From assembly GCA_014871385.1 (NCBI GenBank), contig CM026430.1, positions 5,063,040 to 5,127,039 on the forward strand: a stretch of DNA of 64,000 nt. The letters are read 5' to 3'. Position numbers and translations under genes: made by a program. A model generated the notes under the pieces. It worked only from the letters and a program-made list of their open reading frames with translations. It ran no database searches and had not been told where the DNA came from. Source of the stretch: Ceratodon purpureus. Lineage: Eukaryota > Streptophyta > Bryopsida > Pseudoditrichales > Ditrichaceae. Position 1 is the first letter of the stretch, and every line of letters starts with the position of its first letter. Below, piece by piece: positions 1 to 64,000 of the stretch.

Positions 1-1
1 C

Positions 2-3000
2 GCTCAGGCAGGGCAGTTCTGGGCGCCTCCATGGAACGCGCCGCAGCCTCCTTACGGCGTTTCCGGACCGTCAACACCTTGGCCGCCTACTCCGGCTCAG
101 ATGTTGTGGGCCCGCCAACATGGTGGTGTGCCACCTATGGGTCCTGGATGGTCCGCACATAACACTGTGGACCCCGCGGGACAACAACAAGGTGGCAGCT
201 CTAGCCAGGATCTACCCGTGCATGGCTCTTCCGGATATGGCGCTGCAGAGAACGTCTCCAACAAAAAGGGCAGGGATCTCGAGCGCAGATCAATTCAGCG
301 CAAGGCAGGTACTGCACTGCAGAGAGCACGCAGAAGGGACGAGTTGGTCGAGATTGTCGTAGACGAAGGAGGGGACATTGTCGCCAACAAGCTCGCCTTC
401 CACAGCGCGATACGGCAGGTAGCTGGGAAGGTCCTCGACGTTAGTGTGATTGAATTCAGCAAGCACCCTCCCGTGGCTATGCAGTGGATCTTGGACGACC
501 TGAGCCAGCAGTTCACATTTAGCCGCCCACTGAAACCTAATTTTGTGCAGAACTACCTCCAAAATGCCCTTGCTGTTGCCCGATACACCTGGCGGAAATG
601 GTGGATTGAGCACAAGACGAGGCACCCATCGTGCCCGCCGGATCGCTACCCCGCTCTAGCGGAGTACTGGTCCACTCCCGCCGCAGAAGCTGAGAGCCAG
701 AGGATGAAGAAGGCGCGGAAGCAACGAAGGAGGTCCCACTCTGCGGGCAGTACCCAATCTGACGGACAAGTCGATCCTTCACCGCAGACGCCGAGCGCCA
801 TTGAGGTGAGTCATGAACGGAACAGGTCCTAAGGGTAGTCGAGGAGCAAGGTCCTGAGGGTAGTCGTGGGGCAAGATTCCAGCTCCTCCAGGTAGTCGTG
901 GGGCAGAGTTTTTCCCCTCAGTGCGCTCCATTGAAGTTAATCCCGTATGTGAGCCACGCTCCATCCATTAGTGTCCTCGCTGAAGGAACTTACGGACTCA
1001 CCAATGCCCATCGTAGGCATACTCTCTTGAAGACTCTTGTAGGTCCCACTCCTGGTTGCTCTCAGAATCTTACGAATACCCTGTGTGTGTTGCTGTTGCC
1101 ATTGGTGGCCTTCCTTCTCTCCAGTCCGACATGTCTATTTTCTCGGACGATGTGGACTGGCTGAATGCGACAGGTCAAGGTGAATCTCTGGACTTCTTTG
1201 AAATAGGGGCGCAGCAGCAGAGCAACCCCGCCATTCCCGCCGATCAGGTTTGACATGGCCCGTGTACCATCCGCTGATAATTCCGCAGTATCATGTTCCT
1301 CCATCCGTGTTATCGGCAATTGCGGACGGGAATTACCGCATGCCTCACTAACAAATGCATTTCTCTCCCTATTGTTTGCTCTCGTGGTACTGTGCAGCAT
1401 CTACTAGGCACCCCGGAGCCTACAATTCGGAGCAATTCAACTCGTTCCTCTGAAGGCGGTGACGCGACGGACCTCCTGCAAGAGCGTATAGTGGGTCTGG
1501 AGCTGTCGGTCTCCCAAGTGAGGTGCACGCTTGTTTCGCAGACTGACGATGTTCGGCACGTGCGATCGGAGCTCCGCGAGATCCTCGGCTGCCTGAAAGG
1601 CCTCATGGCCGAACATGTACAAAATCCTGCACAGTGCAACAAGAGCAAGCCGCTAGAGTCCTCGCAGAATGGTCCGCCCTCGGCCGACTCGACTGTACTC
1701 GTACCCCCCCTTGATCATGCCCCTCCCACAACAACTGCCTCTGACAGTAGCAACGCCCAATTCGATGTGCCCGCCGTGGTCGAAGGTCCTCAGACGCTGC
1801 CAGAGCAGCACGCTGTCGCCCCCCCTGTCCCCGCTCCTGTCATCCAGCATTCAAGAACAAGAGCCATGTCGTTGGCATCAGCGCCTGCACGCACGGCACC
1901 TGCCCTGCCAATGCCCCTGTCACCCGTGCACACGGAAGTTCTGAGAAGTTTGGACCTGAAGAGCAACGACGAAGACGACAGCGGAGACGGCGACGACGAC
2001 AAGGTCTCCGGGAAGGGCCGTGTTCCTACACTTCCAGCAGGTGCATTCTCCGTTAGTCAGTGACTGCGCGCTAACATCCTCTTGGCATCAGAGCGGGAAT
2101 TCTGGTGTGGCAGCGGTGAGCGGTGAGCAGGTGAGCGGTGAGCAAAAAATTTCACCGCCGGCCACCAAAATTTCGTGAAATGGGACCTATTTCCGCGGCA
2201 CCGGGGGGCAAGAAAATTAGGAGGGTACCTCTCCTGAACAAATTCGTGGATTTGAATATCCGATCCGACACTTGCCAAAATTGAACTAGAAATTGGTGGA
2301 AAGCACTTCAGTCTTGAGATCAAAAGTGGCACTCGATGGAGAAGGTAGAGAAGGAAACTGATGTGCCTCTCAAACTTGGGTGACTATTCGGTGGTGAGTA
2401 CATATGTAGGTCGGACTGTGGATAGAGCTGAAAACATGCATGATGATTCCGCGGTTCCTCCAGGAGTTGGATCATAGTGCGAGCTTCGCACTTTCGGAGT
2501 ACTTCCAAAGATTTCAAGTCCGTCGTGGAAACCGAAGAGCTTCACTCCAAGCCAACCAAAGAAAGTCTGGAATGTGTCAAATCCATACGGAGGTGCGGTT
2601 GGGGACGGAAAGATGTACGTGTTACTGCTGCGTAAGCCTTTTGTGCGACCCAGTGTGCCTGCTTCGACGGAGACTGAGATTGCAATTAACCTTCAAGATC
2701 ATGAGGGCTGGGAGAGGCTAGATTTCTTGGAAGAGTACACAGAGAACGACGAAGTTGAGCAATAGCGCATAGGGTAGCGTATGTAAATCACTGCTGTGGT
2801 GAGGCCTGGTAATAGACTTGGAAAGCTTCATGTTATCACAAGAATAGGTTGCAATGAGTGATGACATTTTGGCAATGTCTTGTTAGATTCCCAAATGGCC
2901 GGACTGCGACGATTTGTAACAACTGTGTCGACGAGCAATAAAGGAATGCTTAAGGCTTTGAAGAAAATGTCCTCCATTATATTCCATCATATCATAAGCC

Positions 3001-6000
3001 ACCGTTGCAATTGGGAAGGAATCAGAAGAGGTTTAGGGGGTACCCATAATCAACCTGGGGGCCGGAAACCCCTGTCGGATCAGACATTGACGTTGCATAC
3101 ATTATAGACACTGGGTGTTGCGGACATGGATGTGAAGCAACCCACGAGATGGGCAATATAATTGGCTCCGTGAAGGAAGGCTCCAAGCCCACTAGAATCC
3201 AGAATTACACTGTGTGGACCGGAAAGAAATTGATCAATGTGGGGCACCCACGACATTGTTGAGTGGTCTAAACCCACTATAGGATCCGACAGCCACATTC
3301 AGGGAGTGGTCCAGCTGGGGTAGTGTGGTCAAGGGGATGGAGCCGGAGTGGCATGGGAATCCGACAACCTACTTACTACATCATCCGTAGTGGGTGGTAC
3401 CCGGTCAATTATTAGAGAATATTTGAGTATTGCCCGCACGGGTGCTGGTTCGGTTCGGGGATGAAGAATTCAACATAGACGGCCGCCTGGTGTTCGGAAT
3501 AGTGCTAGATGATGCTTACTTTGTTGTCAATTTGAAAACAAAAAACTTCTTGCCCTTAGTCTCCTTTCATTCTTTGATGCCTTTTATTTTTTATTCACTT
3601 ATATCATGCTTCCATTCATTCAATCTTTCAATCTTTTAATCTTCCAATGTTTGATGTTTATTTTCTTTTGCTTTTCAATTTGGATCAAAATTTATCATGC
3701 TCTCATTCATTATTACTTGCATTCTTTTGGTATTGGACTCACTAAATCTTCTGTTGGCTTAAATTTTATCATGTATTCATTTTTTCTTTGCTTCATTGTT
3801 CAAATTTTTTATGCGGTCAACGTTTTATATTCGAAGATAAAGTTTTACATTAATATATTGTTTTGGAAGGATTTAGTTTAGTACTATAATAACTGGCAGG
3901 ATTGGCACTATTAGAAGTAGCCGTAATAAGCAAATGCAAGAATCTGCTACTTCAAAAATTGGATTTCATATATAATATATAAAATCTGAAATACACATAA
4001 TGACCTCATACTTGATGTCATACTTTATGCACATAGTATATGGAAGTGAAACTCATTAGACATTGCCTCTTACAAAAAATATCCAATATGTTAATTCAAC
4101 TATACCACCTAAGCACCAAGATCAACATCAAAATACTCATTCTCGATGATGATTGGATAGCGGCAATTGCAAAGTTCCTCATCTGGAATGAGCTTGAGAC
4201 CCGTGACACGCTCAAAGATATCTCGTGGGGGCACACAACAAGGCATAATTAGAATGTCAAAGACATCATCCATCGAACTCATAAAGTCTTGGGCGCCATT
4301 GGAGATGTCCACTACCTTTGAAAGCTCTGCAATTGCTCTTCAAAATTCATCCCGCTCGTGCTGAACAAAAACTGTATCATGTCACCTGACCTCTAACTCG
4401 ACCTTTAAGTCCTCACAATAGTATGCGCACACTCAAGCTTGATTTTGTGTTGTTCCATCTAGTGCACAATCTACAGAATTATGGTACAAAGAGGCTATGG
4501 CAACTTGCCGCTTGAATCTTCAAATGAGTTCTACACAACGGAACTTGGGGCGCCCAGACAAAGCCATCGACATCTCAATACAGATTGCTCACAAATTACA
4601 TATTTCTAAACTCAAGAGCATCCAATAATAGAAACAAACTTTAAAATCATCTGACCATTTTAACCCCACTGCCGCAAACACCAAATAGTACGCATGACCT
4701 CACATTTACTCTCAACCTAACCTTTACCCTCGACCTAACATATACCCTCAACCTAACCCTCAATTAGCAAATATCACGGACCTAACATACACCCTCGAAT
4801 AGCAAGGATATCACACACACTCTCACAAGTAACCCTACGGTAGTCCGGACGTCTGAACTCCGGGTATGCATCCGCTCTCCACCCGGCGGCATTGGACACT
4901 TGCTAAAACTCACTGTCGGATCCGACAGACCTCTGAGGACACATCTCCAAACCACCGGGGTAGTTATGAAGCGCGGCGGACGCCCCCGAGGAGCTTCATT
5001 TTCGCAGCAGAGCGATCGCATGATGCTGCTACTGCCTTGACAGCGCCATCGCCGCCTCTCGGACGCCCCCACTGTGAAGAAAGAGGAAACTAGAAGCAGA
5101 GCATCTTAATTGCTGCTACTACTGAGTTTTCACTGCAGCCTGGTCTTTCAGTCCAGCTTTTCAGTCACGCTGAGTGGGGGTGGCGAGAGTGCACACCGAG
5201 GTTCATCAAGTTGGCGCTCTTCGAGACGCCCGCTGGGTTCGCTCTCTTCGAGATGCTCATCGAGGGCAAGCTCGATGCCTCTGAGGTAAGTGTCCAGGTG
5301 TGGAAACTCGTTTTTGAATTGGGATTGGTGAGTTTCGGTCGTGGGTTTTGGTTGATGGGGTTGCTTATCGGGGTTTTGGGTTTGGGTTTGCAGGAGTTGT
5401 ACAAGGAGTTTGAGACTGCGGAGGCTGCTCGGAAGGTATGTTGGGATGGTGATTTGATGAGTGTTTGTTTGTGGGTTTTGTGAAGGATGTTGTGGTTGGA
5501 ATTGATGGTGGTGGGATTTAGGGTTTTGGTTTTGGTGTTGATGAGTCTTGTTTTTGGGGCTGATCATTGAAGAAGTTCTTCGGTTTTGTTCATGATGGTT
5601 GATTTTAAGGTTTCAGCTGTGATACTAGGTTTGCATTTCCTTTTTCTTGAGATCGGTATGGGTGCGGACGTGTGTGGGATCCGGGGATTACTCTTCAGGA
5701 ATGCTGAAGGATGCTTTGCTCTTCACTGCAGAGTCATGCGGGGCTGTTCAATCTCTGTATTGTGGTTTTGATTGCTGTCAATAGCCGGCTTATTTTTGAG
5801 AATTTAATGAAGGTGAGTGGTCTTCTTTATGGCTTGGTTATGACGTGTTTTGGTCGCAATGTTGTTATTTCTTAAATCCGTGAAGATGCTGACGTTTTGA
5901 TTATTCCGATTCTGATTTGAGTCTGGGTTTTTGACAGTATGGATTGCTGATCAATTCCGGTTTTTGGTTCAGCTCTAAGAGTGCTCGCGATTGGCCACTC

Positions 6001-9000
6001 TTGATATGTTGGTGGGTACTACTGACATATGAAGAATAATAACGATACATGTGCGCCCCTTGGGAGAAAAGAGGCATTGCTGGGTCTTCAGTGAGAGCTT
6101 TAACCTGAATGCAGCACAAGGCAAACTTAATCATGGACAGAGTGCGCAAAAACAGAAACAACTATACTCAGAAGGCAAAGAGTGCTAGTGCTCATGTCAA
6201 CAGTACAGGACCTAAATGATAGATTGAGAGGGATGTTAACCTTGTCACGAATAAGATGCAAAATCGCCAGCGGTACCAAGACATCTAATACAAAGACCTT
6301 CCTTGAGGACACCATCTGCAACGAACCCAAAATATAAGCATTTTAACATTTAGTTTCGTGGCGTTAATTATATAAGCAGATGTTCATACATAGAAGATAC
6401 GAAGAAATAGACGAGTTGGAATAGCAAGTACTACTTCTTACCAGAGAAAAAGGGAGACTTGTTGATATCCTCCGCAATGTGACTTAAGAACAAAGTTCCG
6501 TATCTGTCAAACCCAAATTGATTACGGAAGGCTATTGTCACAAACAATCCAAACCAAAATACTTTAAGACCATGTGATTGAGAGTGCACGAGACATACGA
6601 CTACAATCTCAGAAAGGCAAATCAGGGTTGTGATAATCTCTTACTCCTTGATCTCTTCAGGTGTTTTCGGCTTCAGACGAGGAATAAACTCGGACCAGCT
6701 GAAATCCCCTAAACCAAACCTGTGCACATGAATGATACATTGTTTCGAGTTTTAGATCAAGAGGGCATCCATTAATGAATAACTCATTGCTTGAAAACAC
6801 AAGTTCCTTCACAAGATATCCTTCGAGTCATCTAACTACCTATCTCTGGTACATCCATACTCAAGCTCACCTCATCAAGACATTCACAAACACAGAGCGT
6901 TGCCTATGGTTGAAGCCCAGGACCCTGAGGTCTCGGCCTTCTCCTTCCATTAACGGAGCTGGTTCACCTGTGGCACGTTCTACACATGTAGCGATCAAAC
7001 CAAAAATTTAATAACCGTGGGAATCATTAGAACCAATTCACGGCACTGGCACTAGCTAAAAACCAAGACGAAACTTGTCCCTCTCAAGCTCTATCCAAAT
7101 GAACATAAGCCATTAACTAAATTGAAACTGTGACCTCCTTGATTTGTTTCATGTAGAAGCAAATAACATAGCAGCAGAATATCAATAAATACTTCAATAG
7201 TGGCAGTACAGTAACAAAAAGAATTCCAGAGCGTACCACTCTTTTCTTTGATGGTTGCAACTTTTTACTACTTCCCACAACTTCACCAGGTTCTCCATAT
7301 GAGTTAGTGACTGCTTTCTTAAAATTACATTATGGTTGAAAAGTGTGCTTGAATGGTGGCAGGGTGCAATCCGCATTGTTGCAAGGTCTTGTATTGATAC
7401 TCATTGCACTAACTGGGTGGATGAAGCTTTTGTCTTACGCTCACGCTAACAAGGACGTGCGAGAAATACTGGAAGATGGGGAAAAGGTATGTTGATGTTT
7501 TTCATTATCTATATTTGCTAGCTGCTCGAATATTATTGTCAAATGTGAGTTTTACTTGATCTTCTCTACTTTCGACACTTTTAACATTTGGACCGCTATC
7601 TAGAGTCATGACCATGCACAAGTGGCTGGATCTTTTTGGTAGCTGATAAGTTTTGTTGGGTTTGTTGCAGCCCGACATACCGCAGCATGCAGAAAATGTT
7701 GAGTATTTGGATAATCTCACAATAAAAAATATTGCTTACTTCATGCTTGCTCCCACTCTGCGTTATCAGGTATTTATTTTAAAACCTATACGCAGCGAAA
7801 AATGTGATCAACTGTTTTTTGGGCAAGGTTTGTGTCTGTAGTCTAGGTGCTCTGAGTATAAATCAATTTGAGATGTGGTTACGAATTGTGTGTTTTTTTT
7901 CGAACAGTTGCCATTTCTGTCATTTCTGTCATTCTAGTATCTGTCTTAGAGATGTTTTCTGACAAGAACAATTCTCTCTACGCACTCGTACTAAGTTGGT
8001 GATTTGTTGTATTTTCAGTTATGCTACCCCGTTCTGAAACAGTTCGAAAAGGCTGGGTGCTACGGCAAGCAGGGAAGTTGGTTGTATTTTTGGGTTTGAT
8101 AGGTTTGAGCAGGTACAGTTCTTCTGGTCTTTTCCTAGTCTATCCTGCATTTTAGAGTTGATATTAGAGTGAACTTCCATTTGCAGTCACTTCCTGTAGA
8201 TTTTCTTTGACTTTGGGTTTTAACCAGGAAATTCTTAATGCACAGCTTAATTTCTGAAGAGTGGAATTTCCACTGAATTTTTTGACCGGAATCATTATGA
8301 TGGTTTTTATTTTTATTTTTTGAAGTTCTATAGTTCTCTAATAATATCCGCAATTGCATGGTACCATGCATGGATTCTGGGTGTCCTTGTTTGTAGGTTG
8401 CTTAATCTTACGTTGATGTTTACTTCATAACTCTCTGTACCTGTCTTGCACTATATAAACCCTAGTGTGTCCAAATCTCAGCACCCACTCAAGGGCAATT
8501 ATCTTTATGCAGCAGAAAGGATATTGAAGCTTTCCATTCCAGTGCTCTATGTTTGGCTCTGCATGTTCTACTGCTTGTTTCATATTTGGTACGTCTACGA
8601 ATGTCGCACCTTGCTTCTCAAACGCCTATATGAATTAGACCTGGAGATTTTTTGCGATGTTGAGTTTTACGAATGAAATTCCTATCAATTTGGGTGAAAT
8701 ATTTTACTTATCATACCCAATCCGTTATTGGGGCCGGCATGAATAAAGTGTCCATTTGTGGTGCCTTTGACCTGGTGCCTTTGACCCGGTGCATCTACTT
8801 CACAAGATCCACTCTTAATCCAAGGCCCTTCTTCAACATTATGAAAACAAAAAACTTCTTGCCTTTGTGCCTTGTCCAAGAAATTTATTCTCTTAGAGCT
8901 CAATTTAGCGCTACAACTTTACCTATACCTATGAGAAAATAAGCTACAATATTTGAACAAGTGCTTCAAAAATTGTACAAATGAACACAAATTTTCCACA

Positions 9001-12000
9001 TCTCCACAAAATCACAAGTGCCAAAAAATGGTTGTCCGATCCTAAAGCTCAATTTAGCGCTACAACTTTACCTATACCTATGAGAAAATTAGCTACAATA
9101 TTTGAACAAGTGCTTCAAAAATTGTACAAATGAACACAAATTTTCCACATCCCGACGAAATCACAAGTGCCAAAAAATGGAATATTGACATGTTGATTTA
9201 CTCAGGAGACAATGGCCCGAGCCGCTGAGGAGGCAGTGCAGCTCTGGATAACAGACCACCCTGACCAAGACACCGGGGCTGAGATGAAGAATGCTGTAGA
9301 GAAAGCAGTCAAATATGCAAAGGATAAGCTGCAAAGCAAGTTCAATAAGGAGCAGTCGGTGGCGAATTTGGCGCACGGAAAGGCGTTTCATGCTGAGGTA
9401 TGTCTCCAAATTTGGGCAAGGGTCCCGTAAAACTGAGAGCTTAAAAGAGCATTGTCGGATCCGACATTCGTCTTTTTGTTGAAGTAATATCATCGTATTG
9501 TGTGTTTCTTAAATATTATTGTGGAAAATCTCTGCTGTTAAGTGAGGTATTCTTATAAATTTGGGCAAGGGTCTTGTAAAACTGAGAGCTTAAAAGAGCA
9601 TTTTCGGATCCGACATTTGTAATTTTGTTCAAGTAATATCGTGGTATTGTGTGTCCCTCAAAATTTATTGTCAAAAAAAAGTGTTGTCCCGTGAGGTATG
9701 TCTCCGAATTTGGGCAAAGGTCTTGTAAAACTGAGAGCTTAAAAGAGCATTGTCGGATCCGACATTCGTATTTTTGTTCAAGTAATATTGTGGTATAGTG
9801 TGTCCCTCAAAATTTATTGTCAAAAAAAAGTGTTGTCCCGTGAGGTATGTCTCCGAATTTGGGCAAGGGTCTTGTAAAACTGAGAGCTTAAAAGAGCATT
9901 GTCGGATCCGACATTCGTATTTTTGTTCAAGTAATATCGTGGTATTGTGTGTCCCTCAAAATTTATTGTCAAAAAAAAGTGTTGTCCCGTGAGGTATGTC
10001 TCCGAATTTGGGCAAGGGTCTTGTAAAACTGAGAGCTTAAAAGAGCATTGTCGGATCCGACAGTCGTAATTTGGTTCAAGTAATATCGCGGTACTGAGTG
10101 TCCCTCAAATTTTATTGTCAAAAATCTCTGCTGTTTAGTGAACTATTTTTATAAATTTGGGCAAGGGTCTTGTAAAACTGAGAGGTCAAAAATGCATTGT
10201 CGGATCCGACAGTCGTAATTTGGTTCAAGTAATATCGCGATACTGTGTGTCCAGGAAATTTTAGTCTCCAAATTCTCTGCTGTTCAGTGAGCTTTTTTTA
10301 TAAATTTGGGCAAGGGTTTCGTAAAACTAAGAGGTCAAAAATGCATTGTCGGATCCGACAGTCGTAATTTGGTTCAAGTAATATCGTGGTACTGTGTGTC
10401 CAGGAAATTTTATTCTCCAAATTCTCTGCTGTTCAGTGAGCTTTTTTTATAAATTTGGGCAAGGGTCTCGTAAAACTAAGAGGTTAAAAATGCATTGTCG
10501 GATCCGACAGTCGTAATTTTGTTCAAGTAATATCGTGGTACTGTGTGTCCAGGAAATTTTATTCTCCAAATTCTCTGCTGTTCAGTGAGCTTTTTTTATA
10601 AATTTGGGCAAGGGTCTCGTAAAACTAAGAGGTCAAAAATGCATTGTCGGATCCGACAGTCGTAATTTTGTTCAAGTAATATCACGGTACCATGTTAAAT
10701 TGTATGGTAAAATGTCAATTATCACCCAATTATTGGACAAATGAGCTTATATTCATGATACCGGCGTTAAAAACTAACTCTATATGCTAGAATTCGCGAA
10801 AATAGTGCAAGTCCGGTGATATTTGAACTACCACAAATCGTATTGTAGGATCCGACAATGGTTTTCGGGAAACTAAAAAACCAAGGTTCATCAAAAAGTT
10901 TGATCTTCAAAATGCTCTGTAGGATCCGACAGCGGTTTTTTCGGTTTTCAAATGTTGAGGGGATGTCGTTTTTTTCCGCATGCATGTCGCTTAACTTTGA
11001 TAATCGGTGACAATCAACTAAGATTTTTGCGAGGGATCTTCAAAAAGTTTGATCTTCAAAATGCTCTGTAGGATCCGACAGCGGTTTTTTTCGGTTTTCA
11101 AATGTTGAGGGGATGTCGTTTTTTTCCGCATGCATGTCGCGTAACTTTGATAATCAGTGACAATCAATTATGATTTTTGCGAGGGGTCTTCAAAAAGTTT
11201 GATCTTCAAAATGCTCTGTAGGATCCGACAGCGGTTTTTTCGGTTTTCAAATGTTGAGGGGATGTCGTTTTTTTCCGCATGCATGTCGCGTAACTTTGAT
11301 AATCAGTGACAATCAATTATGATTTTTGCGAGGGGTCTTCAAAAAGTTTGATCTTCAAAATGCTCTGTGGGATCCGACAGCGGTTTTTTCGGTTTTCAAA
11401 TGTTGAGGGGATGTCGTTTTTTTCCGCATGCATGTCGCGTAACTTTGATAATCAGTGACAATCAATTATGATTTTTGCGAGGGGTCTTCAAAAAGTTTGA
11501 TCTTCAAAATGCTCTGTAGGATCCGACAGCGGTTTTTCCGGTTTTCAAATGTTGAGGGGATGTTGTTTTTTTTCCGCATGCATGTCGCTTAACTTTGATA
11601 ATCGGTGACAATCAACTAAGATTTTTGCGAGGGATCTTCAAAAAGTTTGATCTTCAAAATGCTCTGTAGGATCCGACAGCGGTTTTTCCGGTTTTCAAAT
11701 GTTGAGGGGATGTTGTTTTTTTCGGGATACATGTCGCGTAACATTGATAATCGGTGACAATCAATTATGATTTTTGCGAGGGGTCTTCAAAAAGTTTGAT
11801 CTTCAAAATGCTCTGTAGGATCCGACAGCGGTTTTTTCGGTTTTCAAATGTTGAGGGGATGTCGTTTTTTTCCGCATGCATGTCGCGCAACTTTGATAAT
11901 CGGTGACAATCAACTATGATTTTTGCGAGGGGTCTTCAAAAAGTTTGATCTTCAAAATGCTCTGTAGGATCCGACAGCGGTTTTTCCGGTTTTCAAATGT

Positions 12001-15000
12001 TGAGGGGATGTTGTTTTTTTCGGGATACATGTCGCGTAACATTGATAATCGGTGACAATCAACTATGATTTTTGCGAGGGGTCTTCAAAAAGTTTGATCT
12101 TCAAAATGCTTTGTAGGATCCGACAGCGGTTTTTCTGGTTTTCAAATGTAGAGGGGATGTTGTTTTTTTCGGGATACATGTCGTGTAATAGTGATAATCG
12201 GTGACAATCAATTATGATTTTTGCGAGGGGTCTTCAAAATGTTTGATCTTCAAAATGCTCTGTAGGATCCGACAATAGTTTTTTCGGTTTACAAATGTTG
12301 AGGGGATGTTGTTCTTTTCCGGATACATGTCGCGTAACATTGATAATCGGTGACAATCAACTATGATTTTTGCGAGGGGTCTTCAAAAAGTTTGATCTTC
12401 AAATTGCTGTGTTGGATCCGACAACGGTTTTCTCGGTGCTTAAATGTTGAGGGGATGTCGTTTTTTTCCGGATACATGTCGTGTAACTTTGATAATCGGT
12501 GTTTAAATGTTGTGGGGATGTTTTTTTTTTTCCAGATTCATGTCGTGTAACTTTGATAATCGGTGACAATCAATTGAGATTATTGTGAGTGGTTAACAGA
12601 AAGTTTGATCTCAAAACTGCTATGTAGAATCGGACAACGGTTTTTTCGGTGCTCAAATGTTGTGGGGATTTCGTTTTTTTCTAGATGCATGTCGTGTGAG
12701 TTTGATAATCGGTGACAATCAATTGAGATTATTGTCAGGGATGATCAGAAAGTTTGATCTCTAAACGGCTCTGTAGGATCAGACAACAGTTTTTTCGGTG
12801 CTCAAATGTTGTGGAGATGTCGTTTTTTTCTAAATGCATGTCGTGTAACTTTGATGATCGGTGACAATCAATTGACATTATTGTCAGGGATGATCTCAAA
12901 GTTTGATCTCTAAACTGCTATGTAGGATCGGACAACGGTTTTTTCGGTGCTCAAATGTTGTGGGGATTTCGTTTTTTTCTAGATGCATGTCGTGTGAGTT
13001 TGATAATCGGTGACAATCAATTGAGATTATTGTCAGGGATGATCAGAAAGTTTGATCTCTAAACGGCTCTGTAGGATCAGACAACAGTTTTTTCGGTGCT
13101 CAAATGTTGTGGAGATGTCGTTTTTTTCTAGATGCATCTCATGTAAGTTTGATAATCAATGACAATCAATTGGGATTATTGTCAGGGATGATTAGAAAGT
13201 TTGATCTCTAAACCGCTCTCTAGGATCAGACAATAGTTTTTTCGGTGCTCAAATGTTGTGGGGATTTCGTTTTTTTCTAGATGCATGTTGTGTGAGTTTG
13301 ATAATCGGTGACAATCATTGGGATTATTGTCAGGGATGATTAGAAAGTTTGATCTCTAAACCGCTCTCTAGGATCGGACAACGGTTTTTTCGGTGCTCAA
13401 ATGTTGTGGAGATGTCGTTTTTTTCTAGATGCATCTCATGTAAGTTTCATAATCAATGACAATCAATTGGGATTATTGTCACGGATGATCAGAAAGTTTG
13501 ATCTCGGAACTGCTATGTAGGATCGGACAACAGTTTTTTCGGTGCTCAAATGTTGTGGGGATTTCGTTTTTTTCTAGATGCATGTTGTGTGAGTTTGATA
13601 ATCGGTGACAATCAATTGAGATTATTGTCAGGGATGATCAGAAAGTTTGATCTCTAAACGGCTCTGTAGGATCAGACAACAGTTTTTTCGGTGCTCAAAT
13701 GTTGTGGAGATGTCGTTTTTTTCTAGATGCATCTCATGTAAGTTTGATAATCAATGACAATCAATTGGGATTATTGTCAGGGATGATTAGAAAGTTTGAT
13801 CTCTAAACCGCTCTCTAGGATCAGACAATAGTTTTTTCGGTGCTCAAATGTTGTGGGGATTTCGTTTTTTTCTAGATGCATGTTGTGTGAGTTTGATAAT
13901 CGGTGACAATCAATTGAGATTATTGTCAGGGATGATCAGAAAGTTTGATCTCTAAACGGCTCTGCAGGATCGGACAACGGTTTTTTCGGTGCTCAAATGT
14001 TGTGGAGATGTCGTTTTTTTCTAGATGCATCTCATGTAAGTTTGATAATCAATGACAATCAATTGGGATTATTGTCACGGATGATCAGAAAGTTTGATCT
14101 CGGAACTGCTATGTAGGATCGGACAACAGTTTTTTCGGTGCTCAAATGTTGTAGGGATTTCGTTTTTTTTTCGGGATGCATGTTGTCTAACTTTGATGAT
14201 CGGTGACAATCAATTGAGATGATTGTCAGGGATGATCAGAAAGTTTGATCTCGGAACTGCTATGTTGGAGCCGACAACGGTTTTTCGGTGCTCAAATGTT
14301 GTGGGGATGTCGTGTTTTTCTAGATGCATGTCGTGTAACTTTGATGATCGGTGACAATCAATTGAGATTATTGTGAGGGGTCATTAGAAAGTTTGATCTC
14401 GAAACTGCTATGTAGGAGCCGACAACGGTTTTTCGGTGCTCAAATGTTGTGGGGATGTCGTTTTTTTCCGGATGCATGTCGTCTAACTTTGATGATCGGT
14501 GACAATCAATTGAGATGTTTGTCAGGGATGATCAGAAAGTTTGATCTCGGAAGTGCTCCGTAGGATCGCACAACGATTTTTTCGGTGCTCAAATGTTGTG
14601 AGGATGTCGTGTTTTTCTAGATGCATGTCGTGTTAGTTTGATAATCGGTGACAATCAATTGAGATTATTGTGAGGGGTCATCAGAAAGTTTGATCTCGAA
14701 ACTGCTATGTTGGAGCCGACAACGGTTTTTTGGTACTCAAATGTTGTGGGGATGTCATTTTTTTTGGAATCCATGTCGTGTAAGTTTGATTAAGTTGGAT
14801 GGATTTGCAGATAAAGAATCACTTTGACAAACATCCGGCAAAGGTGGAGATGATTTTGGACAAGTTGCTTATGGTGGCCAGTGCTGTAGCATCACCAAAA
14901 GCGAAGGCAAAGTGGTTGAGGATGTGGAACGGGTCAGAAAGTTTGCGAAAGACATTATAGTTTCTTGCGACTCTGTGCTCGGAGAATGTGCTCGGCCCAT

Positions 15001-18000
15001 GGCTTTCGAGAGCTGCTTTCTGGGCTTATGTAATAATCTCCTGCTTAGCTTTGTAAACGTCGACCTTCGTTACTTCGTTTTATATGGGAGATCCCATTAA
15101 TGATTCTGTCTTAATCTCTTTCCGTGGGCTTATAAATTCTACAGATTGACAAATCCGCGGAAGCTGAGTGCGTTACTTGGCTTGAATCGATTCGAAAGGA
15201 AGAAGAGGCGTCTGAAACGGGCCCTACGGTAAGGCCGAAACGAGTCCCCATGGAGACTTACGTGGAGAAGTAGCAAGTGCTTCTATGGGAGAAGGCTTAC
15301 GGGGCATTCTTTACAGGTGCTAATGCTTACTCGAGATCACTTCCCTTCGCGTCTCAGGCCGGAACAGGCATGGCTATGAATAGGCTGGTCTATAGGTACT
15401 TTAAGCGGGAGCTCATTCCAACTGCAATGGTAGATGCGTATCCAACAGCCTGGGAGATCTGGAAGGAGACCAATAATTTGGAGTATATGTTTACAGTGGA
15501 CCAAAGAAAGGTATACAACTTGCAGCACCTCAATGAGGGATGCTGGTACCTCAAGTGCCCAAAGACTATGGTCACTGAAGAGGAGAAGGCAATCAAGGAA
15601 CAGTACACAAAGAAAAAGATGGCGAAGAGGAGGTGAATGAGTTCGTTGAGGACATCCTTCCCCCAAATTTAGACAGTCTACCCAACTCGGATGCGCATGC
15701 TATGTCCGCAGAGATGGAGGCTGGAGATGTAAGCGCGCAAAAATGAAAGAGAGGAGGTCAGCCGAAGACGACATCAAAGGAAACATAGCCATGAATGCGA
15801 AAGGGAGAAATTTAGGTTGTTAGATTTGACAACAAGGATTTGGTACCTCTCAAAATCGCCAAAGGTGGCAAAACAACGATAGAAAACAAAGTCTGAGAAT
15901 ATAAATTATAGCATCCATTACAAGTTTTAACAAAATCCCTTTGAATTCAGAAGGAAGGGATTCTAACTGTCGATTTGATAGGAAGAATTTGGTAGCTCTC
16001 AAAATTGCCGGAGGCGACAAAACCGCTAAAAATACTAAGTCTAAGAACTTGAAGGATAGCACCTATCAAGATTTTTTTGACATACCCATGAATTTAGAAG
16101 CAAGACATTTTGACTATAAGACCCGATAGATGTAATAAATCTTCCAATTTTGGACATAGCCGTCAAAATTTTAGTAAAAAAAAAGACCGATTCATCCTGC
16201 TTGTGTGAAATTGCACAACATTTTTAGTCATTTCTATGAAATAATAAGCGCCAAAAAATGATTGTTTGATTCGAGAGCCAAAATCAGCATGAGAAATTCG
16301 GATATACCTATGGAAATACTAGGGAATAAAAATGACGAATTGATGTTCCAGCAGTGGAGTTCAACAATAGTATTAGACATCACCCTGGAATCAAAGGGGC
16401 CAAAAAAAGGCTGACTGATCCGGCCGCTGAAATCAACATAAGGATTATGGTATATCCATTGAAATATGGATGAATAAAAATGACTGTGTTATCAAGTAGA
16501 TCCGAATTCACTCAACAATTTGGCATCCCCATGTTTTACAAATGTCAAAACATCGCTGTAGGATCCGACAGCTAAATTTTGCCACACAAATTTTGGCATA
16601 TCCATAGAAAAGCATCATGCAAAAGATACAGATCGAGTTCAAAAGTAAAAATCCGCATCAATATTACTGCCATACCTATAGAGAGTACTGAAAATTATGG
16701 ACCAAATGATCTAGCAAATGTGAATACCTTCAACAATTTCAAACATCCGAAGAAATTCCGAAGTGCCAAAACACTCTATACGATCCGGCAGCTAAAATCC
16801 GCGTTACAAATTTTGACATACCCATGGACAAATTTCATTAAAAAAGGGACCAATCACAATTTATAGCTGACATCTGCGTCACAATATATCTCATATCCAT
16901 GCACAAAGAAGAGTTATTAAGAGACGAGCTGATCCAGCATACGCGAACTTGCCTAATAAATCTAGACATCCCCATGTATATGTATCACGTGAAGCTTGTA
17001 CAAACTGCATTTGAACCATATTATCCTTGTAATGAATCAAAAACCTACATCTTGCATCTTCTATAGATTTTCAAATATGAACTTGCATAATGGTTTTGAT
17101 ATTCCGCAACATTAATGATTACTCTCTCAAACTTAAATGTTATTATCCATCTTGAGGAACATGCAATTAGCAATACAAATTAAATTTGAAGATGCGTAGG
17201 ATGTATATTATGTAGACTGTAAAGTCAATTTGTATGGCATGTAATCAATATTATGATTGCCTAGCTTCGACGTTTGAATACCAAAATAAAGATTTATATT
17301 TGAAAATTGAATTTCTTGTTTCAATGTAGGCCTATAATTTGTGGCATAAACTTATAACGTGTCAATCCGATTTCCTTGGATTACGGTAAAGTGATCAATA
17401 CATACAACTCCCATACATTACTGTCTCGACGTCTCCCCGGGGGAAGAAAATTTTACAAAATTTAGTAATTTTAGGACCAATTTCCTAGAAGAAAATTGCT
17501 ACATTTGCTCTCAAAGTGGGCAAAGTGGGAAGCACATAGGACGCACAGGGAGCACACGGGGCGGTTGGAGGCGAACAAATCCGGACACAAAGGATATCAA
17601 ACGGGTATTCAGGTTCCCGGGTCCGGTCCCCTCAAGATCACAAGGTAGCCAAAACGTATTGTCGGATCCGACAATCACATTTTGAGTTCAAAGAAACTCG
17701 CCGACCTTGGTTACAACCCTGATTATCTCCCCGGTTTCCAAACCTATGTATAGGGTGAGCCACATCGACCAGATTGTAAGCAGGACAGCTTGCAATGCTT
17801 CACATCCAAGGTTCAGCTCTTCGACATGGGTCATGGGTCTCGTTCTAATGTGCGACGTGGACGGGGGACTCCACGAGAAGTTTCTAAGTGGTGCGGGGTT
17901 CGATTCCCAGCTGCACGATAATACGTCACTCCACGTGGAACTTGTATGGGACATCAGCGCATGCTCGACAATTCTCGCTCTGCCTGGCTTCTCTGGGCGG

Positions 18001-19637
18001 ATTTTTGGGGCAAGGGGGTCTTCTTTGATCTAAAAAACGCTGGTTTGTGAAGCTCCGTCTCGCATCATGGATTTCTACTTTTTCAGCATCTAGAATAATC
18101 AATTACTTCTGCAACAAATTTATTACCCATTTTTACAGTTTTGCACGTTTACTTGAAGCTGAATATGTTCTTTCTCAAAGTGGGTGCACAGCCATGTGTC
18201 TTTGAGAAGAGGCACCATGAGCAAGCCCTACAAGCGGACAGTAGTTGGCCAGGTGGCTTACAAGGCGGACAGCGTGGAGTTGACAACAAACATGCGCAAT
18301 GTCCTCACCTATGTCCAATTTAGGTAGTTTTGCAAAGATGCATTATAAAATGCAATTAATATGAATATTTAGAACTTGATGTATGAATAAAAATTATACA
18401 TTTTGAATTTTAGATTCTATCTATACGGTTAGATCTATGACTACTATTACTAATCTTATTTATTAATCTTGAAACATTAAATAAAAAATTAGTTTGTATT
18501 TCATTTACGAATAAGATATTGATAATAAGTAGATGGAATTTGTTGTGATGGATCATAATGTAGTACTTTAGTTGTATTGATTGTTTGGGAGTCTGAGCGT
18601 AGTGCCTCACCCCACCCATTCACCTTCCAAAACCAAGACAGACCGGAGGAGTAAGACTAGAACGTGATGCTAGTATATGCTAGTTTTTACTAGACAGCTC
18701 AACCTTACCAACATTCAAATTTTGTATTAAAAATATTATATAACGAAAGTACTACGACAATTTTCCACGGTAATAGGCTCCGCATTATAGACCCCGGCGG
18801 TCAATTTTGCAACCCCAGCGGCAAAAAAATCTGCTCACTTTTGAACCCTGGCGGTGAAATTCTCTGCTCTCTGCTCACTGCTCACTGCTCACCGCTGCCA
18901 CAGTAGCATCGCTGGGCATCAGAGTACCTGCTCATCTTTGCCCCTCCAAGTCCTCCCTCGCCAATAATTGTCGCTAAATTGCCCCAGTGCGGCGCTCAGG
19001 TACCGAAGCCAAATGTCAAAAGAGGCGGGGGCGCAGCGCCGAACACAGTGCTGCGAAGAAAGTACGAGGTCCGCAGAAGTCGGCTGCTGTGGTGCCTCCA
19101 CTCGCAGAAGTCCCGGACCTCTCCGCTGTGAAACGCAAGGTGCAAGTGCAAGCAAAGAGCGCGAAGTCCAAAAATGTGGCGAAACCTCCTCGCCGAAAGC
19201 GCCATTCAAAGTTTGGAGCGGAGAGGGTACCTCCGGAGACATCAGAACCGCGGGCGTTGGAGGAGGTAGGCATGCTTGCCCCATCAAGAGCGTCTCTGGG
19301 ATGTCCGATGGCTTCGAGAGGCTCACAGTGTTAGTATGTCCTGCAGGGCCCTGTGAAGGCAAATTTGGACGTCTGGATCATCCACCCAGACATGGGGCAC
19401 AAGGTGGTCGGGTCCGGTCGAAGCGGAGCGAGCTGGAAATCTCCGAGGTGCAAGCGAGGCCCCTGCGACAGCCCAATGCAGGTCGTGGACTTGCAGCAGG
19501 TCTTCTTTCCCAACGTACGGCCCCTCTTCCCGAAAAAGCAGACACATCTGAAGGTTCTCGAGGACGCTCTTGAAGGACAATTCGTGGAGGACGGCCAAGT
19601 AATCTGGGACACGAGGTTCTTGAAACCGATGAAGTGA
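2..19637 (+). CDS. Unrecognised multi-exon gene, 5' partial, with a 16.8 kb element in one intron
   Basis: Five exons join without a frame break: <2-805, 1125-1247, 1398-2040, 18988-19265 and 19347-19637 (stop). They give at least 712 residues. Every junction has GT/AG ends, and the phase-1 junction 2040/18988 rebuilds an intact codon. The frame is open back to position 2, so the start lies outside the window. The N-terminus is rich in Pro, Gln and Trp. Residues about 95-245 are a basic helical region ending in a Trp-rich segment (TWRKWW), then a PPDRYPALAEYW stretch and an Arg/Lys tail. That layout loosely recalls C-terminal parts of plant En/Spm-type transposon proteins, but this is an impression, not an identification. 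The middle is acidic and Pro/Ser-rich, and the fourth exon is Lys/Arg-rich. It could be a host nuclear protein or a gene of an older transposon. High GC matches the B3 gene downstream. Confidence 0.6.
2084..2093 (+). repeat. Left 10-bp target-site duplication
   Basis: GGCATCAGAG directly precedes the left TIR and recurs in the same orientation at 18915-18924. With neighbouring bases the match is 12 of 13. Confidence 0.65.
2094..2175 (+). repeat. Left terminal inverted repeat with GTGAGC units
   Basis: After a poorly conserved 19 bp, the end reads TGTGGCAGCGGTGAGC, three more GTGAGC copies, an A-run and AATTTCACCGCC. The opposite end holds the same order in reverse complement. Confidence 0.7.
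2500..2765 (+). other. Possible exon of an unrecognised protein
   Basis: An open stretch ends with a stop at 2763-2765 and reads like coding sequence: it contains NPYGGAVGDGKMYVLLLRKP and an acidic C-terminus (DFLEEYTENDEVEQ). No start or upstream exon could be tied to it and no family was recognised. It may be another captured fragment inside the 16.8 kb element. Confidence 0.25.
2766..5207. other. Non-coding interior of the 16.8 kb element
   Basis: No convincing gene. It holds scattered copies of the palindromic box described below (a perfect one at 4914-4927, and diverged ones near 3073, 3278 and 3353), an AT-rich stretch at 3540-4100, and a run of CCCTA/CCTAA-like words at 4700-4770 that is too irregular to be a telomere array. 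The words AAAACAAAAAACTTCTTGCC at about 3537 recur at about 8843. Confidence 0.5.
4914..4927. promoter_or_regulatory. 14-bp perfect palindrome box TGTCGGATCCGACA (representative copy)
   Basis: This isolated copy is identical to the box in family A. Other isolated or near-perfect copies lie at 16557 (TGTAGGATCCGACA) and near 17660 (TGTCGGATCCGACA). Dyad symmetry suggests a dimeric protein-binding site, but its role is unknown. Confidence 0.5.
5208..5435 (+). pseudogene. NOP58: NOP58 (box C/D snoRNP core protein) N-terminal exon fragment
   Basis: Two exons, 5208-5285 and 5394-5435, encode LALFETPAGFALFEMLIEGK and then ELYKEFETAEAARK. The family N-terminus is known to begin M-L-V-L-F-E-T and to continue through a similar FETAEAARK segment, so identity is clear. 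The intron has GTAAGT and CAG ends. The codon at the family start position is AAG (5208-5210) where ATG is expected, so the start seems lost, and the rest of NOP58 is absent. Both exons end in phase 0, which lets them splice into the DGAT1 exon downstream. It lies inside the TIR element and is best read as a captured fragment. Confidence 0.8.
5732..8588 (+). pseudogene. DGAT1: DGAT1 (acyl-CoA:diacylglycerol acyltransferase 1) exon series, decayed
   Basis: Six exon-like blocks match plant DGAT1 in order: 5732-5812 (SHAGLFNLCIVVLIAVNSRL), 5938 to about 6003 (YGLLINSGFWFSSKSARDWP), 7363-7486 (includes GWMKLLSYAHANKDVREIL), 7671-7769 (NIAYFMLAPTLRYQ), 8019-8112 and about 8452-8588 (HPLKGNYLYAAERILKLSIP then YVWLCMFYCLFHIW). 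The family is an ER-membrane MBOAT enzyme that makes triacylglycerol. The N-terminal exons, the block after RDWP and the catalytic C-terminal exons are missing. The exon at 8019 needs one extra C near 8031 to keep frame. The acceptor before 8452 reads GCAC where GCAG is expected. The series starts in frame with the NOP58 fragment, so a chimeric transcript may once have formed. Confidence 0.85.
6006..7362. other. Insert-like stretch between DGAT1 exon blocks
   Basis: DGAT1 similarity stops abruptly near 6003 and resumes at 7363, and the expected exon between is absent. On the minus strand, near 6640-6720, a short open segment ends WSEFIPRLKPKTPEEIKE plus stop. It looks like a protein C-terminus from another gene, but I cannot name it. 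Nothing else is recognised. Confidence 0.3.
8897..9180 (+). repeat. Tandem duplication with 149-bp period
   Basis: CAATTTAGCGCTACAACTTT starts at 8901 and again at 9050, and the following 100 bp are almost identical. The period equals that of the large arrays further right. Confidence 0.8.
9398..10690 (+). repeat. Satellite family A, about 149 bp x 9
   Basis: Nine units, each with the box TGTCGGATCCGACA (perfect, or with one change at 9602), start the box at 9453, 9602, 9751, 9900, 10050, 10199, 10347, 10496 and 10645. Early units also carry GAGGTATGTCTCC, the same words that form the splice donor at 9398. Later units drift in the region after the box. Confidence 0.95.
10840..12480 (+). repeat. 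Satellite family B, about 149 bp units
   Basis: Units share TGTAGGATCCGACAGCGG, GGGGATGTCGTTTTTTTCCG and TTTGATAATCGGTGACAATC. Box positions are 10845, 10918, 11067, 11217, 11366, 11515, 11665, 11814, 11963, 12112, 12261 and 12410. The first two are only 73 bp apart, half a period. Confidence 0.95.
12480..14780 (+). repeat. Satellite family C, degenerate about 149 bp units with dimer structure
   Basis: Units keep the AAAGTTTGATCTC and GGTGCTCAAATGTTGTGG words of family B, but the box has drifted to TGTAGGATCGGACAACGG or TGTAGGATCAGACAACAG. Between 12900 and 14100 two unit types alternate: one with GTGTGAGTTTGATAATCGG, the other with CATGTAAGTTTGATAATCAA. A partial unit at 12480-12545 breaks the register. 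The array stops about 40 bp before the acceptor at 14810. Confidence 0.9.
15830..16870 (+). repeat. Degenerate 149-bp-spaced repeats
   Basis: TTTGGTACCTCTCAAAATCG near 15839 recurs with changes at 15988, a spacing of 149 bp. The words GCCAAAAAATG, CATATCCATAGAAA and diverged palindromic boxes (near 16411, 16557 and 16777) recur through the stretch. It appears to be a worn outer part of the same satellite group. Confidence 0.65.
16871..18839. other. Non-coding right part of the 16.8 kb element
   Basis: AT-rich with no gene found. A perfect palindromic box lies near 17660. At 17883-17918 there is a tRNA B-box-like GGTTCGATTCC followed by CTGCACG, but a full cloverleaf could not be drawn. Confidence 0.4.
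18840..18914 (-). repeat. Right terminal inverted repeat with GTGAGC units
   Basis: Read on the minus strand from 18914 it gives TGTGGCAGCGGTGAGC, repeated AGTGAGC units and AATTTCACCGCC. This mirrors the left end in order and spacing. Confidence 0.7.
18915..18924 (+). repeat. Right 10-bp target-site duplication
   Basis: GGCATCAGAG directly follows the right TIR and matches 2084-2093. Removing one copy plus the element leaves an intron of about 126 bp with normal GT and AG ends. Confidence 0.65.
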
Positions 19638-20628
19638 CAACCCTCCCAGGACCCTGTTATCTATGGTAATAGCGCTGCTCCGTGCCACAGTGGCCCCGTC
19701 AATTACTAGAGTGATATCCTAGTGCCCTTCTGGATGAGATCCCACATCTGGCTATGTCGCGGCCCGTCCTCAAACCATAACACACCCACCCCCTCTCCCC
19801 CGTTTTAGTGCCCTTCAATTCTGCCGCGGCTCTGTTTTCCTTCTCGGAACGCCTACGTGTCGATGGACTTAGTCTCCCAACGTACAGTAGTTCTCGGTCG
19901 CTCTTTTGACCTCTTTGTATTCACCGTTCTTTATTATAATCGAAGGACTTGCATTTTCAATTGTAATGGGCTTCTGACTCCGTTGAAAGGTACATTGCAA
20001 ATAGGCAGCTTCATTCTTAAGGAACAGTGACGCCTGTGCATGTCGGTGGCGCTCGCACGCTGTTCTCTAACCACAGACTTAGTAGGCACGGTTGAAAGCG
20101 AGCTTCCAGGCCTCTAGAAACTCCTCCTATGGAATAGGATGAAAGCACATAGTAAGCAGTTTGCGGTTGGAACATAAGAGAGGGGAATGAAAATTACGAA
20201 CTTCACACAACACGTACAAAAAGTTTCCAACCGAGACAATGGCACATGAATTCACAAAAAGTTTCCAACCGAGACAATGGCACGGGACATACTCTACACC
20301 TAAATCTGAGAACCACCGGCTTTGTGCACATAGCAGCCCCCACAGGGCCTCTCCATAGTAGTAACTGTAGACGTTGCTGGCGGTGTGTGCAGAATTCCTA
20401 GGGATGATCGCTGTCATGGATAACGGAGAGAGGGCATGACTGGTCTAGCCACTGGTAAGCCTGGCCATCACGCTTGCGAGTGAATTCTGTGTCAGAGCAT
20501 CCTCGTCCGCTACCATCCGTGCCTTCAATGAGAACCAAGGTACCAGTTTGCTTGTTGGCTTGCATTTTCCCCTCTCTCCATAATGTGCGCATGTGAGAAT
20601 CGGCCTGGGACCTTCATTTATCGCGTTC
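19638..20628. other. Intergenic, no gene seen
   Basis: This is 3' flank of the first gene. AAAAAGTTTCCAACCGAGACAATGGCAC is duplicated near 20217 and 20258, a short tandem direct repeat. No coding region is supported. Confidence 0.5.
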
Positions 20629-20850
20629 ATGGCCTCCTCTTGGCGGCTTGAAGGACAATTTCTGGGGCCCTGTGCGGAAGTGCACGGTGAGTGCCCATGG
20701 CCCTCTAGTATCGTCTCTCATGGCGCTACTTCTACTAATTTCAGGCACCGAAAGAGCTTCGCCCTATTCGTCTGGTCGCCTCCCAGTCTTCCTCTCCCTT
20801 GCAATTGATGTTCCCGACTATGCACGTTGCCGCGTAGAGCCATAGCGGAC
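20629..20850 (+). CDS. Possible two-exon small protein
   Basis: An ATG at 20629 opens MASSWRLEGQFLGPCAEVHG, with a GTGAGT donor at 20687. Joining to an acceptor AG before 20742 in matching phase gives a total of about 52 residues with no recognised domain. It may equally be the first exons of a longer gene. The splice signals are good but the protein is too short to be sure. Confidence 0.25.
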
Positions 20851-20928
20851 TGCTCCTTCTAATCGAAGACAGTGGCGGTGTAGCATTCTGTCTCCTCCCG
20901 ACCAACACCCCTCCCCCCGTGCGCCACC

Positions 20929-21834
20929 ATGATAGGGTCCTTTCCGGCCATTGTCCCCGTCATTCCGGAGGTTCTTCAGACGGGGTTGTTTGTCGTCCAG
21001 GTCGCAGATGCACGTGCCGCTGACGGTGGGTGTGTAAATGGGCACATTACACCGCACTCTCCACCGCGATCGGGAGCACCTTCACCCCCTACAGGTTCCT
21101 CTGACGACGTCGTAGAGGTCGACGATTACGTTCTAGAACTGTTCGAGGAGTTGCAGGTTCAGCCCTTCCTGAATCGCATGCCTCCCAGCTTCGAGGCTGA
21201 ATATCGGAATTCAGCTTTGCGTGACTCAAATGCTTCAGGTGGAAGTAACTCAGCAGCCGGAGCGGCGGAGTCCGCAGCCTGTGTACTCTCCATCACCGGC
21301 ACGCCACCATCGTGTATCCTAACCCCCCCTGTACTCCCAGAGCACAGCCCTATGGAGGTAGACACTTGCCTTCCCGATCGCTTTATCGGCCCAGCAGGAA
21401 GTGTGAAGGACGCGTCCGTTTGCACACGACGCCCAAACTCCCCTGCCGAGCTCGTCACCAGCCCCTCAGCCCCCCCCCAGTTTCAGTTCCTCTGCCCATC
21501 CACGAAGCAGTTGCGTCCGTGTGTGGGGTCGGGGTCCCGCGCCGCATCTTACCAAGTTGGAGCCTGCCCCCTCGAATGGATCGTGTGGTGCGACGGAGCC
21601 GCCGACCCGATCACCCCCACAGGTACTCGCCGTCAGCCTCTTTTCCACCCCCTGAATCCGCCCGGGTGCGGGGTGCACGCCCTTCGGCGACCCCGTCGCG
21701 ACTCCGATCTCTGTCGCGTGTTCGGCCATTCGATCTCACGGTGTCTGGACCAGAACCGCATAACAGTATTCAGAGGTCTGCGACATGTCCTCAAGAATCG
21801 GTACTGGACCTACGTAGATGTAGGACGTAGCTAG
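20929..21834 (+). CDS. Hypothetical Pro/Ser-rich reading frame, possibly several exons
   Basis: A 301-codon frame is open from ATG 20929 to the stop at 21832-21834. An acidic segment (DDVVEVDDYVLELFEELQ) is the most protein-like part, and the rest is Pro/Ser/Cys-rich and could be read-through of GC-rich DNA. A donor-like CAGGTT follows the acidic segment and a CTACAG acceptor precedes it, so the real exon may be just about 21096-21167. No family was recognised. Orientation and base composition match the two flanking plus-strand genes. Confidence 0.3.
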   Translation: MIGSFPAIVPVIPEVLQTGLFVVQVADARAADGGCVNGHITPHSPPRSGAPSPPTGSSDDVVEVDDYVLELFEELQVQPFLNRMPPSFEAEYRNSALRDSNASGGSNSAAGAAESAACVLSITGTPPSCILTPPVLPEHSPMEVDTCLPDRFIGPAGSVKDASVCTRRPNSPAELVTSPSAPPQFQFLCPSTKQLRPCVGSGSRAASYQVGACPLEWIVWCDGAADPITPTGTRRQPLFHPLNPPGCGVHALRRPRRDSDLCRVFGHSISRCLDQNRITVFRGLRHVLKNRYWTYVDVGRS

Positions 21835-24022
21835 GATCCAAGTTTCCGGGCTGTAGCGAAGGTAGGATCAATGTGGCTGCGGAGGAGAACCTCCCCCGTT
21901 TGACGCATGTATGTTTTTTATGTGCATCCGTCGTGGATCCGCTCGTTATCAACATGAACTTAACAATTCTGTGCTTTCCGGCTATTTCCCTTCAGAAATC
22001 AAAGTCTGTCTGTGCTCTGTTTCGTTTGCCCCGGCCCCCCTCTGTGGTGTTGGCTGTTTGTCCGGACATGGCTTCTCCTCTCCCAAGTAACCACGGATTC
22101 ATCCTACAGCACAGCAGTGTACAATCCTGCCCTGCCGCATAGCGCGCTCCCGCGCGCATGCGAACAACTTCTTCACCCAAGGTATGTCTTCATACTAGCT
22201 CGGCTACATACGGCGGGCCCCTCCATGAGTTTATCGCCAGCATGGCTAAGGCACGTGCTACGTTGCGTCCGACGAGCCCGTCTTCTGGAAAGTGGGTAAC
22301 GAATCATGGGGACGTCACAGGGGTGTAATGACGACTTCCATAACTGGCAGGGCATGTGGCAGGCACACAGTACTCCGCTCCGTCCGCTCTCATGGTCAAT
22401 CTCCCAAGAATGCGAGAACGGGAAGGCAGCTCCTTGTCATGGAGGTGCCCTCCTCCAGTGCCACCTCCGTCTTCCCACGCAGCGTCCGTCTCTTGGCTCT
22501 CCCACTGCCCAACTCCCGCGCTGAGTGTGACCCATTCCATTCCCTCTTCGCTATTGTAGGGTTTCCTCTTCATGTTGATAGACGATGCGCCGATGTTAGT
22601 AGAGTCTTCCTCTCACAGCCCTTTGCGTATACCCTAAATTGCGCATGCACGGCGCTGTCGTCACAAAATCCTCTCTCGGCGAATCCCAGGCCCTCGCAGA
22701 GTGAATCGGCAGTTGGACTCTTGGAGGACACGCGATTATCCGTGCACTACTCCGTTGATGCTCCACTATCGGTAAGGAGACCTTCCTGACCATTACATAT
22801 GTGAATGTCCCTTTCACCGCACGCTCCGTCCCCTTCCTCTTCCCCAGCCTCCCCCCCACCCCAAACCTCCAAATCCCGAAACCTTCTTCGGCTTCACCCG
22901 CCCCTCCCGCGCCTCTTCTCTCATTTTCCCCTCCTGAGATGTCGTTGGCATCTGCTTCTATATTCGCCTGACCCCCTCTCACATTTGTCACCTCCTCGCA
23001 GGGTCAGAGTCGCTGTGCGCGTGGATCTCTGAGCGTCCTCTTACGGTCCCTACGCACCCGCCTGACGAAAATCCCGCCGGGGCCATGGCCGCGCTTCCTC
23101 AAGAACGAGCGTCCCCCGCCAGTGCTCTGCCTCGTATTTTGCGCAACGGCCTTGAGTCGGCTCCCACTACCGCGAAGGACGTCGCACCTCTGCGTCGGCG
23201 CATTCTTTGCTGGACCCCCAGGTGTGTCTCACTTCCATGGCAGCAATGCCCGGACTCCCTCCTCCCTATGGTTTTACAGTCGAAGTCCAGGTCTGCAATG
23301 CTTCCGTGCATAATTAGCCGTCCGCGCCATGCGAGGTGCCGCCCGGACGTCTTGCCTCTAGGTCCCTCAGGCGTTGCGATGGGCACCCTCTGAGTTACCT
23401 CCCCCTCAGGTAGTGGCCGTCTCCGGCTCCCCTACCCTTCTTCGAGAAACACCCGCACTCCCGGAAGCTGGGAGGAGTGCATTACGCGGGTGCCGTGCCC
23501 GGTCACAGATTTTCTCTCCACCGAGTATGCGGCCTGTAACTGCCACCTTTTGCGAACATGCCGGGGCTTTGCCGAGGCGACGCAGACGTTTTCTGTTTGC
23601 AAGCCATTGTAGTGTCTCCATGGCGAGGAAAGGTGCGCGGTTTAGCATTCCTGGGAAATCCTGCTTGCCGTGCCCCTTTCATTGCTCCCCACTGCAGCTC
23701 TGTACCCGCAAATAGACGGCCCTTGAAGATGGTCACCTTATCATAACGAGCTGTCTAATCTCCGATCGCCTTTTAGGTTCTCTGAACTGACATCCCATGT
23801 ATCCGCATGAGTACCTCAGCCGGCATTCACCCCACGACCATCATGAGCCCTAAACCCTACCAATCCTCAATGATAGGCAGAGTGCAGACTGACCCCCACT
23901 TACTGTTCCTTCAACGCGGCTTTGTTGGCCTTCCTCTCCCTAGACCTAACTCATACGCCCTTGCGTTGCACCCAGTTGTTTCTCTGCCATCCTCTGCTTC
24001 TCTTGGCCTGATCTCGTCCGCC
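21835..24022. other. GC-rich region without a supported gene
   Basis: Pyrimidine-rich on the plus strand, with many short overlapping frames in all phases and no domain. The last 200 bp are the presumed 5' region of the B3 gene. Confidence 0.4.
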
Positions 24023-27000
24023 ATGGCTCAGGAATTTTCGGAGTTCGTCATGGACCTCAAGGAGGCTGGCGCGCCGTTCTTCACGATGGCATTTGCGTCG
24101 TCAACCAGCCGCTCCTCCCTCGTAAGTGAGAGCTTGCGCAATTTTAGACTCCTAAACGCTGAGTGAGTGCGTCATTGTATTGTGATACATGTCCACCATT
24201 ACCTTCCTGGATGGATCTACCTCTTGCTTCGTCTAAGTGTTCTCTCGGTGGTTGGATTCCATGCCTCCCACCATTGACGGAGTTCTTGTTCACTGAGTTA
24301 ACTCTGATTCCCCCCCCCCCCCCTCCGGACTACACTCTCAATTTCCGTGGCAGGGGATTCTTCCTCTTGCACCCGTCTACGTGAACCCCACTTTGTTGTC
24401 AGACCCAACGGCTTTAGCCCGGGGTTCATGTACGCTAGACGTAGTGCAGTTTTGGCAAAACAATTGTGTACTGTTCGGACCAAAGAGTATGTATAAGTAC
24501 TTCTTGTACACTATCCCTGGCGATCCTAGCCGTTCATCAGATTTCTGGGGGGGATGGGTATTGGAATTATTATCAGCCAATGAAGACGCCCGAAACTGAC
24601 ACAAATGATCCGTCGTGATTTGGAACCTTATGATCTGGCTCGACCTGAGTTGGCGCCGTCGAAATTTAAAGACTGTGGCTTGGCGGGAGTAGGGTTCGAG
24701 CCTCGGTGGTAGGATCTGGATTTGAACAGGGTTGAAGCATCCTACATTCTCCACACCACGTGTCGCCGTATTGTTATCCTACAGACTTGTCCATTGCATA
24801 ATGTATTTTCATCCTTCTATGGATTCAATAAAGATCCAAGAGCTATGGATAAGTGACACCTTCACCATTTTCTTAGGATAAATTAGGGATGGAAAATATT
24901 TTAATAAGACGATTGGATTTACATAGTATTCTAGACATAAGAATGGATATATATTAAATAAGAGTACTATAATGTAATGTAAATGAATTTTGAAAAGGAA
25001 TTTTGGAAACAATATGGACATTCCATTACGATATTTAGTAATGTGGTAAATGTCTTGGTTATTAGTGATAGAGGAAAAGGCGTTTTAAAGAGTTATATGA
25101 AGCAATTTTATTTTTTTACTTTGCCCCATGTTCTCAATGTTAGTTGCTTTTGAGCACATTGTGCTCGATAATAATAACATCAACTTGCACATCCATTTTT
25201 AGTATGGTAATTAAAATTGATTTTTATGAATTATTATATAGCTGGAATTAATAAAAGAGATTAATCTCATGAAGTCAAGTCTTTGTATTAATAGTACATA
25301 TTTGTATAATTGGTTATTTTCTATACGTGAGGTCTATATGATAGAGAGTTTTTTTTTTCAAATCCGAAATTAAGTGCATGATTAATCAAAGCATTCTATT
25401 GTTTACACTTTATGCTACAAAAAAGCCTTAAAAAAAAAGGTGTGTTTGTCATTACCAAAACTAACACCAAATTTTAAAGAATAATATATGAATTAATAAT
25501 GTCTTGGGTGTTTTTAATAAACCAAGCTTATTATAGTGGATATAGAAGTTCTCTACAAATTGGAAAAAAAAACATGTTCATTTCTTTGAGATTTGCCATG
25601 AAAAAGGAATCAATTCCTATTTTAGTTGTAATTCTACAGGACCTATTGATCCCTGGACTTTGTTAAATAAACGTACAATACATGCAGGTAAATAGTCATA
25701 TATAAAGACATATTTACAAGGATGTAAAGCTACTCTTTGAAAATAAAAGAATATAGATGTGTTCTCTTTGAATATGGTTATGATACAATCTTAAATTGGT
25801 AGCAAAGAAACCAATAAGGTAGCAAAACCAAATACATAAGTGGTTTAATATTTAAAAAAGAAATGAATATAAAAACAAAACCTATCAAAATCAAATACAT
25901 AAGGGGTTGAATTTGTTTTTTTTTAAAATTGTAGCCTATCATAATCAAATACAATAGAGTTGAATAAAAATTATAAATAAAAAAAAAAACACAATAAGCT
26001 ATCAAAATCAAATACATAAGGGATAATTTAAAATTAAAAAAATACAAGCCATTAAAATTAAACACATAACGGGTTGAATTGTTAAAAAAAGTAAAAAATT
26101 AAGAAGAACCAGAAAAGAAAGTACGAAAGGGTTGAATTAAACATAAGGAATTTAGAAAAAAAAATAAGATAAAGAAAAAAACACAATTAGCAATCAAAAT
26201 CAAATACATAAAGGATTGAATAAAAATAGGAAAAAACACCTTGCTACTTGAAGGCCCAATTCATATGGAGTTGAATTTAAAAAATAGAAATAAAAAGCGA
26301 TCTAGAGTCTACCTTTATTCAGAACATGGGAAGGGTTGAAAATTGAATAAAAATAGGAAAAACTAATCAGATTTCAAAATCAAATACATAAGGACCTGAA
26401 TTTTGGAACTATATGTAAATACAACTTTTAAACATTTTATATCGTACACGTTTAGATAAAATTGTTTATTGTTATTTGTGGTTTTATGAGGAAAGTCTTC
26501 TTTATTTTCCGTGCATTTCTACCATGTTTTCTTTTCATCTTTTTTTTTTTCCTTTTTTAATTCATTTTTCCCTTTCTCTTCTATCATAATTTTTTTTCTC
26601 ATTTGCTCCTTCCGTTTTCTCTTTTTCTTCTCTCATTATTTGTTTCTTTTTTCTTCCTTTTGTTTCCTTTTTTTTTTTTTTTTTTGGCCTCGAACAAAGG
26701 ATGCTATGAATCATTTTAGAGCTTCTGATAAAACTGAGTGAACATTCTATAAGGCGTTGATGTTACATGTTGGGGACTGAAGAAATAAATTCGTTGTAAT
26801 TGAAGTGATTGCTTAAACCCTCGCTTGGGTTTAAGAACCGGTGGTCACCTGTTACCATCCGTCAAGGTAACCGGTGACCGCCGGTAACCAGAAGGGAGGA
26901 GAGCGTTGGTGACTGGTGACCGGAGGTCACCATCGTCTCGCAGCTTGCCTCGAGGGAAGGCTGCGCAGAGTGTAGCGGGGTTTTGCAATGGCGCTCTTTC

Positions 27001-30000
27001 TTGGTGTTCTTTTTCGGTGAAGTCCTTGCGCGCTAGGAAGCTTGGTGTGTGGGCGGATTGTACACAGCAGTACATGATGTTTGGGGTTTAGGGGGAGGGG
27101 AGAGTTGCGTGGGGTGAGGGGATGAAGAGGTTATTTCTGGTAGGTGTTGAGGTGGCTGCGAGCAGTTTGCTAGGAGGGTAGAGGAATTTGTTGTGGGTCG
27201 GGAGTGTGCGCTTTCCGGTTGAAGTCGAGGATAGACAGAACGATGAGCGGGAGATCAGGTAGCGCAGCCTCAGCTCGTGCTGGGAGGAGCGGTTCGGCGC
27301 GGGCGAGGGGTAGGCAGCAAGAATGGAGCGACGACGATGGAGATTTGCGGTCCGCGCGCAAGAAGGCCAAGGCGGGGGTGAGAGGAGGCGGCGCAGGTGA
27401 AGGCAGCGAGGGCAATGCGGCCCCAAGGAAGGGGGCAGTTAGTATTCCAGAGGTCCGTGAGAGAGAAGGGAGACCTTGTGCGAGGGGCGACGGAGGGGGA
27501 GCTGTGGATGAAGCCGGGGGAGCTCCGAAGGCAGCTGCGAGGAAGAGAGCAAAGTCTGCTGGGAGGTCCGAGAAAGCTTTCAACAGCGTCGAGGACGTGG
27601 ACGAGGAGATCGCAAGGTTGAAGAAACCACCAAGAGAGTTGAAGAAAGGCGATTTCCAGGAGGAGTTCGGACTGCTCAACGAAGGAGACAATCCCCACCA
27701 TTTTCGAAAGAATACAGTTCAAGCAGAGTCTTTGCGGAAGTTGTTTGGGAAACCCTATGGAGACGGTGGGCGTAGTGGTTTCAACTGGCAGAATTGCGAG
27801 GTACAGGAGGTCGTTGACCGAGTGAAGTACCTGCACCCAATCCTCTACCAACACGGAGAAGATGAGACCCCGAACCTCATTACGGTGCGATTTGCAGAAG
27901 GAGTTACCCTTGAGTATGAGGAGGGTGGAGGTCGGGTCAACTGGTGTGCGTTCGGAGAGGAGACCAATAAGCGACAACGGAGCCGGTACCAGCTGGATCG
28001 CTCAAAACTGGATGAGCTTCGGAAGAAGGTCGCGGAGTCTAGGACTCTGGAAGGAAAAGGGAGGATTGATGTGCGAGGATTGGAGTGGCGGGGAATCAAG
28101 GTGGAGCATGGGTCGAGGGTGAAGATGGAGCAGGGAGTGGATGGAGGGGAGCTAGGTCGGGGGAAGCTAGGTGCCCGCAGCAACTCTGAGCAAACAGTTC
28201 GTAGTGGAGGAAGGATCCGAAGGGGTGAGGGGGACGGTGGGCTTGAATCCGCAAGGGAGTCCGGGATTTGCTTGCAGGAGGACATTAATGCTGCAGGGAG
28301 AGGCGCGGTGCTGTCGAAGGGAGTAGCAGCGGAGCGATTGCAGGTTGTGGAGGGGTTGATGGCGGCCTTACACCTGGAGTTGAAGCACAAACGCGAGTTG
28401 AAGAAGAAGGCCGGGGGGAGGCTTGATAGTGCCGTGTGGAGGAGCAAGCAATCGGAGTGGAGTGTGGAGACGTTGAAGAAACAAGAGGAGCAGAAGGCAG
28501 CGCTAATCAACACGCTAGAGGAGCAAGGATCCGACGTCTACAAGGAGAAGATTAAAATGGAGGGAATCCAAGAACAGTTAGCGGATGAGGATGTGAAGGT
28601 TGCAGCTGCAAAGGAAGAGCTGAAACTCGCGGAAGAGGAGATCCAAGCACTGACACGGGGGTTGGAAACCGGACAGGTGCAGTTCGATGCCCTTGCAGCG
28701 GAGAAATTTTTGCTCAAGCAAGGAAGGAGTGCTTCTAATTTTTGCCCCCAGCCAATGGTATATGCGCGAGGAGAACCGACTACACTAGAGATTGGTGATA
28801 CCGATGAGAGCCAGTTCATAAAGATTACTACTTGTTGCTTGTGCGATTTTCCATTTCCTCAAAACGATATAGTAGTATCTTCTTGTAAGCATCTATACCA
28901 CCCCTACTGTGCTTCGGTGTTGTATGTGCGAAGTTGCAAGTGTGTGGCAGCCGGGTGTGGAGAGTTATCTCATCCAGAATGGCATCGAAGCTTTGGTTGG
29001 GGAGAGCCATCTCCAGAGCTATTGGAGAGGGCAATGGTGTTGGGATCAGCCGAGGAAAGGAGGAGGTTACTGCAGGAGAGAACAAACGAAGCAAAGGCGA
29101 AGGCGCCCTCGGATGGTAAGTTTACGTGACTTTCGCATTCCTTTGTTGCGGTGCAATTTCAGTATGCCATTCTTTGCGTTCTAGATTCCAAGTTCTGATG
29201 CGGCATTGAGATTGTTTGCTGTCCCCAAAGTTCCACGGCTAAGGCCTTGGTTAATTTCAGTATGTAGTCTAGGCTTGACATGAGGTACACAGTGTACCTT
29301 AGAGAATGAAACAGGTAGCAAAACAAGGTGTCTACTTTGTAGGAAATATGGGGAGCTTAGGTATTGTACCTTCTCCCTACTGCTTTTGTATCCTTTCATG
29401 TGCATTTCAGACTGCCGGTAACTTAGTAAACTCTGAGTTGTGAAAGTTCGTGGGGAGATGTATGTTTAGTACCTTGTTGGCTTCTAAGGGTCTACAAAGA
29501 GTTTTGTTGTTGTAGTGAGCACCCAATAGAAAATGTAGAATGTGTACTTAAATTGCAATGGAGGAGTAAAGGGATGAATAGAATGTGTACAGTATGTGAC
29601 CATGAGATGTCTTAGTGTACTATGCTAAGAGAAAGTGTATTCACCCACCATGTACTTCAAGTAGATGCACAAACTAGTGTACATTGCAAAACACGTTTCG
29701 GTTTAGGGTAGGTACTACAGTTTTGTCTTTGTACAGAGTATTAAATATTTAGGTACGTGCAACCAAGTAGTGAGAGTACTTTATGTACTCCAGATCCAAG
29801 GTTTGGGTTGTCAATGTACTAACTTGGATTGTACGCAGTGAGCACTATACTAGACGGAGCTACAACAGGTATAGTATTAGAACCCCTTTTGTACTCTTAG
29901 TCCTATAGGTTTCTCATTAATCTAGTGGTGTTTAGGGAGTACAGTAAGTACTCTTGATTAGTACACCGCTCAATTAGTGTAGTTCTTATAGGTAGTTCTA

Positions 30001-33000
30001 ATACTAGTTCATTAGTACATCCTATACAGAATTGTATTTGTAGTACATTAATTACAAATTGTCACACTGTCTAATGTAAATTGTTATGGCAGGCTCAAGC
30101 TTGAGGTTCGCACCACCTGTTTCAGCAATCAACACTCCAAGTCGCTTTGTGGAGGGAGAGACAAGTCAGGGAGATTGCTTCATACGGGAAGATGCGGGTT
30201 GTGTAGAGGCACCGACTCTTATGGCAAGGGCCCCGACCCGGGGACTATGGGGAGAGATTAGTGTAGGGAAGCGGGTTCAACCTCTGGTGATGGCTTGCTT
30301 GACGGGTGGAAATCCCTTGAAGGGCACTGAACCTGATCTCGATTCTGGGGATGAATCTTCGGAGGATGAAGAAGGAATCAAAATGTCTCCTCTGCATTCC
30401 ACCTCGGGCACAAGTCTTGAAGGGGACAACGAATCAGACGGCACTTCATCCGACCAGTGCGCGGGGGATGGTGAGGAGGAGGAGCCCGAAGATGGTGATC
30501 AATGTGTCCAGCCTCAGGAGGGTTCACTATCGGCCCTGCCTGAGGACACTCCAGCGACACCATCTGCAGGAGATGGCATAGAGTATGGAGGACGGACGAA
30601 GGATATTAGTGCAACTGGAGGGGGCAGCAATCCAGGGGTACAAGGCGGCGGTCCAGCGGGAGAAGGTAGTCCAACAGGAGGAGGCGGCAGTCCAATGGTA
30701 GGAGGTGACTGTCCAGCGGGAGAAGGAGCACTAGCAAGAGGAGGCGGAGGCGGAAGGCTAGCGGTAGGAGGCGGCGTTCCAGCGGGAGGGGGCAGCAGTC
30801 CATCGGGAGGAGTTAGTGGCTTGGCGGGAGGGGGCGGCAGCCAAGCAGGAGGGGGCGCCAGCCCAACGGGAGGTGCGGTACGTGAAGGTGTGGCATCGAA
30901 GAAAGGGTCCCTTGGGCGGGAAGAATTGACACGGCAGCCGGGAGATGGGGAGAAGGACAAGGACAAGGAGCCTTCGCCGCAGGCTCTCAGGAGCGCCCCA
31001 CCAAGAGCAGGATCGCAGTGCTTGCCAGGACGCAAAGCAAAGGCAACAAAGGAAGGGGAGCCCGTAGCGAAGGGAGAGGAGCTCGCGGCAAAGAAGAGGG
31101 AACCCACAGCGAAGGAAGGGGAGGTGGCAGCGAAGGAAGGAGAGCCTGCGAGGTCGGCGCTGGAGCCCACAGCAAAGGAAGTGGAGCTGGCTGCGAAGGA
31201 AGGAGGGCCTGCAGCGAAGGGAGGGGGGCCCGCGGCGAAGGAAGGGTCGCCCGCAGCGAAGGGAGCGAAGTCGATAGTGGAGAGTCCGAGATCCCCTTTC
31301 AAGCTAAGGGCAAAGAGGCAGCGAGGTCCAAGCGTGTCCGACGACACATCACCTACGAATCACACTGCACCAGAGAACATCTACTCGGCTGAGAAGACCA
31401 CCTATAAAGAATTGAGTGAGATTGCTGGGGTTAGTGGTAGCCCGGCAGTTGCAGATGGGCAGGTGCGGACCAGAGCACGCACTGCTAAGGAGGCGGAACA
31501 CGCATCAGAAGAATCACCTTCATCGACAAAGGGTAACTCTAAACGGGGAGAGAAGGGGAAGGGTGGTAAGGTAGGTGGCGCTGTCTCAGTGAAAAGACGG
31601 CGAGGCGCCACATAGAATGAGTGTTGAAATGTGGACTGTTTTCACAGTTCATTACTTTTGTTTTTTTTTGTTGTTGGTATATCATCTATTGACCTGCGCT
31701 AGCATGCTTGGATAGAATGGTTCCGCAGGTACTACCATGTATCATACCTCATCTATGAGGCCCTCTAACAAGAATTGTTCACGGCTGAGATGCAATTTTT
31801 TTTCACTTGGCTTTAATGTTTTTTCTTTGCGTTTTCGCCTTGTTGAATTATTTGATCTTTTTCCTTAGTGAATAACTGTGCAGTAGGTTCTTGGTTGCTC
31901 CGCCTGAGGTGTTTGCTTGCACTTCATTTTTTTCGCATCATGACTTGTGGAAGGTGGTCTGGTGGGCTGTGATTCAACCAGGCCGACATTTGGTATAATC
32001 CTGAAGATTTGTCTAATGGGCTCGAGAGGGTGCCTATCCTTGTTGGTCAGTCTGATCTTGCTATGCGTTATTTTCAGTATGTGAACTCTAGTGTACCCTA
32101 TGATCAGGCCCAAGTACCTACTACCCTAGGGAGTTTCCGCTCCGGGGACTACTGCTTGTGTTCCTCGGAATGTCTCCGTGGGAGTGGTACATGTGCATGT
32201 CAAGCGCAGTCCCTGGGTGGAGTCGGCTACAGCGATGGAGGAATTTTGGAGGACATGGCTCTTGATCAATTCAACAACAGCGATGCTAACTACTGTAAGC
32301 CGAGTTCACGGTGTCTAAGTGGAAATGAAGTTTGTGAGGGTCATGTGCCTCGTCCATTTGTTAAGGAGTGCAATGTTAAGTGTAGGTGTCGTGGTGATTG
32401 TGGCAATCGTGTTGTTCAGCAGGGGATGAAGTATCGAGTAGAGGTTTTTCGTACAGCCCTTACAGGGTGGGGGATTCGGACATGTGAGCTTATACCTAGA
32501 GGTGCGTTTGTTTTTGAGTTGATGGGAGAGATTTTAACTAATGCTGAGCAAATGTTTAGAAACTCGGGGGTAGAAGGGGGTCAGTCCTATAGCTTGCAAC
32601 TTGATGCTGATTGGGCCACAGAGCGGAATTTGGACGACAACAGTGCTTTGTGCTTGGACTCTACTCGATTTGGGAATGTTGCCAGATTTTTGAACCACAG
32701 GTTAGAGTCTAATTCCATTATCTATACATCGGCCGCCCCTTCCTTGTATCCAGTCCGTTGTGCCCTGACAGTGGACCTTTTGTACTACAGGTGTGAAGAC
32801 TCTAACCTAGTGGATATTCCAGTGTCAATAGAGAGTGTTGATCGCCGATATTACCATGTAGCATTCTTCTCTAGTCGTATCATATATCCTGGAGAGGAAC
32901 TAACTTGGGATTATGGCACTGATTTCTGTAAAGACAATCCGGATCTGCCTAATTTTACTTGTAAATGCAAGAGTACTAAGTGTAGAGACGGTACAGTACC

Positions 33001-36000
33001 ACTAGCAGTTCGAAGGCCACCTCGTACACCGCGTAGGAGTAGATGACTTTGGCATTTTGTCATATGTTTACTTTGTTAAGCATGGACACATTTACACTTT
33101 CTTCTGTATTTTTTCATGCGGCTGCCCTAAGTGCATGTATAACCGGAATTATTTTCAGGTCACAGTTATCCTATGTACTATTTGTAGGGCTGTATCATAA
33201 ACTTCACTGAATCTTCATACATTTTTTTGATATATCATACTTACAAGTCGGCTTAGTGCAAAATCTTTCAGCACTTAAGGAACAAGCATTCATCTACAAT
33301 AAACATAACACACTCCAGTTAAATAAGGAAGAATTTAAGTTGAGTTCATAAACTCAGGCAATAATTTTAGGTAGAGAATCAATATTCTAAGTCCTAAAAG
33401 TACTTTCGATGGTACTGTTTGAGTAGTTTTAGTACTTGTCTAAACACCAACCATATCACAGCTGTCCTCAGATGTGTGCTCTTGAAGTACCGCTGTCCAG
33501 TGCTCCCTGTAAAGGACCTAAAACAAAAAGAAAAAAAACTACAGTACCTAATACCCAGCAAAATGTAGAACTATGATCGTCCAGCCTGACTCGAAACGAA
33601 AAAAGAAATATGGAATGGGTGATACTACATAAATTATAAGAAGAAGATTATAAAGAATAAAAAAAAGAAAGGGATTGCAGGTTCTCATAATCACAGACTA
33701 CTATGCCAGATAGTAGATGACTGAAGCAAAAAAAAGGGGGAGCACTTGGATAGCGGGACATCCTAGAGCTCACTTTCAGTCAGACAAATACCGAAGCATT
33801 TGTTTGACTTGTATCATCACGGGACCAGTACTTCTAAAACCACCGTCAAATGAGAAACAATCCTGAATCAACTTGTACAAAGTGTACACAGTGTACCAAC
33901 TTGTACTTAATCTGCATTGAACGCCCACCACTCTCGCAAGGCATCTTCACATATCCTTTGCGTTTCACTGGAGATCTTGTATACAGGAGTACCCTTTACC
34001 CTGTGTGTAGCAAGAACCATCGGAAATTTGCAAGCTCTAACCAGATGGGCATCGATATGTGCATCAACTGCTTTGTCACACAATACATATGTCTTCTCTC
34101 CACGACCGTACTTCTTGTAGTATTTTGCCCTGATCACAAAGTCTCCAGCCCTGAATACGCCCCCCCATGGGCAAGTCATGGGTTCTGTTAAGACAAACTT
34201 CTTGGCTTGACACTGTAGAATGTAGAATTCTACACCGTCTTCGTTCTCTTCCTCCGCTGGAATCATAAAGTTGTCACCAATGTCCACCAAGTCTCCCACC
34301 TCTTCTGAAATGCCGTCATACACCCAGTTTGTTTCCTCGTCAATTTCTTCAATTTGATGAGCCACGGCACTTGCACTCAATGGAGAGAGCCTCTGGACCT
34401 TCCACTCCTGCACATGTGACAAGTTCTCACAATCAGTCCAATCACAGTCTATGCAAGAATTACAGAAGCAAGACAACTCACGAGTTCTAAGCATGGTAGG
34501 ATCAGTCATAGAAAAGCCCATGATTGAGTAGAGACTCTTCGAGCCTGGCAGAGTGTTACACTTCACACTCTTGTTACTATGATCAACTTCTGTATTGCCA
34601 ATCAACCAGAATACTCGGGATAGAGGAGCAATTCTGGTATTAGCATATGAGCTGGGAACACGCTCTGTATACTTCTCCTCTAAGAACTCTACAACTTGAG
34701 ATGCATTCTGTAAGGGCCTCAAGGGATTCTGAATTTGTTCAGCAGCAAGCGCCCTCTTCACCACAGCCCCTGCCCCATCCCATTCTCCCTTCCCGTGAGC
34801 CGATTCAAAATAGTTCCATCGCATCTTACAACCGCCGGTGAGCGCAGGGTACCGAGCAACAAAATACATAGCTGTTGCACACTTAAACTGGGCACTGCAT
34901 CCATCACTGTACACCCAGTGCTCCTCCGGAGTCAACCCCGAATCTCTTAGCCAATCCCAATGCAACAGCAAACAGTGCTGCACAAACGCTGAGTCGTGTG
35001 CCTTGTCGTCGGATATATAGAAGTGGGTTTGCTTCATGGTCTGCTCGCCTTCCTTCCAGATCGTAATGTGCACCAAGATGGTCACACTCGTACTGAAGTA
35101 GTACAAGCTCTGGACCTCGTTCTGGATAGCAAAAGTATAGTTCTCCGCATAGTCAATATGCGATATGACAACTCCCTCAGGCACGTTCTTCATCATCAGT
35201 TGGCACTGCTCATCCTGCCATCGTGCTTTGAAGTTGTGGGTGATGAAAGCCGTTATGGTTTTCTCCATGTAGGAAAGGAATTCGTGGGCAGCTGTCTCTC
35301 TGAAAGCCTCCCGCAGCCGTTTCTTCACCTTTCCAGTCTGTGCATCCACTCCCACCTGGTAGTACTCAAAACACTTCCATTTCACAAGAGCCGTATTAGG
35401 TGCAGACAACTCTAGAGGACAGATAGGAAGGAGATGGAAACCACACTCAGAACAGTCGCCCATAAGGCACTCAAGTCTATGCCACACATCATATTCTCCT
35501 TTTGGACACACACATGACTCCCACATCAATGTTATTCGCGAGAAAACATGCTCGTGTGCACAACAAACCCCCTCCGCATCGCCTGCACACACTTGACAGT
35601 CACAAACACATGTCATCTGTGCATGCAGTCCTCTGGTCTTCTCTCTGAGGTTGCTTAATCCAACCTTCATCATGTCCATCTCGACATGATATATACAACA
35701 ACATGTATTCCGTTCCTTTAGTTTTCGCACCCACCACGGCTTCAACCTCTCGAAGGCTCTCTGCCGCACACTGCATTCTGGGTGGACTTCTTCAAATCGT
35801 AGGAAGAATGTGGTCTGCAAAACACATACGTGAATACATTAGGTACAAAAGGTCTCCTAGGCTTAAGTCCATAAAGACAAATGGTACATTATTGTACTGA
35901 ATGTAAAAAACCACTAACTCAAAGTACAAAAATGCATCGACACATACATTCAGAAGCATTGTGTACAATTCACGCTGCTATAAGTACTTCGTGGAGAACC

Positions 36001-39000
36001 AACTTGTACAATATGGCAGGGTTTTAAGAGTACCGTCGGTCTCTAAAATACTCAAAGTACTGAACGTGGTTAAAACTGTACATGGAAACTGATTAGTCCA
36101 ATTGTGAATGCTAAATTAAGTAAACAATGTACATGCTCTAGTATATTCTTTATACAATACGTACATTGAAGGAACTTCTAATGTACATTTATAACTTTAA
36201 ATCCCTACTGATACAACACTAAGTAGTCTCATATACAAAGAGACAACCGACTTGATATCACATAGTACTAAGGAATACGCTTAGAACCACTTCTGTACTC
36301 CTCATTCATAGTAGTTAGTATTACAAACCGTTTAGAAGAATCAATGAATACGATAAGTACAACTGTACAAGTGATATTTCGCTCTAGAGAGACCACATAA
36401 CAAGCTTAACTTACAAAGAGTACACCTCCCAGCTGCTCTATGGACCGGAGTAATGTAAGGACTTTTTTTTCCAACATTATATATCTAAGACTACAGACTA
36501 GATAGAACACGCAGTACACCAGTTACAGGGCAACTCATGTCGAGTACTCTCTAATTTTTTACTACCTTCTTCGCACTATGATATATCAAAAGTACAAGGA
36601 CTAAGCATTCAGTTCTGCCAAAAAAACATGAAATCTTTGTAGGATCTGACAACTTACCTGAGTCTCACAGAGATAATGTGTTGGATGCGGCTCGGCCCAC
36701 TCTCTTCGGCCTACTCTGTGTTGCACAATGTCCTTCTTGTTGGGCGATACCTTGGTCTGACCATTCCACCAGGCCTCTATACACTGCTTCACATAGTCAA
36801 ATAGACCTCCTCTCTTCTTCCGATGGAGACGAAGACTACACACCGTGTCTGCTTGGTTGGGGGCATAAACCCTTCTATTCAAGGCAATACTGATGCTTGC
36901 TTGTGTTGTATCCAGAACACGTGACAAAGGCCTCACCCCGTCAATACCTAAACTAACAGCGGCATCCAACAAGGCACTCTTCCTTGCTAAGCGCTCGCTT
37001 GAGTTTGCCACCTTCACCAACTGCAACTCGTTCTTGAAGTTTTCAATAAAAGAATGAATGACCTTTGCTTCCTGTGGCCGAGCATAGTAAACAGGAAGCA
37101 AAGGCGAAATAGTGTTATGACGCATGACCCTCTCCATAACATCTCTCCTACTTGATGGACCGGGACAACTTCTCAACTCCTCGACTACATACTGTGCTAT
37201 GCGAAGGGACATCCGATTTAACTCCCGCACTGACATACTATCTTCAACATCTTCATTCGGCAACACCGAAGCTAAAACCAGGGTCTCCTCGTGTCTTTCT
37301 CTATCTCTAGCTCTTTGACGAGCCTTCCTTTCCCTGGCCGCATTTGTAACCGCTGCCTGCTGCTCTTCCCGCAAGCGAGCCTCAGTCTGCCTAGCTGCAG
37401 GACCCGGTCAACTAATACCATGTCGTAACCGCTGTCTCTTAGCAGTGTTACCCATTGTTCTTATTCTAGTAGAAAACCACACGTCAAAAACCAAGCCACG
37501 CATGAGATATGAACACTGAAGCAGAGTACATAGTTGAGGAGTTGAGAAGCTAGCACGATTCAATAGTACTGCATGAGAAACAAAGCAGAATCACAGTGTC
37601 ATGAGTCTAAGACGTAAACTCACCCTTGAGCCTTTTCCTCTCTACTTCCTAATTGCAACTGACTCGCAAGAAGCAGTGGGAGATCCAACTGAAACCCTTC
37701 CGACCGAAACAGATGGTGATCGCTCAAAGCTGCCGCTGGAATACGAATACGAAACTGGACTCATGAATAGAGAACGCCTGGGGGACTCATCTACATTGTT
37801 GCACTTGCCAAGGTAGAAATCCCGATTCCCTTGTTTAGACACTGGGGTTTCTTCAACATATCCAGACTCAGATATCTCACTAAGTGAATGGTAACAACAA
37901 GATTCGAACTCACTAATCACCTCCTTTGTAAAGTAAGAAGTAATCAGTCTCTGAACTAGAACAGTTTGGTGTGCCGTGGACCTTGACATTATTCAAAAGC
38001 AAAGAGGAAGCAGCTAAAAACTCATGAACTCGATTTGTCTCGGAACACACAATGTAAACTACAGCATTCAACCGAAACCCTTGCACGCAGCATACACAAG
38101 GAACAGCAAAGTGAATCAAACAAGCAACAGTGTACTGTAGGCGGGATGAGGGGACATGAACGAGAGAGACGATGACGTGGAAAAAATCACAAGGTGGCGG
38201 CGTCTTCATGACACGGCGGCCGACGTCAGAATAGGATTTGGCATCAAAAACAAGGCAGTAGTTATTACACATTACGAGTACAATATATACTTCTAAGTAC
38301 ATCATGTACAATTAGCACACAGGAAGGCGTCGAGGGCCAAGTGACGAAAAAATGATTTTTACCATAATTTGAGAGAAGGCCATTCTAGAAATATGCCCAG
38401 CCGTCAAGAATCACAGACCCGATGACAAAAAATTAACATTTTCTACTTCGTAAGCCGTTGCAACCGAAACCAGCATTTACTTCAAAGATTTGTGCAAATA
38501 AAGTAACGTACTTGTTAAATTGACGACGAATCCCAGAAGACTGGTTCTTCTTATCTCCACTACAAAGAAAGAAAACAAAATTTGAACCTTTAATGTTTAC
38601 AAAATTTGTACTTTTCTTAAATCTGAATATAGTGTGACTTTTCTACAGTACCCTACAATAGTACTTTTTTTTGGAGGTTAACTGTGTTTATTAAGTGACT
38701 CGATAACGCACAAGAGACTTCACATATGTAGAACTAAGCAAAGCAAACCAAAAACCAGAAAAGAAACTTCTACGCTGAGGTAATACCAAGTACAAAGTAA
38801 TGTACTCTTGACTATTGTACTGTGACTCAAAAAGTACATTGGTCTAGCGTACTTGAACCCCCCGTGGCATTGCCCGAGGTCCAGCTCCAATTTAATGTTC
38901 CTAGGAGTTAGTACATTTACCTAACCTTTGTGGCGTTAACCCGCAGGAGATTCCTGCCGCATTCAGCGCGAGAACAGGCTTCCTGGGACAGCAGAAGTGT

Positions 39001-39664
39001 GCGCTTGTTACGTCAATGAGCCACAGCACAGAGTGGACCATCAACTTCCAGCTCTGGAACGTCGACGGGCTCACCTTCTTCTTCGCCACGTACGGGTCCG
39101 GGTGGAGTCGATTCCTAAAAGACATGGACATACGAGTCGGCACTCTCCTCATTTTTGAGCCCGCCGACACCTCATGCCTCGCTGTCACCATCGTACAGCC
39201 CAAGTCAGAGCGTTTGTCGTTTCGGAAGACCCTTCGACGAACGCACACGGCGGGATTCAAGTCAACGAAGATGGTAACTTAGACTGCACCCTCCATACTT
39301 TCCCCTCGGCTCCTGCCTCGCTTGTACCCTCGATCTTCGTCGTCATGCTCCTGCATTTTATGTTGCAGACGACCCCCCCTCTTGTCTTCAGATTCGGTGC
39401 CTCACCCGTTCTCTCTGACAGGACGTTCCGGTGAAGTTCTGGCGCACGATTGGTGTGGACAAATTCGACAACCGTACGTATGTTCTAGACGGGCCTCATG
39501 CTCGACTCGCAGTACACTCTGAGGTTCTTTGCCGGAAGAACCAAACCGTCTGCTTTATGGGGCGTGGGTGGTCCGACTTCTGCAGGAACAACGAGGTCTG
39601 CACCGGGGACTCGCTACTGTTTACCCAGGTAGACACCTTTGTCTTCCACGTTACTCAAGTTTGA
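24023..39664 (+). CDS. Protein with two B3 DNA-binding domains (REM-like), first intron invaded by a transposon
   Basis: Exons 24023-24121, 38947-39273 and 39422-39664 join in phase 0 with GTAAGT/CAG, GTAACT/CAG ends and encode about 222 residues. The first B3 domain spans exons 1 and 2: APFFTMAFASSTSRSSL joins directly to EIPAAFSARTGF and later reads GSGWSRFLKDMDIRVGTLLI, a textbook B3 order. The second, in exon 3, starts DVPVKFWRTIGVDKF and contains FMGRGWSDFCRNNEVCTGDS. B3 domains of this type bind DNA in plant transcription factors. The reconstructed domain crossing a 14.8 kb intron shows the two ends belong together. The gene may be a host REM-like gene or part of an older element. Expression through such an intron is not shown. 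Confidence 0.75.
24421..24440 (+). repeat. Left TIR of the RING-SET element
   Basis: GGGGTTCATGTACGCTAGAC. The right end gives the same sequence on the minus strand with one substitution. Confidence 0.75.
24790..26500 (+). repeat. AT-rich region with degenerate tandem repeat
   Basis: From about 25780 to 26400 the words ATCAAAATCAAATACATAAG followed by a TTGAATT-like segment recur roughly every 60-80 bp with changing spacer, at least seven times. Base composition is far more AT-rich than the genes around it. No coding region. Confidence 0.7.
26501..26690 (+). repeat. Long pyrimidine tract
   Basis: About 190 bp of almost pure T/C on the plus strand, including a run of about 20 T near 26669. 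Open frames over it are compositional and not read as genes. Confidence 0.8.
26840..26935. promoter_or_regulatory. Cluster of GGTGACC/GGTAACC palindromic words upstream of the RING-SET gene
   Basis: GGTCACC, GGTAACC, GGTGACC, GGTAACC, GGTGACC and GGTCACC occur within about 95 bp, some as inverted pairs. The cluster lies about 300-400 bp before the start codon, so a role in transcription or transposase binding is possible. Function is inferred from position only. Confidence 0.35.
27243..33046 (+). CDS. RING-coiled coil-SET protein, predicted histone lysine methyltransferase
   Basis: Exons 27243-29115, 30093-31570 and 31982-33046 join in frame (GTAAGT/CAG phase 1, GTAGGT/CAG phase 0) into about 1471 residues. 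Residues 1-190 are basic and disordered, 190-250 form an unknown domain, and 378-480 form a coiled coil. About 530-580 is a RING-like finger (CCLC, then CKHLYHPYC, then CKC and GC). Residues 625-1117 are low-complexity Gly/Ser and Ala-Lys-Glu repeats. From about 1170 there is a Cys-rich pre-SET, then SET (GWGIRT, RFLNH, ELTWDYG) and post-SET (CKCKSTKC). The order resembles plant SUVR-class H3K9 methyltransferases. The usual NHSCxPN motif here reads NHRLESN, losing the zinc-binding Cys, so activity is uncertain. No stop or frameshift is seen. It lies in a TIR element, convergent with a transposase. Confidence 0.8.
29116..30092 (+). other. Intron 1 of the RING-SET gene, dense in GTAC
   Basis: By eye more than 20 GTAC tetramers occur in 977 bp, where about four are expected by chance. 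The intron has a GTAAGT donor and ATGGCAG acceptor. The same enrichment is seen in the transposase intron. Confidence 0.7.
30600..31290 (+). repeat. In-frame low-complexity coding repeats
   Basis: Part of exon 2 of the RING-SET gene. 30600-30880 repeats codons for Gly-Gly-Gly-Ser-Pro-like units, and 31030-31280 repeats Glu-Gly-Glu-Pro-Ala-Ala-Lys-like units about ten times. Both keep the frame, so they vary in units of three bases. Confidence 0.8.
33047..33906. other. Convergent 3' flanks of the RING-SET and transposase genes
   Basis: AT-rich, no gene. Near 33885 GTACAAAGTGTACACAGTGT forms a GTAC-rich patch just beyond the transposase stop. Polyadenylation signals are probably here on both strands but none is distinctive. 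Confidence 0.5.
33907..37455 (-). pseudogene. Two-exon DDE-like transposase with one nonsense codon
   Basis: Exon 1 is 37455-36658 and exon 2 is 35814-33907, with a GTAAGT donor and TTGCAG acceptor in phase 0. The frame gives about 901 codons. From the ATG at 37455, codon 16 is TGA (37410-37408) and the frame then stays open to the end. Exon 1 is basic and helical, ending in PNKKDIVQHRVGRR. Exon 2 has a Cys/His cluster (CVCDCQVCAGDAEGVCC), then HIDYAENYTF (about 35150), YSDGCSAQFK (about 34900) and HGKGEWDG (about 34790). This motif order matches a transposase-like family I know from animal genomes, where DFAENY, SDG..SQ(Y/F)K and HGKG..DG recur. I cannot name the superfamily. The Asp residues are candidates for the catalytic triad. 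Downstream ATG codons could rescue a shortened protein. Confidence 0.75.
35815..36657 (-). other. Transposase intron, dense in GTAC
   Basis: About 21 GTAC tetramers in 843 bp. Near the donor, at 36637-36650, TGTAGGATCTGACA differs at one base from the palindromic satellite box of the other element. Confidence 0.7.
37456..38841. other. Right subterminal region of the RING-SET element
   Basis: Rich in GTAC, mostly non-coding. Two minus-strand frames, 37989-37642 (Ser-rich) and 38311-37913 (Cys/Val-rich), are open but no splice path joins them cleanly to the transposase, so they are not called as genes. Confidence 0.45.
38842..38861 (-). repeat. Right TIR of the RING-SET element
   Basis: Minus strand reads GGGGTTCAAGTACGCTAGAC. 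Two further G on this strand precede it where the left end has C. Confidence 0.75.
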
Positions 39665-41624
39665 ATATTACGCGTTGTACAGGATCAATTTCAGGCTCTG
39701 TATATTAAATGGCTCTTCCTTCCCCGACGCCCCTCGTGTATTCTCCTGGGATTTATCATGCCAATTTATATTTTTTATTTTCCTTTATTCTATTGATATC
39801 CCCTCTCTTTCTTTCTTTTTTAATTTTCTTTTCTCTTTCCCTCTCGCCATCTCGTTTTTTCTCACTCCTTCCTTTCAGTCAGTCTTCCTCCTTTTACCCT
39901 CTTTTTTTGAGGATTTTCCATTTCGATTCCTTCCTCCGCGTCTAATGTCCCGGTCTTCAATCTTCTATTTTCTCTTTGTTTCTTACTTTTCCTTTTTCTT
40001 TCCATGTCGCCATTTGGTTTTTGGTCCCTCGTCCTTCATTCTCTCTTCCTCTTATTTCGCTCTAATTTCTTTTCTTTTTTTCCCTCCCGCCCGGGACTAG
40101 TTTCCTTCTCCTCTATTTTCTCTTTCTTCCTTTTGCTTTTTTTTTTTTTTCTCCTACATCTCGGCATTTGCGTTTTTATCCCTCCTTCATTCTGTTTCCC
40201 TCCAGTTTCCTTGCCGTCTGTTTTTTTTTGTCCTTTTTTTTCTTCTCTCCGACCCCTTCTTTGGGGATTCCCTCCGCAGTGACTCTGCCCTCCTCTAAAT
40301 TCCCTTCACTCGTTCGTGGTGCATTTGGGAAACCCATACCTATAAACAAGCTGATTGTTTCATTTCCATTTCTGTAATCCCTTCCCCTTAGACGCTCCAT
40401 CCATTCTCTTTCTGTACTTCTTCTTTTATTTTCCCTTATCCTTTTGGTATCCCTTTTATTTGAATTTTTAAAACCCCTGGGGCTAATTCCATGTCCCTGT
40501 ACTTCTCCTACTTCTTTGATTCATTTTTTATATTTTCTCTCTCTTAACGCCACCTGAACTCACTCTGTCCCCTTCCTCACCGGGCCCCTCATCCTACTCT
40601 GGTCGCTCGTCCTCTATTTCATTTCATCCGTCGCGGATGAACGGAGACGTGGTCTCCCATATTTTCATCCATAGCGTGCTGAAAAACCAGCACTGACGCT
40701 GACCACTGCCCCACTCATGCTGGCTAGTCCGTCGTATGTCACTTCTCAAACTGAACTTCATCGTGGTGCTTCCTCAGTACTGCGCTATGACATGATACTT
40801 GCTCTATTGCCCATCTGACAAGACATGATCACCTCCACCCTGAGAGTCTAGCCCTCTGTCATCCAGTTCCTCTTGGTGTGACATCTTACGTCACCGTCTT
40901 CCGTGGAGTCCAAGGTGGCCCCGTCCTTAACGGCTCTCCACCGGCCTCTACCTCGTGAACTTACGTATGTTCCCTACTAGACATCCATTCTCTTCTATGC
41001 TGTGGTGCTCTTCGCTGAAGGCCTTCTAAACAGTTGAGGCCCGAATGTGAACTTTGGGACTTCCTCCCGTTGTAGGAGCATGCTGAATTCTCTAATGGCC
41101 GTGGTTGTTCCTCCCAGGTGTGGCTCTGTGCAGGCCTCCAACGTTACTCGCGTGGCCCTACTCGGATTCCACCTGGTTGCATTCTTCACGCACTCGTGCC
41201 AATCCCCACTGCTGTCCAACTTCGACTCAAGAGCGATTTCGACCTCCCGGAACCCTGAAGTAGCCCCATCTGCAGTCCCCTCGGGATGCTGCGCTCTGCC
41301 AAACCTGCCAGGGAAGTGATGTTCAAACCCTATTTCTCCAATCATGTGACACTTGACAGGTAGGAGAGCCGGGATGATGCATGAGGGCGTGGATGTCGCC
41401 TGATTTCCCACTGCTGAGGCTCACTCCACTACTGCATCACACCTCGATGTCCCTTCCATCTTTACCCTGTCTTGTCCGTGCCTGCCTCGCAGCTTTGCCC
41501 CATCCACCTCACCTCACAGGCAGCCATCCTTCCCTCTTTAAATGGACTCCTTGCTGTTTTCCTTTCTGGCTCTCTGTTTCCCCTTCTTCTACTCCGCCCC
41601 TTGCTCTTCAGTTTCCTCTCCGCC
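39665..41624. other. Pyrimidine-rich region without a supported gene
   Basis: 39760-40560 is strongly T/C-rich on the plus strand, which produces long meaningless frames. A TTTAAA about 90 bp before 41625 may be the TATA element of the next reading frame. Confidence 0.45.
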
Positions 41625-42473
41625 ATGGATGTTCAGAAGGGTTCCCTCCTTGCGTGGCTTTCCGTGGTCTTCTTCAACCGCAATGCAAAGAACTCCAACT
41701 CAAATAAGAAGTGGTTGCCGAATCTCCCTTGCCTCGGGAAGGTTCTGTCTGATTCATACGATTTCAAGTGGACAGATGAGTGCTACTGCGAGGTCCGCCT
41801 GATGGGGTATTGCGCTGGCTACCCCTACTCCGAGTTTTGCGAGGAGCTGGATTCCACATTGGGAGTGCGCGGTAGCTGCTCGGCTTTTCCTTTGCTCGTG
41901 GAGGATTCCGCGGATGGCGCGACCTCTGATTCCTCCCCTCGGTCACTGTGGGATCCCTCGCCATTGTCGCCTCTCTCGTCACCTCGCAGCCTGGAAGTGG
42001 AGCCTGGCGACTCCGGCACTTCCCCCTTTGCCCTGGACTGTGGCAATGTCACTCCCCCAAAGCGTCACTCGCCGCCTCCGTCGCCTCCTCCGGGCCCGGT
42101 TCCAACATCTGTGGCGTCCGATGTTGATGCTCAGCTGGCGGCCTCTCCTGAGCACCATGGCGAACAAAAAAGTGACCAGGTCCAAGCCTTCGGTGTGGAC
42201 GATACGCCTGTGGCCATGGACGTCTCTGACTCTGTCGGGGAAGGAGGCGAAGGCATTGATGCTGCGGGCTTCTTTGACGGCGAAACCCTCGGAGACATGG
42301 ACATGGACACTCCTGCCTACGGGGAAGGAGTGCATGACATCGCCATGGCTGCTTCTCCCCGCGAGGAAGGTGCGCTCGTCGACCCCCTCTCCGATGCCGA
42401 GGGTAAGATCCAGCTGACGTCACTTGCGGGTGGAGCCTTCTATGATCGTCAGCCTTCCCCCGCACGGACATGA
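41625..42473 (+). CDS. Hypothetical protein, acidic and Pro/Ser-rich
   Basis: An ATG in CCGCCATGG context opens MDVQKGSLLAWLSVVFFNRN and stays open for 282 residues to the stop at 42471-42473. Residues 1-80 look folded, with several Cys and Trp (WTDECYCEVRLMGYC), and the rest is disordered with SPLSP- and DMDMD-like patches. The context of the start and the GC-rich style resemble the B3 gene upstream. No family was recognised. Introns or a further 3' exon cannot be excluded. Confidence 0.4.
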   Translation: MDVQKGSLLAWLSVVFFNRNAKNSNSNKKWLPNLPCLGKVLSDSYDFKWTDECYCEVRLMGYCAGYPYSEFCEELDSTLGVRGSCSAFPLLVEDSADGATSDSSPRSLWDPSPLSPLSSPRSLEVEPGDSGTSPFALDCGNVTPPKRHSPPPSPPPGPVPTSVASDVDAQLAASPEHHGEQKSDQVQAFGVDDTPVAMDVSDSVGEGGEGIDAAGFFDGETLGDMDMDTPAYGEGVHDIAMAASPREEGALVDPLSDAEGKIQLTSLAGGAFYDRQPSPART

Positions 42474-43879
42474 TTCTCGTGATTTGTGCATACCCCGGGC
42501 TCGTAAGTATCTTACCCATCGTCCTCTGTCGCTTCCCTCTTCTGTTTTCTTTCAGTCCCCGATGTCTGTTCTCAGCCCCTCCTGTGCCTTTGGTTCCATC
42601 CCACGTTGCATTTCTGAATGTGCCCCCATGTCTTCCGGTACGTCCTCGTCACTGTACCCTGTCCCCCGCTTCCGTGTCTCCTCTCTAGCATATTTTTCCT
42701 TCTGCACGCTAGGCCGCTCACCGAACGTTTTTGTGGCTTCTCAGGGCTCCTCGGTGGGGACTATTGAGCGCAACCACCTTACATGGCGCGGACTTGTGAC
42801 GGCTCTGAAGTTTCCGATCTCCAGTAGGCTTCCCCTTCTCAGCAGGTGTCTTTGACTGCATGGAGTCGCTGGACGTTGTGGCGAAACACTCCTCTTTTCC
42901 TTTAGTGTACTCCGCGGGTTCGAGATCGTTCTGGCTTTTTGGTATGGATGCCACAGGTTTACTTAGTGGAGGAACGATGGACCCTTGTACAGTGACTTCG
43001 TAGTGTACATACAGACATATGGCTCTCAGCTCGTTTTGGACAATTCTGCTTAGCCCGAACAGACATCACGTCCTTAGTGGACCAATTTTTTGGCGACATT
43101 ACGTACCACATCACAGTTCACATTTTGGACTCCGAGAGTGGTTCATAGCTGCATACATGGTTGTGGCATTCTATCCCTTTACCGAGCTGGATCAAGTAAT
43201 CTCACGATTGTAAGGGCTGCCGCTTCTTGGAAATACATGACGGTGATCCTACTCCCTTCTAAATTCCTTGTTTTGTTCAGTTTGTTTCCTTGCATTCCTG
43301 CATGGTTTGCCTTCGTATCTTCTTCCACTTAGCGTGACACTGGACTCAATAGTCCTCACACCGTATCTGTTCCATCCCTCTCTCTTTGCACACTACGTTT
43401 CGTCGATTCCATCCGTTGTGTTTCCTGTGTGATGTTTGTGTCTTTCATTGTTTACAATCTCTGATTTCTTCTCACAAAGTAAGCTAATTTGAATATCACT
43501 TCACCACCCTTGGAACTACTCTCCGAATGTGGTCCACTGAGGCCGTCTCCCATGCATGCATTCTATGAACCTCAGATACCCGCCCGCTGTTGATACCCAC
43601 CCCCAAAAAACTCCTCCTATCATTCCATGGCCCGAGGAACCCCCGGTCAGACACAAACCCACTGGAAATCCTGCCCCACACATGCTGCCCTCGTGAGTCT
43701 CCATTGCGGCAGAACACCTGTCCACCCGACCATTTATTTAAATTTCCACGTCAGCACAGAGCCTTCGCTTAAGGGACGGGGGGGGTAGAAGTCGTCTCAC
43801 GCACAGTAACTTCCCACCGCCCCTGCACCTCATTGGCCCCGCCCAAGTGAACTCTGCCTGGGCTGTCAAAACAGCACTC
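42474..43879. other. No gene seen
   Basis: Mixed composition, short frames only. It ends at the 5'-truncated edge of the LINE, whose exact start is not visible. Confidence 0.4.
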
Positions 43880-44277
43880 ATGCCTCCAGCTGAGTGTGAC
43901 CCTGCTAGTGTGGAAGTCCCACTATTGGACTAGTGAGAGGAGGCTTCTTTGGAGTATCCTCCCTAGCAGCATTCCCAAAAACCTTAGATGGATCCTTGGG
44001 GGTGATATGAACATGGTAGAAAAGTCCTCCGACAAGACATCTGCATGTAGCCGAATTATTGGAGAGCAAGAGAAAGGAGTCTGGGAGACGGTCTTGAGAG
44101 TGATCTTGACTTAGAAGACTCTTTCAAGCCTGGCCGCGGCCTAAAATACTCCTGGGATAACGGGCGTCTGGAAGGGGCTAGGATTCTGGCTAGATTAGAT
44201 CGTCTTTACACATTCCATAATAACCCTGGTGTGGGCCCGGCCTCTGTCTCTCTTATTTCATTCGAGGTGATTGCTCT

Positions 44278-47240
44278 TTGTCCGATCACCTTCCGGTGGT
44301 GATGGTCATTCGTTTTGGAGAAAGTCCAAAGAAGAGAGGATCTTGGAAAATGAATACCCGTTACATTCTAGAAACAAGTGCAGAGATCAAAAGACTCTGG
44401 GAATCACTGCCGGATTGTTTGCCCTTTTTCTCCAAGCTCAGACGGGTGCTGCAATTCTACAAGGAGTACTCGAAGACCAAAGCTGCTGCCTACAGACAGA
44501 AAGAGGATGAGTTGAGGAAACTCCTGACTGAGGCTCAGGAGGAGCTCCATTCCAATCCGAGCGCCTTCGACAAACAATATGCGGTTGCCTCAGCGAAGGA
44601 ACAAGTGTCCGAACTTGAGAAAATCAAATCTAAAGGTATGAGGATTCGGGCGCGCGTCAAATGGAGGGATAAGGGCGACGCTTGCAACGGTGAATTTTTC
44701 CGCATGGTTCAGGAGAAGCCAAAAACTCAAGTAATCACGCAAATTAGAACTAGCTCGGGACTAGTGGTCAAGCAGCAAGCAGAATTGGAGGCCGTCTGTC
44801 GCCAGTTCTACGCGGAGCTCTATGCCCCCCCTCCCTCAGTGAATGGCTCGGATTTGGAGAAGGTCCTGAGCATTATCCCGAACAAGGTGACCCAACACAT
44901 GAGGGACAGTTTGGGCCAAGAGCTCTCTCTGAGCGAGCTTGAACAGGCCGCGCGGGACCTTGTCAAAGACATGGCCCCCGGCCCTGACGGCGTGAACATC
45001 TGTTTCTATACTCACCATTGGAGCACAATAGGACCAGACTACCTTAAGATGGTGAATCAGGCTCTGGTTGATGGTTGCTTACCAGCAAGCATGGTTAAAG
45101 GAGCTATCATGCTCATTTTCAAAGCAGGACTGAAGGAGGATTTGGGCAATTGGAGGCCCATCACGTTACTGAATACATCTTATAAAATCCTTGCCAAAGC
45201 TCTTCAATCCAGATTGAAGCCGCCTCTGGTTGACCTGATTAGTTCGGATCAAACCGCATTTGTACTAGGTAGATTCATCCTCGACAACGTCCTAGTAGCG
45301 CACGAAGTCATTGATATTGCCAAACGCTCGAAGCAACCTCTCCTGTTTCTGAAAGTTGACTTCAGGAAAGCTTTTGATAAAGTTAGCTCGAGCTTCCTCT
45401 TTGAATGCCTGAGCAGGTTTGGTTTGGGCCAGGACTTCATTCGCATGGTGAAGCTCCTCTTCCAAGGAGCTTCGGCCTCGGTCCTTGTGAACCGCCAAGC
45501 ATTAGAAAGCTTTGAGATCTGCAGGGGGGTCCGGCAAGGGTGCCCCCTGGCACCCTCGCTTTTCATCATCGTAACGGAGGTTCTTAACATCCTCCTGAAG
45601 AACGCCAAAGTTGCCGGTCTAATTTCTGGTATCCGGCTTCCTTACTCTCCCTAGACCCAACTTATTTCGCAATTCGCAGATGATACATCTATTTCTTTGG
45701 AGGTGAGCTCGCCCAATTCGATCAAAATTTTCATTGAGCTTCTGAATCTGTTTAAGTTAGTCTCAGGTCTTGAGATAAACTGGGCCAAGAGCCACGCATA
45801 CTAGTGCGCTCACTCTGACATTCCGGAATGGCTCCACAATTTTGGTTGGCAATGGGCTGGACCCCAAGACATGTCTAAACTCTTGGGTACTCCTTTTGGT
45901 TTGAACCCTAACACTGAAGATGTTGACTCTTTCTTGGTCCAACGGATCCGTAGGAAGCTTGAGTATTGGTCTTCCACCAAACTCTCGCTGGCTGGTCATG
46001 CTGTTATTGTGAAATGTAGGTCCTGCTGTCCTCGCTTCGGTTCTTCCTATCGATCTGGAGTGGCTCCGTTAAAGCGATAACAAAGGTTAAAGCTCTGCTC
46101 CGGAACTACTTATGGGCAGGTTCAGAACATTCCACGCGCACGAGAGTCAATTGGTATGACTGTTGTGCGAGTAAAAAGATTGGTGGCCTTAACCAATTGG
46201 ATCCACACGAGGCCACCACTAGCCTTCTTGGCAAATGGATCATTGTTGCATACTTACCCAGTTCATCTAATCTGCAGACCATTCTCCGCAGCAAGCTCTG
46301 GTTCTCGCCTCCCGGCTCTCGGGAAAAGATCCTCGTGGCCTCCCAATGCTCAGTGGGGGCTAGTCAAGAATCACACTTCAGTCCCCGGCTCTAAACCCTG
46401 GAGTAAAATCCATTTAGCCTGGCGCAAACTGAATCGCCATCTCAAAGAAGCGCCCCCCCTTTGCGTTGCTGATACATGCCAGAAATCTCTTTGGTGGAGA
46501 GTTGATTTAAAAGGTGGTGAGGTGAATATCTCACAAGAGAGCGCGCTGTCCCTTTTCAAACGTGGCTTAGCGACGGTTGGCGACCTGTGGAACAGTAGGC
46601 TCAGGGGCTTTAAACCTACCCCATTTCTCGCATTAGAATTTAAATTGTCACCTCAGGAACAAGCCAGCATCGACGCTCTGAAGAACAGACTCATTGCACA
46701 GTACGGGAGGCAACTTCTAACTGCAGCCAATGTCATCAAACTCGGAGACTGGATTGGTGGCTTTACAAATCCCAATGACGAAACTCCTTGTTTCCTCATT
46801 CAAGCAGGCCGCAGCTGGTGCCCCAACTCAATCAACGACGGTGATCCTCTGCCACCAATCCCTCCTGAATATCCCCTTTACTCGGTCGGAACCACTTCTG
46901 GTATCCTCATCTGGGACAAGACTCAAAACCTCATCAACCTGGCAAGAAGCTGGAGTGGCCCCCTTCGAGCTGTTCGGGTCGTGCAGGTTGGAAAATTGGA
47001 AAATAACCGCAACTCAACCTTAGTTTTTTATGGCCAAGTTGGCAGGCTTCCTTACTTCGACCCTGTGCACTGGCGCTCGGATGACAAAACCACCTTTACC
47101 ATGTACTCTGCAAAGATTGGAAAGCAGCTGATTGCACAACGCAACAGTTTGAAGAAGCCCGCACAAGAAAAATGGAGGCATCAAAGAAGAATTGATTTCC
47201 CCCTCAAGTGGAAGAAAGTTTGGGCTTCAAGAGCTTAGAA
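44278..47240 (+). pseudogene. LINE ORF2 reverse transcriptase remnant
   Basis: 44278-45653 is open and shows the RT blocks PGPDGVN, NWRPITLLNTSYKILAKAL, FLKVDFRKAFDKV and GVRQGCPLAPSLF. TAG at 45652-45654 precedes the continuation TQLISQFADDTS, so the catalytic FADD block is separated from the fingers. A second TAG lies near 45802. After a frame change, 46156-47238 is open again and matches the C-terminal region of such elements (Trp-rich, with LFKRGLATVGDLW). Retrotransposition by this copy is not possible as it stands. Confidence 0.9.
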
Positions 47241-47806
47241 AGAGGCCGGTTTTCTATGGTCAGTTTGGCATCAGGCGATGGCTACCAATACCTCGCGCAG
47301 TAAGTTTAATCAAAATGCCAACCCAGATTGTCCCTTGTGCATTCAGTCTACTCCTTAATTCTACTTACACAGGTTTTACGATTGCCCATACGCAAAGAAG
47401 TTTTGGTCTTTTGCCTTCCTGTTGATTCACTGGCTGCAGCGAGGCACCAGGAGTGTAGCTCCCCCTGCTACGCTCTCTATGGACCAATGCATTTTTGGGA
47501 AACGAGCCCACTTCAGACTCATGGGAGTCAATAAGATCTGGAATTTACTAAGGAGTGTGGTTATTTGGGGATGTTGGATTCTCCGGAATCAAGCAGTCTT
47601 CAAGGCTAGCATCTGGCCTGACGAGCAAATTCGTCACTATATTTGTTGATGCTGCCTGGACTCTTCGTGAATTGTTATGTAGTAGAACAGGTATGCAGGT
47701 GAACTGGAAGCCCATCCCCTGGGATTCCTCTTGTTTTCTGGTAAGGCCCTGGCTTGTCCGATGAGGGCCTTTGTACTGTTTCCTTGCAATGATATCCTTT
47801 CATTTG

Positions 47807-47811
<5 letters not shown>

Positions 47812-47840
<29 letters not shown>
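47812..47840 (+). repeat. LINE poly(A) tail
   Basis: An uninterrupted run of about 29 A directly after the ORF2 remnant marks the 3' end of the LINE on the plus strand. Confidence 0.9.
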
Positions 47841-47842
<2 letters not shown>

Positions 47843-48845
47843 CAAGCTATCCCAACCCATGCCATGCCGCCCTCAGTAAACACGACTGTACACAACAGTG
47901 GAGTATGATAAGTTTGTACTCTGTTGGGTTGCCGGCTCTTTCATATATCATGCCTCTCGTCCAGATCCCCTTGCGCTTGTTCCACTGATGTGACCATCTG
48001 GTGGCCCTCGCAAGGCACCCCTTTTCTAGCAACCTTGCGCGGGTCTGTGTCTGTGTCTGTGTCCTTGTCGCAGCTATCATCTGCTCTGACCTGCCTCATG
48101 ATCATCTGGGTTTACTTGGAGATTAACGAGTTGCAGGGGATCGTTGCACCTCTGGTCTACACTGGGAGTGAATGAAGTTATGTGTTTTGGTTGCACAGAT
48201 GGTACAGAGGTGTTCACTTTGGGTTTCTGTTTGTTGAGGTTTGGTGCTTGGTGTGTGTCTCTGTGTGTCTATGTGAGGAGGATCAGGAGGTGAGAAGCAG
48301 GTGTCTACGACTCTAGGAGGGTTTCTCTGATCTCTTCGGAGAAAAGAGGAAGCGAAAAAGGAAGGAGCTTTAGTTACTTTTTGAGGGGGTGGTATGAGTG
48401 AAGTGGGTCTGTTTGTTCCAGGTTTTGTGTGTAAGGGAGTGTAGGAGTGGTTTGGTTCGGAGGATTGTGTCTGTGTTAGGAGAGGGTGCTGGTGGAAAGG
48501 GAGGTTTGGATTTGTGGTGAAGGTAGGGGGATCAGTTTCTTGTGTGTTTTGGTTCACTTTTGGGTCCACTTTTTGGTGCCCTTTTGGTGCTCTTTTGGTG
48601 GCGAGGAGTTGTGAGGAGATTAATACTAGTATTCTGTGGGAGGGTACTTAGGCGGTGACGGCTGGGGAATTGAATAATTGATGGCCAGTGGTGCGAGAGG
48701 AGCAGGACTCAGGAGGGATACCGAGTCTGCGGAGAAGAGTGAGGTGGAAGGGGTGGGGGAGTGGAGTGATTGATTGATGCTATCAAGTTGTTTCTTCAGA
48801 GAAGGGGTGACGTCACAGCAGCCGTTTGCTTGGGAGAACAATACT
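47841..48845 (+). promoter_or_regulatory. Upstream region and presumed 5' UTR of the ABI3 gene
   Basis: No gene. 48170-48620 is rich in T and G on the plus strand with GTGTGTCT-like microrepeats, and frames across it are compositional. The promoter must lie here or in the LINE, but no clear TATA box was identified. Confidence 0.4.
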
Positions 48846-51800
48846 ATGAATATTACCGTGGCCGATGGCGAAGTGCAACAATATGACAAATTAGCCGACT
48901 TCTCGCCAGTGGACTCTTCGTCAGGTAATTGCTTGATATCCTTGCTTCAGAATCAGTTGCTAGTAATGCAGAGTAGTTAGTCGGCGATCAATCATTTAGC
49001 TCCGGGAGTGATGCAGCCATCTCAAGCCATTGTAGTGACAAATGCGGTATATGCTTGAATGTCTGCAGTGTGGGAAGTGTGCGCGGGGACGGAGGACTTT
49101 GGCACAGTGGACTTCAGCACGGCTATCAAGGACGAGTTCATCGACTCATGTCCCAACGGGCCGTCGTTTGAAGAGGATAATTCTTCGCCGCTTCCATGGG
49201 GCTTTTCAGTGCAGCCCGTGCCCACGTTAAAGTCCAGCAACAAGTGCAGCATTCGTGACAATGTTCTCCGTGAGGTCATGGTGAGTGAGGAGACCCTGCA
49301 GAGCGCCGTAGCCAGGCTGGGCGGAGGAGCGCAGGGGCTGAAAGTGCTGATGGACCATGTTCCCTACTGGGCCTCGGAGTCTCACGATGCTGACGTCGCC
49401 GCTACCATCCGGAAAGGAATCGTCGACCGTGGCAACATGCCTGCCAATTGTGGCGGTGTCAATGCCAATGTGCAGAATGTGCAGTGGAAGTATTATGGAA
49501 ACCGTGGTAAGAATGGAGTTAAAGCCAACTCCTTAAGTAGCAGCAGCTAACTACGATTCCATTGCCATGATGCCAAGATGCACCCTTAATATAACATGCC
49601 ACGATCACTTTCACAACGATAAGTCCAGACTTCATTACCAATCCATTTCAAAAATAATGGAGCAGATTACTACTTGTGAGTCTGTCGAGACACCTTGTGG
49701 TTAGCAGTTGGTAAGTGGGTTGTACTCAAGGAATATTGGATGCACTTGTGGTAGGCTCGACTATATGCGAGCCCACCAACCGTGGAGCGGCGTACACGAG
49801 GGCGCTGCGGAAGTCGCACATGGTGCGGCAATGGAGGCATTCGCCAAGGGCACAGCGAGGTCTGAACAAGTCACAGTGGGAGCATCAGTCTCGAGCGCAA
49901 TGGCAAACTGGAGCGCACCAGTCTTGGCTTCAGGACTTGGACCCCGAGTTGGGCAATGCCAATGGCAAAGTAAGCATCAATTACTCACCTCATTATTTAA
50001 TTTTCCTGCATATATATCCAGCTTCCTTAAAGTGTATTTCAAGCACAGTTGGGTCAGTCCCAGATCCACTCATGAATAAGTATTTCGATAAATTCATCGA
50101 CTTGTTTTAGCTTAAGCCTCAAGTGCAGAGCCGCTTCACCTGTTACGTGGACTTCCATTTGCCATGGATGAAAGTAAATGTGAGCTCCTCATCATCTGCA
50201 GTACCTGATTGCAGCAGCACAGCCGCCATGAACATAATTGACACATGACTGAAATGTATCAATAGTTCTCTGTCACAGGGCATCTAACCCCTGTAGGTCC
50301 CATGGGTATGGTAGGTATGTGGCAATATATTTGGCTCTAAATTGGGATTTTAATGGCTCTTTAAAACCACATTGGTGTGAATTCTAAGTATGATTTCGAC
50401 CTCAGACCTATTAAAGATGTGGATTATTCCATATACAACCAAAATACACCACCGAAGTACACCATATTCCACAACCAAAAACATGTTGTATTAGGGGCTA
50501 AGTGTTGCATTTTGTTTGGCTCGTTCAGGGGCTCGAGTTTCTCTTTCAGAAGGTGTTGCGAGCAAGTGACGTGAGCAGCTTGGGACGAATAATTTTGCCC
50601 AAGGTAATTAAGTTACAATTGTTTCTTCAATGCACTGATTTTATTTTTGACAAAAAATATTGAATAGTTGGTTCCATTGCAGTGAGTAGTAGCTTCACAG
50701 TATTATTTTCTAGTATTCAGATATCAAAAACACGGCTTCACTGTCAACTCAGTATTTTATGGATGTTTGGTTCTTTCAGAAAGACGCAGAAAGACATCTT
50801 CCGTTTCTGTACGAGAAGGAAGGCATGATGATTACTTTGGAGGATTACCATTCCGGGACCTTTTGGACGGCCCGTTACAGATTTTGGCCCAATCACAAAA
50901 GCCGAATGTATTTGCTGGAGACTATTGGTGAGCTCTCGACTCATTGGAGTGTTAGTTGTTTGAATTGGTTAAAGCGATTAAATTATTTGAATTATTATTA
51001 ATTTTTGACACAGACGAAAACTTTATTTCATTGCGAAGGTAGTCCCAAAAACATGTGAGGTTTACACCGACCTACTCAAAACATGTCAGATACAGATCTG
51101 AAGAATGGGATTTGAGGCACTTAACTGAAACTTGTGCGTTGTCACGAACAGGGGAATTTGTGAACTATCATTGTCTTCAAGAAGGAGATTTCCTGATCTG
51201 CTACCGAAACAGACAAGGAGGCTATGTAAGTTCTAATCATTATACTTTATTAGCTACAGGTTGACAAATTTAGACTACTATAGTTTCTACGAAGTACAAG
51301 TTTTCGGTACTGTTTCCTTGTGCTGTGTTCTAACAAGTTATAATGGTCCTTCTCCCTTTCTCTGCAGGTCATTCGAGGCCAGAAAATGCCGCCTAATGTG
51401 AAAGCCTCTGCCAAAGGACTGAGTCCCAAAAGCACCCAAGGGAGAGAAACTACTGAAACGAAGACCCTCAATAGCACATCGATGTCACCAAAACATCAGG
51501 TAGCACATCATCATGGGCCTGGACTTCACTTCGGTGGATTTTTGTAAAGTTTTCAATGTTCTCCTAAGGTTTATTTAAAAGGCAGCCTCATGTTAGTGAC
51601 ATTTGATTCCTGACATTTCCTACCATTGTGGTTGTACGTGCACAGTTCTTGGACGGAGATCAAAGCACCCCCGGAACTACAGATAGCAACTCGGATCTGG
51701 CCAGTTCGTCTTTTGAATCTTTGGGGTCTACATTTAGAGGACTCAGTGATGGACCCAAAGGTTTTGAAGATGGATATGGCCGCCAAGAAAGCTGCATGGC

Positions 51801-52044
51801 GCAGCAAATCGATTACCGTTACAACAATTATGAGGATGAGGTACCGAAAACTGATGGCTTCGTGCCAACATCAACCAAGGCGCTCGCTTCGCATGATTCG
51901 GGCTATGACTCAGTTGTGGAGATGCTCGCAATTCAACGCTGCAGACCTCACTGGAGCATTTTGCAGTGCCATTGTCAGGTCTTGGACACGTTCGGTCGCT
52001 GCCTCCACAATTGTTTACGTCTTCTCGAAAGTTCGAGCATCTAG
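48846..52044 (+). CDS. ABI3: ABI3/VP1-type transcription factor with B1, B2 and B3 regions
   Basis: Nine exons join with agreeing phases: 48846-48924, 49069-49506, 49755-49969, 50111-50173, 50529-50603, 50780-50927, 51152-51225, 51368-51499 and 51646-52044, about 540 residues. B1 is at about residues 99-117 (SEETLQSAVARLGGGAQG). A B2-like basic stretch is at about 187-201 (RALRKSHMVRQWRHS). B3 is at about 268-370 (RASDVSSLGRIILPKKDAER, RFWPNHKSRMYLLE, LQEGDFLICYR). In plants this family works in the nucleus, binds RY elements through B3 and mediates abscisic-acid and desiccation/maturation programmes. The protein is shorter than angiosperm ABI3 and its N-terminal acidic part is brief. The last exon reads antisense through the end of the neighbouring STIG1-like gene, so the final 40 or so residues are doubtful. 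Confidence 0.85.
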
Positions 52045-52922
52045 CTCCCAAGGGATCGCCGCTGCATTTTCCCATCAGAGTGTCGCACTGAAACCCACAC
52101 GTTCGTCCCGAGCATGTCGCAGTCGCGTTTGCATTCGCCAGGCAGGGGTTGTTGCAGAGACCACAGTTACTCACGTCGCTGTCCACACGCCGGCAATCGC
52201 CTCCGCAGAGCTTGAATCCATCATCGCACCGGACGCCGCAGGTGCGACCGGAGCAAGTCGCAATGCCGTTCGCCGGAGCTGGGCAGACCTTCCCGCTCGT
52301 TCCACAATTGGCGGCGTCGGTCTTCAGATTCAAGCATTGAGTGCCGCACTTGGAGAAGCCGGCGTCCGCAGCCATCCCTCTTGGAACATGTCGCAATGCC
52401 GTGGGCGGGAGGGACCGGGCACAGATTCCCGCAGTGCTTCGGGTTGGTGTCGACGTTGGTCTCGCAGCCGTTGCCTTTCTTGGAGTCGCAATCTTGCCAC
52501 CCATGGCGCCACTGGCATTCCAACGTGCACCTGCCTTTCTCGCACTTCCTTGGCCGTGCGCAGCGTTCGGGCACCGCACGCCGCACTTGCCACAGTTCTG
52601 GGGGTCGCAACTCACCTGTGTCTTGCACGAGCGCCCCTTGTGGCATGTTGCAAATCCGGGTCGACAGTACTCATGTGCATCTGAAACACACGTAGTACGC
52701 GTACGTTCAGCGATTTAATAGTAACCATTTTGCAGGTTGCCTACACAACACGAATGCTCCATCTACCGTCTTGGCATGATCACTAGGCAGTAACATAATT
52801 CAGAGCATAATTTGCAGAGTCGGAGGCACTTGGCTCTTACCAGTCTCATAAGAGAATGCGCAGATGGCGACGACAACGGTGACCCAAATGGCTCCCAGCA
52901 GCTGCATGTGACGACCATCCAT
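51743..52922 (-). pseudogene. STIG1-like cysteine-rich secreted protein, with two compensating frameshifts
   Basis: Exon 1 (52922-52841) encodes MDGRHMQLLGAIWVTVVVAI, a clear signal peptide. After a GTAAGA donor, exon 2 begins at 52680. It encodes repeated units of the STIG1 kind: CDPQNCGKCGVRC, CETNVDTNPKHCGNLC, CLNLKTDAANCGTSGKVC and CGGDCRRVDSDVSNCG. The second unit is in another frame: the frame changes near 52555 and returns near 52375, so one base is gained or lost at each. These may be real mutations or assembly errors. STIG1 proteins are apoplastic, known best from stigma and pollen-tube interactions, but the role here is unknown. The C-terminal tail after about 51980 overlaps the ABI3 last exon and looks non-homologous. 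Confidence 0.75.
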
Positions 52923-54335
52923 AGTGACAGACACTAGCACCTGCACTTGAAACGGGCTCCGACCACTCAAGCCTCGCCAGTAGGTCGAGATCAAGCCGAC
53001 TGATTGCAGAGACACACTGCTTGCTCGGATAAACGATCACTGGAATGTGATCGTCTTGGGGCTCGTAGGTTTTAGATTATGGGCAGCGGCACATCTAAGG
53101 TAGCCCTTGTACGAGCAGTTCCACGGCACGAGTACCACCCGTACATGTTCTCAGGACCGGCATGCTATGAACTGAATCCATACTTCGAGAGGTGTGAGGC
53201 GCCAAAACCTGGACCCTTTAACATAGCTAGTACTGTACAGTGAAATCAAAGTGGATTCAAAGTTTCATTAGCTGTAAATCAACTTGAGTATCATTAACGT
53301 CGTGCACCAGTGGTCCACTGTCACAAGTGCACATGTGCACATGTGCTGATTATGCACTAAGTCAGTACCACTGTTCGAAACGTTTTCATGAAATCGTCCT
53401 AAGCGTTCGGTGAGGTGACAGCGAGCATGCCGAATTAAGTAATGCTTGGTGAGCGGAACTCTAGAACACCATGTTGGAACTAGGAGCAGAACTTGCAAGA
53501 TCAATGTCGGTGGTTTGACGCAGTTAGCGGAATTTGGGGATTCAAACCAGCTTAGCTTTTCACGGACAATCCATGAGACCAAGTGCCTCGGTCGCCGCTG
53601 CGAGCTTTCCGTTGATCATGAGTTAGGATGACCTATCTCAAGGAACCGCGATGGTATCACCAGTCGAGAACATTGATCAACCTCGCGTAAGGCAGTCGTA
53701 TTTTCGGGCACCGGTGAGTTTAAGCTGGTCCCTGTGCTGGCAGTTCCACGGTGCGGAGACCACCCGTAAGGGCAGAGTAGATCAAGAATACCACCTATTC
53801 TTACACTGCACCCTGTGAATGGTCAAGACAAAGCGTCTGGAACTCGGTATCTGTCACCGCATTCAAATTTCCTATCCAATGACAACAAATCCGCTGTTCT
53901 GAAAACTACATGCAATATCCAGGTTTGTTCGTATTTAAAAAAAACACGTCCTTACAGTCTAAACTCGAATCATCAGCTTTCGAGTAAACATCGTGCAGCC
54001 ATCACTCCAGCTCATTTGGCAGCCGTGGCCAACTAAATGTTCCGACTCAAACACTAACAAATCTGTACGCTTCGGAGCATTGGGGACTTTCTTTTTCCAT
54101 CGTCAGACGTTAGTCCGTTCGAGGTACTTCCTCATCCATAAGGCCCTCCTTCAAACGATTGCCTGCAAAATGATACGTCTTTCAACAGACACTCTTGAAA
54201 ACACCATATACGGTTTAAGTAAGGATTACGCACAGAGGAAGTTCAAGCTGGAGGATGCCAGAATTTGAAGGATCAAGAAAAAATGAGATGGCAGATCATC
54301 CAAAAATCTAACCTTGAGAAACTATCCCAAGATTG
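52923..54335. other. Intergenic region between the STIG1-like and MBOAT genes
   Basis: No gene seen. CAGTTCCACGG followed by ACCACCCGTA occurs near 53118 and again near 53739, the remains of a duplication about 620 bp apart. Confidence 0.45.
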
Positions 54336-57300
54336 TCAATCAATGAGTTGCTTCCTAGAGGCACCTTGCTTTGTTTTCTCTTTCCCCTTCTCTTGATAAT
54401 CGCGAATTCCAAGCATGAGCTGGAAAAAACACCAAAGATAAACATCAATCACTCAAATACAAGATATAAGCCAAGCAATCAAACAGGTATACATGCAGGT
54501 TAATAATAGTGACAAGCATCAGTTGTAACGAAATAATGTGCCAGCAAGCCTTATATAAGCTGAATGTTCACCAGTCCAAACACAGAGTTTCTTGACACAT
54601 ACGCGTATGAATTGCACCACAAAATGACATACCTTGGTCCCAATGTAGAAGGAAAATATAATGACAAGGAGAAGAGGAACATCTGCAATAAAATGACCAG
54701 CTTTATCAGTATTTTTTCCCGCAAAAAATCTCATGAAAACATCAAGGTAGCGCATCACGATGTCATAAGCTACAGCAAGTGTTGTTAACCAAGTTCTTTA
54801 ATCTGCGCAGGATATGTAAGGGTTGACTAATCTTAATAAGCAAGGACAGGGCCATGAAAAAGGAATGGAAATTTCAGTTTTGGGGTCGTGTTTTGATACT
54901 CACTCTCACGAGACAGCATACGAGAAGCCAGTAACTTCATACCGTCTGGACCTACTACAAAGCCAACAAGGTTTGCGAGCTGCACACGCGGGAAAGTGAT
55001 TCTGAGCTATTTAACTCAACCATCCAGAGTTGTCCATAAAAGGTACTCCCTCTGTCCCATAATGACTTTCTCATAGGTTCTCTCAAATCTACCTGAGGAG
55101 GTAGATTTTAGAGAACCTATGAGAAAGTCATTATGGGACAGAGGGAGTATTAGAAAACACAAAGATTGTCGTACGAAACAATATGCACAACTTACACATA
55201 CAGTGGTCAAGACATCATGGCAAACGGAAGAGCAGCATTGAGATAATGAGATAGAAGTACTGCAAGCAGCACCTCATTAAAAAGTTAAGTCTATAAATTT
55301 CGTCATGTGATAATCAGAAGAAATACTTCAAATTTAAATTGTGAACAGGCTACGCACCATGAGGCCGGTAATATTGAGTGATCCCGCTAACGCATGACAC
55401 TCCCGGTATACATATGTCTTCTTAAAGCCTGCCATCTGCTCAGCCATTGGGTAAAAGAATATCAACCTATCATGCGCTTCAAACTCTCGAGGAGCTAGAG
55501 AATATGACCTCTTCGTGAATACAGTTAATTAAGTTTCATCATCCTTTGCTGTGAATCAATCTTGTCGGCAAAATGGAAATACATCTCTTCACAAAACACA
55601 ATTAATAGAGAAAGGAATGGATGAAGTGACATACTTGAGGTGTGCGCATGAGAGACTTCACCAACAACTCTGGACCCCAAAGTATACATGTCACCCACGC
55701 CCATGACAGAAGCCTCCTGAAAATACAGGAGTCAGATGCTTAAAATTTCAAACATCCAGAAGGCCTTGCAAGCAAGATTGCATTGATAAATCGAGCAATG
55801 CTGAGAAGGTATGACCAAAATCGACAACCTTCGAATGCCTGGGATCTTCTCAGACATTCTGTGTACGAGTGTACCAGTGCTAAGGGAACGTAAATAGAAA
55901 ATGATTGCTTAAAATTCTGCCTGATCTACAACAATGACAAAAAATCTGTAACAATAACTCACCACTCAAGATCATGCCAGATTGCCACAAAGGTGAAAAT
56001 GATCCACACGTTAAGGAACCTCCATCGCGATCCTCCAAGTGGAATATATAAGTACCTTTAAAATCAAGCATAGCACGACAATCGCCGAGACAGCGATAAG
56101 ATCTCATGTACTAAGCTTGTTCAGAAAAACAACATAGACATGATCAGTGATAATCAATTCATGGGTTTACATAGCGCAGTCATAGTAAAGCAGAGAACAA
56201 AATATGGAGTTCAGCAAGTCTGACATATTTACATGTCTGAAAATACCTCACAAGATACCGATTATATGAAGCATGCCAGCTTTTCCAAAATGTTTCCAAG
56301 TCACAGCAATTGTTGAGGCATTTAGTCATGTTTTCTTGAGTTTCGATTCCATCAATCTGAAATAATAACACCAACATCAATGAGAGATGGTATCGCACAT
56401 GAATTGATAGCAACTGGCTGAAAGTAAGGCACGTGGAACTTTCCATACCAGAGCCCAAAATCGGAAGAAGCGCCAGATGAGTAGAAATTTGAGCCACATG
56501 AAGTTCAGGACCTGCCAGACAACAGAACGTGAGCTTCAAAAGCAATGTGCAGAGTGTGAGCTCTAGTTTGTTGACCAGAGGTCCAAGACGTTCACTTGTT
56601 ATATTCGAGTCTAGACGTCAAAGGTAAAGGGTCGTCCCCTCACTGTCCACTGTGGTTATGGAAATGGCGAAGGGAAGTTCTGTACAATGGAAATCTAAAT
56701 CATGGCTAAACTAATTCAAACTGAGAAAACTAAACCAGAAAGCAGATTAAGTATAGCGGTCATAGCGTTACCCCATATCCGATGATGAAAATTTCGACAG
56801 GTGATAACATTTGCCATACACCACTGCAGCACCAAAGCACATTCTTATTAGCGTTTCAATTTTTTATAGAATCTACTAAGGCACCAAATATGTGAGTAAA
56901 GCGGAGAATGGTGAAAACTAGGCACAATTTTGAAAATGAACTCAATAACACAAGCAAATGAAAACTCTAGACTCAATTGACTAGGTTCAGTGAATCACCT
57001 GATCGCGAAGGCGTTAAAATAGCAGTAATGGGTAAGAAACTCCATAAGTAAAAAGCAGAGGACCCAACGCAACCCATAAATTGCAATATCCTTTTTAGTG
57101 TAAGCCCTTTGCGGATTCTCTAGCTGAAAAATAAACACGACAATCAAAATCAGGATTGAATAACAGATTCGAGTTCTTTGCCAAAATCCTCAACTTGTTC
57201 ACTCAAAGAATTAGGAAACTCCAACGCTGATAAGGTTTGGACATACACTTCTGGACACACGAGATGAGAATCTTGCCTCAAAATAAGGAGACAAGATTAG

Positions 57301-60300
57301 AAGAAAACCTGAGAGGCAAATGCGTTGAAGGTGATTATAGGTCCAGCAATATACAAGGGTGCATAAAGGAGGTATGCTAAATAAGCGACAAGATTGTACT
57401 GAGCTTCAGACACTGGCTTCTCCTGAAAACACAGAGAGTAAGAATTAATTAGTAACCGATACACATGAGCAAAGCTCCTGGTTACACCTGATTCTGCTTC
57501 GAACATTTAAATATTTTGCTTTTGCGTCCCTCAAAGATTCTGATACTATTCTGTTGAGAACATAACAGATGACGAAAGAGAAACTTGTTCTGCTGTCCAT
57601 TACCCAGACATATGAGAAAGTCCGAACAATAGAAAGCAAAAAGCAGAAAGAATATTATATGAAATAGAAGCTCAGAAATATCATTCAAGAGTGGCGCGTA
57701 GGTGATGATCAACAGAAAGCTTTCTACTTACTTGCCGTGATAAATAACAAGCAGCCCCCTCAGTTCCAGATGCTTCAAGTGTGCACAGGTCACATTTTCG
57801 CGTATGATTCTGTATAAAAATCCATATTTGCAGGTAGAGTTAGTTTTGCAGTACATTTACAATATATTCATTCACCTTTCAAAACAGTTCTTGAACAAAA
57901 AAAATATTAAAATAATTTCATAAATAACGTTTAATGTACCTCAATTACCGCCTACATGTGAAGGGTTAAGCTTCTACGAAATAACCTCTGTGAAAATAAA
58001 ATGCATGAAAGGTATAGGATTTACTAGTCATCGGTATACTTATTGGGCAATTTCTCTTTCACGTGAGCATCAAAATTTAAGCTCACATGAGAGAGACAAC
58101 AAAAATTTAGCTGGATTACGAGACGTGTAACACTCTCTCTGTAAGGAGAATTACATGACTCCTAAATCAAGCAAAGGAGGGGCACTGCAACCAACCTCCC
58201 AGTTCATGGATGAAGGACGAAGAGAGGACAGACCTCCCAATTGACAGTCGAAGGTCGAGAAATTCGCGCCCAATGATAGTCAAGGCCAAAGCTAAGCATT
58301 CGCAACATCACTGCAAGCACTCCCATCCAGAATGATCAGACCTTCCAAATATGCATGTTCTCATTCACTGGTAGCACCACACAAAGACATCTCTACAACA
58401 ACCACTCTAGTTTCCTCAATCACTCGTAAACTTAGAACTGCAAGTCAGTCAGAAACAAACGAAGGACGAAAAAGCTCTAGAGAAGTCAAATTAATCACAA
58501 TGACCAGAGAACATTGTTGTCCTCACTACCATCACCTCCGAACAGCAAAAGAAAGACTGCGTCTAAGAAATACTCAACCACAGAAAACTTGATCAGAGGG
58601 ATTATATCATACCCATGTTGAAGTTGATATGCCATCGCAATTCACCTCTGTGCTGATCTAAGAAGGCAAACTGCTCCCTGCAACATCAAATCTTAAACCT
58701 CATTGTATCGAAGTATGTCTTACATTCTGAAAGCACGTGTTAACCTTCAAAGCATCACTGATCAACACTGCGCTTACGAAGCGATTTGGACTTAAAGACC
58801 ATAAAAATGAGGATAAGCAATCTGTACGAGCTTGCAGAAAATCCTCACCCAAAAGACGCAAATTTGTAACCCGAGTACACACGGTTGCTGATAAGAAACG
58901 TAAGGTTGTATATCCAAAGAAGATAAGGAAATGCTGATTTCCCTGCAAAACTCTGCTCACAGGTTTGATAGGTCAGATTCGTGACACAATCTCGGTGATA
59001 AATTTTACTCAAACCTTGAATTACTAATGCTAGTTTAGAATGAAGGTTGAAGCTTCTACAAAGTGATATAAAGGTATAACTCGTACTTAACAGCTTCTAC
59101 ACTATCTGAAACAAACAGAGTGCACGAAGTAAAGAGGTAGAGAAAGAGGAGCACCTTTGTAAGCAAATAGTTACCAAGAGTAATCGCCAGTATGAAGAGA
59201 ACGCTGTCAAGCCACACAACCAAGTAAAGAGAGCTCGTCAGTAACTGGGAAAGAATGCCAAATCTCATTATTTCACCCAGAAAACCGCGTCCAAAATGAA
59301 CTAGTATCAGCATCAATCTGAACAAATGCCCCAAGATGCATATAGTTTCTTGGAGGACATATTCTTGTATGTTTGTCAGCACTAAAAATTCACTAAGTTC
59401 CCTTCGCTGAGTCTCCCTACATTACTCTCCTGAGCACATGTTGACATCATCTATCCACATACTCATGTCTGATAATAGATTCCTCAAATATGTGAACCAA
59501 AATACAAATGCGAGAGAACTACAGAACCTAATGTCCGTTGTATTAAAAGACAACAATAGCAGGTGCTTGGAAGTACCAGTTTCCGTGTAGATAGATCACA
59601 TATACTAATGACGCCATAAGCCAAAACCTCGCCATCCCTCTGCCCTTCAAGCCCAAACTCGACCTCAAGCAAGCTCCCAGAATCGAGAAGGCAGCCATGA
59701 CTCCCATTAAAGCTGGCAAACCAGAACGGAAGTTTCTCCACTGAGTGTCGGAGAGATCCTGATCCATACATCAAAAGATTCCATCGGTCATGGACACGTC
59801 TAAACTATCCAGAGAATCACAATCTCGTCAGGAAAATACGTAAGATATCTCCTGCAAGAACCTGAGACTAATGGAGGAGAAACTTCACATGTCATCATCA
59901 CAAAAAACACACCATGAAAGAACCTGCTCACACTTTTCAACAGAAAATAAAACAAAATTCAGACCAGCGTGAGGAGGAAAAGACACGACACCGAGCAAAC
60001 CTACCATCATCCGTCCACCGATCCAACCTGGTCTTAGTCCACGCAGCCATCCTGCCTTGGCGCCAGTGGAATACTCTGCATTCACTCACACAACATCAAT
60101 GAGCACATCTTACGTGAGCTTTAAAACCTAATGGCAACTCGGATCAAAATCTGTTCTCCCATTCCCATACTTACTTATACACACCAAGCAGTACGTCTTG
60201 AGGCAGTAAAATATAGATAAAAGAACCAGCTATTGAAAAATCAACCGCAGATTATACACTCCTCAGGAACACGAGTAGCTTGAATCAGAACCCCAGAGGT

Positions 60301-60706
60301 AACTGCTAGTAATTCCCAATTAAAAACCTTAAACCCTGAACCTCATGTCACTGCCATCGCAATAATCTGCTAAATTATTTGGATCGATCAACAATCGGCA
60401 AACAGGAAAGCCCCTGTTCTACCGAACAATCGAAGACCTATCTGAATCCACTCCGAGATCGATCACCACTAAAACCATATAAACGTAGTTCTAACACTTG
60501 CAGCTCATCCACAATAAAAGGAAACTCAACATTTCATGATATCAAATGCAGCTACGGACATAGTAAATTGAGCAACGAACAAACGAACCATTTGAGGTCG
60601 CAGAGCTGCGCCAGACCACAAAACCTTCGTACACGATCGCATACGCAATGCACAAGTAGAGCTCCAGCCCCCGCCATGACGTCCCTTGCTTCCGAGCCAC
60701 CACCAT
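54336..60706 (-). CDS. GUP1-like membrane-bound O-acyltransferase (MBOAT)
   Basis: At least 16 exons on the minus strand. ATG is at 60706, with [20 protein letters not shown], then 60075-60005, 59758-59577 and 59203-59155. Further exons lie near 58942, 58680, 58309, 57807, 57424, 57123, 56822, 56512, 56358, 56053, 55720, 55489, 54990 and 54760, and the last is 54419-54336. Landmarks are [12 protein letters not shown] joined to [74 protein letters not shown], and [10 protein letters not shown] with the MBOAT active-site His. The family is polytopic in the ER; yeast Gup1 remodels GPI-anchor lipids, and the plant substrate is unsettled. The phase between 59155 and 58942 does not close in my model, so a small exon or different border is likely there. 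Otherwise the gene looks intact. Confidence 0.9.
55046..55147. mobile_element. Stowaway-like MITE, nearly perfect hairpin
   Basis: About 102 bp, starting CTCCCTCTGTCCCATAATGA and ending with its inverted copy, flanked by TA on both sides. The CTCCCT..GTCCC terminus with TA duplication is typical of Stowaway (Tc1/mariner-derived) elements. It lies in an intron of the MBOAT gene. The arms still pair almost perfectly, so it is probably young. Confidence 0.9.
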
Positions 60707-61162
60707 GTCGATCAAACCGACTCACAACAACCAGCTCAACCCTCCCATCCACAAACGAAAAACCCCCGAAAGACTTGAATCCTCCCTCCGAACGAACTGC
60801 CTGCACCAATCTGAAGATCCTCCGACCTTCAAATGAATGATTCTCTTGATGAACCAAAACCCTCCCAAACTGAAAAATATCCCATCCACCAAAACCCAAA
60901 AAAATCTGTCAAAGCCCAGAAAAACCCACAACTGACATGATCCACAAGCTTCGAAGCGGGTTTCTGCTGCAATCCGAGGGTGGTTCGATTTCCCAAATTG
61001 TTGTGTGAAATCGGAGCTCAGATTGTCGAACTCTGCAAACGAAGCTCATGCGGAGCAAGGTGATGTTCTCCTGTGGGAACGAGCATGGGAACAGATGAGA
61101 CCACAGAGGCATCGGGAACGGACTTGGGAACTACAGTAGGGAACATGGATGGGGAACGGGAA
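60707..61162 (-). promoter_or_regulatory. 5' region of the MBOAT gene
   Basis: Presumed 5' UTR and promoter. 61070-61160 has about seven GGGAAC words at short irregular spacing on the plus strand. No other signal was recognised. Confidence 0.4.
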
Positions 61163-61598
61163 TGTTTCCAAGTCACAGCAGTTGTTTAGGCATTTAAGGT
61201 AGAACCATCTAAAACCGACCAGTTAAGGTTTGAGCATGTGTTTTTGAGGCGACGAATTTGATGAGGATTTTTTATCTGTGGAGACATAAGTTTATTCTTG
61301 AATGCAAAAGAATTTGGAATTTCACACCCAATATTGAAATAGTTACAAATTTTATAAGTGAAAAGTTGAAAACCACCCATAACTAATATGTAGGCCAACC
61401 TAAAACCGACCACCATGACACCAAAACTTGATCACCAGAATATTTCCATATGATTTCCTTTCTACCAATCATGCTTGATACTTTCTTCTAGATCTCTCAA
61501 GATTTTAGATCTGACAGAAGGTTGGAATTGGAGAAGACTGCTCGGTTATGGGGACCCGGTCACCTTAGTCATGTTTTCTTGAGTTTCGATTCCATCAG
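61163..61598 (-). pseudogene. Copy of an MBOAT exon piece, split by an insertion
   Basis: 61163-61196 and 61568-61598 together match 56290-56355, the exon encoding [21 protein letters not shown], with two substitutions seen. The copy is about 65 bp long and lies 4.9 kb upstream of its source. It is too short to be functional. Confidence 0.8.
61197..61564. mobile_element. MITE-like 368-bp insertion with TTA duplication
   Basis: The insertion splits the exon copy exactly between GCATTTA and GTCATG and is flanked by TTA on both sides. Its ends are imperfect inverted repeats: GGT near the tip, then AACCGACCAG on the left and AACCGAGCAG on the right in reverse complement. A TTA duplication suits Tourist-like (PIF/Harbinger) MITEs. 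No coding content. Confidence 0.65.
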
Positions 61599-64000
61599 GC
61601 TTGGGAATTAGTCCTCCACAGTTACTGTTGCGAGGGGCACCCCGTTACATCATCCAAACATCCGCCTTGACGCCATCTAAACAAAAAATATTGTAACCGC
61701 CTCGCCGCAACTTGAGTGTCTCAGACTTACAAATGGAATCATCGCCGAACCTATCCCTTCAGTTTATCCGGATTAGCACAAACGTCAACGGAAGCCAGAA
61801 TTTGAGGAATGCTTCACCACAGTCATCGTCGATGGGGCCTTGTCCTCCGAGGACCCGCATTCAAACGTGCATCGTCCACCGCGTGAACAAGATCAGGCTG
61901 AAAGTTTCTCTCATCACCGACCCTGGTTAGCCCCGTGAAGTCCCACCGATCACGTCAAAGCTGCTCCGTCTGCAGCACCGATCGATCATGATTCATGAGT
62001 ACTCATGTAAGAGATAGTCCTGGTGGATACTTCACTAATGAACATGGGAGTCTGTACCTCATGATTAGCCGGCTCATAAGCTGGCTCTCGTGTCTGGTGA
62101 CGCCTAAGTCAAGCCCAACTTGTCTTATGACTGGGTCCCATGACGAGTCGGGGAAGTCAGTCACATGGAACATACAAAGGGAATATGAAAAAAGCTCCTT
62201 GTGAGTGTCTGGCTTGGGCGACTCACGGAAGAATTTAAAGCGCCTAGTACAAGAAAGACTGATCGAAGTCTGAGGCGAGTAGGTGACTAGAATTTAGTTC
62301 CGTAAGGAGGAGAGGCGGGGGCAGAGAAGAGCACCGAGGAGGGTTACGTTATTATGGCTAGATTTTAAACAAGAGCTTGCGGATTCAATTGATGAGTATC
62401 ACCGTCCAGGTTGGTAATCCAGTCTGATTTTACTTTATTGCTTCCCGGGTATGTGTTGCATTATCTGGATTGTTAATTGTGCCATGGAAGGTGAAGTCCT
62501 GTACCATTTGATCAAGCGTAGATAGATAGTTCCTCGGATAGTTCCATCTTCATATATTGGTTAACTTCCATCTTCATATATTGGGAATCTTGAAGTTTTT
62601 AGTTGCTGGAGCCAATTAAATTGAAATGAGACTCTGGAAGTGAGTGCTAGCTTGTGTACTTCCTAAGGTTGCAGTTTGGCGAAATGAACTCACAATAAAC
62701 AATCTGAAAGCACCTGCATTCTTTTGTTTCCATTTGTTGAATATATAGTTTTTCATCAAAAGACGATCAGAACGTTTGTTTGAGTTCCTCCGGGGTACCG
62801 TAGGGTGTTTCTTGATGTTTTCCCAAGAGGTATAACCATATATCAAGGAGTATATCCAGCACAAGTAGGTCACAGAGAGGTATCCCCGGCTGGGGTTAGG
62901 ATGCGGTTACGGACTCACTTCAATGGTTCCATCATTGAAACCGAAGTTTCACGCACGTGAAGACTGTTAAAATTGTCGGTGTAGTACCGAATATCGGTGT
63001 TTGGTGTCAGTTTAGGGTGGGGCTGTCGTCATGTGCTTCACTCTAGATTCCTGTGCATAGGCTGCATTAATCATTAAGAGTGGGTGAAAGTTTAGTCTCG
63101 CAGAGGATCCCCGATTGAGATTGCTACAGTGCACTTCCTGAAACTTGGCCGGTGAAGGAACCGCCGCCTTGTCTCGAAGTTGCTCGCTCTAATGAGAGAT
63201 TAGGCAGCTAGGTTACAAAATCTGTAATTAAGAGAGATCATGAGAGAGATAAATTTAGGGTCGTGAAGGATTGAGATTCAACAGGACTTCCGGAGCCGCT
63301 ATCGAGCCCTGGGTTGAACTCTTCTTTTTCTTATCACTTCACAAAGTGCAGGTGATCACTAGACTGAGCATCAAGATTGTACGATGCATGCATACATAAC
63401 TCCCTCGATACGACACTTCCCCTGGGTTATTACCATCAGGAAGAAGATCCAGCACAAGTGGGTCACAAAGTGGTATTAAGATACCCTTCAAATGACTTAC
63501 TACAATGGCTCCACTGTAGCAAGCGATGGTCGAATATGTAATTCATAAGGTGTTTGGTGTACATAACAAGTAAGGCTGTCTACAAATGCTTCACTCTGGA
63601 CTCTTGTGCACAAGCTATATTAATCACCTGAAGTGGGTCGAACTAAACGGTCTCGGATTCAGACATCCGCGTTTCGTTCCAGTGCACGAATTTCCTTCAG
63701 GAGATTAAACTGCTTGGCTTGAATTAATCACTATCACCAAGAAGCCCCTGTGGCTCTCAATCTACGAGTCAGGCGCTAGGCCCAGTTGAACGACTAATGA
63801 TGTGGTGTAACTAAGTTAAACTCGACTTAGCATTCTGATGTAGGGGAAGTACAATGTTTTCTTCGCATAAGTAGAGTACCACTCTGGATAGATCATGTAC
63901 ATATTTGATCCTTCTATTCAAGATCTAAGGTAAAACCTCTCTGACAACTCAAGGCAATGCGAAGGAATAAATCACTTAAATCGAGCGTGCTTTGAATCAT
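61599..64000. other. No gene seen; diverged duplication at 62858-63100 and 63450-63650
   Basis: CCAGCACAAGTAGGTCACA near 62857 and CCAGCACAAGTGGGTCACA near 63449 start two diverged copies of about 200 bp. Both later contain ATGCTTCACTCT-like and GTGCATAGGCT/GTGCACAAGCT words. The unit is about 590 bp apart and may be part of an unrecognised repeat. No protein-coding exon is supported. Confidence 0.5.

Follow-up and report, generated by a model that had tools for sequence, protein, structure and literature searches.

A terminal-inverted-repeat DNA transposon of the moss Ceratodon purpureus carrying a SUVR4-like SET gene

Introduction

Transposons that bear a SET gene are, as such, already known from Phytophthora. 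According to a passage of PMC12730594 that cites Kojima and Jurka (2014), HarbingerS and MuDR elements of this genus carry a SET gene; like the element described here, they are DNA transposons with a SET histone methyltransferase gene, but their hosts are oomycetes and their transposases belong to different superfamilies. The proto-Helentron of Phytophthora infestans is also a mobile element with a SET gene, but it moves by a rolling-circle mechanism, and its SET protein, in the part of PMC4067079 that describes it, is intronless, ∼153 residues long and compared with Clr4. In another known system, a modifying enzyme is likewise carried with a transposase and evasion of silencing has been proposed, although DNA methylation rather than histones is the target. 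The regulator of the plant Vandal elements is sequence-specific and is not a SET enzyme, and SETMAR is a primate host gene fused to a transposase, with no mobile unit. Vandal elements resemble the moss element in being plant DNA transposons with their own epigenetic regulator, a protein acting on how the elements are themselves silenced (a passage of PMC12730594, citing Hosaka 2017), and SETMAR resembles it in the linkage of a SET domain with a transposase (PMC8994322).

Here, we describe an element from a window of 64,000 nucleotides of Ceratodon purpureus (assembly GCA_014871385.1, contig CM026430.1, positions 5,063,040 to 5,127,039 of the forward strand), to which all coordinates below refer. 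A first-pass annotation made from the sequence proposed a DNA transposon with its own RING plus SET gene and knew of no plant DNA transposon with this pairing. That impression holds insofar as the literature searched yielded no plant transposon with a SET gene, a SUVR4 origin or this transposase lineage; it is qualified by Lanisha, a Repbase superfamily that may be the same.

Results

Positions 24422–38860 of the window are a single TIR DNA transposon, probably of the cut-and-paste type, of 14,439 bp. The left TIR, GGGTTCATGTACGCTAGAC (24422..24440, + strand), and the right TIR (38842..38860, − strand) are each 19 bp long, and the element termini read GGG..CCC. On both sides stands a 4-bp target-site duplication (TSD), CCCG (24418..24421 and 38861..38864, no strand), and the SET gene does lie inside the TIRs of one element, as first supposed. 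The TIR search placed the true pair 14th among 119, the others being mainly A/T-rich chance pairs; the pair was settled by homology breaks and TSDs.

Both ends were recovered for five near-identical copies (99.0–99.9% identity in the end sequences compared), all five of which have perfect 4-bp TSDs. These copies are spread over four contigs, none of which is C6, and two of them (C4 and C8:7.31 Mb) have no transposase among the matches listed. C6 also has right ends 98% identical to the window element. Evidence of recent movement is confined, as far as the sequences indicate, to the near-identical copies. A B3-type reading frame adjoins the window copy.

The SET gene was first read as three exons encoding about 1471 residues. 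Exon 1 (27243..29115, +), with a conserved N-terminal region, a Lys/Glu-rich stretch and a RING-like finger, and exon 2 (30093..31570, +), with a low-complexity linker and the donor AAG^GTAGGT at its end (^, exon border), are as placed originally, as is the start of the SET exon at 31982, all with GT/AG borders. The third exon, however, is not single. Exon 3 (31982..32700, +) encodes the SUVR4-like pre-SET and the first part of SET, ending in NHR, and exon 4 (32791..33046, +) encodes the remaining SET (CEDSNLV..EELTWDYG) and the post-SET CxCxxxxC. A third exon coding throughout was rejected because the 90-nt piece at 32701..32790 (+), overlooked in the first reading, is an in-frame intron. Its position, NHR^C, is an exon border in the host SUVR4 gene, and at locus L073 the same intron is 82 nt long and the frame is intact only with splicing. 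If joined into one protein, the four exons total 4,326 nt, or 1,441 residues, which replaces the earlier figure.

In a competing gene model, to which we give a real but minority chance, a RING-type protein would stop at 31615 and SET would be a gene of its own; this model is compatible with any functional reading. Reading on through the exon 2 donor gives an alternative end (31571..31615, +; VGGAVSVKRRRGAT, then a stop). Where the donor is present (9/10 loci), reading through it gives VGG first and a stop within 18 residues, in most cases behind a basic tail; the eight loci other than the window have ends similar to its own. Some families have an in-frame ATG 5′ of the SET exon. Yet AAG^GTAGGT itself is found in 9/10 loci and the acceptor CAG^G in 9/10 (several of the loci are from one family); the splice phases agree, by reading; and TGA closes the upstream frame in the window, in L070 and, by alignment, in L080 and L081.

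In the four-exon model, the RING-like motif spans residues 531–572 (28833..28958, +). The finger originally described is present in exon 1 as the pattern C-x2-C-x13-C-x-H-x2-H-x2-C-x10-C-x4-C, but the Pfam zf-RING model matches exon 1 below the cut-off only. Across 10 aligned proteins, its eight possible zinc ligands, of which the last pair is C-x4-C, vary little or not at all.

The third exon as originally read matches the Pfam families SET (PF00856, E 6e-15) and Pre-SET (PF05033, E 2e-9), in keeping with the C-terminal SET module first proposed, and comparison with SUVR4-type sequences bears out its assignment to the SUVR type. GWG, NHRC, EELTWDYG and CxCxxxxC are retained in 4/4 aligned sets. 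The transposon SET aligns with the host SUVR4 (P0061, Ceratodon purpureus M758_1G137900) over 313 residues at 47% identity and shares with it the order of pre-SET, SET and post-SET, the motifs NHRC and EELTWDYG, one intron position, and 17 of the 20 host cysteines of the pre-SET/SET/post-SET region. In contrast to P0061, which has a WIYLD domain at residues 13–75, the window exons have no Pfam match to WIYLD. The transposon SET also differs in running unbroken across the host exon borders close to residues 380 and 452, and in lying inside a TIR element present in many copies, with a RING-like exon upstream. By these comparisons, the SET gene appears to represent the C-terminal half, from pre-SET to post-SET, of a SUVR4-type H3K9 methyltransferase gene of plants; the WIYLD domain, which binds ubiquitin, is lacking.

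The first-pass annotation had called for a phylogeny of the SET domain against host SUVR genes. In a tree built from 39 of 46 matches, one of which lacked the motif and was then dropped, transposon-type SETs stand apart from host SUVR4s (94/100, in a bootstrap that had not settled), though the tree does not fix their inner order. With P0085, P0080 and P0066 left out, tree tests that included or omitted the far clade rejected neither alternative (p 0.74, 0.63, 0.54).

The partner of the SET gene is a transposase-like gene of two exons on the − strand, so the two are convergent, as first noted. Exon 2 (33907..35814, −) encodes a DDE-like core, with conserved D229, D312 and D354, and a C-x-C-x2-C motif. 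The three aspartates are fully or almost fully conserved in at least one of the two transposase alignments, of which A2 took 37 of 42 matches. Exon 1 (36658..37455, −) contains a stop codon near the start of the protein in the window copy; 29/29 other right-end loci have no stop at that codon. Searches of Pfam, NCBIfam, PDB and IMG/VR with the predicted protein gave no match to a transposase. No KDZ transposase domain was found among the matches of 38 members, which included one weak CxC7 match (E 0.11). The sole transposase relative from another named plant is P0036 of Riccia sorocarpa (31% identical over 57%). Metagenome proteins were considered as representatives of other species, but do not count here towards a wide distribution, since one of them, P0052, matches two loci in the Ceratodon purpureus genome at 100% identity.

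Could the element belong to the already named superfamily Lanisha, with or without its SET gene known there? We regard this as possible but doubtful, and it is compatible with any functional reading. The proposers of Lanisha, Maumus, McDaniel and Carey, reportedly worked on Ceratodon. Passages of PMC12730594 cite their proposal (2020, Repbase Reports), ascribe to Lanisha C(2)C and H(3–4)H motifs between the second D and the last E, and give mostly CA..TG ends for the CMCT clade to which it belongs. Against this description, by which Lanisha is known here, our transposase alignments have C-x2-C but no conserved H pair, and the element ends in GGG..CCC rather than CA..TG.

SET and transposase recur together, as the first-pass annotation had envisaged. 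Among the matches listed, a convergent SET accompanies 51 of 69 related transposases at ≤1.6 kb, 48–1,524 bp beyond the transposase 3′ end, and five copies have both TIRs and TSDs. As a control, SET was sought 5′ of the transposase or in parallel with it, and was found at 0/69 loci with the first SET list; with the second, no misplaced SET appeared at 23 retested transposase loci. The remaining 18/69 transposase loci have no SET among the matches listed, where it is either absent or unlisted. SET also lies 1.4–3.6 kb downstream of the RING exon at 49/71 loci, again among the matches listed. The SET list took 114 of 118, 27 of 131 and 25 of 150 matches, with 61 of 145 added later; those left off seemed, by eye, to be repeats of listed loci, host exons or short pieces. 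The pairing counts are therefore lower bounds. The same SET–transposase pairing is seen at five loci of a diverged clade. Many copies contain stops, and C6, which makes up 30.5% of the assembly, holds 98 of the 150 SET matches listed. A binomial value was discarded because the underlying list has overlapping entries, and the contig share alone is relied on.

Between families, dN/dS for SET was 0.285 (95% 0.21–0.42) and 0.276 (0.20–0.40), with L072 omitted because its frame is broken. Corresponding values were 0.12–0.17 for RING (11 of 29 rows, those without stops and with >450 residues, window included) and 0.06–0.10 for the transposase. Ratios were well under 1 at dS 0.57 and 1.2. Constraint was weaker in close pairs, which speaks against an accessory role: we obtained 0.42 (0.21–0.68) for SET in window–L070, 0.48 (0.34–0.73) for RING in window–L015, and 2.0 for SET in L071–L074, the last from very few changes. 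The between-family estimates indicate that the RING, SET and transposase genes are all under purifying selection. The constraint on SET supports a role for it in the element.

Discussion

One arrangement recurs, the unit has moved (as seen from its TSDs), the motifs and cysteines to be expected in an active enzyme are kept, and selection is purifying. We consider it probable that this transposon group retains a SUVR4-type SET gene as a transposase accessory, alongside a RING-like protein. Transposons rank among the chief targets of H3K9 methylation in plants, and the element described here has a constrained gene of its own from the class that writes the mark. Selection on the SET gene, estimated from codon comparisons, suggests that the element may alter the chromatin that otherwise controls it. 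If the enzyme is active, a direct question is what the element gains by writing H3K9 marks, be it escape, restraint or targeting. The system would also have a bearing on the filling of a very large moss chromosome with repeats.

In the mechanism that we propose, the SET enzyme would be active on H3K9 and would act on the element's own chromatin. The product of SUVR4 in vitro is H3K9me2/me3, whereas SUVR1 and SUVR2 are inactive in vitro (both from passages of PMC7218100), so a SUVR-type SET may also be inactive. Our leading, though tentative, suggestion for the direction of the effect is anti-silencing. The enzyme would carry H3K9me1 on to me3, taken as permissive in Arabidopsis, and so might starve the loop between H3K9me2 and DNA methylation. 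A passage of PMC13017857 locates Arabidopsis H3K9me3 in transcribed euchromatin. On the other side, the primary SUVR4 paper, by its title in the reference list of PMC7218100, puts SUVR4 H3K9me3 on transposon chromatin, and two passages of that review conflict on which SUVR4 product accompanies ubiquitin. What SUVR-type enzymes produce and what H3K9me3 means in plants are both debated, and the many natural variants in one genome would make both testable.

Anti-silencing is somewhat likelier than self-limitation, a rather unlikely alternative in which the enzyme would put repressive H3K9 methylation on the element copies and hold transposition at a level that the host tolerates. The primary SUVR4 paper is said to link H3K9me3 on transposon chromatin with repression, which would speak against anti-silencing. 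That SUVR-type enzymes write H3K9me2/me3, together with the title just mentioned (both from parts of PMC7218100), would fit self-limitation. So would the share of listed SET matches on C6 (98/150), as might be expected of tolerated silent copies. Low recombination on a sex chromosome would equally explain such accumulation, however, and a gene that represses its carrier is hard to maintain by selection among copies, yet SET is constrained.

A more extensive form of the anti-silencing proposal seems improbable when taken as a whole. It would make the group a plant transposon superfamily with a SUVR4-derived H3K9 methyltransferase as a core gene since before its main clades parted. Conversion of H3K9me1 to permissive me3 would provide enzymatic anti-silencing, and the RING-like part would be a ubiquitin ligase module replacing the lost ubiquitin-sensing domain, perhaps aiding spread on the moss sex chromosome.

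A role in targeting or assembly is slightly less probable again. The SET product would then methylate the transposase or other non-histone proteins, or mark chromatin for insertion into heterochromatin, for which the close convergent partnership of SET with the transposase and the many copies on C6 speak. The window copy, however, adjoins a B3-type reading frame, and the five near-identical copies are off C6, though 98%-identical right ends occur there too. Very unlikely, finally, is a functionless piece of host sequence picked up as a passenger: DNA transposons often capture genes and many copies contain stops, but dN/dS is well below 1 at both dS values, the 17 cysteines are retained, order and spacing are constant, and the pairing recurs at the five far-clade loci.

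The transposon and its copies

The element in the window, part of contig C10 in an assembly of 362.5 Mb and 151 contigs, is 14,439 bp long (24422–38860). Its left end, GGGTTCATGTACGCTAGAC, and inverted right end, GGGTTCAAGTACGCTAGAC, have CCCG on either side. Four further near-identical copies (two on contig C8, one on C13 and one on C4) have the target site duplications (TSDs) TTCT, AAAA, AAGA and CATA, giving perfect 4-bp TSDs in 5/5 copies for which both ends were obtained. These ends place the SET gene between the TIRs of one element, as had been read from the sequence. The near-identical copies share 99.0–99.9% identity with the window in the fetched ends, which points to recent movement. 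When the flanks are joined with a single TSD, an open stretch (24354–24421, running up to the insertion) is followed by a stop and then by a same-frame B3-like domain (38947–39273, right flank; PF02362, E 2e-5, below the Pfam cut-off). Based on these remnants, the element may have inserted inside a B3-type gene.

The transposase is encoded on the minus strand by two exons (37455–36658 and 35814–33907). In at least one of two alignments, D229, D312, D354, H348, K350 and a C-x-C-x2-C motif show no or almost no variation. The protein matched no transposase family in Pfam or NCBIfam and no PDB chain. Exon 1 of the window copy contains a stop codon. The same codon is free of a stop in 29/29 other right-end loci, three of which have other stops within the same short stretch. 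Given its stop codon, the window copy itself is probably non-autonomous. A distant relative of this transposase (P0036) is found in the liverwort Riccia sorocarpa.

Recurrence of the SET–transposase pairing

Recurrence was counted from genome matches to the transposase, SET and RING exons; the counts cover part of the matches listed and are lower bounds. For at least 46 of 69 transposases, a SET match lies on the opposite strand 3' of the transposase within 6 kb, always at 48–1,524 bp, and the number rises to at least 51/69 with the matches of a further SET search. At control positions (5' side or same strand), SET was found for 0/69 with the first list and for none of the 23 retested. The two genes thus recur together, in the convergent arrangement that the first-pass annotation had described. 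No SET was seen for 18/69 transposases, and no transposase for the near-identical copies on C4 and at C8:7.31 Mb, among the matches listed. At least 22/69 transposases have a RING exon no more than 12 kb away in the direction of the SET, and at least 49 of 71 RING matches have a same-strand SET 1,373–3,599 bp downstream.

At five loci of a far clade (L004–L008), a SUVR-type SET match is accompanied by transposase pieces on the opposite strand; the L008 piece is 48% identical to the window's transposase. This shared arrangement indicates that the pairing is old within the elements of this genome. The intron at the NHR/CEDSNLV position is absent from the far-clade SET in all four loci whose SET frame was read, and this SET may be a separate capture. 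Its exon borders differ as well.

Relationship to host SUVR4

Exons on contig C1 are matched at 89–100% identity by a C. purpureus SUVR4 protein (P0061, the host SUVR4), which makes this moss the very probable source of the genome. Near residue 541, matches of the host protein break in both the host gene and the elements, and removal of the element's intron yields NHR-CEDSNLV, as in host SUVR4. Of 20 host cysteines in this stretch, 17 are retained in the four spliced SETs that were aligned, as are GWG, EELTWDYG and the post-SET CxCxxxxC; the closest solved structures by sequence are EHMT2/G9a chains. Cysteines, motifs and intron position all uphold the assignment to the SUVR type. Other features set the host apart: the element's match runs without a break past the positions, near residues 380 and 452, of two host exon borders, and the WIYLD domain (residues 13–75 of P0061) had no match in the window exons by domain search. 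In the proposed phylogenetic comparison, transposon-type SETs separate from the SUVR4s of the host (94/100, before the bootstrap had settled), but topology tests, run both with the far clade and without it, rule out neither one gain nor two.

Structure of the probable RING-SET gene

On the plus strand, exon 1 (27243–29115) encodes a conserved N-terminal region and the RING-like finger, exon 2 (30093–31570) is low-complexity, and the SUVR4-like pre-SET/SET region follows. The earlier three-exon model holds for exons 1 and 2; its third exon is interrupted by an intron at 32701–32790. The intron borders read AACCACAG/GT...AG/GTGT in 6/6 loci examined. Five of these introns measure 90 nt; that of L073 measures 82 nt, and there the SET frame is correct only once the intron is spliced out.

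Upstream, the donor AAG/GTAGGT at the end of exon 2 is present in 9/10 loci (not L078) and the acceptor CAG/G before SET in 9/10 (not L071), several of the ten being one family. By eye, phases agree across this junction. The frame upstream of SET is closed by TGA in the window and L070, and by alignment also in L080 and L081. We consider a single spliced RING-SET protein the probable product. In the nine donor-bearing loci, read-through of exon 2 begins with VGG and meets a stop after no more than 18 residues, possibly forming a second, conserved protein terminus; intron retention would perhaps yield a second product beside the RING-SET protein. An upstream in-frame ATG for SET was found in some families. 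A TGTTGGG-type block (about 31935–31981), perhaps a splicing signal, perhaps some other element, directly precedes the SET acceptor and is alike between far families; by eye, its frame relative to SET shifts between families.

Selection and exchange

Between families, SET dN/dS was 0.285 (bootstrap 0.21–0.42) and 0.276 (0.20–0.40), at dS of 0.57 and 1.2, compared to 0.06–0.10 for transposases versus the window. These values show that SET is under long-term constraint, weaker than that on the transposase. For the RING exon, between-family values were 0.12–0.17. Closer pairs appear less constrained or are noisy: SET gave 0.42 (0.21–0.68) for window–L070 and 2.0, from very few changes, for L071–L074; RING gave 0.48 (0.34–0.73) for window–L015 and 0.15–0.39, with wide limits, among near-identical copies; and transposases of L071, L072 and L074 gave 0.26–0.48. 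The element at C10:15.29 Mb (L031/L070) differs from the window by dS of 0.90 in the RING exon, 0.12 in SET and 0.25 in the transposase. Such unequal divergence indicates a mosaic, with element parts swapped between families.

Possible roles of the SET enzyme

The sequences show a mobile element that carries a SUVR4-type gene under constraint, and we infer that its enzyme acts on H3K9. According to a review (PMC7218100), Arabidopsis SUVR4 uses WIYLD to bind ubiquitin and, in vitro, converts H3K9me1 to me2 or me3; two statements there conflict on the product associated with ubiquitin, and the primary paper's title refers to H3K9me3 on transposon chromatin. In Arabidopsis seeds, H3K9me3 is reported in transcribed euchromatin (PMC13017857).

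An anti-silencing role is our tentative suggestion. The element's enzyme would carry H3K9 methylation to me3 as end product, and element nucleosomes would thereby be kept outside the H3K9me2/DNA-methylation loop. The RING-like module would replace the ubiquitin-sensing domain, an arrangement compatible with anti-silencing rather than proof of it. The main rival, itself rather unlikely, is self-limitation, in which the element carries a silencing enzyme for self-restraint; the SUVR4 statements in PMC7218100, including the title on transposon chromatin, speak for it, and because of them we weigh self-limitation higher and anti-silencing lower than we otherwise would. They likewise count against the broader proposal that a SUVR4-derived H3K9 methyltransferase is a core anti-silencing gene of a plant transposon superfamily, with the RING-like module standing in for the ubiquitin-sensing domain, which we regard as doubtful. 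Targeting by the SET product, or methylation of the transposase by it, ranks next after self-limitation.

Precedents and genomic distribution

Transposon-borne SET genes are a kind already known from Phytophthora, where they are carried by a proto-Helentron (PMC4067079) and by HarbingerS and MuDR elements (Kojima and Jurka 2014, as given in PMC12730594). The literature searched, mostly outside subscription journals, contained no plant transposon with a SET gene, in line with the first-pass annotation, which knew of none with this pairing; given the Phytophthora precedents, the plant case appears new and its kind known. Lanisha, as described in PMC12730594, has a conserved pair of histidines and, in most cases, CA..TG ends; both are lacking in our element. 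The two are nevertheless possibly the same.

On contig C6, 30.5% of the assembly, lie 98 of the 150 SET matches listed. We take C6 (110.5 Mb) to be the sex chromosome of C. purpureus. Stop-free transposases are rarer there (7/37 versus 14/32 elsewhere; Fisher p 0.036; among the matches listed). In a large protein collection, most of the similar proteins are metagenomic and may derive from C. purpureus itself; one of them, P0052, is identical to two loci of this genome. Elsewhere in the window, a reverse transcriptase frame at 44224–45654 (PF00078, E 5e-26) is probably a LINE-like fragment, and a cysteine-rich repeat protein on the minus strand (51743–52714) has a weak Stig1 match (PF04885, E 3e-4).
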